Positions 1-64,000 of a stretch of DNA of 64,000 nt are shown piece by piece. A program made the position numbers and the translations under genes. The notes beneath the pieces are model-generated. The model saw only the letters and a list, made by a program, of their open reading frames with translations. It was not told where the DNA came from and searched no databases. Each line of letters begins with the position of its first letter. Positions within the stretch are counted from its first letter, which is position 1. Origin of the DNA: a virus; IMG/VR virus record IMGVR_UViG_3300030107_001603, positions 1 through 64,000 of that record, one strand, 5' to 3'.

Positions 1-2
1 GA

Positions 3-1877
3 GAAGAAGGTTTCTGGTTTATGAATAATGGTAAACCAACCTGGATAACCGGTACGCACTATATGTATTTACAATGGAGTAAGATTGATGTTGGGGCTCC
101 AGATTATAGAGAAGCTAATAGATTATTTTATATATTCTGGGAAGCTTGTAAGGCAGATAAAAGATGTTATGGAATGTGTTATCTTAAAAACAGACGTTCT
201 GGATTTTCTTTTATGTCATCAGCTGAAACAGTTAATCTAGCTACTATATCAAGTGATGCTAGATATGGTATACTATCTAAAAGTGGTGCTGACGCAAAGA
301 AAATGTTTACAGATAAGGTTGTTCCTATATCGATTAACTATCCTTTCTTTTTTAAACCAATACAAGACGGTATGGATAGACCTAAGTCTGAATTAGCGTA
401 TAGAGTACCAGCTAGTAAATTTACAAGAAAGAAGATCACAGAGAACGAACAACTCGAAGATATTAAAGGATTAGATACAACTATAGACTGGAAGAACACA
501 GGTGATAATAGTTACGATGGGGAAAAATTAAATCTATTGGTACATGATGAGAGTGGTAAATGGGAAAGACCTGATAATATATTAAATAACTGGAGAGTTA
601 CAAAAACATGTTTGAGGTTAGGTAGTAGAATAGTAGGGAAATGTATGATGGGATCAACATCTAACGCTCTAGACAAAGGTGGAGATAATTTTAAAAAACT
701 TTACAATGATTCAGACGTTACGCGACGAAATCGTAATGGACAGACAAAGTCTGGTTTATATTCTCTTTTTATCCCAATGGAATGGAACTACGAGGGATTT
801 ATTGACGAATACGGACAACCTGTATTTAATAACCCAGATTATGATGTGCTCGGACCAGATGGTGAATTAATAGATTATGGTATTATAGAGCATTGGGAAA
901 ATGAAGCTGAAGGATTAAAACAAGATCACGATGCTTTAAATGAGTTTTATAGACAATTCCCAAGAACCACAGAACATGCTTTTAGAGATGAAGCTAAAAA
1001 TAGTATATTTAATCTAGTTAAGATATACGAACAAGTAGATTATAATGAAGGTATAGGTAGTACAGCAAATATTACTACTGGAAATTTTCAATGGATAAAC
1101 GGAATTAAAGATACACAAGTAATGTTTTATCCCGATCCAAAAGGTAGATTTAATGTAAGTTGGGTTCCACCAAGTCATCTACAAAATAAAATTTTCCAAA
1201 AGAACGGAATAAAATATCCCGCAAATGAACATATGGGAGCTTTTGGATGTGATAGTTACGATATATCAGGAACGGTTGATGGAAGAGGGTCAAACGGAGC
1301 TTTACACGGTTTAACTAAATTTAGTATGGAAGACGCTCCTTCTAGTTCTTTCTTTTTAGAGTATATAGCTAGACCACAAACCGCTGAAATGTTTTTTGAA
1401 GATGTTTTGATGGCTTTAGTTTTTTACGGTATGCCGTTACTCGCAGAGAATAATAAACCTAGATTATTGTACTATTTAAGAAGAAGAGGTTATAGAGGAT
1501 ATTCAATGAACCGTCCTGATAAGGTTTGGAATAAATTATCTATAACAGAAAAAGAGATAGGTGGAATACCTAACTCTTCAGAAGATATAAAACAAGCTCA
1601 CGCTGCGGCTATTGAGATGTATATACAGCAACACGTAGGACATTTAGGAGATGGTAACTACGGTAATATATATTTTAATAAAACGCTTAATGATTGGAGT
1701 AGATTCGATATAACAAAGAGAACAAAGTTTGACGCATCTATAAGTTCTGGTCTTGCCATTATGGCTTGCAATAGACACTTATATGCTCCAAATGCAAATA
1801 TAGAAAAACCAAAATTAAACATAAATATTGCTAAATATTCAAATACTGGTGGTATGTCTAAATTAATTAAAAAATAA
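3..1877 (+). CDS. terL: Terminase large subunit, 5'-truncated by the window edge
   Basis: ATP-driven DNA-packaging motor and headful nuclease. The reading frame is open to the first base: codons before the first ATG at 21 read EEGFWF, so the real start is outside the window. Counting from that ATG, an atypical Walker A lies near residues 55-64 (KNRRSGFS), Walker B is LLVHDE with D176/E177, and a coupling-type stretch GSTSNALDKGG follows. The C-terminal nuclease half starts near GAFGCDSYD, an acidic strand typical of the RNase H-fold nuclease. The portal gene follows one base after the stop. The family resembles the terminases of Bacteroidetes podoviruses. Confidence 0.9.
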   Translation, partial: EEGFWFMNNGKPTWITGTHYMYLQWSKIDVGAPDYREANRLFYIFWEACKADKRCYGMCYLKNRRSGFSFMSSAETVNLATISSDARYGILSKSGADAKKMFTDKVVPISINYPFFFKPIQDGMDRPKSELAYRVPASKFTRKKITENEQLEDIKGLDTTIDWKNTGDNSYDGEKLNLLVHDESGKWERPDNILNNWRVTKTCLRLGSRIVGKCMMGSTSNALDKGGDNFKKLYNDSDVTRRNRNGQTKSGLYSLFIPMEWNYEGFIDEYGQPVFNNPDYDVLGPDGELIDYGIIEHWENEAEGLKQDHDALNEFYRQFPRTTEHAFRDEAKNSIFNLVKIYEQVDYNEGIGSTANITTGNFQWINGIKDTQVMFYPDPKGRFNVSWVPPSHLQNKIFQKNGIKYPANEHMGAFGCDSYDISGTVDGRGSNGALHGLTKFSMEDAPSSSFFLEYIARPQTAEMFFEDVLMALVFYGMPLLAENNKPRLLYYLRRRGYRGYSMNRPDKVWNKLSITEKEIGGIPNSSEDIKQAHAAAIEMYIQQHVGHLGDGNYGNIYFNKTLNDWSRFDITKRTKFDASISSGLAIMACNRHLYAPNANIEKPKLNINIAKYSNTGGMSKLIKK

Positions 1878-1878
1878 T

Positions 1879-4302
1879 ATGAGAGGTAATCATAATTTTC
1901 CAAGTCAAGTAGTTAGCGATAACGAAAAATCATCCTACGAATATGGATTGAAAATCGCTCGAGCTATAGAGGCTGAATGGTTTGATGGAGAAAACAACGG
2001 AGATAATAGATATTATAACTACGTAAATAATTTTCACAAATTAAGATTGTACGCTAGAGGTGAACAATCGATACAAAAATATAAAGATGAGTTATCGATA
2101 AACGGTGATTTATCTTATCTTAATTTAGATTGGAAACCTGTTCCAATAATACCTAAATTTGTAGATATAGTAGTAAATGGTATATCAGAAAGACAATATT
2201 CTATAAAAGCTTATTCTCAAGATCCATACGGAGTAGAGAAGAGAACTACTTACATGGAAAGTATATTAAGAGACATGAGAGCTAAGGAGTTTGATCAAAT
2301 GGCTAAAAATCTATTAAATGTAGATTTAAGAGAAAACAACGAAGAGAATATTCCAGAAACACAAGAGGAACTAGATTTACACATGTCTTTAAATTATAAG
2401 CAAGCTGTGGAAATAGCAGAAGAACAAGCTATAAACGTGTTATTAGAAGGTAATAAATATGATCTTACTAGAAAAAGATTAATATACGATTTAACAGTTT
2501 GTGGTATTGCCGCGTGTAAAACTACTTTTAATACCGCTGAAGGAGTAACAATAGAATACGTTGATCCAGCTAATATGGTTTATTCTTATACGGACTCACC
2601 TTATTTTGATGACTTATATTACGTGGGAGAAGTTAAGTCTATACCGATAAACGAATTGATAAAGCAATTTCCTAATATAACAGAATCTGAGTTAGAAGAT
2701 ATAACAAAAAACAATTATAAACACAACCATAGATTTGGAGCTAGAAATAGTCAAAAAGAAGATAAAAACAAAGTTGATGTTCTTTATTTTAATTACAAAA
2801 CATATACTCACGAGGTTTACAAAGTAAAAGAAACTTCTATTGGATTACAAAAGCTTATAGAAAAAGATGATAGCTTTAATCCTCCAACTGGAGAAGATCT
2901 AGCTTTTCAAAAATTAGGAAGAAAAATTGAATGTTTATACGAAGGAGCTTCAATATTAGGAACAAAGAAACTTATCAAATGGGAAAAGGCTAAAAACATG
3001 ATGCGTCCTAAGAGTGATTTTAACAAGGTAAACATGAATTACTCTATTGTAGCGCCTAGAATGTACGAGGGAAGAATAGAATCTTTAGTTGGTAGAATAA
3101 CAGGTTTTGCGGATATGATTCAACTAACCCATTTAAAACTTCAACAAGTAATGTCTAGAATGATTCCAGATGGAATTTATTTAGATGCTGATGGTTTAGC
3201 TGAGATTGATTTAGGTAATGGAACTAACTATAATCCACAAGAAGCATTAAATATGTTCTTTCAAACAGGTAGTATTATAGGTAGATCTATGACAGTTGAT
3301 GGTGTTGGTAATCCAGGTAAAATACCTATTCAAGAAATACAATCAGGTGGTGGAGCTAAAATGCAGGGTTTAATACAGACGTATAATTATTACCTACAAA
3401 TGATAAGAGATACGACGGGATTAAACGAAGCTACGGACGCTAGTACTCCAGATCCAAAAGCTTTAGTTGGAGTTCAGAAATTAGCTGCAGCAAATTCCAA
3501 TACAGCTACGAGACACATACTACAAGGAGGAGCTTTTTTAACACAAAGTATATGCGAACAACTAACATTGAGGATATCAGACATATTAGAATATTCTCCA
3601 ACAGCAAACGCATTTGTACAAGCTATTGGATCTCACAATGTGGCAACTCTTCAAGAAATGAACAATTTACATTTATATGATTTTGGTATATTCTTAGAGT
3701 TAGCTCCAGACGAAGAAGAAAAACAATTATTAGAAAATAATATACAAACTGCTCTTTCTCAACAAACAATAGATTTAGAAGATATTATTGATTTGAGAGA
3801 GATTAAAAATATAAAACTAGCAAACCAACTTCTTAAAATTAGAAGAAAAAAGAAGATGCAAAAAGACCAGCAGATGCAACAAGAGAATATGCAGGCACAA
3901 GCAGAAGCTAATGCCCAACAAACTCAAGCGGCTGCTCAAGCTGAAATAGAGAAAGCTCAAGCTGCTTTACAGAATGAAATACAATTAGAAACACAAAAAG
4001 GAGAGATTAAAAAAGGTACATTACACGCAGAAGCAGAAGTTAAAAAAGCCTTGATGGATCACGAATTTGAACTAAACATGAGGATGAAGCAGATGGAATT
4101 GGAGCTAATGAAAGAGAGGGACGTAGCTAAAGAGGTTGTAAAAGATGAAAAAGAAACAAGAAATTTAAATACTAAAAACCGACACGAATCAAGGATGGAA
4201 GACAAGAAAGCGGCTAATGTCATGAAGACTAAAGGATTTGAATCTTCTGGAAATGATGTTATCGGTGGTGGAATGCGATTAGGAGCATTTGAACCTAGTT
4301 AG
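1879..4302 (+). CDS. Portal protein
   Basis: Dodecameric portal at the capsid vertex through which DNA is packaged and ejected. Assignment rests on position (terminase, this gene, scaffold, capsid), length (807 aa) and a mixed alpha/beta body with a long charged, Gln-rich coiled-coil C-terminus from about residue 640. Similar Q/A/E-rich tails occur in large P22-like portals. Residues after GRSMTVDGVGNPG resemble the crown-proximal part of such portals. The start ATG lies one base after the terminase stop, so the two are probably translationally coupled. I see no catalytic motif, as expected. Confidence 0.85.
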   Translation: MRGNHNFPSQVVSDNEKSSYEYGLKIARAIEAEWFDGENNGDNRYYNYVNNFHKLRLYARGEQSIQKYKDELSINGDLSYLNLDWKPVPIIPKFVDIVVNGISERQYSIKAYSQDPYGVEKRTTYMESILRDMRAKEFDQMAKNLLNVDLRENNEENIPETQEELDLHMSLNYKQAVEIAEEQAINVLLEGNKYDLTRKRLIYDLTVCGIAACKTTFNTAEGVTIEYVDPANMVYSYTDSPYFDDLYYVGEVKSIPINELIKQFPNITESELEDITKNNYKHNHRFGARNSQKEDKNKVDVLYFNYKTYTHEVYKVKETSIGLQKLIEKDDSFNPPTGEDLAFQKLGRKIECLYEGASILGTKKLIKWEKAKNMMRPKSDFNKVNMNYSIVAPRMYEGRIESLVGRITGFADMIQLTHLKLQQVMSRMIPDGIYLDADGLAEIDLGNGTNYNPQEALNMFFQTGSIIGRSMTVDGVGNPGKIPIQEIQSGGGAKMQGLIQTYNYYLQMIRDTTGLNEATDASTPDPKALVGVQKLAAANSNTATRHILQGGAFLTQSICEQLTLRISDILEYSPTANAFVQAIGSHNVATLQEMNNLHLYDFGIFLELAPDEEEKQLLENNIQTALSQQTIDLEDIIDLREIKNIKLANQLLKIRRKKKMQKDQQMQQENMQAQAEANAQQTQAAAQAEIEKAQAALQNEIQLETQKGEIKKGTLHAEAEVKKALMDHEFELNMRMKQMELELMKERDVAKEVVKDEKETRNLNTKNRHESRMEDKKAANVMKTKGFESSGNDVIGGGMRLGAFEPS

Positions 4303-4333
4303 AACAAATTATTAATTATTATTATATTATATT

Positions 4334-5491
4334 ATGGCAAAAAAGAAAAAAGAAGAAGTAGTCGAAAAGACTCCTGAAAAACCAACGGTAGACGAAACTG
4401 TTGAAAAATTAAAGATTAAAAAACCTAAAAAATTTGAGCAAGTTGACGATACTATTAAAGTAGATTTATCTAAACCTGTAGAAAAAACAGATGATGTAAT
4501 TAAAGTAGACTTATCTAAACCTGTAGAAGAATCTAAACCTGTAGAAGAGCCAGTTGAAGCTCTTGTAATGGAAGAGATTAAGGAAGAAGAAAACTCAGAG
4601 GTAAAAGAAGTAGTAAAAGCTGTTGAAGAGAAAATAGTAGAATCAATTGAAAAAGATACTAAACTACCTGAAAATATTCAAAAGTTAATGAATTTTATGG
4701 ATGAAACTGGTGGTGATCTAAAAGACTATATTGATCTAAATAGAGATTATTCAGAAATGGATAACCAAACTTTACTTAGAGAATATTATAAAAAAACAAA
4801 ACCCCATTTACAATCAGACGAAATTGATTTTTTAATGGAAGATCAGTTTTCGTTTGACGAAGAAGTAGATGAGGAAAGAGATATTAAAAGAAAAAAACTA
4901 GCGTTAAAAGAGCAAGTTGCCAACGCTAAATCTCAATTGGAAGAGTATAAATCCAAATATTATGAAGATATCAAAGCTGGGTCAAAATTGACCACGCAAC
5001 AACAAAAAGCTATAGATTTCTTCAATAGATACAACAAGGAATCTGAAGAAACAAAAAAGATTCATTCGCAGGCGAAAGATAGATTTATAAACAAGACAAA
5101 CGAAGTTTTTAACGACGAATTCAAAGGTTTTGAATACAACGTAGGAGACAAGAAATATAGACTTAATGTCAAAGATATAAATCAGGTTAAAGAAAACCAA
5201 AGCGATATTAACAACTTTGTCAAGAAGTTCTTGAACGAAGAAAACCAAATGGAAGACGCTAGAGGTTATCATAGATCAATGTTCACTGCTAATAATCCAG
5301 ATGTTATCGCCAAGCATTTCTATGAACAAGGAAAAGCTGATGCTTTAAAAGAAAGTATGGCCAAATCTAAAAATATCGATATGTCTCCTAGACAATCTCA
5401 TGGAGATACTATAGATACAGGAGGGTTAAAGTTCAAGGTGCTAAATGATGATACTTCAGGTTACAAATTTAAAATTAAAAAGAAAAATTAA
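4334..5491 (+). CDS. Scaffolding-type protein
   Basis: Probable internal scaffold for prohead assembly: it lies directly before the major capsid gene, is highly charged, and is predicted largely helical/coiled-coil (about residues 170-240). The N-terminus is Lys-rich (MAKKKKEEV), then comes an imperfect tandem repeat (IKVDLSKPVE, twice) and further SKPVEE units. The C-terminus carries two FKV/FKI-type basic motifs (GGLKFKV and YKFKIKKKN). The start is preceded by an A/T-only leader with no Shine-Dalgarno site. Function is from context and composition, not from a catalytic signature. Confidence 0.7.
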   Translation: MAKKKKEEVVEKTPEKPTVDETVEKLKIKKPKKFEQVDDTIKVDLSKPVEKTDDVIKVDLSKPVEESKPVEEPVEALVMEEIKEEENSEVKEVVKAVEEKIVESIEKDTKLPENIQKLMNFMDETGGDLKDYIDLNRDYSEMDNQTLLREYYKKTKPHLQSDEIDFLMEDQFSFDEEVDEERDIKRKKLALKEQVANAKSQLEEYKSKYYEDIKAGSKLTTQQQKAIDFFNRYNKESEETKKIHSQAKDRFINKTNEVFNDEFKGFEYNVGDKKYRLNVKDINQVKENQSDINNFVKKFLNEENQMEDARGYHRSMFTANNPDVIAKHFYEQGKADALKESMAKSKNIDMSPRQSHGDTIDTGGLKFKVLNDDTSGYKFKIKKKN

Positions 5492-5512
5492 CAATTTAAA
5501 AATTAAAAAATT

Positions 5513-6970
5513 ATGGCAATTACAAGTGCAACGGGGATAGATGCTGCTCCTCGTAAACAAACGTTGCAATCTAACTACGTAGACTTTTTAACAAGTGCTA
5601 CTGAAGGATGGGCGCAACAATACTTACCAGATCTTATGGAAAAAGAAGCTGAGATTTATGGTAAGAGAACAATTTCTGGTTTCTTAGCTCAAGTAGGAGC
5701 TGAAGAAGCTTCTTCTTCTGATAGAGTAGTATGGTCAGAACAAGGTAGATTACACTTATGTTACACTGCAACTAACGAAGATGTTTCTGCAAACGTATTT
5801 ACAATTGTAAATGATATTGATGGAAACTCAGTTGGAGCTGACCACGGTATTAGAGTTGGTGACGTTGTATTAGTATCTAACGCTTCATTAACTTTAAGAG
5901 GTTATGTATCTGTTAGAACTGGTGGTGCTGCTACAGTAACTATTTTACCTTACGCAAATGACGATTTTGATAACGCTGGTTTCTCTGATTCAGCTGGTAC
6001 TGGAGCATATAGAATCCTAGTTGTTGGATCTGAATTTGGAAAAGGTACTGATGCTAGATCTTCTGCTAACGAGCCAAAATTCAAATCTTACCAAAACAAA
6101 CACATCATCATGAAAGATTACTACGAAGTATCTGGATCTGATGCGTCTGCTATTGGTTGGGTTGAAATTTCTGGAGAAGAAGGTCAAAACGGTTACCTAT
6201 GGTATTTAAAAGCCGAAGGTGATACTAGAGCTAGATTTGCTGATTACTTAGAAATGACTATGTTAGAATCTGAGCATGCTGTAGCTGCTTCTACTATTGA
6301 GAACGCAACAGGTGGTTTAGGTTTATCTGCTTCTACTACTGGTATTGACGCTGGTACAGAAGGTTTATTCAAAGCTATTACTTCTAGAGGTCACCAAACT
6401 ACCGGTGTTACTGGTGTTAATGCTGCTACTGATTTAGCTGAATTTGATGCTATCTTAGCTGTGTTTGATCAAAACGGTGCGATTGAAGAAAACATGATGT
6501 TCGTAAACAGAGCTACTTCGTTAGCTATGGATGATATGTTAGCTTCTATGAATTCTTACGGAGCTGGAGGTACTTCTTACGGAGTATTCGACAACGAAGA
6601 AGACATGGCGCTTAACTTAGGTTTCTCTGGATTCAGAAGAGGTTCTTATGACTTCTACAAATCTGATTTCAAATACTTAAATGACAAAGGTACAAGAGGA
6701 GGTTTAAATGATACTGTTACAAATATTAGAGGTGTCGTTATCCCAGCTGGTGTATCTTCAGTTTATGATGAGCAGTTAGGAAAGAATCTTAAGAGACCTT
6801 TCTTACACGTGAGATACAGACAATCTGAAACTGAGTCTAGAAAAATGAAGACTTGGGTTACAGGTTCGGTAGGTGCTAAAACTTCTGGAAAAGATACAAT
6901 GGAAGTTCACTACTTATCTGAGAGATGTTTAATCACTCAAGGTGCTAATAACTTCATGTTAATGAACTAA
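5513..6970 (+). CDS. Major capsid protein
   Basis: 485-residue HK97-type major capsid candidate. It is in the canonical place after the scaffold, and its codon use is visibly more uniform than that of its neighbours (GCT, GGT, TCT, GAA, TTC), which suggests strong expression. The sequence is rich in Ala/Gly/Thr with few Cys. It contains an N-terminal helix region (SNYVDFLTSATEGWAQQYL), a central E-loop-like segment and a C-terminal FLHVRYRQSETES stretch. An intrinsic terminator follows directly, so the capsid transcript can be ended separately from the tail genes. No maturation protease was recognised nearby. Confidence 0.85.
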   Translation: MAITSATGIDAAPRKQTLQSNYVDFLTSATEGWAQQYLPDLMEKEAEIYGKRTISGFLAQVGAEEASSSDRVVWSEQGRLHLCYTATNEDVSANVFTIVNDIDGNSVGADHGIRVGDVVLVSNASLTLRGYVSVRTGGAATVTILPYANDDFDNAGFSDSAGTGAYRILVVGSEFGKGTDARSSANEPKFKSYQNKHIIMKDYYEVSGSDASAIGWVEISGEEGQNGYLWYLKAEGDTRARFADYLEMTMLESEHAVAASTIENATGGLGLSASTTGIDAGTEGLFKAITSRGHQTTGVTGVNAATDLAEFDAILAVFDQNGAIEENMMFVNRATSLAMDDMLASMNSYGAGGTSYGVFDNEEDMALNLGFSGFRRGSYDFYKSDFKYLNDKGTRGGLNDTVTNIRGVVIPAGVSSVYDEQLGKNLKRPFLHVRYRQSETESRKMKTWVTGSVGAKTSGKDTMEVHYLSERCLITQGANNFMLMN

Positions 6971-6984
6971 GCATTTATATTTAA

Positions 6985-7029
6985 AAGAGGGGACGGCATA
7001 CAAGTAAACGTTCTCCGTCCCTTCTTTTT
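6985..7029 (+). terminator. Intrinsic terminator after the capsid gene
   Basis: Left arm AAGAGGGGACGG (6985-6996) pairs with right arm CCGTCCCTTCTT (7015-7026) through 12 positions with one G-U pair. The loop is 18 nt and a T-rich run follows. It sits 14 bases past the capsid stop codon. Confidence 0.85.
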
Positions 7030-7058
7030 ATTTTATTAATTTTATTATATATTATATT

Positions 7059-7892
7059 ATGGCAAAAAAGAAGAAAATAGAGGTTGAAGAACCTCAAGTT
7101 ACAGAGACAGTTGTAGAGACTGCTCCGGTTGTAGAGCAACCAAAAAAAGAATTAAGTACTAACCTAGAAGAGGGTTGGGAAATTAAAGATAGAATGTACT
7201 ATCTAAAGAATAATAGAACACCTTTAACTTATTTAATAAGAGGTAGTAATATACATTATTTTGATGAACAAAAGGGATATGAAAGAGAATTAAAATATAC
7301 TTCAAATCAAAGAACTTGTTTCGTAGATGAAATGAAAGGAGATCAAAGATTAGCACATATTATTTTTGAAAACGGATCTTTATTTGTTCCTAAAAACAAA
7401 ACAGTTTTACAAAAATTATTATCACTTTATCATCCTCATAGAGATAAGTTGTTTGAAGAATATAAACCAGCTAAAAAAGCTGCTAGTCAAATCGATTATT
7501 TAGAAATGGAAATAGAAGCACTAAACGCTGCTAGAGACATGGATATAGATATGGCAGAAGCTATTATGCGAGTAGAGAAAGGTTCTGAGGTATCTAAGAT
7601 GAGTTCTAAGGAACTTAGAAGAGATTTATTACTATACGCTAGAAGAAATCCTTTATTGTTCTTAGAATTAGTTACTGATGAAAATGTAATGCTTAGAAAC
7701 TTCGGTATAAAAGCTACTGAAGCTGGCGTTATAAAACTATCACAAGACCAAAGAACATTTATGTGGGGTTCTAATGATAGAAAGTTAATGACAGTTCCTT
7801 TCGAGGAGCACCCATACTCAGCTTTAGCTGCTTGGTTTAAAACTGATGAAGGTATGGAAATATATGCAAATATAGAAAAAAGATTAAATTAA
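7059..7892 (+). CDS. Head-proximal protein of unknown function
   Basis: 277 aa, not assigned to a known family by sight. It starts MAKKKKIEVEEPQ, nearly the same opening as the scaffold gene two genes upstream, which suggests a shared N-terminal tag or common descent. An acidic linker is followed by a compact domain (about residues 35-130: EGWEIKDRMYYLKNN, TYLIRGSN) and a helical C-terminal half with SSKELRRDLLLYARRNP and LFLELVTDEN. Its place between capsid and connector genes points to a head-completion or core role. That is inference. Confidence 0.6.
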   Translation: MAKKKKIEVEEPQVTETVVETAPVVEQPKKELSTNLEEGWEIKDRMYYLKNNRTPLTYLIRGSNIHYFDEQKGYERELKYTSNQRTCFVDEMKGDQRLAHIIFENGSLFVPKNKTVLQKLLSLYHPHRDKLFEEYKPAKKAASQIDYLEMEIEALNAARDMDIDMAEAIMRVEKGSEVSKMSSKELRRDLLLYARRNPLLFLELVTDENVMLRNFGIKATEAGVIKLSQDQRTFMWGSNDRKLMTVPFEEHPYSALAAWFKTDEGMEIYANIEKRLN

Positions 7893-7899
7893 TCTAACT

Positions 7900-7936
7900 G
7901 TAGTGGCGGTCGCCCTACGGGGCGATCGTAAACTAC
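7900..7936 (+). other. UACG-tetraloop hairpin between virion genes
   Basis: GGTCGCCC (7908-7915) pairs with GGGCGATC (7920-7927) across loop TACG. The UNCG class closed by C-G is exceptionally stable. Outer arms GTAGT/ACTAC add five pairs. No T-run follows, so a transcript stabiliser or processing point is as likely as a terminator. Confidence 0.6.
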
Positions 7937-7952
7937 AAATTAAAAAGAAATT

Positions 7953-8630
7953 ATGGTAAACGTAGATACAGTATATCAAAGAGTTTTAGCAATAGCTAAT
8001 AAAGAACAAAGAGGTTATATAACTCCTTTAGAATTTAATCTACTAGCTAATCAAGCTCAATTAGAAATATTTGAAAATTATTTCATAGAGTTAAACCAAG
8101 CTTTAACTGTACCAGGTAATGAAAGCGAATACTCTGATATTATAAAAACGTTAAATGAAAAAATAAGTTTATTTAAAACGCGAGCGAATTTGACTAAGTC
8201 TGGTTCGTTTTTCTTGTATCCATCAGATATGTATAAATTAGGAACGCTTTGGTCTGCACAAGCTGGTTTACTAGAAGATGGCGTAGAGGTTCAAGAGATT
8301 AATGAAGATGAGTTATTAGATTATTACAAATCACCTTTAACAACTCCAAATAGATCTCGACCATTATACATACGAAGAACAGAGAATATTAGAATAATAT
8401 CTAATCCAAGTATTACTGGTGGAGTTTCTTGTAGTTATACTAAAAAACCAGCTAAAGCAGAATGGGGATACATTGTGGTAAATGAACAAGCTTTATACAA
8501 CGCTTCAGCTTCAACTGATTTTGAGTTACATGTTTCTGAAGAGACTAATTTAGTTATGAAGATATTGGGATTAGCCGGTATAGTTATACAGAGACAAGAG
8601 TTAATGGCATTAGGACAACAACAAGCATAA
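7953..8630 (+). CDS. Head-to-tail connector candidate
   Basis: 225 aa. The N-terminal pattern VYQRVLAIANKEQRGYITP, then FNLLANQAQLEIFENYF, is one I associate with a conserved neck-region protein of marine Bacteroidetes phages. The remainder is mixed beta, and the C-terminus is Gln-rich. It sits between the head genes and a second connector-like gene, with 10 bases to the next start. It probably forms a ring on the portal. The exact ring (adaptor or stopper) cannot be told from sequence alone. Confidence 0.6.
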   Translation: MVNVDTVYQRVLAIANKEQRGYITPLEFNLLANQAQLEIFENYFIELNQALTVPGNESEYSDIIKTLNEKISLFKTRANLTKSGSFFLYPSDMYKLGTLWSAQAGLLEDGVEVQEINEDELLDYYKSPLTTPNRSRPLYIRRTENIRIISNPSITGGVSCSYTKKPAKAEWGYIVVNEQALYNASASTDFELHVSEETNLVMKILGLAGIVIQRQELMALGQQQA

Positions 8631-8640
8631 AAATAAATAA

Positions 8641-9771
8641 ATGGGATTATTAAAAGAAACAGAATATAGTTACTACAACGGTAATGATTTTGGAGGATAT
8701 CAATTTATATCGCTAGATCATATAATAAACAACTTTATGATAGCTTATGTTGGTGAAGGAAAAATTATACCTAAAATAAAAAGAACAGACGTAGCTTTTC
8801 ACGCGCAGAGAGCAATACAAGAATTAAGTTACGACACATTCAGATCGAACAAGTCTCAAGAAATAGAAGTACCACCATCGCTCACGATGACATTACCACA
8901 AGATTACGTTAACTATGTTAAAATAGTTTGGATTGATGGTTCTGGTATGGAACACGTTATGTATCCAGCTACTAAAACATCTAACCCAAGAGCTATAAAG
9001 CAAAACGCAGATGGTAGTTATGTTTTTAACAATGACACTACGTTAGCTGAACAAACCTCTCCAAACTCAACGTCTGAAACACATGAGACACAATCGTTCA
9101 CTACTAATACTATTTCTTTAAACGATAGTGATGGAAATATAGTAGCTGATATATCAACAGTGCTTTCTATAGGCATGGAAATGCACGGTACAGATTCTAA
9201 CGGTAACGACATTCCTCCTGGAACATATATAACAGGTTTTCATACCACGGCTTTACAAGTAGCGCATATTAACCAAGATATACCAGTTGGAACTTATGAT
9301 GTTATTTATACTAAAGGAGCTAGTTCAAATACTTGGGAAAATTATAGGTCAGGTACTCCACATGAAAATCAAGATGATTATATAGACGATACTTATTGGC
9401 CTAATTTAGGAGGTAGAATAGGATTAGATCCAACACGTGCTCAAAGTAACGGATCTTTTTTTATAGACGAAATGAAAGGAAAAATCCATTTTAGCTCTAA
9501 TGTTTCGGGAAATACTGTGATATTAAAATATATAAGCGATGGATTAGGAACAGATGGAGAGATGATAGTTCATAAATTTGCTGAAGAAGCTATGTACAAA
9601 TGTATAGCATACGCTATATTATCTACAACAATAGCTGGACAAGCTTTAGCCCCAAGTTTTCAACAACAAAAATCTGCCGCTGTAAGAACTGCGAAATTAA
9701 GATTATCAAACTTAAAAATAGAAGAGCTTACACAAATAATGAGAGGTAAATCGAAGTTTATAAAACATTAG
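8641..9771 (+). CDS. Second connector/neck structural protein
   Basis: 376 aa. The N-terminal domain contains AFHAQRAIQELSYDTF and PPSLTMTLPQDYVNYVKIVW, a pattern seen in neck or tail-adaptor proteins of marine podoviruses. A Thr/Ser/Asn-rich insertion (about residues 115-235) separates it from a C-terminal helical part ending MRGKSKFIKH. The insertion may be an exposed decoration domain. It starts 10 bases after the previous gene and ends 3 bases before the tail hub. Function is inferred from order and motif. Confidence 0.6.
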   Translation: MGLLKETEYSYYNGNDFGGYQFISLDHIINNFMIAYVGEGKIIPKIKRTDVAFHAQRAIQELSYDTFRSNKSQEIEVPPSLTMTLPQDYVNYVKIVWIDGSGMEHVMYPATKTSNPRAIKQNADGSYVFNNDTTLAEQTSPNSTSETHETQSFTTNTISLNDSDGNIVADISTVLSIGMEMHGTDSNGNDIPPGTYITGFHTTALQVAHINQDIPVGTYDVIYTKGASSNTWENYRSGTPHENQDDYIDDTYWPNLGGRIGLDPTRAQSNGSFFIDEMKGKIHFSSNVSGNTVILKYISDGLGTDGEMIVHKFAEEAMYKCIAYAILSTTIAGQALAPSFQQQKSAAVRTAKLRLSNLKIEELTQIMRGKSKFIKH

Positions 9772-9774
9772 AAC

Positions 9775-11610
9775 ATGCAAGAATTGAAACATGGTTTCGG
9801 TGCTGCTAAAATGAATAAGGACGCTGACGAAAGAACGATTCCTAACGGCGAGTACAGAGAAGCTTTAAATATACAAATATCTACTTCTGACGGATCTGAT
9901 GTTGGAACAATGCAAACGTTGTTGGGTAATAGCAAAATGTCATTAAACGCCGCAACAACTTTAAGTTTGTCAAGTTCTGCAGAGTGCGTAGGGTCTATAG
10001 CTGACGAAAAAAACAATAAAATATATTACTTTGTAAAAGACAGTGCTAATTCTACAGATTATATATTTGAATCTGATGCTAGGGGTAGCAATATAAAACC
10101 ATTGGTAGTTGATAAGTATTTCATTAAAGTTCAAACTACTTTAACCGTTACGTCTCCCGGTGGATCATCATTGGGACCTAGAAGTTTTATAATAAGTGAC
10201 CAAGGTAGTTCTACTGAAAATATAACAAACGTAAGGCCAGGTATGACTGTTTTTAGCGCATATTTCGGAAACTTAAGTTCTCCTATAAACCAAGGATTAA
10301 TTAACGTGGGATTAATTGATCAAGTTAAAATTATTAGAATGGAACGTCATTTTGATCCTACTACTTCCGTTGCGACTCCCAATTGGGAAGTTTTTATGGA
10401 TAATTTTACTGATAATAACATATTCAATGTAATCGGTACTATACAATCCGGCGTGGATATAACGTTACAAGCAGAAAGAGTTTTAAACTTTAACAACTTA
10501 ATCACTGGAATAAATGTTATAAACGGAACATTATATTGGACAGATGGAGAAACTGAACCAAAACAAATAAATATAAATAATGTTCAGACTGATATATCTG
10601 GATTATATCATTCAAAGTTTATAGTAAGAGATAAAAATAACAATACTATATCTTTCGGATCACCTAATGGAATAGATTTTAGAGACAACCCTGATTATAT
10701 AAAAGAAGAACACGTTACTGTTATTAAAAAATCTCCCTTATATCCCCCAACTTTATTACTTAGTAACATAGCTAGTTTTAGATTTACTGGTAGCGGAGCT
10801 GCTGTACTAGAAAGTACTACTGACGCTAAATTTGTAGATGAAGATGGTAGTGAGCTTGTGATTGGAACTGTTTTAAACATTCCTATATATGGAAGTCCAG
10901 ATTACGAAAAAGATGATATCTTGTTATTTAGAAGAGAACCAGATTTTACAGTTCTTGATTTAGATGATTTTGAAGTACAAGCGAAGTTGTTAGAATACGA
11001 TGGAACTACCGCAAAAATATCGATAATGCACATAAGAGAATTTTCACCAGCTCACACACAAGAAGAATCTTTTAATGTTACATTACAGCAAGAAAAACCT
11101 CTTTATGAATTTAAATTTCCTAGATTCGCTTACAGATATAAATATCAAAACGATCAATACTCTCCTTACTCTCCCTTTTCTGTACCAGCTTTTTTACCAG
11201 GTAAATTTAATTACAAACCAAAAGACGGTTATAACTTAGGTATGGTTAATACATTACGAGCTGTTTACATTATGGATTTTTTACCAGATGATGACACATT
11301 ACCTAAAGATATAATAGCTATAGATATAGTTTATAAAGAATCGAATTCAAATAACATTTATATAGTAGAAACGATAGATTATGGAGACGACGAGTGGGAA
11401 GCTAGAGGTTCAGATATAAACTCTACCACAAGTGGTTATGCTAGAACAAAAGGAGCGCTACTTATAACTTCGGAAATGGTTAAAGCAGCTATTGAATCAA
11501 ACCAACTTTTAAGACCGTGGGACAATGTTCCGAGAACAGCAAAAGCACAAGATATGGTAGGTAACAGAATCGTGTACGCAAACTATTTACAAAATTATAA
11601 TTTAAACTAG
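9775..11610 (+). CDS. Tail hub/nozzle protein, N-terminal part
   Basis: 611 aa. It opens with GFGAAKMNKDADERTIPNGEY, then ALNIQISTSDGSDVG. This signature marks large tail-hub or nozzle proteins in marine podoviruses: an N-terminal domain followed by beta-rich repeats. It ends abruptly in VGNRIVYANYLQNYNLN and a stop, and the next gene continues with the same kind of beta-rich content after 4 bases in another frame. In relatives, as I recall them, this junction lies inside one longer protein, so the pair may be a split gene. Confidence 0.65.
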   Translation: MQELKHGFGAAKMNKDADERTIPNGEYREALNIQISTSDGSDVGTMQTLLGNSKMSLNAATTLSLSSSAECVGSIADEKNNKIYYFVKDSANSTDYIFESDARGSNIKPLVVDKYFIKVQTTLTVTSPGGSSLGPRSFIISDQGSSTENITNVRPGMTVFSAYFGNLSSPINQGLINVGLIDQVKIIRMERHFDPTTSVATPNWEVFMDNFTDNNIFNVIGTIQSGVDITLQAERVLNFNNLITGINVINGTLYWTDGETEPKQININNVQTDISGLYHSKFIVRDKNNNTISFGSPNGIDFRDNPDYIKEEHVTVIKKSPLYPPTLLLSNIASFRFTGSGAAVLESTTDAKFVDEDGSELVIGTVLNIPIYGSPDYEKDDILLFRREPDFTVLDLDDFEVQAKLLEYDGTTAKISIMHIREFSPAHTQEESFNVTLQQEKPLYEFKFPRFAYRYKYQNDQYSPYSPFSVPAFLPGKFNYKPKDGYNLGMVNTLRAVYIMDFLPDDDTLPKDIIAIDIVYKESNSNNIYIVETIDYGDDEWEARGSDINSTTSGYARTKGALLITSEMVKAAIESNQLLRPWDNVPRTAKAQDMVGNRIVYANYLQNYNLN

Positions 11611-11614
11611 AAAT

Positions 11615-14600
11615 ATGGCAGCAGGTCCAACATCTCCAACAACAACTTCAGCGAGTTCTACTCCTACAAAGATAAACATTGATGCTACGGTACAATCTAA
11701 ACCTAGTGATTCTAGTTTAGTAGGACAACAGTCTCTAAAATCTCAAAGAACTTATCAAGTAGGTGTTGTTTATAAAGATATTTATGGAAGAGAAACACCT
11801 GTGTTTACTAGTGGTAAAGGTTCTTTTACTGTACCAAAAACATTAAGTGATAAAAGAAATTCTATAATAGCACAACTAAAAAACGACGCTCCTTCTTGGG
11901 TCGATACATTTAAATTCTTCGTTAAAGAAACGTCGAATGAATACTATAACGCTTGTATGGATAGATGGTATGACGCCGAAGATGATAATCTTTGGTTAAG
12001 TTTTCCTTCTGCTGAAAGAAATAAAATAAAAGAAGATGGCTTTATAATATTAAAAAAGAAAGCAGCTAGTGATGACGCTGTTTACGAGGAGGCTAGGTAT
12101 AAAGTAATAGATATAAAAAATGAAGCTCCAGATGATATAAAAACAGATTACGAATTATACGGTACTGACACTATTCAAATCATGCAAAACGGTGCTTTAC
12201 CAGGCAGTAAAACAATAAAGTTTTCTATTGATGGAGGTAACGACTGGGATGGATCTGTGTTTTACGATGTTTTAAAGACTGGTATTAGTGCTGGAACTAA
12301 AGTAGCTGGAGAAACAGATACTGGTTTTATAGGTTGGCCATTAGAAAATGTTGTTATAAAAATAGCAGATTCCAAAGGTATAAATACTGGTTGGCTAGAT
12401 GTTGCTAACATGTATGTGGAATCGGATCTTTTTGTAGAACTATCTAAACCGTTAAGGGGTGAAAGTGATGGTACAACTATAACTACAGGATCTCCTATAT
12501 CTACCATTATACCAGATCCAAACGACGCAAGTGGTAAAGATGTTATTGTAAAAATAGCTAAAAGAGTTGTAAAAAATAAAGCAGAGTTCGATGGTAAGTT
12601 TTTTGTTAAAATAGCTAGAGACGCTATCTTAGATAAAAACATAAGAGAAATAGGTAATGTTACTGCTAATTTCTCCGTTACGATGCAAGTTGATCAGTAT
12701 TATCTTACTAGAAATTCTGGTTCAGGTGGTTCTGCTGTTTCTGCTGCTGAATCATATTGGGGATCTGTAGGACAAGCTTGGTTTATAGACGAGGCAGAAA
12801 GAGGAGAAGTTGGTTCTCAAACTGGAACCGTAAACTACAAAGGTCCCTTTCCTAGAGACAATGGTTTTGGAATACTAGGTAATGGTCCTGGTAAAAGAAC
12901 TGGTGATTCTCAAGAGTCTCTTCAGTGTACTATGGAATTGACATTAAATAGAATTAAAGACAAAAATAAAGACGGTTATAGTATAAGTAATAACACTCAA
13001 TCTAATCAAGATTTTTTTAATAAAATGAAAGAAAGTGGTACTTTGTTTAGATGGCAAGAAGATCCTTATCAACATATTTATAGGGTTTCTACTTGTGCTC
13101 TTAGTTCTGATCAAAATACAACAAAAGGACCTCCAGATAAATCATGGAAAAGAGGTATACTTAATTTTTCTTCTAATAAAAATGATAGAAAACAAAGAAA
13201 AAACAAAAGTATTAGATTATATTTAAAATTTACTTTAACTGGATGGAAATTAGGAAAAATAAATGCAACTTCTGGGGAATTAGAAGCCGCCGATCAATCA
13301 GATGCAGACGCGAAGTATTACTTTTTTGAAGATGACGAAGGATTAGCTCCTTTTAATTACAAAGGATCATATGTTGCGCCTAACGCGTCTACTAGTACAA
13401 TTGAATGGAATCCTACTAAACGAGGTTATGGAGAGTATGCTACAGCCACAGGTGATCCTAGTTATTCAAATAGCATCACTGGTTCCGCTTGGAGAAGTAT
13501 AGCACAAGGAAGTTCTTTGACAGGAACTACCTCTAGTACTGGTTTTGGTTATCACAATACATTACAAATTGTTGATATAGTAGTTGGAGATCAAGAGCCT
13601 GTTTTCACTAAAGATCCAGCTATTTGGGAGACAGAACCAAGAGAAGATGTAGGTTTAGATATATATTACGAAGCAAGTCAAGCATATCCAACGAAACTAA
13701 CGAATCAAACAAACGAATTATTCGCTCCTTATGGATGTGTTGTTACAACTGCTGATTCTATAGATGTTAATCAAGGAGTTACTCCAGTGGATAATAAGTC
13801 GTTTTATCTTCCGAACGATAAAGATACTTATTTATGGGATTGGGCACCAACCGGATACGGAGGTAACGTGTTGGTGTTAAGCGCTAAAGCTAACGAGGTA
13901 GGTTATATAGACTCTGGATCAACAGTAACACCGCCGCCAAATTTAATTACACCTGGATCAGGTACCTTAGCTTATCTAAATACTCACATGAGAGGAATTG
14001 AACTTCGGTTTACAAGACTAGATGGTAGTTACACTACGGCAAAAGTAAAAGAATATTCTACGTGGACACATAGCGGTCCGTTTATAGACCCTACTCATCC
14101 TGTTTATTCGGGTACAGGAGAAGAAAGAATTAAAATAACACTGGAAAGAGATTTAAGTAAATCAAAAATACTTTTACCTTATTTTAATTGTTATTCTTTT
14201 GGTAACGGAGTTGAATCAGATAGAATAAGAGACGACTTTAACGCTGTTACAATAGGTAAAGGAGTTAAAGCTTCTACAGTTCTACCTGAAGTTTACAAAG
14301 AAGAGCAAAGAACGAATGGTTTGATATACTCTGGTATATACAATCCTAATAGCAATAAAAACAATCTTAATCAATTTATTGCAGCGGAAAAGATAACGAA
14401 AGACGTTCCACCTACTTATGGTGATATACAAAAATTAAAAGCTAGAGACACAAACTTAGTAGCTTTCTGTGAAGATAAAATATTAAAAATACAAGCTTAC
14501 AAAGATGCTCTTTATAAAGCTGATGGTAATCCAGATGTAATATCAACAAATAAAGTTTTAGGTGATATAACTTCTTTTAAAGGTGAGTTTGGTATATCTA

Positions 14601-15562
14601 AAAATCCAGAATCTTATGCTGAAGATGGATTTAGAATGTATTGCACAGACAGACAAAGAGGTAAAGTTCTTAGAATATCTGGAGACGGAATAACACCTAT
14701 ATCAGAAGTGGGTATGGTTAACTACTTTGCTAATAACTTAAAACAAAATAGAGTTTTATTAGGAACTTTTGACGATAAAAAACAAGAGTACAATCTTACG
14801 TTAAAAAACCAAGGGAAAACATTATCTTTTAGTGAGAAAGCTAAAGGTTGGACTAGTTTTAAAAGTTTTATACCTGAAAGCGGGTTGAGTATAAATAATG
14901 ATTTCTTTACATTTAAAAATGGTTTTATATGGAAACATCACGCAAACCAAATACGAAACAATTTCTACGATAGACCATATGATTCTTATTTAGACGTTGT
15001 GTTTAATGAAGAGTCTAGTACTGTTAAAAGTTTTGCTTCTATGAGATATGAAGGAACTCAATCAAAAATAACACAAAATAGAGGCACAACGGTAAATGGA
15101 GTTATCTATAGAGACAATGAATACTATAATAACGAAGGACACGATGGGTGGTATGTAGAAAAAGGATTTACAGATCTACAAGAGTCTGGTGAAATGGAGT
15201 TTAAAAGTAAAGAAGGAAAATGGTTTTCTTATATGAAAGGTAAGGCTGTTGAAAACGCTGGAGATTTAAATAGTAAAGAATTTTCTTTCCAAGGTATAGA
15301 TAGATTAAGTTCAATCGTTGCTTACAGTGACTCTGGCGTAATTATACCTCCACCACCACCTCCTCCTCCACCTCCTCCTCCTCCTACACCACCACCGCCG
15401 CCAGTAGTACCACCAGTAGTACCACCAATAACAGTAGCACCACCAGTAACACCACCGGTACCACCAGTAACACCACCAGTACCGCCAGTAACGCCACCGA
15501 TAGCACCATCGGCGCCAACGAGTTTCACGATAACAGTTCAAGATTTTGGAGATATAGACTAA
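11615..15562 (+). CDS. Tail hub/nozzle protein, large C-terminal part with polyproline tail
   Basis: 1315 aa. Early residues include a Fn3-like stretch (YQVGVVYKDIYGRETPVFTS) and further beta domains. Near residues 1060-1110 are propeller-like segments (LGTFDDKKQEYNLTLKN, then FSEKAKGWTSFKSF) of the kind found at the tail tip of T7 gp12-like nozzles. The C-terminus from about residue 1245 is a Pro tract: 13 consecutive prolines, then TPPPPP, then VPP/VTPP repeats. It probably forms the extended body of the short tail. The proline run predicts dependence on host elongation factor P. Confidence 0.65.
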   Translation: MAAGPTSPTTTSASSTPTKINIDATVQSKPSDSSLVGQQSLKSQRTYQVGVVYKDIYGRETPVFTSGKGSFTVPKTLSDKRNSIIAQLKNDAPSWVDTFKFFVKETSNEYYNACMDRWYDAEDDNLWLSFPSAERNKIKEDGFIILKKKAASDDAVYEEARYKVIDIKNEAPDDIKTDYELYGTDTIQIMQNGALPGSKTIKFSIDGGNDWDGSVFYDVLKTGISAGTKVAGETDTGFIGWPLENVVIKIADSKGINTGWLDVANMYVESDLFVELSKPLRGESDGTTITTGSPISTIIPDPNDASGKDVIVKIAKRVVKNKAEFDGKFFVKIARDAILDKNIREIGNVTANFSVTMQVDQYYLTRNSGSGGSAVSAAESYWGSVGQAWFIDEAERGEVGSQTGTVNYKGPFPRDNGFGILGNGPGKRTGDSQESLQCTMELTLNRIKDKNKDGYSISNNTQSNQDFFNKMKESGTLFRWQEDPYQHIYRVSTCALSSDQNTTKGPPDKSWKRGILNFSSNKNDRKQRKNKSIRLYLKFTLTGWKLGKINATSGELEAADQSDADAKYYFFEDDEGLAPFNYKGSYVAPNASTSTIEWNPTKRGYGEYATATGDPSYSNSITGSAWRSIAQGSSLTGTTSSTGFGYHNTLQIVDIVVGDQEPVFTKDPAIWETEPREDVGLDIYYEASQAYPTKLTNQTNELFAPYGCVVTTADSIDVNQGVTPVDNKSFYLPNDKDTYLWDWAPTGYGGNVLVLSAKANEVGYIDSGSTVTPPPNLITPGSGTLAYLNTHMRGIELRFTRLDGSYTTAKVKEYSTWTHSGPFIDPTHPVYSGTGEERIKITLERDLSKSKILLPYFNCYSFGNGVESDRIRDDFNAVTIGKGVKASTVLPEVYKEEQRTNGLIYSGIYNPNSNKNNLNQFIAAEKITKDVPPTYGDIQKLKARDTNLVAFCEDKILKIQAYKDALYKADGNPDVISTNKVLGDITSFKGEFGISKNPESYAEDGFRMYCTDRQRGKVLRISGDGITPISEVGMVNYFANNLKQNRVLLGTFDDKKQEYNLTLKNQGKTLSFSEKAKGWTSFKSFIPESGLSINNDFFTFKNGFIWKHHANQIRNNFYDRPYDSYLDVVFNEESSTVKSFASMRYEGTQSKITQNRGTTVNGVIYRDNEYYNNEGHDGWYVEKGFTDLQESGEMEFKSKEGKWFSYMKGKAVENAGDLNSKEFSFQGIDRLSSIVAYSDSGVIIPPPPPPPPPPPPPTPPPPPVVPPVVPPITVAPPVTPPVPPVTPPVPPVTPPIAPSAPTSFTITVQDFGDID

Positions 15563-15568
15563 ACAATT

Positions 15569-16090
15569 ATGGCAAATATATATACAGTAAACACATTAAC
15601 AACGATTGATATTCCAACTGATATTGGATTATTAGATAACGCTTCTAGTTTTCCACCTTCAAGTAATAATTTTTTAACAATAACACCTAACGTAGGTCAA
15701 AATATAATGGCAGCAGGGTTTAAAGTTGGAAATGCTGTTGCGCCGATGAGTATGAGTTTATTCGGTGTTGGAGATAGTCAAACACAATGGCCATCAAAAA
15801 TAGAATGGAAAGTTCAAAACCCATATACTAGTGGAATGCCTTTTTATAAGATAGTTTTTCAAGATTCTGATAACTTAGTTAACGATGTTAATTTTACGGC
15901 GAGTAGTACTAATCAGGTATTTGTTTGGATATACTTTGGGGTTAACGAAACGGTGCCTATAACTAGTCAGTCTAATTTAAGTGTTTTTGTTGATATAGAT
16001 TTTGATCAAGATATTATAACACGTACAGAAACATTACCTAGAACACACTCAGATAACACTGTGGGTGGAATAAATACTTTTAATATATAA
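15569..16090 (+). CDS. Small tail/appendage protein
   Basis: 173 aa, beta-rich (many V/F/T/S/N, almost no Lys clusters), no signal peptide. It starts 6 bases after the tail hub stop and is followed with 1 base spacing by another tail gene. The central FKVGNAVAPMSMSLFGVG and the aromatic strands suggest a beta-sandwich. I do not recognise the family. A receptor-binding or fibre-anchoring role is inferred only from location at the end of the tail cluster. Confidence 0.5.
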   Translation: MANIYTVNTLTTIDIPTDIGLLDNASSFPPSSNNFLTITPNVGQNIMAAGFKVGNAVAPMSMSLFGVGDSQTQWPSKIEWKVQNPYTSGMPFYKIVFQDSDNLVNDVNFTASSTNQVFVWIYFGVNETVPITSQSNLSVFVDIDFDQDIITRTETLPRTHSDNTVGGINTFNI

Positions 16091-16091
16091 T

Positions 16092-17312
16092 ATGTCTATA
16101 ACTAAAACAATATCTCAAGCAGGAGAAACAAGAACTATAAAACTTAGTGGTAATCCAAACTCTAAGTTTGAAATATACGTTAAACAAGGTAGTAACTATT
16201 ATAATTTTGATACGGATAGTTTTACACCTGCTATTAACATTCTTAAAAATCAGTCAATTCCGTCTAATGGATTATATACTAAAGATATAATAATACCATC
16301 TGTTACAAGTAACACAAGTTATGATTTTTTTGTTAGACCTATTGGAGAAACTAAATTAAACGTTAGAACAACTCCTGATCAAAAAATAGGTACTTTATAT
16401 CAAAAGGGAACTGCTACAGCTACATTTACTACCACAGATGATACAACTTTAAGTATACACTCTGATTTAACTGGGGCGACAGCAACTAAAAAAGGTAAAG
16501 TAGTAAGTCAAACTGGGGCAGTGACAGAGCAAGATGGTAACTTAGTATATGTACACAGTCTTCCTACTTGGGATAAAGAAACTGGAGGTGCTTGGACTAA
16601 CTCAAGAACGGTTCAACAAAAAATAACACATGGAAGTGGAACTGTTTGGTATGTAGAAGATGGAACAAATATAGTTTCTGGTCACGCGGTTGTAGGAGGT
16701 GGGATTATTGACGAGATAACAGTTTCCGCTATAAGTGGGAATAAAGTAACTTTATCAGCCGCGCAAGATTTAGATGTGGGAAAATTATTAACTTTTTCAT
16801 ATAGAGAATGGATATTTTCTAATGTTTCTGCATCTGTAAAACCAACCAGCGGAACAACGTCTGTTCAACTTACGAATAATGTAACGGTTGAAAAAGTAGG
16901 TATAGGAAATGTTACAGTTGAATTAGATATTGACGAATATATAAGTGTTAAGCCAAACGCGTTCCCAGTAAATAATGTAAAATGTCCTGCTGGGGGTTCG
17001 ATGGAGATTGTTGCAGCTAACGAATGTACTAATTATCTAGGTGAGCTAGGTGACAATGACGCAAATGTAGCGACAAAAACTTTTAAAGTTCATTCAATAC
17101 CTAGTGGTAGCACTTCAAGTACCGATCTTGGTTATGGTACTTTAGATCTAGCAGCTGACGCTACTATGACAGATTCAATTGTTGCGTACACAGCTCACGC
17201 AGCGATGGTCCCAGGAGATACAGATTACTTTTATTATAAAACAGTAGATGCCCAATCAACACCAGTAACAAGTTCGTTAACTCAAGGAAAAATATCAATA
17301 ACAATAGTATAA
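16092..17312 (+). CDS. Tail/appendage protein with Ig-like beta domains
   Basis: 406 aa. The sequence alternates short hydrophobic strands with Gly/Asn/Thr turns throughout: GETRTIKLSGNPNSKFEIYV at the start, TSNTSYDFFVRPIG near residue 85, and a C-terminal block with NNVKCPAGGSMEIV. This is the look of several Ig- or Fn3-like domains. It is tightly packed between two small tail genes (1 base on each side). Adsorption-apparatus function is inferred from context. Confidence 0.5.
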   Translation: MSITKTISQAGETRTIKLSGNPNSKFEIYVKQGSNYYNFDTDSFTPAINILKNQSIPSNGLYTKDIIIPSVTSNTSYDFFVRPIGETKLNVRTTPDQKIGTLYQKGTATATFTTTDDTTLSIHSDLTGATATKKGKVVSQTGAVTEQDGNLVYVHSLPTWDKETGGAWTNSRTVQQKITHGSGTVWYVEDGTNIVSGHAVVGGGIIDEITVSAISGNKVTLSAAQDLDVGKLLTFSYREWIFSNVSASVKPTSGTTSVQLTNNVTVEKVGIGNVTVELDIDEYISVKPNAFPVNNVKCPAGGSMEIVAANECTNYLGELGDNDANVATKTFKVHSIPSGSTSSTDLGYGTLDLAADATMTDSIVAYTAHAAMVPGDTDYFYYKTVDAQSTPVTSSLTQGKISITIV

Positions 17313-17313
17313 C

Positions 17314-17700
17314 ATGCCAACAGCCGAATTAACCTTTCCAAATAACATAAATGTTTCAGTACAACATTATGCTGATGCAACTCCAGCTAATCCATATGGA
17401 GCAGATATAATTTATTATAGTCAAGTAGTACCACCTCCACCTAATGGAACACATAATACAGCTCCTACAATACGAGAGTTAGGACCGATTATAGCTATAA
17501 GTGGAAATACTATAACTGTTAGTTATGATAGTTCTACTCCTTTACCTGGTCCAAATGACTTTATAATGTTCGCTAAAGCTAGAGAATCTAACATGTCTAG
17601 TTTATTGGGCTACTTCGCTGAATTTAGAATAAGGAATAACTCAACTGAAAAGGCAGAAATGTACTCTATCTCCGTGGATGTCACGGACAGTAGTAAATAA
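17314..17700 (+). CDS. Small beta-rich tail protein
   Basis: 128 aa with no recognised domain. The composition matches the two upstream proteins (Thr/Asn/Pro-rich, hydrophobic strands), and RELGPIIAISGNTITVSYDS looks like a beta hairpin pair. It is the last member of a three-gene run spaced by single bases. The 43 bases after it are noncoding and precede the cupin gene. Confidence 0.45.
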   Translation: MPTAELTFPNNINVSVQHYADATPANPYGADIIYYSQVVPPPPNGTHNTAPTIRELGPIIAISGNTITVSYDSSTPLPGPNDFIMFAKARESNMSSLLGYFAEFRIRNNSTEKAEMYSISVDVTDSSK

Positions 17701-17743
17701 TTTAAAAAAAGTGTGACTATATAGGTGTAATTTAATTAAATCT

Positions 17744-18217
17744 ATGGAGTTAGAAAAGAGTAAAAAAGTATCTATAACTAAACAGGAGTTAATAGATATA
17801 GAAAAGACTTTAATAAGTCTTGCAGATGGTGAAAATATAATAGCTAACAACGGGAATATAGTTTACCATGAAAAATATAAATATAAACACACATTTGCAG
17901 ATAGTATTTATGTTAGAGAAATGACGATACAACAAGGAGAGATAATAATGGGAGCTATACATAAACATCTACATGTATGGTTTTTGTTATCTGGAAATGT
18001 ATCTGTGTTATCTAACGGCGAACTGAAAGAATATCAAGCGCCATGTACAGTTTTATCTGAGTCTGGCGTTAAAAGAATTATATATGGAAACGAGGAATCA
18101 ATATTCACAAACGTCCATAAAAACCCAACTAATACACAAGATATTAAAGAACTAGAAAAACAAATAGTGGCTTTAAATTATGAAGAATATGAAGAATATA
18201 TTAATAAAAACAAATAG
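17744..18217 (+). CDS. Cupin-fold protein
   Basis: 157 aa. The cupin metal motif is visible as GAIHKHLHVWFLLSGNVSVL (H-x-H followed by a beta strand and Gly), then a motif-2-like APCTVLSESGVKRIIYGNE. The usual Glu of motif 1 is not obvious. The N-terminus and C-terminus are helical and Lys/Glu-rich. Single-domain cupins occur in tail-gene clusters of marine phages, where they may be a structural module rather than an enzyme. It sits between tail proteins and ejection proteins. Confidence 0.65.
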   Translation: MELEKSKKVSITKQELIDIEKTLISLADGENIIANNGNIVYHEKYKYKHTFADSIYVREMTIQQGEIIMGAIHKHLHVWFLLSGNVSVLSNGELKEYQAPCTVLSESGVKRIIYGNEESIFTNVHKNPTNTQDIKELEKQIVALNYEEYEEYINKNK

Positions 18218-18220
18218 ATT

Positions 18221-19000
18221 ATGAGTTTCGTAATAGCAGGAGCGGCAATCGCTGGAACAGCTGGACTTGTAAAAACAATTTCAGGTGGTGTTCAAAGAAG
18301 AAACGCTAAAAACAGACAAGCAGACGCTAAGGCTCAAATGGAAAAAGATAAGGATGCTTATATGAACGCGCCTATCACAAATCCATATGACAACATGGAA
18401 AACACGATGGAAGATCTAACTGTAAATACTCAAGCAGCGGATTTTGCAGCACAAAAATCTGAACAAGCTAGAGCTGATATTATGCAAAATATGTCTTCAG
18501 CGGCTGGAGGTAGTGGTATAGCGGCTTTAGCACAAACTATGGCTAACACGGCTAATCAAGAAGCGCAAGCGGCCTCAGCTACTATAGCTAGTCAAGAAGC
18601 TAAAAATCAAGCAGCTGAAAGACAAGAAGCTGGAAACATACAGGAGTTACAAGCCAAAGGTGATGCTCAAGTTGAAAACTTAAAGAGAGATAGAATGGCA
18701 ACACAGTTAGGAATGTCACAAGCAGAAGTACAAGCAGAGGGTCAAAACGTAGCAGATGCTAACGCGATGATGATGTCTGGTATAAGTGATATGGCTGGAG
18801 CAGCTGGATCGTTAGTTAGTAACTGGGAAGGAATAAAAGGTAAAAAAAAACTAGTTAATCCCGGTACAACTGATTTATCAAATTCAAACCTTAGTTTAGG
18901 TTCTGAAAATTCTATTCTTAATACTAGTACGGTTAACTCATTTGATCCTAACGATCCGTTTGGAGTTAATAGAATCAACAATTTGAAAATAACAAGATAA
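18221..19000 (+). CDS. Internal virion (ejection) protein, T7 gp14-like
   Basis: 259 aa. It starts with a short Gly/Ala hydrophobic segment (MSFVIAGAAIAGTAGLVKTI), followed by long Ala/Gln-rich helices with AAGGSGIAALAQTMANTANQ and QEAKNQAAERQE. This is the look of pore-forming ejection proteins that leave the capsid ahead of the DNA and insert in the outer membrane. The stop overlaps the start of the next gene (TAATG), giving tight coupling within the ejectosome block. Assignment is by composition, hydrophobic N-terminus and position. Confidence 0.65.
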   Translation: MSFVIAGAAIAGTAGLVKTISGGVQRRNAKNRQADAKAQMEKDKDAYMNAPITNPYDNMENTMEDLTVNTQAADFAAQKSEQARADIMQNMSSAAGGSGIAALAQTMANTANQEAQAASATIASQEAKNQAAERQEAGNIQELQAKGDAQVENLKRDRMATQLGMSQAEVQAEGQNVADANAMMMSGISDMAGAAGSLVSNWEGIKGKKKLVNPGTTDLSNSNLSLGSENSILNTSTVNSFDPNDPFGVNRINNLKITR

Positions 19001-20379
19001 TGGCGGAAACAAATAATCCTTACCAGGACAAAATAGACAAAGATATAAAGAATTTAGTTAAGTTGAAAGCTGGTACAGCTAATCAACAGCTAATTAACGC
19101 TGCTTATTTAGGGGCCAGACAAGAACCGCCAGCTGCTATGGATTGGTTAAACGCAGCCCAAAGTGGTTTAACTTCTTTTACTACGGCTCTAGCAGAAGGT
19201 AAGGCTGCTAGACAAAAAGAGATAGATGTAATGAATGGAGACATTGATTCTCAAATTGACACTCTAATTACATCTGGTTTTTCGCTAGGTGAAAATTATT
19301 ATAGTGCAGCTAATGAATATACGAAGCAGTTAAGAGAAAAGTTCTTGGCGGCAGAAGGAGATCCAGAACTGCAAAATAAAATAAAAATGGAGTTAAATGT
19401 AGCTTCTCAATCTATAGCAGGTACAAAAACAGCTATTGAAGAAATTGCTACCGCGTGGGGAACTAATCCAGATGAATCAGACTTAGAGAGAAATGGATTA
19501 AGTCCGAAACAACTAGATATAATAAAAACAGTAACCGCTCCTAATGGAGCTAATGCTATTTGGGATTATAATAAAAACACATTTGTTTGGCAAGACCCAA
19601 ACGATCCTAGTAAAATATATACCGTAAAAGACGTTCAAGATATACAAAAGCAATACAGCAGAGATTACGCAGGTAAAGAGCGGTATATAAAAGACGAGCA
19701 AGCAGAAAGAGAATTTGGTTTAGCGTACAAACAAGGAGAACAAGGTGCTGAGGCTTTTAATTTTGAGAAAAAATTACTTAACAACGAAAAACGTATAACA
19801 AAAGAAAATGTTAACTTTTATATAAATGGTGACTTTACAAACGATGGTACTCCGAATTTTAAAGAAACATTTAAAAACCACCCAGACTTTGATTTAACAA
19901 AAGAAGGTAATCCAATTTCTAAAGCATTAACAGAGTCTGGTAAATATCTAGATAGACCGGGTAGTCCAAAAGGATTTGATCTTACAGATATGCCAGATCC
20001 AACTCCAAGCGACGGCGTGTATACAGAAGATGATCTTTTAAAACTTAGAAACGATGTTTACAATGCTGTTACTGATCCGGATGCGAATGGTTACAATTTT
20101 GAAATTACTAAAAAATTAATTGCAGAATACATGACGTTGAGACAAGAGAGTAATTTTTACGGTGGTAAGAAAAGCGATCTAGTTAAAATTGACCCTAGAA
20201 ACTATAAAGATTTAGATTCGTTTAAAGACGCTGGAGGAAACGTTGGATTCGCTAAAGCTAATGGTTATAGATATCAAAAAGAAGTTAAAAACGCACGTGG
20301 AAAAGTAACGACAAAAGCTGGTTGGATATACGAACCTCAAAATGACTTACACAACGCTTTTGTAGGAACTGTTCTTTAA
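19000..20379 (+). CDS. Internal virion (ejection) protein, gp15-like position
   Basis: 459 aa, helical, with an early Ala-rich part (MDWLNAAQSGLTSFTTALAE) and long amphipathic helices to about residue 150, then a mixed domain. It lies between the gp14-like gene and the giant 4058-residue gene. This is the order of the three T7 core proteins gp14, gp15 and gp16. No enzymatic motif is apparent. It probably forms part of the periplasmic tunnel. Sequence identity to gp15 is not evident, so the call is positional. Confidence 0.55.
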   Translation: MAETNNPYQDKIDKDIKNLVKLKAGTANQQLINAAYLGARQEPPAAMDWLNAAQSGLTSFTTALAEGKAARQKEIDVMNGDIDSQIDTLITSGFSLGENYYSAANEYTKQLREKFLAAEGDPELQNKIKMELNVASQSIAGTKTAIEEIATAWGTNPDESDLERNGLSPKQLDIIKTVTAPNGANAIWDYNKNTFVWQDPNDPSKIYTVKDVQDIQKQYSRDYAGKERYIKDEQAEREFGLAYKQGEQGAEAFNFEKKLLNNEKRITKENVNFYINGDFTNDGTPNFKETFKNHPDFDLTKEGNPISKALTESGKYLDRPGSPKGFDLTDMPDPTPSDGVYTEDDLLKLRNDVYNAVTDPDANGYNFEITKKLIAEYMTLRQESNFYGGKKSDLVKIDPRNYKDLDSFKDAGGNVGFAKANGYRYQKEVKNARGKVTTKAGWIYEPQNDLHNAFVGTVL

Positions 20380-20393
20380 ATAATATAATATAA

Positions 20394-23300
20394 ATGGATA
20401 ACTTACAGTATTTACATAATACATTACTTGATTATAAATTATTAGATAAGAGTTTTGAAGAGTTTAAGACAGCTTCTTCAGATAAAACTTATCAACAAAA
20501 AATATTTCAAGAAACTTCTAGTAGAGGTATGTTCGATGGATCATTTGTAGATTTTCAAAACAAATACTTTCCTATACAAGCTGCTGCTGTTACTCCAACA
20601 ACTACTCCTAAAACAAAATCCAAATCTAAAAAGAAAGAAGAAGAAATTACAATTTCTGAACAAGAAGAAATTAATGCTAGAGAAAAATCTATTAATTCTA
20701 ATTTTTGGAAAAATCAAAGTTATAAATCACCTAGTCGAGGTACAGTTGCTGTAAGTAGAGAAGATTATTATCAAGAAGATGGTAAATGGTTTTATAAAGA
20801 TCCTATAACAAGTGACGTTAAAGAAATTACAAAAGGAGATCATTTTGAAGAGCTTAATAACGAGGAAGCGAGATATAGAAATAATCTCCTTAACATAAGA
20901 AATCAAAAAGAACTTAGATCAAAAGGATTACATATTGATCAGGAGCCTAACGTTAAAGATTTAAACGAGGATGGAACTCCAAAATACTGGGGAGGTGAAA
21001 AAGTAGGTGACAAACCCTTCTTAGGAGATAAATTTAATAAAGATCTTAGTGATTTTAGAAAGGCTAGAAAAAAACTTAAAACATCTCAAAAAGGATCAAC
21101 TGTAAGCGGTAAGGCTTTAGAGATACAACAAAAAGTAAAAAAAGAAACTTCTAGTTATAACAACAAAAGGAAAGATTTAATTGTTAAAATAAATGAAGCT
21201 GAGGATGGTAGTAAAGAAAAATTAAACTTACAAGAAGAATTAAAAAACTTAACATCAGAACACAAATCTAAAATCGGTGGTATAGATAAGGAAGAACGTA
21301 AAAGAAGTGGATTTAAAAACATGCCTGTGATTACTGAAGAGCTTATAGACATGGATGACAACGAAAGTCTAGAAGTTTTTTACGATAAGTATAAACAATA
21401 TGGATTTAAATTCGCGGCAGACGCGTGGTCGGGTGACGAAATAACAGTTACAGCTCCAGTTGATTTAGATGGAGACGGTAAATTAGACACTAGAACTTTT
21501 AGTGTTGATCACTGGTCTTCTTCAAGAGACAAGCAACAAGCAGAGGATATGGACACGTGGATGCGTGAAAGAGCTGTTGATATGGGAAGTAGGATAGAAG
21601 GATTATATTATACAACCGCGTTAGACGAAGAAGACAAAAGAGACAATGCGATTAAAACAGAGTCGGAGGTTGTCGAGATGATAAATAGAGAAAGAGAAGG
21701 TCGGGAACACATGGAAATGGAGGACATTCGGGGTGGTGGAAACGCTGTATGGTTAGAAGCACCGACAGGTGGTGGTAGTTGGTATAATAGAGATACTGGT
21801 GAGATGGGACCTTGGCAACCATCTATGAATGAGAAGCAAACTTTCATAGATCCTATTTATGGAGATACCATTGAATTATCTACTGGAGGAAGCGTTCTTG
21901 ATGATAGTAGAAGTTATGGAGAGAAAGAAGAATTTGTGGATAAATACAGTTTAAACGAGAATAATCCAATTTTTAAAAATGCTGTTGAAAACGCTGCTTT
22001 TGCAAGAGTTAAAGAAAATTATCCAGAATTAAAAGATCTAGATAATGGAGATATATTCAAGTTTCACAAAGACAAGTTTGAAGAAGCTAAACTAAAAGTA
22101 AAAGAAGAGTGGGATAATTTAACTGGAATGGATGTTGATGATTACGATCCAGATAATCATCTAAATGAAGAGGAGCTTGAAGCACTAAAAGAATCAGAAG
22201 TATACAAACAACTTGTAAAGACAGCTTCCTATGTTAACCAAAAAGAAATTATAAAGGAACGTGTTTCAGACGAAATAGAAAACATGGGTGGTGGTGAATG
22301 GTTTGGGATGTTTGCAAGAGGTGAATCTCAAGAAAAACTAGCTAAAGAAGTAGGAGAAGAGGTAGAAAAATATCAAGCTCGAATAGATTATATAAATAAT
22401 AGTTCGGATGTTTTAGGTGCGGAATTAGAAAGGATAAAAGGAGATGGAAAAACCTTTGGTTTAGAATATGAAGCTAAATGGCTAAAAGAGAATGAGGGAA
22501 AATTAAAAAATAAAATACAAGAAATTCAAAGTAAGTTTGACAGGGGAGAGATAAATGAAGATCAAGCTAATGCTGAGATATCAAGTTTAATAGAAGAATT
22601 TAATACTCATTACGATAGATACGAGAACATGGTACATAACCAATCAGCTTTAGCTGAAACAGCTATTTCTCTACAATTAGAAGCTGAAGATGTTCTTAAA
22701 AAAGAAGATGACTTAAAGACTATAGTAGATGTATTAAAAAGAAACCATCAATGGGGCACTCAAGTAGTAAACTCTCTAGGTCACGCAACCATAGATTTAC
22801 TACAGGGATTATCGTCAGCCGCGGAAGGTCTTCTTTATTATGTAAATCCATTTGGTAGACTAGGAGATTATCTGGTTCAATCAGGAGCCATTGAAAATGA
22901 AGTATTAAAAGCCTTTGTAGATGTTGGTCAGTACGCAACCGGAGTTGGTGATGCGTCAGAGCGTTTTGATGACAATCCAACTACTACATCATACTCAGAA
23001 TGGATACATGGAAAGATAGATGGATGGCAAGAGTCTAACAAAGCTTTAGTCCAAGAACCTCCTAAATTTGGTGATATACAATCTTTTTCTGATTTTGGAG
23101 AATGGGCGGGGGTTATGATGGGTAACCAAGCTCCTCAACTAGCGTTAATGTTCGCTACAGGTGGACAGTCGGCTTGGATTCAAGGTACTTTAATGGCCGC
23201 GACAGCCGGTGGGCAAAAGTTCATGGGAATGGAAGAGCAGAAAAAACTATATGAAGAATCAGCTGGGCTTTACGGTAACAACTTCAATTTTGATCAAATG

Positions 23301-26300
23301 TTTTGGAGTAGCGCTGCGGTTGGTTTAGCAGAGTCTTTATCTGAAAGAGTTACATTTGGGCAAATCAAAGGCGTTAATCGAATGTTAAAAGCAAACCCAG
23401 GTGCTAGAGAAGGCTTTACAAAGTACCTACGAGATGTGGTGTTTACTAAGGATTATGCTAAGTTTGTCGGTAAGGGTGTTTTAGATTTAGGGGAAGAAGG
23501 TCTTTCAGAAGTTTTAGCTACAATGTCTGAGAATACTATTGATATTATGAACGGTGAGGATGTTGGTATCTTTGATAATATTGCGGAGTCTTTTATTAGT
23601 GGAGCTTTAATATCTCAAACTATTAAAATGCCTGTTATATTCAACCAAATGTACGCTCCTTTTGCTAGTCCTGATAACAAAAGCATTATAAACGCAGCGG
23701 ATATGAGAATTAGAGAGTTAACTAATCTTATATCGGTAGGTAGACCTAGTAAGGATGCTACTAGAGAAGAGATTGAAAAATGGGAGGTACAAGAAGCTAA
23801 GTATATAGAGGAAATAATAAAACTTGGACGAGACAAAATGGAAGCTATTTCTTACGACGTCAAGAGAGTAAACGCGATGGACTCGCCTCAAGGTAATAAA
23901 GATAAGAGAGAGTTATTAGATATACATAAAGATCAAAGAAAAATAGAGAAAGAATACAACGAGGTTAAAAACGATAAGAATTTAAACGAAGGTATTCGTT
24001 CGGTAAGACTAAAAGAATTACAAAACCAATACGGCGCTAATAACACTAGAAAAAGTAACATACTAGGTAAATACACTCCAGATATAGTAGACAGACGTTA
24101 CGAAAAAGACGTAGAGTCAGCTAGACAGAGAGCAGAGGAATTAAAAGAATTAGATGGTACCCAGGTAGATATACAAGAAGGAAATGACCGTAGCTTTTTA
24201 GATTGGTTAATGAGTAACGACGGTTATGAAGTTCTTAGAGATGATGCCGGGGAAATGGTTGGGGTTAAGTTAGATAAGAAAACTATAAAAGGTTTAAAGA
24301 AACAAAATCAAGAGATTTTAAATAACGAGAAATCTTCAGAACAAGATAGATACCAGGCTGAGCAAAACATAAAAATGCTAGATGATGTTAGTAGAGCTAC
24401 TGAGGGTAGGCAAGACTTAGGGTTTTTAAGTATGGATAGGTTTAAACAGTTGACAGGGCAATCAATGAATTATGGTGCTCAATTAACTGAGTTCGATAAC
24501 GACGGTAACATGAAGGGTCAAAAGATATTTATAAACAAAGCTAGATCTCTTGATGCTGGGAAATTCTATACAGCTACACACGAGTTGCTACACGGGATAT
24601 TATTCCAAACATTAAAGAGAGATCCAGATACTCAAGAGGCTCTTGGTAACGCCGTGTTAACAGCTTTAAATAATAAAGGTGTTGTTATACCTCCGAAGTT
24701 ACAAGCGCGTATAGATCAATATTCAAAACAAGAAGGTAAAGGAGAAGAGATAATGACATTGTTGTCTGAGGCTATAAGAGAAGGTGATGTAAAACTACCT
24801 GGTCAATCTCTTAGGGTTCTTAAAAATTTCTTTAGAGGATTGTTCCAAAGAGACACGAACAGAGATATATCTTTTGATACAGACGAAGACGTGATAAACT
24901 TCCTTGGAAATTATTCCTACTCAATGAAGTACAACAAAGAAAACAAAGCTATCACTAGAATGTGGTCAGAAGGAGCTGGAGGTAAATTAATAGAAGACGC
25001 TAAAGCTAAGTATAACGCTAAAGTAAAGAAGAATAAACCTACTGTTGGTGAGGCAAACTTCTCTAAAAACGTAGATCAAGAATTAAATAACAATCCAGAT
25101 CTTTTAACTGAAATAGATGCGTTTGTTAAAAATGAAGATGGAACACCTAAATACACAGATAAAAGTGTTTGGCAAACGTCTACAGATTTTGTCGATGCTT
25201 GGCAGTTAATTACGCAGAGTAAGAAGTTAGATGGTTTGATTCAAGCTGGTATGGTAGCAGAAGGTGTTAACACACCTGAAGCGTTAAGAGATTTCACTAG
25301 AAAAGTTAAAGACGAATTAGGAGAAAGATTATTAAAGAATTTTGATCCAGCTAAGAATGATAGTTTATTCGGTTGGTTAACTGGTGTTTCTGGTGGTATG
25401 GGCAAGTCAATCATATACAGAGCTAAGGGTGATGTGATGAACAAGTACTCTAAAGAAATAAAAGCTGTATCTATAGATAGAGGAATGACAACGGAAGGAG
25501 GAGATACTTTCTCATCTCAAATAGAGGGAGAGGTTGATACTGAAATGGAGAGACTAGAAACTGAAGATCTTACTATTGGTGAAAAGACAGTTAAGAAATC
25601 TGATATAGATGTTATATTTTTAGAAAGCGTTAATACTGATAAAAGAATTGTAGAAGCTATTAATGGTGTTATAGACAGCGCAGGAGTTAATTTAGAGGGA
25701 CTAACTTATAATGGCACTAAAAAGAATATAATACAACATGATGGTGGCAAGCCTAAATCTCAGCGTAAACCGGTGGGTAAATTATACAAAGTATTAGATT
25801 TAGTTTCTAAGGAGTTTGGTGTGGACCCAATGAGAATTATAAAAGAACAAGACCTAACTAACGCGCAGAGAGTAGAGGCTAGAGAATACATCGAAAATAA
25901 CGCTGAGAAGTTAATTGACATGTTACCAGAGGGTGAGAATAGAAGCGGTGATGCTACGGGTGTTGCTAATACTGTTCTTGGAGAATTTTATATTGAGGGC
26001 GATAGAATATCTATGGCAGAGAGTGGTACTGGGAAAGGTAAGAAATCTCAGACTAAAAGAACTGATATAACTAAAAAAGAATTTATAGAGTTCTTTAACA
26101 AACCAGGCACGAAATCAGATGGAGCTATAAGAGCTTTAATAGTTCAAGCGGCTACAATATCTGCTAATCAAGCTATAAGGTTAAATGCTATAAATAGGTC
26201 GACAGATCCTATGAGTACTATAGCTTTAGTTGGTGATGGTAAATCTGCTATCATGTTTTCCAAGGATGATAAGAAACTTCAACCGCTGGGAGCTATAGAT

Positions 26301-29300
26301 AGAACTTTAAGTAAATACCCAGAAGCTAAAAGTGATTTTTGGGCCAACATAAGAGTGTTCGTTGACCAGAACATATTAAGTACTAGCTTAAAGAGTATTA
26401 AAACAGCTTTAGAAAATACTTTTCCAGAGAAGCAGTTCCCTGAAATATACGAAAATATAGATCAAATTGCTAGATCAATACAACCAGTAATCAAGTCAGT
26501 AAAAACTCCTAAAAAATTTACAGACAAGGTTGCTGAACAGTTAGTCGAAAGGTTAGTTGTTACAAATCAAAACCAATATATAAAAGTAAGAGAATCTTCA
26601 GGTAGTGATATTAGTGCTACCGATGCGTTTAGAGACCCTCAGAGAGTTAAAGAGTATATAGCTACTACAACTTTGTTAGCCAACAAAATGTTTGATTCTA
26701 ACAATTTAGAATTATCTATAGCTAAAATATATTCTTTGAAGGGACATTTAGCTACGATGGGTAAAAAAGGATATTTAAAGAGAAAACAGATATTCCCTGG
26801 CACAACAGAATTCTTAGAAAATACTTTAGGTAAAATACCTGGCATTACATATACGGTTACTAAGACCAAAGGAAAAACTCCAAAAATAGGATTAGACACC
26901 GTAACGTGGACAGACCCTTCTATTGAAGGCGCTAAACCTGTAACGTTTAAAATATCTGATATATTATCTTCGCAACTTTCAACTACTGCTCTTGGGGATA
27001 TTAAGGCGTTTGAAAACGGAGATACGGATAGACTTGATAAACGTGACACAAACGAAGATATAGCTCAAGAAACATTGAACGATATAGTTAAGTTCTATTC
27101 TGACTTATTTAATAATAAGAAAATTGACAACGTAGATTTAATGATGGTTAAGGCATCTCTATTGTCTGGTATGGATTCTATTTTAGGTAGAGCCGGGAAA
27201 TTAACATATATATCGGATGAAGCTAGAGCGTTAATAGAGAGAGATGGGAAAGATGCTAAAGTTAGGTATGAGCACGCTCCACCAAGAGTAGCTGTGATAA
27301 TCAATATGTTTCACGAGCATATCAATGGAAATGGTATTAAAAATGTAAAAGAATACCTTAAAGAGTTCAAGGTACAAATAATTACCCAAGACTTTGATGG
27401 TGTTATTAACGATGCTAAGTACGGTTCTGCTTTACCAGAAGGCACAGATATAAATACTCCTGATATCCTTATAATAAGAAATTATAACGATAGAACAATG
27501 GGAGATCCTAGAGTTGAGTCTATCAAAAATATTAGAACTGGAGAATATGTAGTACCAGCAGAAGCTTTTGTGATGACTAGTAACATGCTTAATAAGAATC
27601 GTAAGAATACGATGAACTTCAGTAAAGCAGTTAACCAAGCTAATACGATTGATGAGAACACTCCTTCAAGAGGAATGAGTGCTTGGGACTTCGATGATAC
27701 TTTAGCTACTACTAAATCTGGAGTTAGAGCTAGAATACCAAATCCAGACGGAACTCCTAAGCCAGGTAGAAAAGTTATATTCTTAGCTGGTGGAGCTGGT
27801 AGTGGTAAATCTAATGTTGTTAAAAAATTAGGATTAGAGAAAAGTGGATTCAAGGTAGTTAACTCTGATATATCTTTAGAGTGGTTAAAGAAAAACTCTG
27901 GATTACCAGAGAACATGAACGATCTTACTAAAGAACAAAGAAGTACTTTAGGTAAATTACAACACCAAGCTAGAGGTATTGCTAAGAGAAAGATGATGAA
28001 GTACCAAGGTAATGGAGATGGAATTGTTGTGGATGGTACCGGTGGATCTTTAAACGTAATGAATAAACAAGTTCAAGAATTTAAAGATGCTGGATATGAT
28101 GTTCAAATGTTATTCGTAGAGACTTCGTTAGATACAGCTTTAGAAAGAAATAAGAATAGAAAGGAAAGATCTTTATTAGATATAATAGTAAGAAAAAATC
28201 ATCACGCAGTACAAGGAAATAAAGAGGCTTTTAAAGAATTATTTGGAGACAACTTCGCGGAGGTTAGTACAGATAATCTAACTATGAAATCACCAATGCC
28301 TCAAACACTAGTTGATAACATAGATAATTTTACCAATAGTTATGAGAACAGAAGATTAGACGCAGAAGAGTTTGCTACTGAAGGATCTAGTATATTAGAG
28401 CAAGGTGGCGAATTTGATTTCTCTGAGTTTAACGTTGTCACAGAAGGTGCTCAAGGACCTATGTTTAAAACAGCTATAGATAGAGCTAAGAAATTTGGTA
28501 CTGAACATACTTACGTTTTAACTGCTAGACCACCAGCGGCAGCTGCACCAATTCAAGAGTTTTTAAAATCTCAAGGATTAGATATACCATTAGAAAATAT
28601 AACTGGATTAGGTAACAGTACTGGAGAGGCAAAAGCTGAATGGATGTTAGAGAAGTTTGCAGAAGGATATAACGACATGTATTTTGCTGATGACGCTATG
28701 CAGAACGTGGAAGCTGTTAAACATGTGTTGGATCAATTAGATATTAAATCTAAGGTTATTCAAGCTAAGATACAGTTTAGTAAATCCATTAAACCTAATA
28801 CAGAGACTTTACTAGAAGGTGTAGATATAGCTCAGACAAATAGTATTAACAAAGTTAAAGATATTAGAAGTCTAACAGACGAAGGTGTTTATAACAACAT
28901 TATGTTCTCTAAAAAACACAGAGGAGAATACGAAAACCTATTATCAAAAAATCGTCCAGAGTTAGTTAAAGAAGGATTGATATCTCAAACGATAGATAAT
29001 ATGTTTAACTATATTGATAGTCTAAACCTTCCTGATAATAAAAAGAGGAAGTACGAGAAGATAACTACTAAGTGGTTAGCTACTAGTAATATAAAACTAA
29101 ACGAAGATTCTTACAAAATCAAAGACGCTGTAGAGTTAGCCGAGAAATATAAAGAAGATATATTCTTTTATAATAATCCTAATGAGATTATAGAAAAATA
29201 CGCTGGTAAAGCTAAAGCAAAACCTACTAATCCAAACAAAGTTGAAGAGTTTGGTAAGGGTATGATTATTAATGGAAAATATAATATTGTAGCCTACGAA

Positions 29301-32300
29301 GTCCAAGACACCGAAGAAGGAATGGCAGCTGTTAGAAAAGTAGTAGATACTCATTTTGGTCCAAAATCTAATCCCTGGTGTATTATTGCTAGAAAAAGTA
29401 AAGATAAGTTGTTAGGTAGAGAAGACGTTATGGATGACGCTTGGCGTAACTGGATGACTTATAGAGACGGACCTAAAAGAATTATATTCCAAGATGGTAA
29501 GTTGATTGCTTTCTATGCAAACGATCAGTATTGGGATAGAATGGATAACCCTACAGACGCTCCGGTTGTTACAAAGAAAGAAGGTAATGTAACTGAAAAA
29601 ATAGAACTTGTACCTACAGGGCAACTTGGTCAAGTCCAAGAGTTTGTTATAGAAAGACGAACTGTTAGTCAAGATAAAAATACTGTTACAACGGAAATTT
29701 TAGCTGAAGGAATGGATGGTTTTGAAGCCGGTACTAAGATTATTGAAAATAGAGTTAAAGGTATAACAATTAAAGAAACATATTACAATCCTAAAGGGCA
29801 GAAAGTAAGCGAATATAATTTTGATAAAAAAGGTGATGGAGTTAATAGCAAAACTTTTACTCCACAAGGTAATATATCATCAGTTAATAAGTACGGTAAT
29901 CCTTTTGGTGAAATGTCTAAGGATCAGATAATTAAAACCAAAGGTGATATAATAGAGAGTCATGGCACCGCTTACAACGTTCGTGAAGCTTACCACGCGG
30001 AAGTTTTGTTTAAAGGTGAAGTAGCAGAAGTTGGAATGGAAATAGGAAAAGATGTTAAAATAGATGATCTTCTTAAAACATCCCCTAATGGTGAAATAAG
30101 ATTAGACCTTAATAAAGTTGTTGAAGCTGATCCAGGCGCTAGATTTATGATACCAGGCCAGACAGCAACTACGTTAGCTGAGACGCTTGGTAAAAAGACA
30201 GATGTACAATTCTCTAAAAAAGCAAGTGATCCATTTAATCTTGGAGAAATAATAAATTCTAATATTCAAAAAGAATTAGATTTAAATAGAGTATTAGAGC
30301 AAACTAAAGGAGTTAAAGCTGAAGCTAGATATTCTGATGCTCAAGCTAAAGTACAAGGAAGTAGAAAGAATCCATGGTGGCAATGGTGGGTTCCGCCATC
30401 TGCTGAGGACTTTAAAGGATTGATATATAGATTTATTGGTAAAGGAAGAATTGGAGAACAGCAAATGGCATTCTTTAAGAAATCTCTATTTGATCCATTT
30501 TCTAGAGCTTACGAAGCTATGAACAACTCTAAACAGAGATTAGAGGGAGAATATAGACAATTGTTAAAAGAATTTCCTGATGTAAAATCTGCGCTAAATG
30601 ATATTGTTATAAGTAACTTTACATTAGGCCAAATGATTAGAGTTTACAATTGGAATAAAGCTGGATTTGAAATACCTGGGTTATCACAAAGAGATTTAAA
30701 CGCTATCATAAAATCAGTAGAAGCAAACGCGGAAACACTAGCATTCGCTAATTCGTTAGGTATGATATCCAATCAAGAAGCTGGATATACAGAGCCAGGA
30801 GATTATTGGATGGTAGAGAATATACAAAGTGATATAAATAAAATAAACAACGAGTTAGACAGGGCTTATCATTTACAAGAATGGAAGCAGAATATAACTA
30901 AGATGTTTGGAGAGTGGAAGGGTGGTAAATTAGACGGTCCTAACATGAACAAGATCGAAGCTGTATATGGTACTCAATTTAGAGAAGCTTTAGAAGATAT
31001 CATATGGAGAATGGAGTTTGGTTCTAAAAGACAACAAGGTGGTAATCGATTGGTTAATAGATTTAATAATTGGGCAAATCAATCAGTTGGTGCTATCATG
31101 TTCTTCAATATGAGATCGGCGTTATTACAAACTATATCTAGTATTAACTATATAAATTGGACTGATAACAACCCATTAAAAGCTGGATTAGCTTTAGCTA
31201 ACGTACCTCAATTTGTAAAAGACTTCACAATGATATTCAACTCTGACATGTTAAAGCAGAGACGTGCTGGAAATCAGAGAGGTATTAACGAAGCTGAGTT
31301 AGCGGAAGCTGTAGCAGGAAATAAGTTCTCTCCAAAAGCTATAATAAACTGGTTGTTAACTAAAGGATTTTTACCAACGCAAATTGCGGATAGTTTTGCT
31401 ATCGCTTCTGGTGGTGCAACTTTTTATAGAAATAGAGTTAACTCATTGTTAAAACAGGGTATGACTCAAGAACAGGCAGAATCAAAAGCTTGGGAAGATT
31501 TTCAGGAGAACACAGAGGAATCACAACAGTCTTCTAGACCTGATATGATATCGCAACAACAGGCTAGTCCATTAGGTAGATATATACTAGCTTTTAAAAA
31601 TACACCAATGCAGTATGCTAGGTTAACGAAGAAAGCTTGGTTAGATCTTATTAACGGTAGAGGAGATGCAAAAACTAACGTGAGTAAAATCATATATTAC
31701 ATGGGTGTTCAGAACTTAATATTCTCCGGATTGCAAGCTGCTTTAGGATCTTTGATTGGAGATGACGATGAGGAGAAAGATGCTAAGACACACGAAAGAG
31801 TAGTCAACTCAATGATCGACAGTGTTTTGGGTGGGTTAGGATTCGGTGGTAACGCTGTCCTAACTATGAAAAATATGATCATGGAGTATAATAAGCAAAA
31901 TAAAAAAGGATGGAACGCAGATCACACTTATACTATATTAAAGTTCTTTAGTTTTTCACCAACAATCGGTTCTAAAGGTAGAAAGTTGTATTCATCTATA
32001 CAGACCGAACAGTACAACAAAGATGTTATAAAAGAAATGAGCATGTTAGATATTGATAATCCGAGATGGTCATCTATAGCTAATCTAATATCTGCTATTT
32101 TCAACGTACCTTTAGACAGGATAGTTAAAAAGGTAGATAATATTGACGCTGCTATTACAGAAGATATAACCGCTATGCAAAGATTTGCTTTGTTAATGGG
32201 ATGGAATACTTGGGATTTAGGTATTGACGATTCTGATATCTTAGCGGTTGAAGATGAGATCAAGGAGAAAAAGGAAATAAAAAGAGAAGAAAAAAAGAAG

Positions 32301-32570
32301 AAAGAGAAAGAGGAAAAGAAGAAACAAAAGGAAATAGAAGATAAAGCTAAAGAAGAAGAGAATAAGAAAAAAGAAGACGGAAGGTGTATTGCTATAGGTA
32401 AGAGTGGGAAGAGATGTAAAAAGAAAGCGGAGTCAGGAGGATACTGTACGATACATGCCAAAGTAGAACAAGGGACGAAAGAAGTTCAGTGTAGTAAGAT
32501 AAAATCTGATGGTAGTAGATGTAAGATGAAAACCAAGGCTAAGAGCGGGTTGTGTTACTACCATGATTAA
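20394..32570 (+). CDS. Giant polyvalent ejected virion protein (metallopeptidase, HAD phosphatase with inserted P-loop kinase, zinc knuckles)
   Basis: 4058 aa. The N-terminus is a short FEEFK/FVDFQNKY repeat-type domain. A Ca-loop-like DLDGDGKLD lies near residue 360 and hydrophobic membrane-active helices near residues 890-1100. HELLH (1396-1400) is a zincin metallopeptidase motif. D2432-x-D2434-x-T begins a HAD phosphatase whose motif II (T2710) and acidic motif (D2766/D2767) come some 275 residues later. In between sits a P-loop kinase, GGAGSGKS at 2466-2473. FSK motifs recur at 1556, 1955, 2409, 2795, 2838 and 3273. A Lys/Glu helix and two Cys3His knuckles close the protein. As the third ejection-block gene it is probably injected with the DNA. 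Confidence 0.8.
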   Translation: MDNLQYLHNTLLDYKLLDKSFEEFKTASSDKTYQQKIFQETSSRGMFDGSFVDFQNKYFPIQAAAVTPTTTPKTKSKSKKKEEEITISEQEEINAREKSINSNFWKNQSYKSPSRGTVAVSREDYYQEDGKWFYKDPITSDVKEITKGDHFEELNNEEARYRNNLLNIRNQKELRSKGLHIDQEPNVKDLNEDGTPKYWGGEKVGDKPFLGDKFNKDLSDFRKARKKLKTSQKGSTVSGKALEIQQKVKKETSSYNNKRKDLIVKINEAEDGSKEKLNLQEELKNLTSEHKSKIGGIDKEERKRSGFKNMPVITEELIDMDDNESLEVFYDKYKQYGFKFAADAWSGDEITVTAPVDLDGDGKLDTRTFSVDHWSSSRDKQQAEDMDTWMRERAVDMGSRIEGLYYTTALDEEDKRDNAIKTESEVVEMINREREGREHMEMEDIRGGGNAVWLEAPTGGGSWYNRDTGEMGPWQPSMNEKQTFIDPIYGDTIELSTGGSVLDDSRSYGEKEEFVDKYSLNENNPIFKNAVENAAFARVKENYPELKDLDNGDIFKFHKDKFEEAKLKVKEEWDNLTGMDVDDYDPDNHLNEEELEALKESEVYKQLVKTASYVNQKEIIKERVSDEIENMGGGEWFGMFARGESQEKLAKEVGEEVEKYQARIDYINNSSDVLGAELERIKGDGKTFGLEYEAKWLKENEGKLKNKIQEIQSKFDRGEINEDQANAEISSLIEEFNTHYDRYENMVHNQSALAETAISLQLEAEDVLKKEDDLKTIVDVLKRNHQWGTQVVNSLGHATIDLLQGLSSAAEGLLYYVNPFGRLGDYLVQSGAIENEVLKAFVDVGQYATGVGDASERFDDNPTTTSYSEWIHGKIDGWQESNKALVQEPPKFGDIQSFSDFGEWAGVMMGNQAPQLALMFATGGQSAWIQGTLMAATAGGQKFMGMEEQKKLYEESAGLYGNNFNFDQMFWSSAAVGLAESLSERVTFGQIKGVNRMLKANPGAREGFTKYLRDVVFTKDYAKFVGKGVLDLGEEGLSEVLATMSENTIDIMNGEDVGIFDNIAESFISGALISQTIKMPVIFNQMYAPFASPDNKSIINAADMRIRELTNLISVGRPSKDATREEIEKWEVQEAKYIEEIIKLGRDKMEAISYDVKRVNAMDSPQGNKDKRELLDIHKDQRKIEKEYNEVKNDKNLNEGIRSVRLKELQNQYGANNTRKSNILGKYTPDIVDRRYEKDVESARQRAEELKELDGTQVDIQEGNDRSFLDWLMSNDGYEVLRDDAGEMVGVKLDKKTIKGLKKQNQEILNNEKSSEQDRYQAEQNIKMLDDVSRATEGRQDLGFLSMDRFKQLTGQSMNYGAQLTEFDNDGNMKGQKIFINKARSLDAGKFYTATHELLHGILFQTLKRDPDTQEALGNAVLTALNNKGVVIPPKLQARIDQYSKQEGKGEEIMTLLSEAIREGDVKLPGQSLRVLKNFFRGLFQRDTNRDISFDTDEDVINFLGNYSYSMKYNKENKAITRMWSEGAGGKLIEDAKAKYNAKVKKNKPTVGEANFSKNVDQELNNNPDLLTEIDAFVKNEDGTPKYTDKSVWQTSTDFVDAWQLITQSKKLDGLIQAGMVAEGVNTPEALRDFTRKVKDELGERLLKNFDPAKNDSLFGWLTGVSGGMGKSIIYRAKGDVMNKYSKEIKAVSIDRGMTTEGGDTFSSQIEGEVDTEMERLETEDLTIGEKTVKKSDIDVIFLESVNTDKRIVEAINGVIDSAGVNLEGLTYNGTKKNIIQHDGGKPKSQRKPVGKLYKVLDLVSKEFGVDPMRIIKEQDLTNAQRVEAREYIENNAEKLIDMLPEGENRSGDATGVANTVLGEFYIEGDRISMAESGTGKGKKSQTKRTDITKKEFIEFFNKPGTKSDGAIRALIVQAATISANQAIRLNAINRSTDPMSTIALVGDGKSAIMFSKDDKKLQPLGAIDRTLSKYPEAKSDFWANIRVFVDQNILSTSLKSIKTALENTFPEKQFPEIYENIDQIARSIQPVIKSVKTPKKFTDKVAEQLVERLVVTNQNQYIKVRESSGSDISATDAFRDPQRVKEYIATTTLLANKMFDSNNLELSIAKIYSLKGHLATMGKKGYLKRKQIFPGTTEFLENTLGKIPGITYTVTKTKGKTPKIGLDTVTWTDPSIEGAKPVTFKISDILSSQLSTTALGDIKAFENGDTDRLDKRDTNEDIAQETLNDIVKFYSDLFNNKKIDNVDLMMVKASLLSGMDSILGRAGKLTYISDEARALIERDGKDAKVRYEHAPPRVAVIINMFHEHINGNGIKNVKEYLKEFKVQIITQDFDGVINDAKYGSALPEGTDINTPDILIIRNYNDRTMGDPRVESIKNIRTGEYVVPAEAFVMTSNMLNKNRKNTMNFSKAVNQANTIDENTPSRGMSAWDFDDTLATTKSGVRARIPNPDGTPKPGRKVIFLAGGAGSGKSNVVKKLGLEKSGFKVVNSDISLEWLKKNSGLPENMNDLTKEQRSTLGKLQHQARGIAKRKMMKYQGNGDGIVVDGTGGSLNVMNKQVQEFKDAGYDVQMLFVETSLDTALERNKNRKERSLLDIIVRKNHHAVQGNKEAFKELFGDNFAEVSTDNLTMKSPMPQTLVDNIDNFTNSYENRRLDAEEFATEGSSILEQGGEFDFSEFNVVTEGAQGPMFKTAIDRAKKFGTEHTYVLTARPPAAAAPIQEFLKSQGLDIPLENITGLGNSTGEAKAEWMLEKFAEGYNDMYFADDAMQNVEAVKHVLDQLDIKSKVIQAKIQFSKSIKPNTETLLEGVDIAQTNSINKVKDIRSLTDEGVYNNIMFSKKHRGEYENLLSKNRPELVKEGLISQTIDNMFNYIDSLNLPDNKKRKYEKITTKWLATSNIKLNEDSYKIKDAVELAEKYKEDIFFYNNPNEIIEKYAGKAKAKPTNPNKVEEFGKGMIINGKYNIVAYEVQDTEEGMAAVRKVVDTHFGPKSNPWCIIARKSKDKLLGREDVMDDAWRNWMTYRDGPKRIIFQDGKLIAFYANDQYWDRMDNPTDAPVVTKKEGNVTEKIELVPTGQLGQVQEFVIERRTVSQDKNTVTTEILAEGMDGFEAGTKIIENRVKGITIKETYYNPKGQKVSEYNFDKKGDGVNSKTFTPQGNISSVNKYGNPFGEMSKDQIIKTKGDIIESHGTAYNVREAYHAEVLFKGEVAEVGMEIGKDVKIDDLLKTSPNGEIRLDLNKVVEADPGARFMIPGQTATTLAETLGKKTDVQFSKKASDPFNLGEIINSNIQKELDLNRVLEQTKGVKAEARYSDAQAKVQGSRKNPWWQWWVPPSAEDFKGLIYRFIGKGRIGEQQMAFFKKSLFDPFSRAYEAMNNSKQRLEGEYRQLLKEFPDVKSALNDIVISNFTLGQMIRVYNWNKAGFEIPGLSQRDLNAIIKSVEANAETLAFANSLGMISNQEAGYTEPGDYWMVENIQSDINKINNELDRAYHLQEWKQNITKMFGEWKGGKLDGPNMNKIEAVYGTQFREALEDIIWRMEFGSKRQQGGNRLVNRFNNWANQSVGAIMFFNMRSALLQTISSINYINWTDNNPLKAGLALANVPQFVKDFTMIFNSDMLKQRRAGNQRGINEAELAEAVAGNKFSPKAIINWLLTKGFLPTQIADSFAIASGGATFYRNRVNSLLKQGMTQEQAESKAWEDFQENTEESQQSSRPDMISQQQASPLGRYILAFKNTPMQYARLTKKAWLDLINGRGDAKTNVSKIIYYMGVQNLIFSGLQAALGSLIGDDDEEKDAKTHERVVNSMIDSVLGGLGFGGNAVLTMKNMIMEYNKQNKKGWNADHTYTILKFFSFSPTIGSKGRKLYSSIQTEQYNKDVIKEMSMLDIDNPRWSSIANLISAIFNVPLDRIVKKVDNIDAAITEDITAMQRFALLMGWNTWDLGIDDSDILAVEDEIKEKKEIKREEKKKKEKEEKKKQKEIEDKAKEEENKKKEDGRCIAIGKSGKRCKKKAESGGYCTIHAKVEQGTKEVQCSKIKSDGSRCKMKTKAKSGLCYYHD

Positions 32571-32572
32571 AA

Positions 32573-32605
32573 AACAAGAAAAATACGTAATATTATAATA
32601 ATAAA
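32573..32605 (+). promoter_or_regulatory. Possible plus-strand copy of the AATACG promoter-like element
   Basis: AACAAGAAAAATACG at 32573-32587 matches 11 of 15 positions of the element seen eight times on the minus strand. An AATAATAA block follows at the same spacing. It lies 13 bases before the first gene of the lysis/export block. Confidence 0.35.
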
Positions 32606-32617
32606 GTAAATTATAAA

Positions 32618-32899
32618 ATGGCTAAAGAATTAAATGAAGATACGGGCTTCGTATTAAGTGTAAAAACAATTATAGGTTTAGGTTTTGGAATAGCTACGCT
32701 AGCTGGCATGTGGTTCACGTTGCAAGCTGACATAGCTGAAGCTAAAGAATTACCAGCCCCAATACCTGACGAGGTTACTAGAATGGAGTTTAATATGAAG
32801 GATCAAATGATTCGTAATACTATTTTAGACACCCAAAAAGATGTTGAAGAAATAAAGGGAACTTTAGAAAAAATAGAGGACAAACTTTATAACAGATGA
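32618..32899 (+). CDS. Single-pass membrane protein, holin/spanin-like candidate
   Basis: 93 aa. One membrane segment spans about residues 14-33 (VKTIIGLGFGIATLAGMWFT), followed by an acidic linker and a C-terminal coiled coil ending LEKIEDKLYNR. This is the size and topology of some small phage holins. It overlaps the next gene by ATGA and opens a block of membrane and exported proteins ahead of a probable endolysin. A lysis role is inferred from context. Confidence 0.5.
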   Translation: MAKELNEDTGFVLSVKTIIGLGFGIATLAGMWFTLQADIAEAKELPAPIPDEVTRMEFNMKDQMIRNTILDTQKDVEEIKGTLEKIEDKLYNR

Positions 32900-33249
32900 A
32901 AAAATTAGATTTATCAAATATAGTATATATATTAATAATTATTTTAATTTTTACAGCTTCTCAAGCTTTTGGTCAAATAACAGTTAAACACTTTAACGCG
33001 AATTGGAACGAAGCTAATGGTGTTGACTGGTTAATGGATTTAAAAGATTGTGGCACTAAAGGATATGTTGATATCGCTGAAGATACAGAAGCACAAACAA
33101 AATATAAAATAGCGGTGGTACCTACAATTATAATATTTAAAGATGGAGAAGAAGTTGCTAGATTTCAAGCTGACTTAAGTTTTAAAATGGTAGCTACAAG
33201 AGAAGAGGTACAAGAAGAAATTGACAACCAACTGATGAGTGATTTCTAA
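32896..33249 (+). CDS. Exported thioredoxin-fold protein lacking the CXXC motif
   Basis: 117 aa. An N-terminal signal peptide (hydrophobic run to about residue 24, ending SQAFGQ) is followed by a thioredoxin-like domain. VKHFNANW parallels the beta strand before the active site, and the cis-proline strand VVPTIIIFKDGEEVARF is very well kept. The active-site CXXC is absent; only one Cys (DCGTK) remains. It is therefore unlikely to be an oxidoreductase and may be a binding protein. It overlaps both neighbours (ATGA and TAATG), within the lysis/export block. Confidence 0.7.
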   Translation: MKKLDLSNIVYILIIILIFTASQAFGQITVKHFNANWNEANGVDWLMDLKDCGTKGYVDIAEDTEAQTKYKIAVVPTIIIFKDGEEVARFQADLSFKMVATREEVQEEIDNQLMSDF

Positions 33250-33464
33250 TGTGGGATTTATTTAAAGATAAAAACGAGATCAACGAAAAGAATATAATAG
33301 GATTTGCTTCTTTTATTCTTATGGTTATGTTTGCTTTAACAGATCTAATAACAGGTTTTTGTGGTCAAGAACTTGTAATAAACAATACAATATATAATTC
33401 TTTTGTTTTTGTAACATTAGGATGTTTCGGGATTAGTTCCTTTGAAAAAATTAAAAAACAATGA
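33249..33464 (+). CDS. Two-span membrane protein, putative holin
   Basis: 71 aa with two hydrophobic segments, about residues 16-36 (IIGFASFILMVMFALTDLI) and 46-64 (IYNSFVFVTLGCFGISSF), and a short charged C-terminus. Size and hairpin topology fit class II holins. It is coupled to the upstream thioredoxin-fold gene by a TAATG overlap and its stop overlaps the start of the next gene. It is the best holin candidate of the block. Confidence 0.6.
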   Translation: MWDLFKDKNEINEKNIIGFASFILMVMFALTDLITGFCGQELVINNTIYNSFVFVTLGCFGISSFEKIKKQ

Positions 33465-36061
33465 AGAAAATTTTATTTTTATTATTATTACCTTTAATAA
33501 GTTTTAGTCAAACGATAAATACATTTCCATGGATTTATGACTTTGAAAACGCTATAGGTTTAGAGCAAGACACAACTAATGATAGAGACTGGTGGTTAAA
33601 TCAAGGCCCAACAAGTTCTCAATTAACAGGTCCGCAAGGAGATCACACGACAGGCGGTGGAATATATTATTATGCGGAAGCGTCAACCAGTGGTATAGGT
33701 TTTCCAAACCAAACGTTTATAGCGTACACTCCTACTTTTGATATATCACAAACTCCTGGCAAGGTTTTATCTTTCTGGTATCATATGGCTGGATCAACAA
33801 TGGGAGATTTAGAAGCGGGTTATATAGATAGCAATGGATACACATCGTTAGGTATTATATCTGGTAACCAAGGTAATAACTGGAAATTTGCTTATTATCC
33901 TATAACTGCTGTTGATTCTTTTAAAATACAATTTACAGCAACTACTGGTAGTTCTTTTTACAGTGATATATGTATAGACGATATAATGGTTAGTGATCCA
34001 TTTACAGTTATATTCGGTTGTACAGACACCGTGTCTTCAAATTATGATTCTACAGCAACACATGATGATGGTAGTTGTATTTATTATTTTGGTTGTATTG
34101 ATCCCACGGCTACTAATTACAATCCTTGGGCAAACGTAGATGATGGTAGTTGTGTTCAGAATGTTACCTGTGATTCTACAGAATCTTTAATTGATGTAGC
34201 TATAAAATTAGATAATTGGCCTAGTGAAACCTCTTGGGAAGTTGTTGCTGACGGTGTTGTTATTTACTCTGTTCCTTCTGGAACTTATGATTACACACAA
34301 ACAGGACAAACTGTACACACACAAGTTTGTATACCGGTTGGAGATACTATAATATTTACAATTAACGATACTTATGGAGATGGAATTGGAGGAGGTTCTG
34401 TTGTAGGAGGTTGTTTAGTAACTAATATAGATTGTGAAGATACTATATTCTTGCTAAATCCACCAAACTTTGGATACACAGCATCGTCTAATCCTTATGT
34501 ATCTGACATGTGTAGTAACGATACTATAATATACGGATGTACTACTCCGTCTTATTTAGAATATGATTCGTTAGCAACAGTAGATGATGGTAGTTGTATG
34601 ACATTAGCCACTTATGGTTGTACTGATCCAGCGGCTTTTAACTACGATCCAAATGCTGATAGAATATTGTTAACTTCTCCTTGTACTTATGATTTAATAC
34701 TATACGACGATGGTGGAGATTCTTGGGGAGCTTGTTGGCTAGGTGTTGAACAAGGAGATTCCTTGTGGCAATTTAAAATAGATCAAAATGGAGTATATTC
34801 TGACACGTTTGCTTTAGAACTTAATTCTTATGATGAGGTATATTTTTACTACTTTGAAATACCTACGCCTCAACAGAACGCTCAACAATTAGATATACAA
34901 ACAATACAAAACTCTTTTAAAGTAGAGAATTCTTTTGGAACTATAATACACGAAGGTAACAATCCTTGGCCTGGTCCAAATGAAAATAAATTAAGAAATT
35001 ATAGAAGTGCTTTAGATATTTATGAAGCACAACCTTATTGTGGAACCGAATGTATACCTGTAGTTATGGGTTGTATGGATACTCTGGCTTATAACTATAA
35101 CAGCTTAGCAAACACTAATGACACATGTTATTATAATCCTGGTTGTACAAATCCTGGTTATTTAGAATATTACACTCAAGGTTTTATTGCTGGAGTAGAT
35201 GACGGAAGTTGTGTTACGTTAGCGGTATTCGGATGTATGGATAGTACAGCGTTTAATTATGATACTACGGCTAATGTAGATAATGGTGGATGTGTTCCTG
35301 TTATATATGGATGTATGGAAAGTCTAGCTTTTAATTATAATCCTAATGCTAATACTCCTGATACGTGTATAGCGTACTTATACGGTTGTACAGATCCTAC
35401 AATGTTTAATTATAATCCATTAGCTAATACAGACGATGGGAGTTGTATTGAGTTTGTATATGGATGTATGGATTCAACAATGTTTAATTTTAATCCTTTA
35501 GCAAATGCTCCTAGTAATCTCGTTCCTTGTATTCCTTATATTTATGGTTGTACTGACCCGAGTATGTCCAACTATAATTCAGAGGCTAATACAGAAGATT
35601 TCAGTTGTATACCATTTATTTACGGGTGTATGGATTCTACTGCTCTTAACTACGATTCAACTGCTAATACAGACAACGGTTCTTGTATCGAGATTGTTAC
35701 AGGTTGTATGGACCAAGGCGCTTGGAACTACGATGTCTTGGCGAATGTCCACGATACTAGCTCTTGTCTTTACGACGCTGGTTGTATTACTGGTCCTGGT
35801 AATCCTTATTGGTTAAACGACCCTTGTTATGAATGGGTAATATTAGTAGATGATTATTGTTGTGAGAACGCTTGGGATACTATATGTCAATTAACTTATA
35901 ATCATTGTGATGGAACTTGGTCAGGGCCATTGCCAAAAAGATTTAATAAAGAATTATTAATGGTTACCGATATATTAGGTAGACCAGCAAAACCAGGTAA
36001 TAATAAAATATTGTTCTTTATATATAGTGATGGAACAGTAGAAAAGAAATTAACAAAATGA
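33461..36061 (+). CDS. Secreted 13-repeat protein with MAM-like domain and T9SS-type C-terminal domain
   Basis: 866 aa. The signal peptide MKKILFLLLLPLISFSQ is typical of Bacteroidetes. Next comes a MAM/jelly-roll-like domain (WIYDFENAIG to residue ~180), then 13 Cys-bounded repeats of the form GCTDPTATNYNP...DDGSC, one interrupted by other beta domains. The final ~40 residues (VTDILGRPAKPGNNKILFF, then YSDGTVEKKLTK) resemble the type A sorting domain that marks proteins for type IX secretion. Such proteins are usual in marine flavobacterial genomes, so host-derived capture is likely. It sits in the lysis/export block with overlapping starts and stops. Confidence 0.75.
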   Translation: MKKILFLLLLPLISFSQTINTFPWIYDFENAIGLEQDTTNDRDWWLNQGPTSSQLTGPQGDHTTGGGIYYYAEASTSGIGFPNQTFIAYTPTFDISQTPGKVLSFWYHMAGSTMGDLEAGYIDSNGYTSLGIISGNQGNNWKFAYYPITAVDSFKIQFTATTGSSFYSDICIDDIMVSDPFTVIFGCTDTVSSNYDSTATHDDGSCIYYFGCIDPTATNYNPWANVDDGSCVQNVTCDSTESLIDVAIKLDNWPSETSWEVVADGVVIYSVPSGTYDYTQTGQTVHTQVCIPVGDTIIFTINDTYGDGIGGGSVVGGCLVTNIDCEDTIFLLNPPNFGYTASSNPYVSDMCSNDTIIYGCTTPSYLEYDSLATVDDGSCMTLATYGCTDPAAFNYDPNADRILLTSPCTYDLILYDDGGDSWGACWLGVEQGDSLWQFKIDQNGVYSDTFALELNSYDEVYFYYFEIPTPQQNAQQLDIQTIQNSFKVENSFGTIIHEGNNPWPGPNENKLRNYRSALDIYEAQPYCGTECIPVVMGCMDTLAYNYNSLANTNDTCYYNPGCTNPGYLEYYTQGFIAGVDDGSCVTLAVFGCMDSTAFNYDTTANVDNGGCVPVIYGCMESLAFNYNPNANTPDTCIAYLYGCTDPTMFNYNPLANTDDGSCIEFVYGCMDSTMFNFNPLANAPSNLVPCIPYIYGCTDPSMSNYNSEANTEDFSCIPFIYGCMDSTALNYDSTANTDNGSCIEIVTGCMDQGAWNYDVLANVHDTSSCLYDAGCITGPGNPYWLNDPCYEWVILVDDYCCENAWDTICQLTYNHCDGTWSGPLPKRFNKELLMVTDILGRPAKPGNNKILFFIYSDGTVEKKLTK
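34016..35767 (+). repeat. Thirteen Cys-rich GC-D-P-NYNP-DDGSC protein repeats
   Basis: Repeats of roughly 20-25 residues begin GC and end (D)GSC or C. Conserved N-Y-(N/D) and A-N-x-D-(D/N) positions look like a Ca-binding, disulphide-closed turn. Copies 3, 4 and 6 are spaced by longer insertions. DNA copies are diverged, so the array is old or under protein-level selection. Confidence 0.8.
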
Positions 36062-37176
36062 AAAAATTACTACTACTATTACTAATTACTTTAATGTCTT
36101 GCGCTGCTACAAAAACTTGTTGTGGGCAATTCAGTTATAAAGGTTACGAATATAATATTGAAGATATTTTAAAAAATCAATTAAAGTTTTCTACTATATA
36201 TGGAGCTGTAAATGGAGGTACATCTATATCTGATATTAAACAATTTTCAGTTATAGACGGATTACAAACATCAATGATAGAAACTCCTTATGATTATTCT
36301 TTTACTTTAGGTATAAGAAAAATCGCAAGATTTGGATATGAAAATAAAGCTAATACTTTTTATGATGGTACAGAGTCTAATTATACAGACGCTGCCACAG
36401 TTGGTAAAGTACAAGGTTTTGAATATTTATTTGAAATAGATTACGCTAGACAACAAGGTTTAGATTATATAGATCAACACCATTTTATCAGATATAGTTC
36501 TGACGATAATTGTGATGGTCCTTTATGTATAGATCATTTTGCTGCTAAAGTAGAATATTTAAAAGATGGTTTCGCTGATGTAGAGTATTTCGAGTTATCA
36601 GAAAGGTATAGATACAAGAAAGACAAAAACTTAGCGTTCAGTATAGGTGCTGCGCATAGATTAGCAGAACCATACGGTTATGATCCGCTAGAAGAATGGG
36701 TCTTGGATAATGGTAATTTACATTACACTTACTTAGCAATACAAGAAGGTTACACTATTGATGTTGCAAACAGTGAGTATAAAGATCCAAGCGGAAACAC
36801 CGTTGCTAACAGTGCTGACGTTTGGAAAGAGGTTGTTATACCACAAGTGCTAGCAGATTACACTACTAGAAAAAGAAACGAATTAAATAGAGTTATACAA
36901 CACTCGTTGGTAGTAGGTTTTGATTATTATAAATATAGCAAAAACTATTGGTTGCACGCATGGGGTAATTTACTGCCTTACCATTATGATGACGGTGGTG
37001 AATTTTCTTACCACAAGTATAACAATAGCGAACAATGGTATGATTATTCCGGTGGAGTTGTATTTGGTAGAAAACTAGACAAACAATTAGGTGTATTTGC
37101 AGAAGGTAAATACAGTAAATATTGGAATAGAGAGTGGTATGATTTTAAATTTGGTGTTAACTATATAATAAGATAA
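36058..37176 (+). CDS. Lipoprotein-type outer-membrane beta-barrel protein
   Basis: 372 aa. The N-terminus MKKLLLLLLITLMSC has a lipobox ending in Cys. The rest alternates amphipathic strands with aromatic girdles (FSIGAAHRLAEPYGY, YWLHAWGNLLPYHY) and ends in strand YDFKFGVNYIIR, as in small barrels. It overlaps the T9SS-like gene (ATGA). Possible roles are altering the infected cell surface or blocking superinfection. No family name is certain. Confidence 0.55.
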   Translation: MKKLLLLLLITLMSCAATKTCCGQFSYKGYEYNIEDILKNQLKFSTIYGAVNGGTSISDIKQFSVIDGLQTSMIETPYDYSFTLGIRKIARFGYENKANTFYDGTESNYTDAATVGKVQGFEYLFEIDYARQQGLDYIDQHHFIRYSSDDNCDGPLCIDHFAAKVEYLKDGFADVEYFELSERYRYKKDKNLAFSIGAAHRLAEPYGYDPLEEWVLDNGNLHYTYLAIQEGYTIDVANSEYKDPSGNTVANSADVWKEVVIPQVLADYTTRKRNELNRVIQHSLVVGFDYYKYSKNYWLHAWGNLLPYHYDDGGEFSYHKYNNSEQWYDYSGGVVFGRKLDKQLGVFAEGKYSKYWNREWYDFKFGVNYIIR

Positions 37177-37544
37177 TGTATACTTATAAAATGTCTCCAT
37201 TAAAAGTGGTAGACGGAGATACTATTGATGCTGAAATCGATTTAGGTTTTGATATCAAAGTAAAAAAAAGAGTTAGATTTATGGGGATAAACGCTCCAGA
37301 ATCTAGAACTAAAGATTTAGAAGAAAAAGCTAGAGGTTTAGCAGCTAAAGATAGAGTAAAACAACTATTAGATGGTTGTGAAAATTTACAGTTAAAATCT
37401 CATGGTGTAGGTAAGTTCGGTAGATGTTTAGGAGAAATTATGCTAGACATGGTAGACGGGCAAGAGAAATTAACCTTAGTAAGTTTAAACGAATTATTAA
37501 TTAACGAAGGCCATGCTACAAAATATGATGGCGGAAAAAGATAA
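37176..37544 (+). CDS. Staphylococcal-nuclease-like (thermonuclease) protein
   Basis: 122 aa, one SNase domain without signal peptide. Visible motifs are VVDGDTIDAEID (metal-binding Asp), RVRFMGINAPESR (Arg and Glu of the active site) and KFGRCLGEI (second Arg). The family hydrolyses DNA or RNA phosphodiesters with Ca2+. It may help degrade host DNA. The start overlaps the previous stop (TAATG). Confidence 0.8.
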   Translation: MYTYKMSPLKVVDGDTIDAEIDLGFDIKVKKRVRFMGINAPESRTKDLEEKARGLAAKDRVKQLLDGCENLQLKSHGVGKFGRCLGEIMLDMVDGQEKLTLVSLNELLINEGHATKYDGGKR

Positions 37545-37547
37545 ATT

Positions 37548-37721
37548 ATGATAAATTGGATAAACGGTTTTAATGCCGGTAATAAAAAAGAAAAATACGA
37601 AATAACTTTTAGATTAGGTACATTTACAGTTTTAGAAATTAAAGCTTGTTTGTTCTGTGAAAAAGGATGTACTTCTAAAAGATTTAGATTTATGATACTG
37701 AATTTAGGGTTTGAAATATAA
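37548..37721 (+). CDS. 57-residue Cys-containing small protein
   Basis: Short reading frame from ATG 37548 to TAA 37719-37721, with start context AAATTATG, 3 bases after the nuclease stop. The product MINWINGFNAGNKKEKYEIT continues to a CLFCEKGC cluster, suggesting metal binding. It overlaps the TTG-start form of the next gene by 11 bases. No family was recognised. Confidence 0.5.
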   Translation: MINWINGFNAGNKKEKYEITFRLGTFTVLEIKACLFCEKGCTSKRFRFMILNLGFEI

Positions 37722-38415
37722 TCCTTTAAGTAGGGAATTTTTAATCAACAGAGGATGGTGTTGTGATAACAACTGTATTAACTGTCCTTATAAAAATAAA
37801 AGAATGAAATATACTAGAGAACAGATAAAAGACACTGTAGAAGGTTTAGGATATAAATACTTCACAGGAGATAATTATGATGTAAATATTATTGGTATTA
37901 GAAATTCTGATACTAATGGTAAAGTTACAAATAAATTTGATGATATAATAACTATATCGTTTAAAGATGAAAATGGAGATTGGCAATATTATGAGTATGT
38001 TTGTACTACAGATCCAGGAGATGATTGGATGGAGAATCCTTGGATAGAAGAAAAAGGTTGTGCTGTATTAAAACCTGGTCAATATAGAGGATCTCATAAA
38101 CTAAGATTACATAGTGGTAGATATTTAGCTTTAGGACAAAAGAAGCCTGTAACAGTTTATAGAGACAATAATAGAAATGATCAATATGAATTCGACGAAT
38201 CAACTTGTGACACAGGAGTGTTCGGAATTAATATACATAGAGCAACAGCTTTAGAAGGTAAGACTTCTACATATGTAAACAAATGGAGTGCTGGATGTCA
38301 AGTAATAGCTTCTAACGACGATTGGATGGAGTTCCTAGGTATATGTCAAGAAGCTAGAGAACATTGGGGTAATTCATTTTCATACACATTAATAGAAAGT
38401 AAAGATATAAAATAA
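37711..38415 (+). CDS. Probable endolysin, L,D-transpeptidase (YkuD)-like, with Cys-rich N-terminal extension
   Basis: From TTG 37711 the product is 234 aa. The first 30 residues (NPLSREFLINRGWCCDNNC, then CPYKN) match the small Cys-rich DUF5522 type. An ATG at 37804 (MKYTREQ) starts the main domain alone. That domain ends with GINIHRA, then VNKWSAGCQVIA, the His...S-x-G-C arrangement of YkuD-type peptidoglycan enzymes with catalytic Cys. A peptidoglycan-targeting role fits its place after holin-like genes. Whether the two parts are fused in vivo or the Cys-rich part is separate is unresolved. Confidence 0.6.
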   Translation: MKYNPLSREFLINRGWCCDNNCINCPYKNKRMKYTREQIKDTVEGLGYKYFTGDNYDVNIIGIRNSDTNGKVTNKFDDIITISFKDENGDWQYYEYVCTTDPGDDWMENPWIEEKGCAVLKPGQYRGSHKLRLHSGRYLALGQKKPVTVYRDNNRNDQYEFDESTCDTGVFGINIHRATALEGKTSTYVNKWSAGCQVIASNDDWMEFLGICQEAREHWGNSFSYTLIESKDIK

Positions 38416-38455
38416 CTATAGTAAAACAATTAATTAATTAAAAAAAAAGAAAATT

Positions 38456-38872
38456 ATGGCAACAACGACAGCGACTTTAACGCTAACAAGTACTGACTTG
38501 CTGACAGATTCATTATCGCTGTCGGCTACGCAGACGTTGTACAAAGCAGGTACAACAACGGGATTGGACAGTATCCAATACGAAAGATTAGAAGTTCCAA
38601 CTGGTGACGTTTACGATCTATTAGACGCTACTTCCGCAGGGGCAAATAAAGCTAACAAGGTTTATATAGCTAACAAACATACAGATGCTACTAAATATGT
38701 AGATATTTATATAGCAACTCTTTTAATTGGTAGGTTATATGCTGGTGACTGGGCTTTCTTTCCTTTAGAAGCGGCCGCGGCTACACAAGACGTAGGTATC
38801 GAGGCTATTTCAGCTGCTCAAGTGGTTGAATTTGCTTTAATTCACGAGGGTAAAACACTAGTAGCATCATAG
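38456..38872 (+). CDS. Small virion-type protein, paralogue 1
   Basis: 138 aa, beta-rich. It starts MATTTATLTLTSTDLLTDSL and contains ANKVYIANKHTDATKYVDIY and IGRLYAGDWAFFPLEA. It is clearly related to the next gene (matching start and the GRLY-GDW motif). High Ala/Thr content and the AAAATTATGGC start, as at the capsid gene, suggest an abundant structural or decoration protein. No enzymatic motif. Confidence 0.6.
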   Translation: MATTTATLTLTSTDLLTDSLSLSATQTLYKAGTTTGLDSIQYERLEVPTGDVYDLLDATSAGANKANKVYIANKHTDATKYVDIYIATLLIGRLYAGDWAFFPLEAAAATQDVGIEAISAAQVVEFALIHEGKTLVAS

Positions 38873-38896
38873 TATTAATATAAAAAATAAATAAAA

Positions 38897-39379
38897 ATGG
38901 CGACAACAACAGCACAAATAACATTAACTAGTACAGACATAGCTGATAACGCATTATCTGTTTCTAATACGATGACGCTTACTACAGCAGGAACTGAAAC
39001 TGGTTTAACAGAAACAACTGGATTAGCTAGAAAAACAATAGCTAGTGCTAGTTTAACGGATTTAATAACTTTAAATAGCTTTCAAGATATTACAGCTCTA
39101 AAATCAGCTAAAGTATATATTAAAAATACAAGTACAGCTTCAGATAAATATGCTTTAATAGGTATTGGAAACTCTAGCGGAACACCTATATATGTAGGTA
39201 GGTTATATGGAGGAGATTGGATGCTTCTTCCTTGGTTAGCCTTACCAACTGATGGAGATGGTTTCGCGGCTTCTGTATCAGATGGTGGAACTTATGGTCA
39301 CGCAGATAATCAAGATATAACTATTACAATGAGTGATTCAACCGCGACAGTTATTGAGTATATGGTATTCTTTGAATAA
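38897..39379 (+). CDS. Small virion-type protein, paralogue 2
   Basis: 160 aa. It aligns with the preceding gene end to end: MATTTAQITLTSTDIADNAL at the start, SAKVYIKNTSTASDKYALI in the middle, and VGRLYGGDWMLLPW. The later half has diverged. It is the last gene of the rightward late block and is followed by a bidirectional terminator. It is probably a second surface or decoration protein arising by tandem duplication. Confidence 0.6.
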   Translation: MATTTAQITLTSTDIADNALSVSNTMTLTTAGTETGLTETTGLARKTIASASLTDLITLNSFQDITALKSAKVYIKNTSTASDKYALIGIGNSSGTPIYVGRLYGGDWMLLPWLALPTDGDGFAASVSDGGTYGHADNQDITITMSDSTATVIEYMVFFE

Positions 39380-39392
39380 GAATGTTTAGTAT

Positions 39393-39431
39393 AAAAAAAA
39401 GGGATAACCGTAATTGGCTATCCCTTTTTTT
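39393..39431. terminator. Bidirectional terminator at the convergent junction
   Basis: A-run plus GGGATAACC (39401-39409) pairs with GGCTATCCC (39416-39424) followed by a T-run, with one mismatch and a short loop. It lies between the last rightward late gene and the last leftward gene, and has A-tract/T-tract on both sides, so it works in both directions. Confidence 0.85.
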
Positions 39432-39447
39432 ATTTAGTTAACTATTG

Positions 39448-39648
39448 TTAAGCTAAAACAGAATTTTTTTGATTCTGAACTTCTTTTCTAACATCTTGTG
39501 CTAGATTTTTAATATTCTGCATACACTTTCTAACCCGCGTTCCTGCGGAATTGTTACCTTCAACAAACTTTTCTGAATCAACAGCAGCTGCCATAAATTC
39601 TTTCTCCATTTGTTGCAATAATTTAATTACATTGTTTTCTCCGTACAT
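39448..39648 (-). CDS. Hc1-type histone H1-like protein
   Basis: 66 aa. The second half reads EKFVEGNNSAGTRVRKCMQN, then IKNLAQDVRKEVQNQKN. This matches the helical core of the Hc1 histone-like family common in Bacteroidetes (A-G-T-R-x-R-K...L-K-x-L-A-Q-x-(I/V)-R-K-E). It probably binds and bends or condenses DNA. Possible uses are compacting phage DNA or altering host chromatin late in the leftward transcript. The protein lacks the long Lys/Ala tail of chlamydial Hc1. Confidence 0.7.
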   Translation of the reverse strand: MYGENNVIKLLQQMEKEFMAAAVDSEKFVEGNNSAGTRVRKCMQNIKNLAQDVRKEVQNQKNSVLA

Positions 39649-39658
39649 ATTTATTTAT

Positions 39659-40057
39659 TTAAAATTTATAAGATAATCCTAGTTTAAACTCTCCTTCTGA
39701 ATCTTCTTTTGTAGACATCATGTAGTTTGGCTCTACATATAATTCGTTCCAAACCTTCATAGTATAACCTACTCCAAAAGTCATGTTGTCCATCATTTCA
39801 TCAGTTGGAGCTTGTACAACCGCGTAGCAGTTACTAAAATAGTATCTACCCCACATATCGTACTCTTCACCATTCTTTACAAGACCTAAAGTAATGTTAT
39901 CATTTAACATATACCCAATTCCCATATTATCGGTGATGTTTGACATTTCCCACTCTGCGTCATCCTCTGGCATATTTATAGTTGTTACAGCCATAAACTG
40001 TGCAGAGCATAAAATTGTAGCAAGAGCAAAACTTGCCGTTAAAAATAGTTTTTTCAT
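39659..40057 (-). CDS. Small exported outer-membrane-type beta protein
   Basis: 132 aa. The signal peptide MKKLFLTASFALATILCSAQ is followed by short amphipathic strands with aromatic ends, and the protein closes with FKLGLSYKF, a C-terminal Phe strand typical of barrels. It has too few strands for a large barrel; perhaps eight. It may act at the infected cell surface. It lies between ribonucleotide reductase and the Hc1-like gene. Confidence 0.55.
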   Translation of the reverse strand: MKKLFLTASFALATILCSAQFMAVTTINMPEDDAEWEMSNITDNMGIGYMLNDNITLGLVKNGEEYDMWGRYYFSNCYAVVQAPTDEMMDNMTFGVGYTMKVWNELYVEPNYMMSTKEDSEGEFKLGLSYKF

Positions 40058-40078
40058 AATTTTGTTTTTAGTTAATAA

Positions 40079-41944
40079 TTAAGTTACTTCACAATTTCCA
40101 CCCGCACAAGCTAATTCACCTGATAGATCCGTGTTGTCTTCTAATTCTACAACTTTAGATAAATCTACATCGTGCAAGGTTTTAGTCATGTCATCATATT
40201 TTTGTTTTGTTGTATCCTCAAATGGAGCTTGTACGTAAGTACCTCCGTCATAAGGTAGAACAGACAAACCGTTATAATGATTACGGTTTTCCCACATCCA
40301 TTCTCCAGCTTTTTCCCATTCATTTTCTTTTAAAGATACTGTAGCTGAAACGTTATGAGAGTTTGAACCGGTCTTATGACCAGGTTTAACCCATTCGGTT
40401 GCTACTTTTTTAATTCTCTCTAATAAGTCCATAAACTTTTCAGTTCTAATAATAGAACCTTTTGGAGCTTTTTGTGGAATACTAATCACAGCTGTATCAT
40501 GCGGTCTGAAGTAATCATCTTCTAGCAATTCAGGGTGATTAATTTTTAGATAAGTATATATAGCTTCGTTTTTACCAACACGAAGTCTACGTATATAATA
40601 TCTATTGTGCCAAGCGTGTATACCTGATGAAGTCCCTAAAACTAAGGATGTTGTTCCTGCTGGTTTAACTGTTGTTGCTCTAGCGGCAGGTTTAATACCT
40701 ATAGTCTTAGATACCATTCGATTCATCATCTTTACATGATCAGCAGCTTCATTCATATTTAGTTTAAGAACCTTGCCAGAGGCTATACCTGTCATTGACA
40801 CTCCTATAAGAGCGTCTTTTTCAGTGGTCTCTTGCCAAACTTCTCTTAAATAATGAAACTCTGTATAACCAGCTTGTAACGTTCCTATAAAAGCAGCTGC
40901 AGTGACTCTATTGTTTAACTCATCTTGAGTCTCTACATCAGAAACATTTACTTCGCATAAGTTACAAAATTGGAATGGACGTAATGCTATTTCACAACAG
41001 GGATTAGTCCCCCAATCTTTATCGTTATTAAAATATATACCAGGTTCACCAGAACCAGATAGCTCTATACGTTTCCATAAGTCCATAAAAAACTCTTTAG
41101 TTATTTTATGTCTCATAAGTACCGCTGAGTTATTAGCTCTACCTCTTTGTGGGTTTGTTTCCCACCAAGATCCAGATTTAGCAGATATCATTTCTTCATC
41201 ATACGCGGAAAACAGCGATATAAGAGCTGCTCTACGAATACCGCCTGCGAGTACGGCATCAGCGATATGACAAACGATATCATGTACTTCAAGGGACGAT
41301 AATTTTTCTCCATCTTTTTTTGCATCTAATATTCCTTTGATTTTTACTAAACATTCTCTCAGTGGTTGCGGTCCAGGTGCTTTTCCTCCAGAGGTCACAA
41401 GACGTGCTCCCTTAGGCCTAATATCCGAATAATCAAATTTGATCTTAGATGATCTCTTAGAGCCCAAATAAGACTTGATTAAAACTTTTATTGCATCTGA
41501 CCAACCCTCAATGCTATCACCAATAACAAACCTACGTTTTCTAACGTTGTGTGGTTTGATTATTTCTGGTAATTTTTTTATATTATGTAATTGGACTGAG
41601 TAACCCACGCCACAACCAGAAAGAAGTAAAAACATGCACTCACTAAAGCTATCAATATGATCAATAGGTAGGTAAGCGCAGTTGTATAATCTATTTGGAG
41701 AGATTTCAATTGGTTTACCACCAAATTGAAGACTACGCATAGACGGTAAAACTTTCTTTTCATAAACATATTTGTAATAGGTATTTATATCATTTTCTAA
41801 ACTTGGGTATTTACGAATGTGCATTGCTTTATTACGGTCAACCAACTCTTCCCAAGTTTCTCTTCGTTGTAACTCAGGAATAAACTTTGCATATTTCATA
41901 TGCACTGTAATATCCGAGAGTATTTCGTTGTTTAACTCGCTCAT
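40079..41944 (-). CDS. nrdJ: Adenosylcobalamin-dependent (class II) ribonucleotide reductase
   Basis: 621 aa, monomeric NrdJ type. It reduces ribonucleoside triphosphates to deoxy forms using a B12 cofactor. Key residues are spaced as in the Lactobacillus enzyme: redox Cys89 (NCAYL), thiyl-radical Cys316 and Glu318 in NPCCE, and partner redox Cys327 eleven residues on (FQFC). The C-terminal shuttle pair is Cys613/Cys618 (CAGGNCEVT). It supplies dNTPs for phage replication and needs host cobalamin. Its start overlaps the stop of an upstream 48-residue gene (TAATG). Confidence 0.93.
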   Translation of the reverse strand: MSELNNEILSDITVHMKYAKFIPELQRRETWEELVDRNKAMHIRKYPSLENDINTYYKYVYEKKVLPSMRSLQFGGKPIEISPNRLYNCAYLPIDHIDSFSECMFLLLSGCGVGYSVQLHNIKKLPEIIKPHNVRKRRFVIGDSIEGWSDAIKVLIKSYLGSKRSSKIKFDYSDIRPKGARLVTSGGKAPGPQPLRECLVKIKGILDAKKDGEKLSSLEVHDIVCHIADAVLAGGIRRAALISLFSAYDEEMISAKSGSWWETNPQRGRANNSAVLMRHKITKEFFMDLWKRIELSGSGEPGIYFNNDKDWGTNPCCEIALRPFQFCNLCEVNVSDVETQDELNNRVTAAAFIGTLQAGYTEFHYLREVWQETTEKDALIGVSMTGIASGKVLKLNMNEAADHVKMMNRMVSKTIGIKPAARATTVKPAGTTSLVLGTSSGIHAWHNRYYIRRLRVGKNEAIYTYLKINHPELLEDDYFRPHDTAVISIPQKAPKGSIIRTEKFMDLLERIKKVATEWVKPGHKTGSNSHNVSATVSLKENEWEKAGEWMWENRNHYNGLSVLPYDGGTYVQAPFEDTTKQKYDDMTKTLHDVDLSKVVELEDNTDLSGELACAGGNCEVT

Positions 41945-42090
41945 TATTTATTAAGTGTTAGGCATGCATCCACGAATGGTAGATATAATACGTGATTTGT
42001 TTTCTTTCTTTCATCGTAAGATCTAAATCCTACGCATATACCTGGGTAAAACCCAAAGCTTAATTCCCATTTATTTTTTATTTTTGCCAT
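41944..42090 (-). CDS. 48-residue conserved-looking small protein
   Basis: ATG at 42090 to TAA at 41944. The product is MAKIKNKWELSFGFYPGICV, continuing to HVLYLPFVDACLTLNK. The stop overlaps the reductase start (TAATG) and the start overlaps the end of the resolvase gene, which supports translation. It looks aromatic and beta-rich. I do not know its function. Confidence 0.6.
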   Translation of the reverse strand: MAKIKNKWELSFGFYPGICVGFRSYDERKKTNHVLYLPFVDACLTLNK

Positions 42091-42538
42091 TTGATTTATT
42101 TTTATTTATTATTAATTCTACTACTTGATCACATTCCTTTTGGTTCTGAGGTTTATATAAAGTCACATGTTTAAGATGCTCTTTTACATACTTTTTAAAC
42201 ATTTTCCAACGTATTGGGAAACTTTCATTTGCTCTTCCTTTACATTCTATTATAAATGAATCACTTACAAAATCAGGTGTATACTTAATATTCAAAATCT
42301 TTTTTTGACCTCTATTAACCATATCACCCTTTCCATTAGATTGGCGTTCGTAAGAATCTACGTTAAACATAAATCCTTCTTGTAATTCAAATACAGCTCC
42401 TTCATATACAGCGTGTATCTTAGCTTTCTTTAGAGCTATATACATATATTTCTCAAGACCTGAGGCGAAAGTTATCCCATCAAAAGTAACTTTCTTACTT
42501 CTGACAGGACCTTTCTTTCTTTTAAAACGTTTCTTCAT
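42071..42538 (-). CDS. PD-(D/E)XK endonuclease, T7 endonuclease I-like resolvase candidate
   Basis: 155 aa from ATG 42538 (MKKRFKRKKGP); a TTG at 42562 would add 8 residues but lies deeper in the upstream gene. The domain has FDGITFASGLEKYMY (first Glu), KYTPDFVSD (catalytic Asp) and FIIECKGRANESFPIRWK (E-x-K). This is the arrangement of T7 endonuclease I and related Holliday-junction nucleases (DUF1064-like). Probable roles are resolving branched replication intermediates before packaging and host DNA breakdown. Confidence 0.8.
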   Translation of the reverse strand: MKKRFKRKKGPVRSKKVTFDGITFASGLEKYMYIALKKAKIHAVYEGAVFELQEGFMFNVDSYERQSNGKGDMVNRGQKKILNIKYTPDFVSDSFIIECKGRANESFPIRWKMFKKYVKEHLKHVTLYKPQNQKECDQVVELIINKNKSNGKNKK

Positions 42539-42839
42539 ATCTATCGTCTTTGAATTTTTCAATTAAAGATTCTTCCGATAAATCTTGAAGCTCGTCTCTT
42601 GCTGCTTGTATATATAATATAGCATCCATAAGTTCTTCTTGAACGTCGTTAAGATATTTTTGAAGACCTTTCATTTTAAGTCTACGTTCGTCATCTAATG
42701 TTGAGCCATATTTAGCGTAACCAACGTCAGAACGTTTAACGAATTTATCAACAACGCTTCTAACTACAGGATCTCTAAATCCATATTCTTTTCTTGAAGT
42801 GACACCATTTCTAGCGTCCATAATTTCTCTATCGCTCAT
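42522..42839 (-). CDS. MazG-like nucleotide pyrophosphohydrolase candidate
   Basis: 105 aa. VVDKFVKRSDVGYAKYG, then LQKYLNDVQEELMDAILYIQ, resembles a phage family of all-alpha NTP pyrophosphohydrolases in which EELMDA supplies the metal-binding E-E-x-x-D. It ends 16 bases into the resolvase gene and begins 2 bases after the stop of the GIY-YIG/MazG gene. A role in nucleotide-pool control is likely; substrate unknown. Confidence 0.6.
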   Translation of the reverse strand: MSDREIMDARNGVTSRKEYGFRDPVVRSVVDKFVKRSDVGYAKYGSTLDDERRLKMKGLQKYLNDVQEELMDAILYIQAARDELQDLSEESLIEKFKDDRYEETF

Positions 42840-42841
42840 AA

Positions 42842-43735
42842 TTAATCTTTTTTAAATGTTCCGTTAACCATCTTTCCAGTTCTATTTGATATCTCATCGT
42901 AAGCCGCGTCAATACAATCTTCAATTGATACATTATTTAATTCAGCTAGATTTGTCAATACAACTACACAATCACCAATACCATCAATAATTTCAGCTTT
43001 ATCATTTTTTAATACAGCTCTACATATTTCTCCAGCTTCTTCTATTAATTTAAGTGTTTGAGTTTTAGGATCACCTTTGTCATATAGACCTCTTTCATGA
43101 GCCCACATTCTTATTAATTCAAACATACTAACTTCTGAACAACTATCATCACAATACTTTTGTTGTCTAACACCCGTTGGCGCTAAACCTCCAGTTAATG
43201 TTCCATTGCGTTTTTGTTCGACTTCATTCATTTGTTTAGCGTTGTCGAACATTCTGTCGTAAGCGTCGTGATTATCAAACCATCTAGCAAAAGCTTTATT
43301 ATATATATAACATCTATTATTTGTATATTGAGATGGTTTAACATTATCCATTATCCATTCAATTGATTTGCTAGTAATTCCAACTGGACCACTATCTGTC
43401 TCCCATTGCATACCTATTTTATCCATAAGCTGCCCTCTTAGTTTATTGACCGGACAAGGGAATGTCGTGGTCATTTCTGTTACATTTATTTTCATATTAT
43501 TTATTCTTATTTGGTTTACTGGTTTATATAAATCTTTATAAAGTTTTCTATCGACACTGTAACCCATTGCTTTCTGAAATGATATTTCTTTTTCAGATAT
43601 TAGATCAATATCTGAAGTAGACATTATAACTTCGTATTCACCTGGGTAATAACCCTGTTGACGTTCAACTCTTTCTTCAAGATTTGTTGTTACCCCTATT
43701 TTTACACCCGGGATATGGTATAAGTAATACATCAT
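42842..43735 (-). CDS. GIY-YIG (T5orf172-like) / MazG fusion protein
   Basis: 297 aa. N-terminal residues 1-60 (MMYYLYHIPGVKIGVTTNLE, then EKEISFQK) look like a GIY-YIG/T5orf172 nuclease with K-I-G-x-T and a downstream Glu. The centre has no clear match. Residues ~220-290 form a MazG-type pyrophosphohydrolase (TLKLIEEAGEICRAVL, then IIDGIGDCVVVL), with E-E-x-x-E and D-x-x-x-D metal sites. The start overlaps the previous stop (ATGA). Joining a nuclease to a nucleotide hydrolase is unusual. Confidence 0.7.
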   Translation of the reverse strand: MMYYLYHIPGVKIGVTTNLEERVERQQGYYPGEYEVIMSTSDIDLISEKEISFQKAMGYSVDRKLYKDLYKPVNQIRINNMKINVTEMTTTFPCPVNKLRGQLMDKIGMQWETDSGPVGITSKSIEWIMDNVKPSQYTNNRCYIYNKAFARWFDNHDAYDRMFDNAKQMNEVEQKRNGTLTGGLAPTGVRQQKYCDDSCSEVSMFELIRMWAHERGLYDKGDPKTQTLKLIEEAGEICRAVLKNDKAEIIDGIGDCVVVLTNLAELNNVSIEDCIDAAYDEISNRTGKMVNGTFKKD

Positions 43736-44370
43736 ATTTTATCATTATATAAATGCATATTATGCGCGAAATGATAATATACACCCGGTTCAATATTAAG
43801 TCTCTTAGAGACCATCTCTTGTAGCTTAGAAAAACAATATTGGTCATTACAAAAGCCAAACCAAAGATCGTTAGACCTCATTGTTACACACATGTCAAGT
43901 CTACCATGTAATATTGTGAACTGTATAGCGTAAGTACAAGGCGTATCGTTTGTATAATCTTTATACTCTTTACAGTCGTATATTGATATTGCAGCTTGCC
44001 TTGTGTCTGGATTATACTTGAGTAAATTCACGACATGATCTATTTGGTTATTACGTTGCCATTGATAACCGTAGTTAGAGTTTACAGTACCCCACTCGTT
44101 AGCCATACGTTTCCATATTTCAGGTACCTTACCGTATATTTCACCTAACCTTTGTATATGAGGATCGCCAGTTAAATACCACTGCCATTCAGCTTCAGCA
44201 TAATCTTCTTTCCAGTTACGTTCTCTATTTATTATTCTATTATCCATAGGATCTGTTATATAGAAACCTGCGTTGAATAGAGCTTTAGTATCTCCGAAAT
44301 CTACACCATCTCGTATTATACGATCGTGTAAATATTCATAAGCTGTATTTGCATTTCTAAATTTAAGCAT
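43732..44370 (-). CDS. Thymidylate-synthase-fold enzyme with Asp at the base-selecting position
   Basis: 212 aa from ATG 44370, chosen because AAGGAG lies 8 bases upstream, one of the few true Shine-Dalgarno sites here. An upstream in-frame start at 44430 is less likely. Numbering runs one behind E. coli ThyA: catalytic Cys145 (NDTPCTYA), Arg165/Ser166/Asp168 (RSNDLWFG), and His/Tyr in HFAHNMHLY. The residue equal to Asn177 is Asp176 (GFCNDQ). Asn-to-Asp here is known to switch specificity from dUMP to dCMP in T4 dCMP hydroxymethylase. It may therefore make a modified cytosine nucleotide rather than dTMP. Confidence 0.75.
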   Translation of the reverse strand: MLKFRNANTAYEYLHDRIIRDGVDFGDTKALFNAGFYITDPMDNRIINRERNWKEDYAEAEWQWYLTGDPHIQRLGEIYGKVPEIWKRMANEWGTVNSNYGYQWQRNNQIDHVVNLLKYNPDTRQAAISIYDCKEYKDYTNDTPCTYAIQFTILHGRLDMCVTMRSNDLWFGFCNDQYCFSKLQEMVSKRLNIEPGVYYHFAHNMHLYNDKI

Positions 44371-44530
44371 AGTGTTCTCCTTTGTATTTAATATAATTAG
44401 AAAAATCTTGTATTGTAAGCTCGCTAACACCCGGCGTGATTCTAAAGTATGTTTTTGACTTACCGTTCTTGGTTAATGTAATTGTTTTATTGTGTATCTT
44501 CTCTCCATTCGTATCTTTATATGATATCAT
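44363..44530 (-). CDS. Small hypothetical protein
   Basis: 55 aa from ATG 44530 (MISYKDTNGEK). An in-frame ATG at 44554 lies inside the repeated promoter-like element, where ATGGATAAT coincides with its conserved GGATAAT part, so the inner start is preferred. Its stop overlaps the thymidylate-synthase-like gene by 8 bases. Beta-rich with a conserved-looking KTYFRITPGVSELTI; function unknown. Confidence 0.5.
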   Translation of the reverse strand: MISYKDTNGEKIHNKTITLTKNGKSKTYFRITPGVSELTIQDFSNYIKYKGEHYA

Positions 44531-44542
44531 TTTTTGTTTTAA

Positions 44543-44576
44543 AGTATTATCCATCTTTATTCGTATTTAATTTGTA
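44543..44576 (-). promoter_or_regulatory. AATACGA promoter-like element, copy A
   Basis: On the minus strand it reads TACAAATTAAATACGA, 9 bases, then GATAATACTT. It overlaps the 3' end of the 97-residue gene and precedes a small gene and the thymidylate-synthase-like gene. Confidence 0.6.
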
Positions 44577-44840
44577 TTTATTGTAATAATATTTATAATA
44601 CTCATACATTTTAGCTAAAGCTTCTTTGTCTTTATAAACTTTAGGGTCTAAATGTATTTTCTTATTAATATTTAATTCAACTCTCCATTCGCCCTTGCTG
44701 CTTTCCCAATGAGGTATTACAGCTATCTTTATTCCTTTCTTGTTACACCAACCAACATGTTTTATATCTTGCTTGGTATATTTAAGAAATCCGGGGCTCT
44801 GACCTACAACTTTTTTAGCGTTTCTAAATCCTATTCCCAT
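44547..44840 (-). CDS. Hypothetical protein downstream of primase-helicase
   Basis: 97 aa, basic, with NKKGIKIAVIPHWESSKGEW and a Tyr/Lys-rich C-terminal helix. It looks like a small AP2-like or beta-sheet DNA-binding domain, but I cannot assign it. The last residues KLNTNKDG are encoded by promoter-like element A, not by a conserved protein tail. The start overlaps the primase-helicase stop. Confidence 0.55.
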   Translation of the reverse strand: MGIGFRNAKKVVGQSPGFLKYTKQDIKHVGWCNKKGIKIAVIPHWESSKGEWRVELNINKKIHLDPKVYKDKEALAKMYEYYKYYYNKYKLNTNKDG

Positions 44841-46540
44841 GGCATTGGCTCGTTTTCAGCTGCTACTACAACTTCAGGTACAAAACTTCCAGATCGTGGC
44901 TCCCAAGTAAAATGAGCTTCAGCTCCATTTTCACCAAGGTTTTGGAATTTAACTTTAAGCACCTTAACTTTAGTTGTTTTCGCTTCGTAATCTCTATGAA
45001 CTAAAAGTCCATGGTAACTAGCGTCATACCATTCACCACCACCTTTAATATTATACATAGTAGGTTCTTCAATCTTTCCATCTTGACCTTTGTACATTTT
45101 AGTAGGATGAGCTACTATAAAAGTTAGTACGTCATATTTCTTACAAAAAGCTTCAATCTTAGCTAAGTAATCCATAGTATAGCGATTCACATCGTCTGAA
45201 GCCGCGTTAACATCTCTTACCTTGTTGAATGGGTCTATTACTAGACATTTGATACCTTTACGTTTTACAAGTTCAGCTCCTTTACGTAAAACAGATTCTA
45301 AATTGTATTTATCCATATCAATAAAGAAATAATTATCATTTACGTGGTCCGCAACTTGATTCCATTTATTAGAACCAATATCCCCTGGTGAAGGCATATC
45401 CATCCATGTTTTCCTCATTAGTTTATGAGCGTGTAAATACGTAGGTTGATTTTCAGGACTGGCAAAAGCAGTCTTCCAACCGTAGTTATTATTATAACCA
45501 ACTACCATTTGATCAACAAAGTCAGATTTACCACTACTAGGTATACCAGTAACAGTAATGAACTGACCAGTATAAGTACTGAATATATTGTCAAAATTTT
45601 GTAGCCCGATTTGATACCCAGGCTTAAAACCATTTTGTACAAAGTCTTTAAGTTCATCTTCTATATCTTTTAATGTTGATACATTTTCTAGCGGTACGGG
45701 TTTAGCTTTGTTTATAATGTCACGTAAAGCTTTAGCACCATGTTCAAGCAAATATTCGTTAGCATCTTTGTTACCATTGAAATCTATAAGATAACATACT
45801 TCTGCTCCAAGACGTCTAACGAGTTCACGTTGTAACATTTGACCAGGTTCGTCTGCATCAACCGCTAATATTATTTTGGTTTTATCATCAAAATAATCAA
45901 TACAATTATCTAAATAATCTAAATTATTTCTATTTAACGTAGCTCCATTTGGAACTGAAACAGCATTTTTAATACCAGCCTCATGTAACGCTAGTACATC
46001 CATTTCACCCTCAACAATAACGCAGGTATCATAACCCACAATACTATTGATATTATAAAATACTTTTTCAGCACCTTTATAAAGCTTAAAGTTCTTTCTA
46101 CCGTCACGATACTTAACATTGATAAGCTGATCACCCATAAAGTAGTTAAACTGTATAGTGTTTTCTTGCTTACCAGTTTGAGGCATCCATTCAGAACCTT
46201 CAGAAACTTGAAGGTCTTTTAATGTTGTCTTTGAAATACCTCTTGTACCGAACCAAGTTTCAACGTTAGTACTTATATCGTTAAATTGCTCTGGAGTATC
46301 TGGTCTTATATAAACCTTTTCACTAGAGCCTTTACGTTGATAAGTATGTAGTTGAAAACTTGTATCACAATTGTGACAGGTACCGAGACCACGTTCCCAA
46401 TCATATGAAGCACATTGTAGCTTCTGATTTTTAGGTTTCCTAGTATGTGAACACAGGGGACAAATCCCCTGCGTAGCACCATCTTTCAGGTCGTATTGAT
46501 TATACTTGTCAATCAAAAATCCATTGATCTCTTGTACCAT
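44831..46540 (-). CDS. Bifunctional primase-helicase (T7 gp4 / Twinkle type)
   Basis: 569 aa. An N-terminal zinc ribbon (C27, C30, C43/C55, C58) is followed by a TOPRIM domain with E177 (VIVEGEMDVL) and D228/D230 (LAVDADEPG). The C-terminal RecA-like DnaB-family helicase has Walker A GIPSSGKS at 332-339 and a Walker B strand CLVIDPFNKV. It primes and unwinds at the replication fork. Genes for SSB, annealing protein and exonuclease lie directly upstream in the same transcript. No DNA polymerase was recognised in the window. Confidence 0.92.
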   Translation of the reverse strand: MVQEINGFLIDKYNQYDLKDGATQGICPLCSHTRKPKNQKLQCASYDWERGLGTCHNCDTSFQLHTYQRKGSSEKVYIRPDTPEQFNDISTNVETWFGTRGISKTTLKDLQVSEGSEWMPQTGKQENTIQFNYFMGDQLINVKYRDGRKNFKLYKGAEKVFYNINSIVGYDTCVIVEGEMDVLALHEAGIKNAVSVPNGATLNRNNLDYLDNCIDYFDDKTKIILAVDADEPGQMLQRELVRRLGAEVCYLIDFNGNKDANEYLLEHGAKALRDIINKAKPVPLENVSTLKDIEDELKDFVQNGFKPGYQIGLQNFDNIFSTYTGQFITVTGIPSSGKSDFVDQMVVGYNNNYGWKTAFASPENQPTYLHAHKLMRKTWMDMPSPGDIGSNKWNQVADHVNDNYFFIDMDKYNLESVLRKGAELVKRKGIKCLVIDPFNKVRDVNAASDDVNRYTMDYLAKIEAFCKKYDVLTFIVAHPTKMYKGQDGKIEEPTMYNIKGGGEWYDASYHGLLVHRDYEAKTTKVKVLKVKFQNLGENGAEAHFTWEPRSGSFVPEVVVAAENEPMPWE

Positions 46541-46543
46541 ATA

Positions 46544-46852
46544 TTAGAATGGTAAATCTGGTTCAGCCGCAGCAGGAGCAGGCGCTGGAGCTGATTGGTT
46601 ATCTCTTGGAGCGGTATCTACATTAGTACCGTTAGTCCAAACTACTTTTACATTACCAAGGTAAGTCTTAGCTGCTTTAGCATCTCTTTCTTCCTTAGTT
46701 TGTTCTACAACTACAGGTCCTTGATTACCGAATTGATCTGGTTCATCATTTAATGTAATTGTAATTGGTAAGTATTTACCTTTTTTACCTACAAAGATTT
46801 TATCTTTAGGTATATTATTAAGGTTAATACTTGTTTTAATAATACTTGCCAT
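46544..46852 (-). CDS. Single-stranded DNA-binding protein candidate
   Basis: 102 aa. A single beta-rich domain (INLNNIPKDKIFVGKKGKYL, then PITITLNDEPDQFGNQGPVV) ends in an Ala/Pro linker and an acidic tip EPDLPF. This imitates the DDDIPF tail by which SSBs recruit partners. It sits 3 bases upstream of the primase-helicase. The OB fold is inferred. Confidence 0.7.
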   Translation of the reverse strand: MASIIKTSINLNNIPKDKIFVGKKGKYLPITITLNDEPDQFGNQGPVVVEQTKEERDAKAAKTYLGNVKVVWTNGTNVDTAPRDNQSAPAPAPAAAEPDLPF

Positions 46853-47020
46853 TTAATAATTATTTATTTGGTTAAACATTCTTGTTAATTGTTCTTTAGT
46901 AGCACCTCCAACTCGCCTTAAGTTATCAATCGCTTTCACGTGATTTTGATTACTATAAAAATTCTTTTCAGAAGTTTTAATTCCACTAACTGTGCATACT
47001 TTCATTTTTGGTCTTGCCAT
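46853..47020 (-). CDS. 55-residue basic small protein
   Basis: ATG 47020 to TAA 46853. MARPKMKVCTVSGIKTSEKN continues to LRRVGGATKEQLTRMFNQ, helical and basic, possibly a small DNA-binding protein. It sits between the exonuclease and SSB genes, its stop touching the SSB start. Confidence 0.6.
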   Translation of the reverse strand: MARPKMKVCTVSGIKTSEKNFYSNQNHVKAIDNLRRVGGATKEQLTRMFNQINNY

Positions 47021-47030
47021 AATAATTGGT

Positions 47031-47792
47031 TTAAAGGGTTTTGCTTATGAAGTACTGTTTAGGATCAAAGTCCCTGGTCTTATAAAACAAGTCATAAGCT
47101 TCACTTGCTTTACTCACCTTTTCTTCACCTTTTTCATAAAACTGAGGTGAACAATCAAACATTCCTATTTGATGTGTTATTTTGTCTATAACTATGAATA
47201 ACATCTCATATCCGAATAACTTACTATAGATATAAGCTTGTGAGTCATAGTTAAATTTACTGGCTGACCATTTAAACCTGTCAATATCACCAGTTGTTTT
47301 TAAGTCAATAACTAATTTTTCTTCATGATTAACAATATCTGCCTTACCTTTCCATTGATTACCAAACAACTCTGTAACCATTGGAACTTCATATTCAATA
47401 CCAGTTCTATCTCTTATTGTTTTACCGTATATCGAACCGTTTATAAGATCTCTGCATATATCGTTAGCCATAAGTTTATCTCTCATCAACTCTATTTCGT
47501 CTACTTCTTTTTGTAATAAACATAGTTCACCTCCACTCACGTCTTTATATTCTTTTGTATTTCTAGTATTAGACTTAACAACTCTAAATCTTTCGATTTT
47601 GTCTGGTTCTAATATACAAGTGTGAAAATACCCACCAACTAAAAACGCTGGTGATGGTTTACTAGGTTTAAACACGTTCAACGGGTCTTTTAATAACTTA
47701 CTTACATGTGAATTAGATAAGAATTGATTACCAAAATCACCGTAATAATCTTCATCGCTTTTAAGTCTTTGTAATATTTGTTTTTTGTCCAT
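47031..47792 (-). CDS. RecE/lambda-type PD-(D/E)XK exonuclease
   Basis: 253 aa. GGYFHTCILEPDKI near residue 53 is a conserved helix of the PDDEXK_1 family. The catalytic core is GKADIVNHEEKLVIDLKTTG (Asp...Asp-x-Lys), then FNYDSQAYIY. It probably trims 5' ends to expose single strands for the adjacent ERF annealing protein, whose gene overlaps its start. Together they form a phage recombination pair. Confidence 0.85.
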   Translation of the reverse strand: MDKKQILQRLKSDEDYYGDFGNQFLSNSHVSKLLKDPLNVFKPSKPSPAFLVGGYFHTCILEPDKIERFRVVKSNTRNTKEYKDVSGGELCLLQKEVDEIELMRDKLMANDICRDLINGSIYGKTIRDRTGIEYEVPMVTELFGNQWKGKADIVNHEEKLVIDLKTTGDIDRFKWSASKFNYDSQAYIYSKLFGYEMLFIVIDKITHQIGMFDCSPQFYEKGEEKVSKASEAYDLFYKTRDFDPKQYFISKTL

Positions 47793-48348
47793 TTAATTTA
47801 TTTAGTTCAACTAAATGTTGAGTATTAATTTTATATTTAGCTTCTATAGCTTTCATATCACCGCCTGCTACTATATATTCTTTAGCTTTTTCAAACTGTT
47901 CTTTAGTCATCATTGGTTTAGCGGCTTGTTTAATCTTGTTAACAGCATTAGACTTACCATGATTATTAGTAGAGTCAGCATCAGCTGTATCATCGATTAG
48001 AAATAAATTACCTAAAGCATATTTCTTGCCGTATGAAGAAGCTGCACCAAACTGCTGAGCGGTTTGCATACCTTTTTGATTAAGGTCTACACCGACTATA
48101 GCAGTAGCGCTTATACTGTCTTTACCATCTGATATTATTGCTGTTGATTTGATTGTTGGAACAGGGTCAGTCATGATTAGCTCTTCATTAAGAGTGACTG
48201 TAACGCCATGTTTTAAAAGGAAAGGCTTTGTGGCCTCTAGTATGTCTTCGGCTTTCCTAAAATAATACTTACCGAACGAGTTGTAACTCGATTTTTTAGC
48301 TTTTAATTCAGTTTGAATTATCGCTAGTTTTTGGTTTAATTCTTTCAT
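47761..48348 (-). CDS. ERF-family single-strand annealing recombinase
   Basis: 195 aa. Typical ERF pattern: KSSYNSFGKYYFRKAEDILE, then DPVPTIKSTAIISDGKDSIS and QQFGAASSYGKKYALGNLFL. It anneals complementary single strands in phage recombination. Its C-terminus is Lys-rich. It overlaps the partner exonuclease by 32 bases. The 71 bases upstream are noncoding and AT-rich. Confidence 0.88.
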   Translation of the reverse strand: MKELNQKLAIIQTELKAKKSSYNSFGKYYFRKAEDILEATKPFLLKHGVTVTLNEELIMTDPVPTIKSTAIISDGKDSISATAIVGVDLNQKGMQTAQQFGAASSYGKKYALGNLFLIDDTADADSTNNHGKSNAVNKIKQAAKPMMTKEQFEKAKEYIVAGGDMKAIEAKYKINTQHLVELNKLNGQKTNITKT

Positions 48349-48419
48349 ATTATTGGTCTTTGGTGTATATATATAATTACACGTTTTTTATTAAATTTAA
48401 TTTTATTTTTCACTCTATC

Positions 48420-49175
48420 TTACAGAAAGTCAAGCACTTGCGAGTGATCTACATTTTCTATAAGTTTATCTACAGCTTGCTTTTTTAGCTGTGAAACTCT
48501 CACGTAAGAACTACTACCTTCCATACCTAAATATTTAGCTATTTCAGTGGCTGAATGTTTATCACAGTCAAGTCCATAGCTCAATCTAATTACTTGATAT
48601 TCTTTATCAGACAAATGAGATTGACATAAACCTTTTAAATAAAGATTTAATAGATCTATATTGTAAGGCTCTGAATTATCAGGTATTTGATATACCATAT
48701 CTTCATCTGCTGGACTAGCATCAATACTTAAGAATATAGAGTTGAAAAACATTTCAACCATCTTTTTATCTTTACCAAAGTTTTTACGTATTTCATTAAT
48801 TTTATGCTCAGGTATTCTAATATTACCTCTGTTTGAATCTATCTGTCTACGTATACTTCCTTTAATACGTTTAGCAAAAAACGATTTTAATGTTTTTTCC
48901 ATATCTTCAGATTCTCTAAGCTTTTCATAATCCAATTTACGAACCGCTTGCGCTAATCCTAAACTACCTGATTGTATCATGTCCATTATTGTCATTACTC
49001 CACTGGCTTGCTGTGATGTTGAGAATTTTCTAGCTATATTCTCTACTAATGGTAGAAATCTTATAGTAAGTTCTTCTCTAGTATAATCGTCTAAAGGAAG
49101 GTTTGGCAACCTTTTTACAGCCGCAGATATATCGTTTTTATATCTTACATAATTTTGTATATTATATTTTTTCAT
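48420..49175 (-). CDS. Phage RNA polymerase sigma-70-family factor
   Basis: 251 aa. Region 2 is visible as LVENIARKFS, then MIQSGSLGLAQAVRKLDYEK and FFAKRIKGSIRRQID. The C-terminal region 4 HTH is LSDKEYQVIRLSYGLDC, then SATEIAKYLGMEGSSSYVRV. It should redirect host RNA polymerase to later phage promoters. The gene overlaps the upstream exported-protein gene by ATGA. Whether it reads the AATACGA elements or late plus-strand promoters is unknown. Confidence 0.88.
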   Translation of the reverse strand: MKKYNIQNYVRYKNDISAAVKRLPNLPLDDYTREELTIRFLPLVENIARKFSTSQQASGVMTIMDMIQSGSLGLAQAVRKLDYEKLRESEDMEKTLKSFFAKRIKGSIRRQIDSNRGNIRIPEHKINEIRKNFGKDKKMVEMFFNSIFLSIDASPADEDMVYQIPDNSEPYNIDLLNLYLKGLCQSHLSDKEYQVIRLSYGLDCDKHSATEIAKYLGMEGSSSYVRVSQLKKQAVDKLIENVDHSQVLDFL

Positions 49176-49582
49176 GATCTTTTACTAGTATTTTTAAAAG
49201 TTTTTAATTTTGGTTTTCTAATAATAATCTTTTTAATTTTTAATCCATCAAAATAAAGTACTGCATCACCACTATTATTTTTATAAGTTTTTATATCACC
49301 ATCTCTAAAATAGACTATAATCTTTCTTTCTTTAATAAAGTTTTGAGTTGTCACACATTTACAATTATCATAAAGATCTAAAACTAAAAATTCATTTGTA
49401 TCTATATTTATATCAGTATCTTCTAAGAAAACACTTTTAGTTTTGTTAATTATTTCGCTTTTATAATAATCAAATTCAAAATGTATTTTACCAGCTATTG
49501 AATGACATATAGTATCTTGTGCTTGTGAATAACTAAATCCAGCTAGTAATAATCCTGCTATTGTTAATTTTATTTTTTTCAT
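49172..49582 (-). CDS. Exported protein of unknown function
   Basis: 136 aa. Signal peptide MKKIKLTIAGLLLAGFSYSQ, then a beta-rich body with two Cys (NCKCVT) and a basic C-terminus. It overlaps the sigma factor start by ATGA and the DenV-like gene by 4 bases. An exported protein inside a replication/regulation operon is unexpected. No family was recognised. Confidence 0.55.
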   Translation of the reverse strand: MKKIKLTIAGLLLAGFSYSQAQDTICHSIAGKIHFEFDYYKSEIINKTKSVFLEDTDINIDTNEFLVLDLYDNCKCVTTQNFIKERKIIVYFRDGDIKTYKNNSGDAVLYFDGLKIKKIIIRKPKLKTFKNTSKRS

Positions 49583-49947
49583 AATTGTTTGTTTAATAAT
49601 TTTTCGTTAATTCTTTGTTTTATTATTCTTATGTCGTTTGCTTGTACTTTGTAATCTTTCATTAATTCTTTTGGCACATTGTCCCAAGCTCCAATATAAT
49701 TCTGTACGTTAAATCCTCTTTTAATACATTCTTCATACAATTTTATATATCTCTTTTTAAGATGTAATAATTTATTATAGAAAAATTTAACATGACCTGT
49801 ACCTAATTTGAATTTATCAGGTATTCCATCCATATTATATTTACCTTTAGCAATACAATTTGGTATACGTTTTATCTCCCTATGTTCAGCTATTAAATGT
49901 TGATTAGTCAACTCAGCTGGTGGTATTCCTACATTTATTCTTGTCAT
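49579..49947 (-). CDS. denV: Pyrimidine-dimer DNA glycosylase / AP lyase (T4 DenV-like)
   Basis: 122 aa, close to T4 endonuclease V. MTRINVGIPPAELTNQHLIA contains the essential N-terminal Thr2 and Arg3. AEHREI gives the catalytic Glu24 (T4 Glu23, one-residue insertion). FKLGTGHVKFFYNKLLHLKK, then CIKRGFN, matches the central helix of T4. It starts base-excision repair of UV-induced dimers, useful in sunlit water. The C-terminal aromatic tail of T4 is missing. It overlaps a 36-residue gene upstream by ATGA. Confidence 0.92.
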   Translation of the reverse strand: MTRINVGIPPAELTNQHLIAEHREIKRIPNCIAKGKYNMDGIPDKFKLGTGHVKFFYNKLLHLKKRYIKLYEECIKRGFNVQNYIGAWDNVPKELMKDYKVQANDIRIIKQRINEKLLNKQL

Positions 49948-50054
49948 TTATTAAATCTTTTTGCTCTTACTACTTTATCTTTTTTCATTTTTTTAAGTGT
50001 CCATAATATATCTGTTAATAACTTAAATAATTGTTTTTCTTGTTTTCCTGTCAT
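49944..50054 (-). CDS. 36-residue basic small protein
   Basis: ATG 50054 to TGA 49944. MTGKQEKQLFKLLTDILWTL is followed by a Lys/Arg-rich tail. It has ATGA overlaps at both ends, strong support for a translated gene too short for default calling. Function unknown. Confidence 0.65.
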   Translation of the reverse strand: MTGKQEKQLFKLLTDILWTLKKMKKDKVVRAKRFNK

Positions 50055-50671
50055 AATTGTTTATTTAATAGTTCTTTTTCTCGTTTTAATTCTTCACACA
50101 TGTTTCTGTGTATAGTTCTTGTTGAACAGTTAAGTCTTGCTGCTAATCTTTTTATTGTTATTTTCCAGCCACTATGATTTAGTGATAACATTAAATCGTA
50201 AATATCGTCTTGAGTAACTGTTTTAGTTCTACCTATTAATTGACCTACAATACGTAGTTTTTCTTCAGTACACATACCGTTATAAGGTTTGAATATAACT
50301 TTCCGTAATTTGTTTTTAGGAGGTTCTTCAAAGTCTAACATGCTAATTTCGTATACCATTTTTCTTAACAATTCAGCATGTATATTGAACGTGACGAAAC
50401 CTTGTTTTTTCTCAGCAATAAGCTCTGCAACTCTCATAAACTCTTCTTGATCTAACTGTGGATTTAAATACCATAATACTAACAAGTGCCACTTAAGAGA
50501 CTTATATGTAGTTATTTTTGCTTTACTTCTAAATAGTTCATAACATTCGTGTGTACCATTCTCATAAAACATATATACTTCATTTTCTATAGTTGGTTGA
50601 TCCGTAATTGGAAACCTTCTATATACGATGCGCCACATATCTAATCTATTTGTGTTTCTATCGTGTGACAT
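50051..50671 (-). CDS. Helix-turn-helix DNA-binding protein
   Basis: 206 aa. The N-terminus (NRLDMWRIVYRRFPITDQ) and middle (HLLVLWYLNPQLDQEEF) recall a conserved family of marine Bacteroidetes phages. The C-terminus ITIKRLAARLNCSTRTIHRN is a clear HTH. It may regulate early transcription or start replication. It overlaps the 36-residue gene (ATGA). Confidence 0.65.
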   Translation of the reverse strand: MSHDRNTNRLDMWRIVYRRFPITDQPTIENEVYMFYENGTHECYELFRSKAKITTYKSLKWHLLVLWYLNPQLDQEEFMRVAELIAEKKQGFVTFNIHAELLRKMVYEISMLDFEEPPKNKLRKVIFKPYNGMCTEEKLRIVGQLIGRTKTVTQDDIYDLMLSLNHSGWKITIKRLAARLNCSTRTIHRNMCEELKREKELLNKQL

Positions 50672-50678
50672 TAGCCTA

Positions 50679-50816
50679 TTACTCTTTATTCTTAGGGGCT
50701 GTTGTCACAGTCCCCTGTGGTTTTAAGGTAACGAAAACAATTCTTGTTTCATTATTATCATTACCATATTTAATTTCATTAAATTGTTTTATTCTTAACT
50801 TTAATCTTTCGTTCAT
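50679..50816 (-). CDS. 45-residue small protein
   Basis: ATG 50816 to TAA 50679. MNERLKLRIKQFNEIKYGND, then TRIVFVTLKPQGTVTTAPKN. The codons of the last third form a G/C-rich hairpin (GGGGACTG with CAGCCCC) that is not followed by a T-run. It lies 7 bases ahead of the HTH gene. Function unknown. Confidence 0.5.
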   Translation of the reverse strand: MNERLKLRIKQFNEIKYGNDNNETRIVFVTLKPQGTVTTAPKNKE

Positions 50817-50819
50817 ATT

Positions 50820-50984
50820 TTAAAATTTTAATAGTTTTAAGTATCTATTATACTTTTTAAATAATTTTACCTTTATAGGGCTAAGTTCGCCGTTTAAGGC
50901 ATTTTCAAAAATCTCTTGTCTTAATTTACAGACATAATATTCTACTGTGTCCATATGCCTTTTTTTTCTAAATATTTTATTCAT
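50820..50984 (-). CDS. 54-residue basic small protein
   Basis: ATG 50984 (MNKIFRKKRHMDTVEYYVCK) overlaps the ligase stop by 8 bases and is preferred over an ATG at 51041 deep inside the ligase gene. Helical and basic. Function unknown. Confidence 0.5.
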   Translation of the reverse strand: MNKIFRKKRHMDTVEYYVCKLRQEIFENALNGELSPIKVKLFKKYNRYLKLLKF

Positions 50985-51825
50985 AATCTCTAATACATTT
51001 AAATAACGGGTGTCTGTAACTATTCGCCTTTGTTCTTTCAAAATATGTGAACGTAGCTATCTTACCAACCCAGGTTTTCATTTCTTCAAAATTCTCTTGT
51101 AAATACTCAAACTTATCCATAACAGGCATACCGAACTCGTTACCATCAGCATCGATAGCCATGAATTTACCTATAGTACCTACACGCTTACCTTTACCTT
51201 CGACCCAGTCAGTTATAGTAGCCTCGGTATCGTGAAAGTCTTTGAACTTTCTAAGGTTGTGAGATCTATTACAATGATAAGTATCGTTAGTTCTAACAAT
51301 AGAACCTTCGTAACCAGCTATAAGATTTGCATCATGGCAATTTTTAGCTGATCTTTCAGAAGTTATTAATTGAGTTTCAACATCTTTAATACAATAAGTT
51401 ATTGGAACTTGATTTCTAATAAAATTGAGACGTTGATCAAACTCCATTGTCTCGTCTATTATATCATAACAATGAAATTGTGTCAATTCTGATGCTTCTT
51501 GACGATCCTGATCGGTTGGTTTTGTTTTTCTAACTAACGATATGATCTTTTCAAAGTTATCTCTTAGATCGTGATTATACAACTCGCCATCTAATACAAC
51601 ATTAGGGTATTTTGCAAAGAATGGTTTTAAGTCTTCTAATATATGTTCTATATTTAACCACTCTTTACCTGTACGTGAATATGCTTTAATTCGGTTCCTT
51701 GGTGCAGTATCATACTGTATTAAACATCTAACACCATCTAATTTTGGTTGTATAAACGTTGGTTTACTATAATCTATTGGCTTATCGCTAACAGGATATG
51801 CTAGCATTGGTTTCTTTCTCATCAT
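50977..51825 (-). CDS. ATP-dependent DNA ligase
   Basis: 282 aa. Motif I K28-L-D-G with R33 (PKLDGVRCL) gives the adenylated lysine. Motif III is VVLDGELYNH and motif IV is GYEGSIVRTNDTYH. Motif V is LRKFKDFHDTEATITDW, followed by a short OB domain. It has the size of small phage ligases such as T7's and seals nicks during replication and repair. It overlaps its upstream neighbour by ATGATG. Confidence 0.92.
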   Translation of the reverse strand: MMRKKPMLAYPVSDKPIDYSKPTFIQPKLDGVRCLIQYDTAPRNRIKAYSRTGKEWLNIEHILEDLKPFFAKYPNVVLDGELYNHDLRDNFEKIISLVRKTKPTDQDRQEASELTQFHCYDIIDETMEFDQRLNFIRNQVPITYCIKDVETQLITSERSAKNCHDANLIAGYEGSIVRTNDTYHCNRSHNLRKFKDFHDTEATITDWVEGKGKRVGTIGKFMAIDADGNEFGMPVMDKFEYLQENFEEMKTWVGKIATFTYFERTKANSYRHPLFKCIRDYE

Positions 51826-52124
51826 AATTCTTTTAATTTTTTGTTTATCTCATCTACTTTCTTTTGTAACTCAGCACACTTCTCATAGTTTTCATCTGTT
51901 TTATGATAGTCAATTTGAGTAAGAAGTTTAGCCAACTCACCTAATAACTCATCTTCAGTTAAGGGTTTGTCAGCTTTTTTCTTTTTTCTCTTTTTAGGAC
52001 TATACAGATTACTAAGGTTAATAGAAGTATTATTAGTATACCATTGTGTTTGTTCTTCTATATACTTTGTTAACAGTTTATCTACAATAAGATCTGCTAA
52101 TCTGTTTAATTCTTTATCTGTCAT
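51822..52124 (-). CDS. Coiled-coil protein with UVR-like motif
   Basis: 100 aa. A short N-terminal helix, a Lys-rich linker (KKRKKKKADK) and a C-terminal helical pair with NYEKCAELQKKVDEINKKL. This resembles the UvrB/UvrC interaction motif. The related core EYEKCAKLKRLLD occurs in the 101-residue gene at 56324. Promoter-like element B lies 12 bases before its start. Function unknown. Confidence 0.5.
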   Translation of the reverse strand: MTDKELNRLADLIVDKLLTKYIEEQTQWYTNNTSINLSNLYSPKKRKKKKADKPLTEDELLGELAKLLTQIDYHKTDENYEKCAELQKKVDEINKKLKEL

Positions 52125-52135
52125 ATTATATTTAT

Positions 52136-52169
52136 TATATTATATATCTTTATTCGTATTTAGTTTGTA
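52136..52169 (-). promoter_or_regulatory. AATACGA promoter-like element, copy B
   Basis: Minus-strand TACAAACTAAATACGA, then TATATAATATA at the usual spacing. It overlaps the last codons of the 121-residue gene and stands 12 bases before the next start. The GG before ATAAT is missing in this copy. Confidence 0.65.
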
Positions 52170-52505
52170 TCTCTCTATTAATATATATGGTGTACCTACA
52201 AATATACACTCTCCAACTTGGTCTTGAAATGGTTTTACTTCAAATATACTTATCCACGTAGCTTTACCTGATACTTGCCATATATAATATATGTACTCTA
52301 AATCACCATGTTCTGTACACAGATCCTCTAGCTCCCAATCTTTCACTTTACCATGATGCTCATATGATTCAGCTATTTCTATTCCTAATCCTTCTGGATA
52401 TCCATCACTATGAACATAAAACTGTGCGTTTATTTTCTTTGGATGTTCACTAAACGATACTCCATCTTCTCGTGTAGCGAATCTAATTTGTGCTCTTGTA
52501 CTCAT
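52140..52505 (-). CDS. Conserved phage-type hypothetical protein
   Basis: 121 aa. STRAQIRFATREDG, then NAQFYVHSDGYPEGLGIEIA, is a pattern I associate with small phage proteins of unknown function (HSDGYPEG). Mixed alpha/beta. Its last residues KLNTNKDI come from promoter-like element B. It overlaps the nucleotidase gene by 4 bases. Confidence 0.6.
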   Translation of the reverse strand: MSTRAQIRFATREDGVSFSEHPKKINAQFYVHSDGYPEGLGIEIAESYEHHGKVKDWELEDLCTEHGDLEYIYYIWQVSGKATWISIFEVKPFQDQVGECIFVGTPYILIERYKLNTNKDI

Positions 52506-52951
52506 ATTTTTATGTATTTATAGATATACTCTAACGTTGAAGGCCAATCAAGACATCTTTGGTTAGTTCCGAACCATATCCAAGTACCTTGGAAATTAGG
52601 TTGTCCTCTCCATCTGCTATCATCGATCAACACGTCACCTATTAGTAAGTCTTTTCTATGTGTTAATATTAATTTTCTTTTAAGATATGGGAAATGATTT
52701 TCAATCCATCTTCTCTTTGCCGCCCACATATTAGGTCTAGACCAAGGTGGAGTTGACGCTATAAATATATCAAAGTCTTCATTTAACTTGATAAGAGCAT
52801 CTTTCGCACCCGGAATAGCTTGTAAATTACCATAATCTACGTGAAGGTCAGGTCTGTGTATAGTACGTCCCTGTTCTTTTTCTAAGATTTTATGTTCTTT
52901 ATTGAAATCAGAGATCACTCCATCCATATCTATATACATTATTTTCTTCAT
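52502..52951 (-). CDS. 5'(3')-deoxyribonucleotidase, HAD superfamily
   Basis: 149 aa. DMDGVISDFNKEH is HAD motif I. IFIASTPPWSRP is motif II, and KRKLILTHRKDLLIGDVLID contains the motif III Lys and motif IV Asp residues. It matches small NT5C-type enzymes that dephosphorylate deoxynucleoside monophosphates, helping to balance the nucleotide pool with the reductase and pyrophosphohydrolases. Confidence 0.82.
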   Translation of the reverse strand: MKKIMYIDMDGVISDFNKEHKILEKEQGRTIHRPDLHVDYGNLQAIPGAKDALIKLNEDFDIFIASTPPWSRPNMWAAKRRWIENHFPYLKRKLILTHRKDLLIGDVLIDDSRWRGQPNFQGTWIWFGTNQRCLDWPSTLEYIYKYIKI

Positions 52952-52953
52952 AT

Positions 52954-53217
52954 CTAATCTAATAATACCATATATGCTTTCGGGTTATACTGTTTAAACC
53001 AGTCTAAACCTCTTCTAAGATCGTTTAGATGTTGAGGAGTATTAAACATACCCATTTCAACAACAATCGAAGCTCCCATAACGAAATCATACATAGATAA
53101 TTCTACATTGTTCAATTCTATACTATCTCCACCAAACCTATTTTGTACAACAGCGCCTTTATCATATACTACGCCGTTAAACCATTTAGGTATTGGTTGT
53201 TCTTTTGTTTTACTCAT
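52954..53217 (-). CDS. Conserved marine-phage hypothetical protein
   Basis: 87 aa. IPKWFNGVVYDKGAVVQNRF, then IELNNVELSMYDFVMGASIV, follows a pattern I recall from many cyanophages and other marine phages. Probably a small globular protein of unknown function. It lies directly downstream of the tRNA-like RNAs and 2 bases before the nucleotidase. Confidence 0.65.
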   Translation of the reverse strand: MSKTKEQPIPKWFNGVVYDKGAVVQNRFGGDSIELNNVELSMYDFVMGASIVVEMGMFNTPQHLNDLRRGLDWFKQYNPKAYMVLLD

Positions 53218-53236
53218 ATTTAATTTTAATTATTAG

Positions 53237-53432
53237 TGCCCAAGGGTGGATTCGAACCACCGATTTTCCTAGTACTAACAGGGATGTATAGGTGCTACTA
53301 CATTTGTTAGCGACAAGACTCTATTTTTGTTATCAACAAGGTTCGATAAAATCTTCGACGTCTACCATCTACGTGATATTATCGACACTTGTATGTTCCC
53401 ACATTACCATAGAATTCATCTTGTACTTGGGC
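53237..53432 (-). ncRNA. Long structured RNA with perfect tRNA acceptor and T-arm ends
   Basis: On the minus strand the 5' end GCCCAAG (53432-53426) pairs perfectly with 3' CTTGGGC (53244-53238). A canonical T-arm precedes it (GGTGG, TTCGAAT, CCACC; 53261-53245). The ~195-nt span is far too long for a tRNA. The middle folds into hairpins: ATGT-GGGA-ACAT (GNRA loop); TCGATAATATC with GATTTTATCGA enclosing ACGT/ACGT; TTGTT-GAT-AACAA; and CTAACA/TGTTAG enclosing ATGTA/TACAT. It may be a tRNA with a structured insert or a distinct tRNA-mimic. No tag-peptide frame for a tmRNA was seen. Confidence 0.45.
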
Positions 53433-53436
53433 TTAG

Positions 53437-53504
53437 TGGTAGGAGAGGAATCGAACCTCTCTGTATACGTGGAATTTCACCACCTTACTATCCATGTAAC
53501 TACC
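53437..53504 (-). tRNA. Degenerate or non-canonical tRNA-like gene
   Basis: The minus strand shows a perfect T-arm (AGAGG, TTCGATT, CCTCT), acceptor ends GGTAG/CTACC (5 pairs only), a D-arm-like TAC-ATGGATA-GTA with the GG pair, and anticodon stem GTGG/CCAC with loop TGAAATT. If the first loop T is T33, the anticodon reads GAA (Phe), but one loop base is then missing. At 68 nt it is short. It stands 4 bases upstream of the long structured RNA. Confidence 0.45.
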
Positions 53505-53516
53505 TATCGAAACGCT

Positions 53517-53870
53517 CTATTGAGCGGAATTTTCTTCTGTATCATCTATTATATTAAACGTTCTTTCTATTAATTTTATAATAGGTTCTCTTACGTAATC
53601 ACAACTATGTAAGTCTATATTTCCAATAATAACTTTACCTTCATAATCTAACTCAGGTTCAAAATCATAATTATCTGTATCACTAAAATCAAACTCTTCT
53701 ATACCTTCAGTAACACAGTCGTATATAATATCTAGTGTAGATTGATTTAATTTTGGTTTACTAACATTGTTTAACTCTACAGTCTTAACATTTAACTCTG
53801 TTTTTAACAACTCTATTTTGTCTTGTAAGCCTTTTACTGTGGCTTCTAACAGTTCTTTTGTTTCACTCAT
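53517..53870 (-). CDS. Coiled-coil hypothetical protein
   Basis: 117 aa. The N-terminal coiled coil (LLEATVKGLQDKIELLKTEL) is followed by an acidic domain (FDFSDTDNYDFEPELDYEGK) and a short helical C-terminus. Very acidic overall. It overlaps its upstream neighbour by ATGA. Function unknown. Confidence 0.55.
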   Translation of the reverse strand: MSETKELLEATVKGLQDKIELLKTELNVKTVELNNVSKPKLNQSTLDIIYDCVTEGIEEFDFSDTDNYDFEPELDYEGKVIIGNIDLHSCDYVREPIIKLIERTFNIIDDTEENSAQ

Positions 53871-54118
53871 TTTATTACTAATTTATATTCTTTATATTTT
53901 TCTTCTTTCATTCTATCTTTAGCGTATTCTAATGGATGTTCTTGATGAGTACTAAATGAAGAGTAACCATCTGGTCCATCACTAAGAATCTGAACATAAC
54001 CATAACCTGGCCAGAACTTATTCTTAACATATCTTAAATCTACTATTATTTCTTTTCTTTCTTTAACATTAGAATTATCTAAGTTAAACCATAACTGTTT
54101 TAATTCATGTCTATTCAT
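53867..54118 (-). CDS. Small hypothetical protein
   Basis: 83 aa, mixed alpha/beta, with LRYVKNKFWPGYGYVQILSD and HPLEYAKDRMKEEKYKEY. The start ATGAATAG overlaps the stop of the 55-residue gene upstream. No recognised family. Confidence 0.5.
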   Translation of the reverse strand: MNRHELKQLWFNLDNSNVKERKEIIVDLRYVKNKFWPGYGYVQILSDGPDGYSSFSTHQEHPLEYAKDRMKEEKYKEYKLVIK

Positions 54119-54278
54119 ACCATATTCCTTTTACTTCGATCATATTACCAGTCAATTTACCACTACTATTTCTTATAGCAGCCTTACCGACAACTTCTTT
54201 AATAACTTTCTTTTCATTTAGTTGGCTTTTGTCATGGTATTTAGGATTCTTACTATTTAGTTTTTTCTTTTTGCTCAT
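54111..54278 (-). CDS. 55-residue basic small protein
   Basis: ATG 54278 to TAG 54111. MSKKKKLNSKNPKYHDKSQL continues to GNMIEVKGIWYE. It overlaps genes on both sides (8 and 26 bases). Function unknown. Confidence 0.55.
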   Translation of the reverse strand: MSKKKKLNSKNPKYHDKSQLNEKKVIKEVVGKAAIRNSSGKLTGNMIEVKGIWYE

Positions 54279-54408
54279 ATTCTTTTATGTTTTTATTAAA
54301 AATATTTCTTCTTATATGACACTTTATTTGTGACGATATATACATTCCTATTGCTATTCCAAGAAGAATCATCATGATTCCTGGAATAAACATTACTATT
54401 TCTTTCAT
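54253..54408 (-). CDS. 51-residue single-span membrane protein
   Basis: ATG 54408 to TAG 54253. MKEIVMFIPGIMMILLGIAI forms one membrane helix, followed by a basic cytoplasmic tail. It overlaps its upstream neighbour by ATGA. Perhaps a host-takeover or superinfection-exclusion membrane peptide; no direct evidence. Confidence 0.55.
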   Translation of the reverse strand: MKEIVMFIPGIMMILLGIAIGMYISSQIKCHIRRNIFNKNIKEYEQKEKTK

Positions 54409-55007
54409 ATTATTCTATATCTTTCGTTATTTACTATTACCGATAAGTTATCAAGAGCGCCTTTATCGTCTCTTTCTTCTTTTAATTCTCGTATTTCTTG
54501 AGTTTGTTTTAGATAAATATTATGTAATCTTCTATTCTCAGATTGTAATTCTCTTATTCTTTCAATGTCACCATTCTTCATTTCATATTCGTGTTTCCAC
54601 TTAGGTATAAACTTACCATCTTCAACTTGATTCGCTTGTTTTATATAATAGTTTTTGAGACAATAGTCTATTAAGTACTCTATTCTATCTCCTTCGTACG
54701 GTATAAGTATACAACCTCTAGTAGTCATCTTGTTATATTTACCGTTCCACTTTTGTACATACTCACCATCAACCCATTTACTATCATAAGATTTATAATA
54801 GTGATCGTAGTAATCTCTTTTGTTTAGTTGATAAGGTGTATACCCACCGTTCATACGTCTTACATAACCTGATTTGAAACTACCAACTTTAATATATTCA
54901 CCATACATTTTTATTGGTAATCTAAATATCCTTGTACCGTTTTTTTCTTGTCTATTTGTTGTAACTTCTTGTATATCAAGTAGTTGTAATTTGTCTTTTA
55001 CTGTCAT
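54405..55007 (-). CDS. Hypothetical protein with C-terminal coiled coil
   Basis: 200 aa. The N-terminal ~130 residues are Tyr/Lys/Gly-rich and probably beta (YEGDRIEYLIDYCLKNYYIK). The C-terminus is a coiled coil (IERIRELQSENRRLHNIYLK). It overlaps the small membrane gene (ATGA). Function unknown. Confidence 0.5.
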   Translation of the reverse strand: MTVKDKLQLLDIQEVTTNRQEKNGTRIFRLPIKMYGEYIKVGSFKSGYVRRMNGGYTPYQLNKRDYYDHYYKSYDSKWVDGEYVQKWNGKYNKMTTRGCILIPYEGDRIEYLIDYCLKNYYIKQANQVEDGKFIPKWKHEYEMKNGDIERIRELQSENRRLHNIYLKQTQEIRELKEERDDKGALDNLSVIVNNERYRII

Positions 55008-55012
55008 ATTAT

Positions 55013-55252
55013 TTATTTTTCTTCTATTAAAAATCTATCACCGTATAGATCTTGCCATACTACTTCTGTTACATCATTATCTGTCCAGATAAACACCTGT
55101 TGTAATTGTTCTACCGTTAATTGACCGAAGAAATAGTTTTCTTCTAATGATTTTTTAGTTACTTGTGGTCCAACAGCGTATTTACCTTCGTCAATATAAT
55201 GATTTATTGTTCTTTTATACTCTGGTTTGAGTCTATTCCATAGATTTTTCAT
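55013..55252 (-). CDS. Small hypothetical protein
   Basis: 79 aa from ATG 55252 (MKNLWNRLKPEYKRTINHYI), one base after the upstream stop. An ATG at 55285 would overlap that gene and is less likely. Helical, with FIWTDNDVTEVVWQDLYG near the end. Function unknown. Confidence 0.5.
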   Translation of the reverse strand: MKNLWNRLKPEYKRTINHYIDEGKYAVGPQVTKKSLEENYFFGQLTVEQLQQVFIWTDNDVTEVVWQDLYGDRFLIEEK

Positions 55253-55253
55253 G

Positions 55254-55442
55254 TTACCATTGTTTTGCTTTGTCGTACACTTCATCGAATTGTTCTACCA
55301 TTCCAGGTTGTAGATTTTCTTTCCAATCACCTTGTATGAAACTTTTAGTTGTCTTATACATTTCACCCATTAGTCTCATAAGTATTTTATTGTCTAACAC
55401 AAAGTAAATTGCATTATCACTTTTATAAATTCCGTCTTTCAT
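55254..55442 (-). CDS. Small hypothetical protein
   Basis: 62 aa, MKDGIYKSDNAIYFVLDNKI then a helical C-terminus. It sits in a tight run with 1 base on either side. Function unknown. Confidence 0.45.
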   Translation of the reverse strand: MKDGIYKSDNAIYFVLDNKILMRLMGEMYKTTKSFIQGDWKENLQPGMVEQFDEVYDKAKQW

Positions 55443-55443
55443 A

Positions 55444-55743
55444 CTATTTATATTTATTATCTATTATTTCTTTCATTGTTAAACCATCTTCATTTACAAA
55501 GTTATTAAAAGCGTCGTTAAGTGCATCTTGACTATCTTGATCTAATGGAGTTCCATCTTCAAGGCTCCATCCACCATCATCATCTTCAACTTCTTGAATA
55601 TCAATTAGTTGTGTCATATAGTCACCATCTTCTATCAACTCTTTTTGTAAGTTCATAATCGCTTCTTTTTCATGAAGAGCTTCTATCTCAACACTACATC
55701 TCATACTTGTACAATCTCTGTACTCAATTTCATAATTCTTCAT
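55444..55743 (-). CDS. Acidic small protein, possible DNA mimic or inhibitor
   Basis: 99 aa with a strongly acidic middle and C-terminus (VEDDDGGWSLEDGTPLDQDS). It is the first gene after promoter-like element C and an upstream terminator hairpin, so it heads its own early transcript. Acidic early phage proteins are often inhibitors of host DNA-binding enzymes; that role is speculative here. Confidence 0.5.
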   Translation of the reverse strand: MKNYEIEYRDCTSMRCSVEIEALHEKEAIMNLQKELIEDGDYMTQLIDIQEVEDDDGGWSLEDGTPLDQDSQDALNDAFNNFVNEDGLTMKEIIDNKYK

Positions 55744-55764
55744 AATTTTATATCTTTATTTGTT

Positions 55765-55798
55765 TATATTATCCTTCTATTGTCGTATTTAGTTTGTA
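55765..55798 (-). promoter_or_regulatory. AATACGA promoter-like element, copy C
   Basis: Minus-strand TACAAACTAAATACGACA, 7 bases, GGATAATATA. It lies 22 bases before the acidic gene at 55743 and directly follows a terminator hairpin. Confidence 0.75.
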
Positions 55799-55805
55799 AA
55801 TAAAA

Positions 55806-55866
55806 CGAGGGTGGACAAGTGAGTAAGATCACTCTACAGTGTACACATCTCACGCTCCACCACTCG
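55806..55866 (-). terminator. Large hairpin with T-run, probable leftward terminator
   Basis: On the minus strand CGAG-T-GGTGGA pairs with TCCACC-CTCG (ten pairs, one bulge), an inner GTGAG pairs with CTCAC, and TTTTATTT follows. It ends the transcript of the Cys-rich gene just before promoter-like element C. The fold resembles the tRNA-like RNAs in size, so processing is an alternative. Confidence 0.7.
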
Positions 55867-55871
55867 TATAT

Positions 55872-56081
55872 TTAACACAACATTGTACCATAACCTCTAC
55901 GTCGAGTCATCTTAGCTATTTTTGCTGCGTCACTTTGTGACATTATCTGTATAGAGTTACCAGTCTTGTGATTGATAAGAGGAGCGCAACCATATTGTTC
56001 TACAGTTGAACATTCAACACAAGTTTTATAACCAAGATTGACTCGTCCGCCAGGTATTATATTTCCACATTTACATTTCAT
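55872..56081 (-). CDS. Zinc-ribbon small protein
   Basis: 69 aa. MKCKCGNIIPGGRVNLGYKT, then CVEC, gives C-x-C...C-x-x-C for one zinc. The helical C-terminus IMSQSDAAKIAKMTRRRGYG is basic. Probably a nucleic-acid-binding or regulatory protein of a conserved phage type. It begins 3 bases after promoter-like element D and ends before a terminator hairpin, so it may be a single-gene early transcript. Confidence 0.6.
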   Translation of the reverse strand: MKCKCGNIIPGGRVNLGYKTCVECSTVEQYGCAPLINHKTGNSIQIMSQSDAAKIAKMTRRRGYGTMLC

Positions 56082-56083
56082 AT

Positions 56084-56118
56084 TATTATTATCTTTCTAT
56101 TGTCGTATTTAGTTTGTA
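56084..56118 (-). promoter_or_regulatory. AATACGA promoter-like element, copy D
   Basis: Minus-strand TACAAACTAAATACGACA, 7 bases, AGATAATAAT, ending 3 bases before ATG 56081. This short distance fits initiation at the G of GATAAT better than a -10 box there. Confidence 0.7.
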
Positions 56119-56327
56119 ATATTATCATGAAGAATATTGTTGTTATCATGAACCATCCACTCACAATTCTTTAGATTATGACCTTTAATTTCAGTTAAAT
56201 ACCATTCGATATTTTCACTATCGTCCTTATCATTACCATTCCATCCGTCTTCAAAGTGTTCTAAGTTTTCATATTGAAACACTCTTCCTACTTCAAAATC
56301 TAATACTGTTATATATTTTCCTTTCAT
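56109..56327 (-). CDS. Small acidic hypothetical protein
   Basis: 72 aa, with KYITVLDFEVGRVFQYENLE and acidic GWNGNDKDDSENIEW. The last codons are shared with promoter-like element D. It overlaps the upstream gene by ATGA. Function unknown. Confidence 0.5.
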   Translation of the reverse strand: MKGKYITVLDFEVGRVFQYENLEHFEDGWNGNDKDDSENIEWYLTEIKGHNLKNCEWMVHDNNNILHDNITN

Positions 56328-56629
56328 AGGTTATTTCCTAAAAATAACCATCCATCTTCGTCACATCTAGACGTGTCAAGAAGACGTTTTAATTTAGCAC
56401 ATTTTTCGTATTCCTCACATTCTGTAAAGTGATCTATCATCGTTTCAATATCAGATTTTTGTAAATCACCTGTATCTACATCAACTGGTGGTAAGAAAAA
56501 CACATTTTTTACTTTATGTTTATTTTGTAATTCTATTACTTCACCATATCCTCTACCTTCTATTAGTTGAAGGTATGAAGATACCATTCCTACGTGGATA
56601 AACTTATTTGTTTTTTCTTCTTTTGTCAT
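56324..56629 (-). CDS. Hypothetical protein with UVR-like helix
   Basis: 101 aa. The C-terminal CEEYEKCAKLKRLLD matches the short helix-turn seen at 51822 (NYEKCAELQKKVD) and resembles the UvrB/UvrC motif. The middle KHKVKNVFFLPPVDVDTGDL is not assigned. Function unknown. Confidence 0.5.
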   Translation of the reverse strand: MTKEEKTNKFIHVGMVSSYLQLIEGRGYGEVIELQNKHKVKNVFFLPPVDVDTGDLQKSDIETMIDHFTECEEYEKCAKLKRLLDTSRCDEDGWLFLGNNL

Positions 56630-56632
56630 AAT

Positions 56633-56761
56633 TTAATATTTTGTTGTTCCGTTTTTCTTACTTAATTCTTCTAACCATTTATCAAATTCTTGTAAAATTT
56701 TGATAGTTTCCTCGTTATTTAAGTAGTTCCATTCATCTTCTTTTGTTTCTACGTCATACAT
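56633..56761 (-). CDS. 42-residue small protein
   Basis: ATG 56761 to TAA 56633. MYDVETKEDEWNYLNNEETI, then KILQEFDKWLEELSKKNG; an amphipathic acidic helix. It lies 3 bases before the next start and 11 bases after the upstream gene, consistent with a dense operon. Confidence 0.5.
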   Translation of the reverse strand: MYDVETKEDEWNYLNNEETIKILQEFDKWLEELSKKNGTTKY

Positions 56762-56772
56762 AATTCTTTATT

Positions 56773-57000
56773 TTAATCTGGATTACTATTCTTTTTATAC
56801 ATCTCACTAAGACAATGATTTAACGCTTGTTGCGCTTCTTCTTCGTCATATACTTTAGTTTCTATTGGTTGTTCGTTTATATAATCTACACAATCTTGAT
56901 AATCTCTAGATTGACAGAGAGGTAAACTTAATCCACCATAAGAATATACTACTGTATATAAACTTTTATTGTTCTTAATTTTTTCTTCTATTCTATACAT
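56773..57000 (-). CDS. Small hypothetical protein
   Basis: 75 aa. IEEKIKNNKSLYTVVYSYGG, then DYQDCVDYINEQPIETKVYD, alpha/beta. The two Cys (QSRDYQDC, LNHC) are not arranged as a zinc site. Function unknown. Confidence 0.45.
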   Translation of the reverse strand: MYRIEEKIKNNKSLYTVVYSYGGLSLPLCQSRDYQDCVDYINEQPIETKVYDEEEAQQALNHCLSEMYKKNSNPD

Positions 57001-57002
57001 AG

Positions 57003-57164
57003 TTATTTTACCATTGAAAATTTAGATAATGGTTCTTCATTGTTCCAAATCACTGTAATCCCTTTAGTTTTTATATTACTTGCAATAGAAAACACTATAT
57101 CACTTGGAAATGTTGTCCATTTCGTCTCCATATTATCTAATTTTCTTTCGTTTATTTCTTTCAT
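57003..57164 (-). CDS. 53-residue small protein
   Basis: ATG 57164 to TAA 57003. MKEINERKLDNMETKWTTFP, then SDIVFSIASNIKTKGITVIW. It stands 2 bases before its downstream neighbour and just after the 57.2 kb tRNA-like RNA. Function unknown. Confidence 0.5.
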   Translation of the reverse strand: MKEINERKLDNMETKWTTFPSDIVFSIASNIKTKGITVIWNNEEPLSKFSMVK

Positions 57165-57180
57165 AATTCTATATTTTTTA

Positions 57181-57238
57181 GAACACTTTCAGGACTCGAA
57201 CCTGACACTAGTTTACTAGTATATCTCCAAGAAGTGTT
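57181..57238 (-). ncRNA. 58-nt tRNA-like RNA with one arm missing
   Basis: Minus strand: AACACTT (57238-57232) pairs perfectly with AAGTGTT (57188-57182). The T-arm TCAGG-TTCGAGT-CCTGA is perfect. Between acceptor and T-arm there is a single hairpin (ACTAG-TAAA-CTAGT) instead of D and anticodon arms. Length equals that of a D-armless tRNA, but the loop is too short for a normal anticodon. It may be a decayed tRNA or a tRNA mimic. Confidence 0.5.
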
Positions 57239-57274
57239 GGGTGAATAATCCACTAATCCACAGACTAGTGACTT

Positions 57275-57388
57275 TTACATATTCTCTATTACCGTAACGA
57301 TAACGAATCCGAAGACATACAACATACTTGTTATATAAACTATATTCAGAGTAGTTGTAAATATCTGTAAGTGACTAAACTTTCTCAT
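57275..57388 (-). CDS. 37-residue membrane peptide
   Basis: ATG 57388 to TAA 57275. MRKFSHLQIFTTTLNIVYIT, then SMLYVFGFVIVTVIENM, one membrane helix. Its ATG overlaps the stop of the upstream gene (TAATG), supporting expression. Confidence 0.5.
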   Translation of the reverse strand: MRKFSHLQIFTTTLNIVYITSMLYVFGFVIVTVIENM

Positions 57389-57636
57389 TATACTAACTTT
57401 TTATCTCTTAGTACTCTCGGAATATTGTTCGTCGCAGTGTAAGACTTATATTTCTGGAAACAGTCTAACGACTCCAATTTGTCTTTCATTATACTATAAA
57501 CCTTATCGTGGTTATAAGTAATTACATCACCTTTTTTGTTAGTGAACTCGATTGTTTGATTCTTTCCAACTAAACTTAGTCTTACTACGAATCTTTTTGA
57601 TTTTAGTACATTAGTACCATCTTTTGAATTTGCCAT
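57388..57636 (-). CDS. Early small protein, paralogue of the gene at 58470
   Basis: 82 aa from ATG 57636 (MANSKDGTNVLKSKRFVVRL). The ATG at 57693 abuts promoter-like element E and gives an extension its paralogue lacks. Shared features with the 58470 gene are KRFV-R-SL-G, F-NKKG-ITYNHD-VY and ES-CFQKYKSYT-TNNIP. Probably a small beta domain with a basic tail. Function unknown. Confidence 0.6.
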   Translation of the reverse strand: MANSKDGTNVLKSKRFVVRLSLVGKNQTIEFTNKKGDVITYNHDKVYSIMKDKLESLDCFQKYKSYTATNNIPRVLRDKKLV

Positions 57637-57694
57637 TTTATTTAATTTTAGCGTTAATATTCGATTAATTATTAGTTTCGTTTCATCATTCATT

Positions 57695-57728
57695 TATATT
57701 ATCTTACTCATATCGTATTTGATTTGTA
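57695..57728 (-). promoter_or_regulatory. AATACGA promoter-like element, copy E
   Basis: Minus-strand TACAAATCAAATACGATA, 7 bases, AGATAATATA, upstream of the paralogue gene at 57636. Confidence 0.7.
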
Positions 57729-57733
57729 TAATA

Positions 57734-57982
57734 TTATCTTGCTTGTTTATAATTATAAGATTTATGGAATATTAATGTGTCTTTAAATTTATTATAATTA
57801 AAATGAGTATTATTTGCATAGTGCTCGTCAAGTAATATATAACAATATCCTTTTATATTTAAATGCTCGGTAAAATATTTATTAAACCATTTTGGTAATT
57901 GATGTAATTGATATGGTAAATATATTTTATTATTTAATTTTAGAATATTTAATGAATTAAATTTTAATTTTTTAGAGTGCAT
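57734..57982 (-). CDS. Small early protein
   Basis: 82 aa from ATG 57982 (MHSKKLKFNSLNILKLNNKI). An upstream TTG frame at 58030 begins inside promoter-like element F and encodes a low-complexity Asn/Lys run, so it is rejected. Contains YQLHQLPKWFNKYFTEHLNI. The neighbouring 79-residue gene has a similar KLPKLFN segment. Function unknown. Confidence 0.5.
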   Translation of the reverse strand: MHSKKLKFNSLNILKLNNKIYLPYQLHQLPKWFNKYFTEHLNIKGYCYILLDEHYANNTHFNYNKFKDTLIFHKSYNYKQAR

Positions 57983-58018
57983 ATTATATTTATTTTTATT
58001 ATTATTATTTCTTATATA

Positions 58019-58052
58019 TATATTATCCAATTGAAGTCGTATTGAGTTCGTA
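58019..58052 (-). promoter_or_regulatory. AATACGA promoter-like element, copy F
   Basis: Minus-strand TACGAACTCAATACGACT, 7 bases, GGATAATATA, 37 bases before ATG 57982. Confidence 0.7.
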
Positions 58053-58292
58053 TTATATATGGATAATTAGATAAGATAATTCTACATCTGGTGAAATATA
58101 ATGTGAGAATTGTATTTTATTAATTACTAATTCATTTATTATTTCTACTACATTACTAGTATATTCGAATACTACTATAGAATCGTCGTCATGGTGTGGA
58201 TGTAGTTCTCTTTCTACTTCACAATCTATTAAATAATGGTATTCTGAATTGAATAATTTTGGTAATTTTTGAATTTTTTCATTTAAGTTCAT
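58053..58292 (-). CDS. Small early acidic protein
   Basis: 79 aa. MNLNEKIQKLPKLFNSEYHY, then CEVERELHPHHDDDSIVVFE; a His/Asp cluster could bind metal. Its stop touches element F and element G lies 32 bases before its start, so it is probably a single-gene transcript. Function unknown. Confidence 0.55.
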   Translation of the reverse strand: MNLNEKIQKLPKLFNSEYHYLIDCEVERELHPHHDDDSIVVFEYTSNVVEIINELVINKIQFSHYISPDVELSYLIIHI

Positions 58293-58323
58293 AGTATTAT
58301 ATTTTATTAAGTTTATATTTGAT

Positions 58324-58357
58324 TATATTATCCATTCTCATTCGTAATTAGTTCGTA
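58324..58357 (-). promoter_or_regulatory. AATACGA promoter-like element, copy G (variant)
   Basis: Minus-strand TACGAACTAATTACGAAT, 7 bases, GGATAATATA. The core is ATTACGA instead of AATACGA. The rest of 58293-58469 holds no gene I can support. Confidence 0.65.
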
Positions 58358-58469
58358 TAAAAGTATATATTTTGTTTAGTTCATGAAAATTAGATACAGT
58401 CTCTCCGCTTCGCTCCAAAGTGAACGAAAAACTTTTATTAATTTCCACGATAAATTCCTAAACTCTGTA

Positions 58470-58694
58470 TTATCTACAGAAAGTAGGAATATTATTCGTA
58501 TTAGTATAAGATTTATACTTTTGGAAACAATTCATAGATTCGAATCTATCTTTATTTCTAGTATATACTTCGTCATGATTGTAAGTAATTGTCTTACCTT
58601 TTTTATTGACGAATGTAATAACAGTATTCGTTCCGATTAATGATTTTCTGATTACGAATCTTTTCGTTGTAATTTTGTTTAATTTAATAGACAT
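58470..58694 (-). CDS. First leftward early protein, paralogue of the gene at 57388
   Basis: 74 aa, MSIKLNKITTKRFVIRKSLI, then NKKGKTITYNHDEVYTRNKD and CFQKYKSYTNTNNIP. It matches the 57388 gene over nearly its whole length. It is the right-most (first transcribed) gene of the leftward block, with element H 44 bases upstream. Duplicated first early genes suggest a takeover function; its nature is unknown. Confidence 0.6.
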   Translation of the reverse strand: MSIKLNKITTKRFVIRKSLIGTNTVITFVNKKGKTITYNHDEVYTRNKDRFESMNCFQKYKSYTNTNNIPTFCR

Positions 58695-58737
58695 AGTAAT
58701 TTAATTTAGTTAGTTAATAATTTAATTGATTTGTAGA

Positions 58738-58771
58738 TATATTATCGAGTGTGAGTCGTATTGAAATCGTG
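58738..58771 (-). promoter_or_regulatory. AATACGA promoter-like element, copy H, with a T7-promoter-like core
   Basis: Minus-strand CACGATTTCAATACGACT, CACACTC, GATAATATA. The stretch AATACGACTCAC is identical to 12 bases of the phage T7 promoter. It is the first leftward element. Confidence 0.7.
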
Positions 58772-58850
58772 GAAAATAGTTAGGAAGTAGAACGAAAACG
58801 AATAAATGTCGGATGTAATGATAAACTGAGTGGAAATTGTGAATAATGAA

Positions 58851-58908
58851 GGGGGCCCATGTTGAGGTTGGAGTTTTCCTGGGGGGAGGGGTGGTGTAGA
58901 GTAGGGGG
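58851..58908 (+). other. G-rich noncoding stretch in the divergent intergenic region
   Basis: In an otherwise AT-rich genome, 58851-58908 has G-runs of 5 (58851), 6 (58881), 4 (58888) and 5 (58904), compatible with a G-quadruplex on the plus strand. The whole gap 58695-59066 has no gene. It also holds element H, a T-run at 58938-58945, the folded element at 58946 and a TAACTAT/ATAGTTA inverted repeat near 59021-59040. It is a candidate origin or packaging-signal region. Confidence 0.5.
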
Positions 58909-58945
58909 CAATGCTACGCTTCTATATTTATAATAACTTTTTTTT

Positions 58946-58992
58946 AGTGACATAAGCCTCTTAAGGTAAACCTAGTAGCAGGCAAGTGTCAC
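58946..58992 (+). promoter_or_regulatory. Nested stem structure, possible RNA leader
   Basis: GTGACA (58947-58952) pairs with TGTCAC (58987-58992). Inside it GCCT (58956) pairs with AGGC (58980), and inside that AGGT-AA-ACCT (58964-58973). Three nested helices directly upstream of the rightward block suggest a structured 5' leader or protein-binding site. No known riboswitch consensus was recognised. Confidence 0.4.
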
Positions 58993-59066
58993 ACTTCACT
59001 TAAATAATAAAATAAACATGTAACTATTTAGAATAGTTAACTAATAAAAATACAAAACATAATATT

Positions 59067-59516
59067 ATGGCATTTAAGATGAAGGGAAGCTCATACAAAA
59101 TGGGCGGACATAAAACAAAAGCAACAATGGCTTACATGAAGAGCCCAATGAGACAAGCAGAATCTACAGGTATGTCTGCTGGAAATATAAGAGACGCTGA
59201 GATAGCAGGTGCAATGGCAGATGACGACGCGTTAATAGAAAGACTAAAGACTGAGAAACCGGATGTTTACGAAAAGATGATGAAACATTACCAATCTGAA
59301 ACTGAAGGCGGTACCTCTAGTTTAGGGACAGGCCAACAAGGAAGACACACGTATAACGTTAGACCATTTCCAATTGGATTTTCTACAGGTATAGACTGGA
59401 TTGATAACAAGACAGAAGGAGGTAGAAAAAGATTGAGACAAGAGAAGTCTGATAAGGTAAGAGGTAAAATGATAGATTTTATAAAAAAAGGTGGAGAAAC
59501 TCTTTGGAGACATTAA
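59067..59516 (+). CDS. FKMKG-tagged small protein 1
   Basis: 149 aa. It begins MAFKMKGSSYKMGG, a basic tag shared with several genes of this block, then SPMRQAESTGMSAGNIRDAE and a basic C-terminus (RKRLRQEKSDKVRGKM). No enzymatic motif. It is the first gene after the noncoding region, with start context ATATTATGG. A virion or capsid-interior role is inferred from the tag recurring near packaging genes. Confidence 0.55.
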   Translation: MAFKMKGSSYKMGGHKTKATMAYMKSPMRQAESTGMSAGNIRDAEIAGAMADDDALIERLKTEKPDVYEKMMKHYQSETEGGTSSLGTGQQGRHTYNVRPFPIGFSTGIDWIDNKTEGGRKRLRQEKSDKVRGKMIDFIKKGGETLWRH

Positions 59517-59519
59517 AAC

Positions 59520-59786
59520 ATGGGGTTTAAACTAAAGAAACCAAGTTTACTAGGAAGTCCAAATGTTAGTTTAAATTCTATAACAGGGTTTAGATCTGGA
59601 TCTAACGACGAGCACAACAATATTAACTATATACATAGTAGAACTATCGATATGACAGGTGTTCCTTATGATATAGAAGGTATAGACAATTTAGGATATA
59701 GTAAAATAATGAAAGCCGATAGTGGTATTCATGAGTTTCACCCAAAAGCTACAATAGTAAAAGAAGTTAAAATTAAAAAAGTATAA
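59520..59786 (+). CDS. FKLK-tagged small protein 2
   Basis: 88 aa, MGFKLKKPSLLGSPNVSLNS, then a His/Asn-rich middle and basic C-terminus. It follows protein 1 after 3 bases and precedes protein 3 by 3 bases. The N-terminal tag is a variant of FKMKG. Function unknown. Confidence 0.5.
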   Translation: MGFKLKKPSLLGSPNVSLNSITGFRSGSNDEHNNINYIHSRTIDMTGVPYDIEGIDNLGYSKIMKADSGIHEFHPKATIVKEVKIKKV

Positions 59787-59789
59787 GAT

Positions 59790-60278
59790 ATGGCATTTAA
59801 AATGAAAGGAAGTCCTATTAAATTAGGTAAAATACAAGGGACATCAAGCCACACGTCTGCTTTAAAGCAAACCTACGTTGAAAACGTACCAGAAGGATCT
59901 GGTATGGTAAATTTAGACGGAACAGACTATCATAAAGGAGAGGGTCTAACTATAATACCTTGGTCTGAAGAAGCAGAGGCAGCACATAAAGCAAATGAAA
60001 GACGTTTATTTTCACTACCTCCTGGGACTATGACGGCCGACGAGATGAACGCGGAGTTAGCAAAAACTAGACATTTAGTTAACCCTAATCCTGAGGAAGT
60101 GATTGAAGAACCAACAGTATATCCAAAAAACCCAAAAGAACCAAGAGGGAAGAAGCAAAAAAGAAGAGGAAAGATGAAAAAAGTAAGACGTCCAAAAAGT
60201 AAAAAAACTAAGAATTTAGTTACTGGTGGATGGAACGTGACCAGTGGAAGAACTGGTAGAACACGTCACAAGTGGTAG
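59790..60278 (+). CDS. FKMKG-tagged small protein 3 with very basic C-terminus
   Basis: 162 aa. MAFKMKGSPIKLGKIQGTSS, then VNLDGTDYHKGEGLTIIPWS, and a C-terminal Lys/Arg block (RGKKQKRRGKMKKVRRPKSK). The tail suggests DNA or RNA binding, perhaps DNA compaction in the capsid. An ATAGGG-AAGTA-CCCTAT hairpin follows the stop at 60285-60301. Confidence 0.55.
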   Translation: MAFKMKGSPIKLGKIQGTSSHTSALKQTYVENVPEGSGMVNLDGTDYHKGEGLTIIPWSEEAEAAHKANERRLFSLPPGTMTADEMNAELAKTRHLVNPNPEEVIEEPTVYPKNPKEPRGKKQKRRGKMKKVRRPKSKKTKNLVTGGWNVTSGRTGRTRHKW

Positions 60279-60330
60279 ATAAATAGGGAAGTACCCTATA
60301 CCAAATATTAACCAAATAAAACCAAAAATT

Positions 60331-60621
60331 ATGACTTATTTGTATTACAAAAGTTCGTATACCACGAACACAACTAAACCGAATGAAAAAACTATGAACC
60401 AATGGAAGCATTTAGCTAATAAAGCTAACTGGCGTATAACCCAACTTCCAAACGGCTTCTACCAAACAGAGTGCTCTAATCCAGATAACGAGGAATGGCA
60501 TGCTGTTACAAGACGGGAGACGATCGAAGGTGCTGAAACAGCAATTGACGGAAGCATCGATCATTTCTCTAAGAAAATAGAAGCTACACAAGGACCTAAA
60601 GTTATAAAAACATTCAAATAG
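60331..60621 (+). CDS. Conserved marine-phage small protein
   Basis: 96 aa from ATG 60331; a second ATG at 60394 starts MNQWKHLANKANWRITQLPN directly at the conserved domain. GFYQTECSNPDNEEWHAVTR, then ETIEGAETAIDGSIDHF, is a pattern I recall from other marine phages. Two mixed alpha/beta halves, function unknown. It lies 22 bases before GroEL. Confidence 0.6.
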   Translation: MTYLYYKSSYTTNTTKPNEKTMNQWKHLANKANWRITQLPNGFYQTECSNPDNEEWHAVTRRETIEGAETAIDGSIDHFSKKIEATQGPKVIKTFK

Positions 60622-60643
60622 AAACACAATTAAATTAAATTAA

Positions 60644-62212
60644 ATGGAATACAATCTACCTAGCGAGATTGTCAAAGACTTAAACTTTGGCGATTCCGCT
60701 AAACAACGAATTATTAAAGGAGTAGACAAATTAGCACAAGCTGTTAAATCTACTCTAGGAGCCTCTGGAAAGTGTGTAATATATGAAGATGCACGAGGCA
60801 AACCGGTTATCACAAAAGACGGAGTAACAGTAGCAGAATCTGTTGTCTTATATGATCCGGTTGAAAACATGGGTGCTACTCTTATTAAAGAAGCAGCTAG
60901 AAACACAGTAAAAGAAGCTGGAGACGGAACAACAACAGCAACTGTTTTAGCTGAAGCCCTAATTAAAGAGGTCAATAAAAGAGAATATATTGGCAAAACT
61001 ATTAGAGAAATTAAGGAAGGAATTAACTCAGGTTTAGAAAAAGTTAATAAATACCTCAAAGAAAACGCTCTTGAGATCAAAGGAGACATGCTTCAGAGTG
61101 TTAGCGCTATTAGTTGTAACAATGATTTAGCCCTTGGAAAAATTATATCAGAAGCTTATGAAAAAGTAGGGAAAGACGGTGTTGTTCTGATGGAGGGATC
61201 AGAAACTGAAAATACTTACGTTGAGATAGTCGACGGAGTACAAATAGAATCTGGACTTACATCACCACACTTCGTTACTGACACAGACAAACAAAGGTCT
61301 ATATTGGAAAATCCATTAGTTCTAATAGTAATGTCAGAAATCCCAAATGTTAGAAAGATACAAAACGTATTAGAATTTGCTATTAAGAACAACCGATCTT
61401 TACTTATAGTAGCTCCAGTAGCACAGCAAGTAAAATCGGCGCTTTTAATGAATAAAGTTAAGGGTAATATTAAAGTAAATATTATAGACCCACCAGGATT
61501 TGGTCCAACTAAAAAGGACACATGTGAAGATTTAGCTATATTAACTGGTGCTACGGTAATTAACGAAGAACTAGGAGATGATTTAGATGGTATATCGTTA
61601 AATATTTTAGGAGAAGTTGAAAAATCAGTTACAGATAGTAAAAATACTGTTTTAACTACTTCAGATACAACAGAAGATGTTACCGAAAGAATAGAAGAGG
61701 TAAAGAAGTTAAAAAAGAAAGAAAAGAATGGTTTTCTTAAGAAACAAATAGAACAAAGATTAGCAATGCTTTCTGGCTCTGTAGGAGTAATAAAAGTAGG
61801 CGCTGACTCTAAAGTAGAATTAAAAGAGAAGAAAGATAGAGTAGAAGACGCAATATATGCTACAAAAGCTGCATTAAAGGAAGGTATTGTTCCGGGCGGT
61901 GGGATTGCATTGTTGAATGCTTCTCAATGTATAGAGCCTGAAAACGTTGGAGAAAAAATACTGTTAAACGCAATTAAAGCACCGTTCGTAACAATACTAC
62001 ATAACGCTGGTATAGAAGATTATGAACTTCCGAATGTTAAAGGAATGGGAATTGACGTTATTAGTGGCGAAATGGTAGATATGGTTAAATACGGCGTTAT
62101 CGATCCAGTATTAGTAACAAAATCAGCGCTAAAGAACGCAATTTCCGTAATTAACACTATAATTTCCGCAAATTGTGTGATATCTAATATAAGAGTAAAT
62201 GAAAGCAGTTAA
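60644..62212 (+). CDS. groEL: Phage-encoded GroEL-type chaperonin (HSP60)
   Basis: 522 aa, somewhat shorter than cellular GroEL (~548). Equatorial and hinge motifs are plain: STLGASGKCVIYED, PVITKDGVTVAES, KEAGDGTTTATVLAEA (nucleotide-binding Gly-Asp-Gly-Thr) and the C-terminal EGIVPGGGIALLNA. The apical domain (VDGVQIESGLTSPHFVTD) is diverged. The C-terminal GGM repeat is absent. It probably folds phage structural proteins in place of the host chaperonin. The next gene, GroES-like, overlaps its end by 14 bases. Confidence 0.92.
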   Translation: MEYNLPSEIVKDLNFGDSAKQRIIKGVDKLAQAVKSTLGASGKCVIYEDARGKPVITKDGVTVAESVVLYDPVENMGATLIKEAARNTVKEAGDGTTTATVLAEALIKEVNKREYIGKTIREIKEGINSGLEKVNKYLKENALEIKGDMLQSVSAISCNNDLALGKIISEAYEKVGKDGVVLMEGSETENTYVEIVDGVQIESGLTSPHFVTDTDKQRSILENPLVLIVMSEIPNVRKIQNVLEFAIKNNRSLLIVAPVAQQVKSALLMNKVKGNIKVNIIDPPGFGPTKKDTCEDLAILTGATVINEELGDDLDGISLNILGEVEKSVTDSKNTVLTTSDTTEDVTERIEEVKKLKKKEKNGFLKKQIEQRLAMLSGSVGVIKVGADSKVELKEKKDRVEDAIYATKAALKEGIVPGGGIALLNASQCIEPENVGEKILLNAIKAPFVTILHNAGIEDYELPNVKGMGIDVISGEMVDMVKYGVIDPVLVTKSALKNAISVINTIISANCVISNIRVNESS

Positions 62213-62456
62213 TCATTACCTCGTTATAGAGAGAATAAAGGACGAACCTACAAAAGTAGGTGGGCTAATCCTTACAGAACAAACAGACGAAGACAATAGG
62301 TATTTAAAGGCAAAAGTAATATCTATTGGTAATCTTGTTGAAGGAATAAAAGAGAACGATATAATACACTATGATAAACATGCTGGGCATGGAATTCAGC
62401 ATAAAGATAAATTTTACCACGTTATAAAACAAATGGATGTGGTACTTATAGATTAG
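62199..62456 (+). CDS. groES: GroES-type co-chaperonin
   Basis: 85 aa. The N-terminal strand AVNHYLVIERIKDEPTKVGG leads into the mobile loop VGGLILTEQ that contacts the chaperonin, then KAKVISIGN, IHYDKHAGHGI and a final VVLID, all as in GroES/gp31. It has GroES size (~95 aa) less the roof loop. Overlap with GroEL suggests coupled translation. A cognate pair in one phage is rare; most carry only one partner. Confidence 0.88.
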   Translation: MKAVNHYLVIERIKDEPTKVGGLILTEQTDEDNRYLKAKVISIGNLVEGIKENDIIHYDKHAGHGIQHKDKFYHVIKQMDVVLID

Positions 62457-62530
62457 ACCTAAACCATAAACCGAATCCAAAGACTTAAAACGACAATTAA
62501 CCTAATTATTAACTAAAAAAACTAAAAAAC

Positions 62531-62890
62531 ATGGAACCATATTTGTATTTTATGGAAGAAACAGATGGAGCTTTTGATGCTGCTAATGATGCTATGTGTA
62601 GACCGTTATCTCAATTTAGAGGTTTTGGTATTGTTGCTTCGACAACATCACTTGAATTACACTTTGATAGTATGTTAGGTACTGGTGCTGATATTGCTGC
62701 TGTGGATAAAGTTGTTTTAACTGTTACAGCTAACACGCAAAAATCAGTTATACAATACCTTGTCCAACTGTTTAATGGTGCTAAATCTCCAACTTCAGAT
62801 GGATTTTTAGTAATTTCAGATGACTCAAACTCAGTGTTTGCTCATCCTGATATTACTGGTTGCGCTATTACAGTTACTGCTGCTGCTTAA
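62531..62890 (+). CDS. Small virion-type protein
   Basis: 119 aa, beta-rich and Ala/Thr/Asp-rich. SLELHFDSMLGTG, then DKVVLTVTANTQKSVIQYLV and SDGFLVISDD, matches a pattern I recall from small proteins of marine phages. Start context AAAAAACATGG. It may be a decoration protein expressed with the chaperonins. Confidence in function is low. Confidence 0.5.
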   Translation: MEPYLYFMEETDGAFDAANDAMCRPLSQFRGFGIVASTTSLELHFDSMLGTGADIAAVDKVVLTVTANTQKSVIQYLVQLFNGAKSPTSDGFLVISDDSNSVFAHPDITGCAITVTAAA

Positions 62891-62896
62891 TCCTAA

Positions 62897-63337
62897 ATGA
62901 GATTAACAGCGCAGGATCTGCGTGAAATGAACATCCTTAAGTATTACAGGCTCACAAGAAAGTGGGCTTGTAAGACTTACGGATTAACAGACGCGGATTT
63001 AGAATTATTAATTTATTTAGATTGTAAAGGAAGATTTACACGACAAGAGTTTATAGATGGTACTTATACTATGAGTTGGGATAAGAACCGTTGGGAGAAA
63101 CTACGAAGGTTAGGTTGGATAGAAACCTGGAGACATAGAAATAGAACAACAATAAAATACTCGGTGTTTAAAACATCATTCAAATGTTCTCAGTTAATAT
63201 CTAGAATATATAGAGTTTTGTTAGGTGAAGAAGATTTACCAACATCAGAAAGAAGTACTTTTTATAATAATAAATCATATACAGATAAGGTTTTTAACAA
63301 GTCTATAGATGATATGATAAAAGATAAAACAAGATAA
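62897..63337 (+). CDS. Winged-helix (MarR-like) regulator candidate
   Basis: 146 aa. LREMNILKYYRLTRKWACKT, then LTDADLELLIYLDCKGRF and KNRWEKLRRLGWIETWRHRN, followed by a beta wing (RTTIKYSVFKTS). This is the helix-helix-recognition helix-wing order. The basic C-terminus may contact DNA. It probably controls the right or late transcripts. Confidence 0.65.
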   Translation: MRLTAQDLREMNILKYYRLTRKWACKTYGLTDADLELLIYLDCKGRFTRQEFIDGTYTMSWDKNRWEKLRRLGWIETWRHRNRTTIKYSVFKTSFKCSQLISRIYRVLLGEEDLPTSERSTFYNNKSYTDKVFNKSIDDMIKDKTR

Positions 63338-63338
63338 T

Positions 63339-63734
63339 ATGGCTTTTAAACTAGTAAAATCCACATTAAAAGGTAGTGGACCACATAAAGATATGGTTTT
63401 TAAAATGAAAAGAAAAAAACTAGAAGATGGAATAGCTGGTGAAGCTAATAATGATGGCACTATCTTTGTTAATAAAAATATACCTAAAGGAAGTCCACTA
63501 GAAGCAGAGGTTGTAGCCCATGAAGGAGATCATATGGCTAGAATGGAAAAAGGTGAATTAGGTTATTCAGATAACGACGTAACCTGGAGAGGTAAAAAAT
63601 ATCCTAGAAAGGATGGAAAAATATTATACCAAGGAACTTGGAGAGAAGAAGGTTGGGAACAATTTCCATGGGAAAAATTAGCTTACAAAGTAGGTACGAA
63701 AGCTAAAAAAGAAGCTGAAAAGAAAAATACATAA
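63339..63734 (+). CDS. FKMK-tagged protein with HExxH zinc-peptidase motif
   Basis: 131 aa. Two tag-like segments (MAFKLVKSTLKGSG and MVFKMKRKK), then H61-E62-G-D-H65 (EVVAHEGDHMARME) typical of zincins, and a domain ending GTWREEGWEQFPWEKLAYK. The third zinc ligand is not obvious. It could be a maturation protease or a catalytically dead structural relative. Because this block is probably close to the terminase end, it may act in head maturation; that is inference. Confidence 0.55.
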   Translation: MAFKLVKSTLKGSGPHKDMVFKMKRKKLEDGIAGEANNDGTIFVNKNIPKGSPLEAEVVAHEGDHMARMEKGELGYSDNDVTWRGKKYPRKDGKILYQGTWREEGWEQFPWEKLAYKVGTKAKKEAEKKNT

Positions 63735-63744
63735 AATTAAAAAA

Positions 63745-64000
63745 ATGGCAAGAAAATCAAAAGCAACATTTAAAATGAAGGGACATACTCTTCCTGGAAT
63801 AAATCAAAAATCAGAAACAGCAAATTTAAAAGATGGTAGATCTCCTTCTTCTGCTTTTCAAATGAAAGAATCTGGAGACAGTCCTAATAAGCTTGTTGGA
63901 TTAGCTGCCGGAGCTTTGTTCGGCCAAACAAAATTTGGAAAAAATTTAATGGGCAAAGGTAAAAACCTACTAGGTAATATAGGTAGTAAACTTGGTTTTG
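63745..64000 (+). CDS. FKMKG-tagged protein, 3'-truncated by the window edge
   Basis: At least 85 aa. MARKSKATFKMKGHTLPGIN and a second FQMKESGDSP, then a Gly/Leu-rich amphipathic region (LVGLAAGALFGQTKFGKNLM). The frame is open to the last base. The hydrophobic part is like ejection or membrane-active proteins. Continues outside the window. Confidence 0.55.
   Translation, partial: MARKSKATFKMKGHTLPGINQKSETANLKDGRSPSSAFQMKESGDSPNKLVGLAAGALFGQTKFGKNLMGKGKNLLGNIGSKLGF

Follow-up and report, generated by a model that had tools for sequence, protein, structure and literature searches.

A virus record of 67.6 kb from an uncultivated marine phage (IMGVR_UViG_3300030107_001603), whose first 64,000 nucleotides were analysed here and are called the window, carries one ORF of 4058 codons (20394..32570, on the plus strand, as are all features of this gene given below). 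It encodes a giant polyvalent protein of 4058 aa, a predicted polyprotein, with homologues in IMG/VR loci (L numbers below). The tripeptide FSK recurs along this chain between apparently different domains, which raises the question of whether these sites are joints between modules, whether they are cut, and by which enzyme. The first-pass annotation had read them as proteolytic cleavage sites or a module-joining linker, and had named the HELLH peptidase of the same chain as a possible processing enzyme.

The giant protein and its FSK sites

The giant ORF belongs to a tailed-phage structural operon, in which the large terminase, the portal and virion structural proteins are encoded upstream of it. 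Unrelated domains, namely a zincin motif, a Pnkp-like HAD/kinase, a helical domain and zinc fingers, stand together in this one large phage-encoded chain, and this make-up as well as the structural context agree with a polyvalent protein. No LPD family appeared in Pfam scans of the giant protein and its homologues; such domains are common but not obligatory in polyvalent proteins. Elsewhere in the window we observed a protein of 866 aa, possibly an adhesion or tail protein, which begins with a MAM domain (E=3.9e-18) and is encoded shortly after the giant gene (33461-36061, plus strand), a phage-encoded GroEL-like chaperonin (60644-62212, plus strand; PF00118, E=1.6e-50), and a protein at 40079-41947 on the minus strand that matched B12-dependent ribonucleotide reductase models only in parts.

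A sequence scan found FSK at residues 1556, 1955, 2409, 2795, 2838 and 3273, preceded in that order by N, M, N, Q, M and Q, and nowhere else in the 4058 aa, in agreement with the sites first reported. From the composition of the protein, 0.97 occurrences were expected (P(>=6) = 5e-4), and each of the five remaining letter orders of F, S and K occurred 0-1 times. Moreover, a homology breakpoint lay no more than 25 aa away from five of the six sites (P = 0.0025). Two corrections apply to the earlier picture: the 2795/2838 pair spans only ~40 residues, and a seventh FS[KR] (PFSR at 3369) lies in the conserved C-terminal domain rather than at a joint. Together with EFSK in the HAD domain and IFSKE in the C-terminal domain, PFSR belongs to the ordinary conserved residues of folded domains.

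The six sites divide the chain as follows. The N-terminal segment with the metallopeptidase (residues 1-1555; 20394..25058) has no joint tags before the peptidase and is predicted to be a single piece up to joint 1; FS[KR] is at background before HExxH in the family. Joint 1 (FSK 1556, aNFSKN; 25059..25067) has the equivalent site QFSR in L001, the first homologue (33% identity), and MFSK in L003 and L080, and is followed by a possibly sigma-factor-like module of residues 1559-1954 (25068..26255). Joint 2 (FSK 1955, iMFSKD; 26256..26264) is MFSK in L001, L003 and L080, and the module behind it (residues 1958-2408; 26265..27617) has no function assigned. Joint 3 (FSK 2409, mNFSKA; 27618..27626), SFSK in L001 and MFSK in L003, lies before the HAD domain close to a breakpoint at 2405, and opens the polynucleotide kinase/phosphatase-like module (residues 2412-2794; 27627..28775). 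Joint 4 (FSK 2795, iQFSKS; 28776..28784) is homologous to what we call the last joint, which carries FS[KR] in 71 of 126 readable proteins. A short spacer of ~40 aa (28785..28904), delimited in the sequence, separates it from joint 5 (FSK 2838, iMFSKK; 28905..28913), which is QFSK in L027. Next comes an optional module (residues 2841-3272; 28914..30209), present in L027 and L101 and absent from L001, L003, L004, L007 and L080, and then joint 6 (FSK 3273, vQFSKK; 30210..30218) at the start of the conserved C-terminal part. The latter consists of a helical domain and two DUF5763-like Cys/His fingers (30219..32567; Pfam DUF5763). We observed the two finger-like repeats at the extreme C-terminus (residues 3998-4058; window 32385-32567), the first of which matches DUF5763, and Cys-containing triplets of finger type (CKM, CKN, RCK) were enriched across relatives.

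For residues 2412-2794, Pfam gave AAA_33/Zeta_toxin, and the best Foldseek matches were Pnkp1 (4xrp, E=1.5e-6), bacterial Pnk (4gp6) and T4 Pnkp (2ia5/1ltq). A P-loop kinase and an HAD phosphatase thus occur in one module, as in T4-type Pnkp. The HAD/kinase of the first-pass annotation can accordingly be described as a T4-Pnkp-like kinase/phosphatase with the kinase inserted within the HAD domain; the insert is missing in L001. In the module of residues 1559-1954 we noticed a stretch (FDPxKNDSLFGWL...YRAKGDVM) resembling sigma-70 region 2, and sigma factors were among the weak Foldseek matches for the model that included this module. One homologue of the module matched Sigma70_r2 (E=1.6e-5), and the window copy gave no Sigma70_r2 match. 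The module could be an ejected sigma-like factor.

AlphaFold2 models were made for residues 1255-1985 (mean pLDDT 73, pTM 0.38) and 2395-3345 (66 and 0.37). In these models, FSK 1955 begins with the first residue of a disordered stretch (1955-1973), FSK 2795 is inside another (2793-2819) and FSK 3273 inside a third (3250-3311). The sites at 1556, 2409 and 2838 are four to seven residues from a disordered stretch, with FSK 1556 placed 7 aa after a low-confidence segment and FSK 2838 placed 4 aa after a disordered one. FSK 1556 and 2409 are at predicted helix starts, which counts against a cleavage reading.

The zincin-like metallopeptidase domain covers approximately residues 1345-1515 (24426..24938). 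We confirmed HELLH at 1396-1400 (24579..24593) in the window protein as its putative zinc-binding and catalytic motif, and HExxH was invariant in the homologue alignments and found in all giant proteins except a few, mostly contig-truncated. E1452 (24747..24749), conserved in at least 90% of aligned homologues of the main peptidase class (class 0), is a candidate third zinc ligand of gluzincin type, while class-1 peptidases have an invariant E of DE(Y/F) downstream of HExxH in their alignment. Peptidase_M78 gave weak Pfam matches in two homologues. The AlphaFold2 model covering the peptidase, of moderate confidence, had no PDB match in Foldseek, which leaves the zincin fold putative. Alignments of divergent peptidases held no stretch usable for searching, and the closer class-0 alignment retrieved few new loci as query.

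FS[KR] at the module joints across the family

We examined 139 non-redundant giant proteins from uncultivated phages (104 first and 35 later); for the C-terminal domain, IMG/VR contains at least 583 relatives. Among isolated phages, searches by DNA similarity and tblastn found no close relative of the giant protein; the matches were a weak C-terminal one to Tenacibaculum phage Gundel_1, whose 2483-aa protein is without recurrent FSK, and kinase-domain ones. Matches to species genomes comprised five MAG contigs, of which four are from Bacteroidota and the fifth bears the label Aliivibrio. From these few host-genome matches we tentatively regard marine Bacteroidota as hosts of the phage family, the link being tentative because the matches are MAG contigs.

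In proteins with the main peptidase class, the density of FS[KR] before HExxH was 0.35 per 1000 aa, compared with 0.28-0.43 for its letter permutations. From HExxH to the last joint it rose to 2.26 per 1000 aa against 0.23-0.32 for the permutations, and after the last joint it was 0.81 per 1000 aa, to which the conserved folded-domain occurrences contribute. The enrichment of FSK-type motifs at domain borders, a test suggested by the first-pass annotation, is therefore above chance in the homologues, with joint-region FS[KR] at 7-9 times its letter permutations and the excess limited to the stretch that follows the metallopeptidase and ends where the C-terminal domain begins. The density of [KR]FS was also raised, because KFSK is common. 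In favour of chance, or of a biased composition of this K-rich protein, some FS[KR] are ordinary conserved residues of folded domains; as an explanation of the joint sites we hold it to be extremely improbable, given the permutation controls, the regional density, the position at breakpoints and the concerted change of tags described below.

Alignment ends of homologous proteins also gathered at the motif. The number of HSP ends within 5 aa was 3.47 at FS[KR] and 5.05 at [QMNK]FS[KR] against a background of 0.77, an excess of 4.5 and 6.6 times, respectively, and F[KR]S, [KR]SF, SF[KR], LS[KR], IS[KR] and FS[DENQ] were at background. L001 carries FS[KR] at the equivalent joints despite different flanks. 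Residues 2795-3273 of the window protein are missing in L001, L003, L004, L007 and L080: the BLAST alignments of these five homologues break off at 2797-2821 and are resumed at 3271, with FSK 3273 two residues further on. The units gained or lost extend exactly from one FSK to another. The consensus of the tags, [VI]-[MQK]-F-S-[KR]-[STAD], is alike at internal and last joints. Taken together, tag density, alignment ends and module gain and loss strongly support the earlier view that the motifs are module joints, and a motif repeated at the joints of a protease-bearing chain is what a self-processing polyprotein would have.

Concerted change of tags and the peptidase class

Where the HAD/C-terminal joint lacks FSK, many proteins use another tag at several of their own joints. 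We found FSET/FSES at six sites in L114, KFKR at four sites in L052, MFSR[DE] at four in L020, FSRS at four in L055, S[EQ]NP (SxNP) at four in L116, RSx[ND]PS at three in L018, LNESK at two in L074 and QQSR at two in L027, as well as a SIEY tag in L225 and a RSIKY tag in L245. Exact-tripeptide recurrence was only modest for FSK (106 observed and 85.5 expected), so that a similarity-based test was needed. Therefore, two non-homologous joints (before the HAD start and after the HAD tail) were compared without reference to any motif, within the same protein and after shuffling. The same-protein similarity was 18.77 compared with 15.03 for shuffled pairs (sd 0.36), a value that 0 of 5000 shuffles reached. 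The result was similar for proteins whose last joint has no FSK (18.11 compared with 13.67, sd 0.48; 0 of 5000 shuffles) and was replicated with new sequences only (19.08 compared with 14.38, sd 0.66; 0 of 5000 shuffles), and control windows a few dozen residues from the joints gave no within-protein signal. The residues preceding and following FS[KR] likewise matched within a protein more often than expected (38 compared with 20.4 and 44 compared with 18.2, respectively); the choice of K or R within FS[KR] was not concerted inside a protein. That the joints of a protein are alike, flanks included, indicates that each protein likely has one reader of its tags.

Such a reader need not be a protease. 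The tags could stay uncut and act as docking motifs or structural caps, for instance in unfolding and refolding at ejection, with one reader per phage; a common reader would suffice for the concerted change, and some sites are at predicted helix starts. We consider this unlikely, since disordered joints between separately gained domains and the limitation of tags to the region after the peptidase fit cutting better, and no reader is known for docking motifs. The protease sites suggested by the first-pass annotation explain the tags best, since single proteins make concerted use of tags that differ from protein to protein; cleavage itself, the enzyme, its action in cis, the scissile bond and the timing we infer.

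The codons of the tags bear on their origin. Given that module gain and loss falls exactly at the tags, these could be recombination scars, left where modules were pasted via DNA micro-homology, with the tag as functionless copied DNA. However, the tags of one protein draw on the two serine codon families and on various synonymous codons, and pairs agree in codon family no more often than by chance. Of 48 proteins with at least two tags, 34 mixed AGY and TCN serine codons, and 71 of 154 tag pairs had the same serine codon family (82 expected). Concerted sets are mixed too: the six FSET serine codons of L114 were TCT, AGT, TCT, TCA, AGT and AGT. The tags have thus converged at the protein level, and the mixture of serine codons between sites indicates selection on the protein sequence, leaving a scar origin very unlikely.

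We then compared tag type with peptidase class. Proteins with an HExxHxxD peptidase (class 1) have few or no FSK and often RSxNPS. FSK per protein was 0.62 in them compared with 2.05 in the others (p=1e-4), and FSK was lacking at the last joint in 16/21 compared with 39/105 (p=0.0014), both values being without phylogenetic control. Four class-1 loci fetched later served as a blind test, and three of them had RSxNP-type tags: L166 and L169 carry RSxNPS-type tags at joints and L170 has SSANPS at the last joint; L167 has none. On the tree of the C-terminal domain, the peptidase class changed at least 11 times, and phylogenetically independent pairs ran in the same direction (~4:0) without reaching significance, being too few (median p 0.125). 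L010, L011, L022 and L023, which have the HExxHxxD peptidase yet keep FSK at the last joint, count against the association, as do some class-0 proteins with few tags. L022 and L023 also have RSxNP at another joint and may be intermediates of a tag switch.

This co-variation bears on which protease would read the tags. Instead of the internal zincin, a host enzyme or a phage protease of prohead type could cut them: prohead proteases elsewhere cut many head proteins at short motifs (SPN3US gp245, PMC10052503), and the co-variation of tag with peptidase class is not significant under phylogenetic control. Against a general head protease, FS[KR] was absent from all other structural ORFs of the window, as it would not be if the motif were shared by the substrates of a prohead protease, and a scan of ten structural ORFs in the window recognised no such protease. 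Moreover, tags begin only downstream of the internal peptidase, tag type differs between peptidase families, and a host enzyme would leave the lineage-specific tags unexplained. We therefore assign a low probability to an external protease. The earlier proposal of the HELLH peptidase as the enzyme stands as plausible rather than proven, in view of the near-universal HExxH, the tags confined to its downstream side, their absence from other structural ORFs and the tracking of peptidase class.

Proposed processing and known systems

On the preferred reading, the giant protein is probably a polyprotein cut at FSK-type joint tags, most likely by its own zincin (HELLH 1396). It would be made as one chain; its domain make-up and its position among the structural genes suggest that it is probably packaged with the DNA and ejected along with it. 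[V/I]-[M/Q/K]-F-S-[K/R]-[S/T/A/D] would be the recognition tag of the processing protease, with the zincin working in cis or on sister copies. Cutting would release seven pieces: the N-terminal part with the peptidase, a possibly sigma-like module, the domain with no function assigned, the Pnkp-like module, the ~40-aa spacer, the optional module and the C-terminal domain. Elsewhere in the family, the tags of a lineage have shifted as a set, in part along with the peptidase family (FSK, FSET, KFKR, RSxNPS, NESK, SIEY and others). As a more tentative extension, each lineage might carry its own protease/site code, in which the peptidase and all tags switch together and modules are tagged cassettes released separately in the host. 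Virion mass spectrometry, proposed earlier as a check, would give ambiguous semi-tryptic ends at FSK, because trypsin itself cleaves after K.

If this processing takes place, dsDNA phages use polyprotein logic, and one ejected chain brings in several enzymes, among them an apparent nucleic-acid repair enzyme. The tags would then also serve to divide further giant proteins of the family into their functional units, and the family, with its many relatives of the C-terminal domain, offers a natural set of matched protease/site variants.

No published description of such FSK tags was found in the open-licence literature. For polyvalent proteins, Iyer et al. (2017; PMC5512222) suggested processing by their metallopeptidases and predicted transfer with the DNA; the text gives no cleavage motif and contains no FSK or FSR. 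The present protein resembles theirs in being a multidomain phage protein of very large size that includes a zincin-like metallopeptidase, and differs in having no LPD family by Pfam. Sites, their concerted change and a link to peptidase class are described here, so that the prediction of 2017, which lacked sites, now has candidate cut sites and a product list. JC1 gp69 (PMC9144972), a Bcep22-like protein of DarB type with 4516 aa, shares the giant size, HExxH motifs and the position as last large gene of the virion module, and differs in its C-terminal LPD38, which takes the place of the C-terminal domain of the window protein. It is virion-associated by mass spectrometry, and by analogy with this single precedent the giant protein may be delivered into the host. 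When JC1 gp69 was considered for FSK use outside the family, it had a single FSK without recurrence. SPN3US gp245 (PMC10052503) is a separate, trans-acting prohead protease that cuts several phage proteins at a short motif, mostly removing N-terminal propeptides, whereas the window protein has repeated tags inside one chain beside its own zincin. With T4 Pnkp, the window protein has in common a P-loop kinase and an HAD phosphatase, which here form one module of a giant protein with the kinase inside the HAD domain. RNA-virus polyproteins carry an internal protease and its cognate sites at domain joints, and the sites and the protease co-evolve. The likeness to these is one of functional analogy only, as the window protein belongs to a dsDNA phage and would use a metallopeptidase instead of a Cys, Ser or Asp protease.
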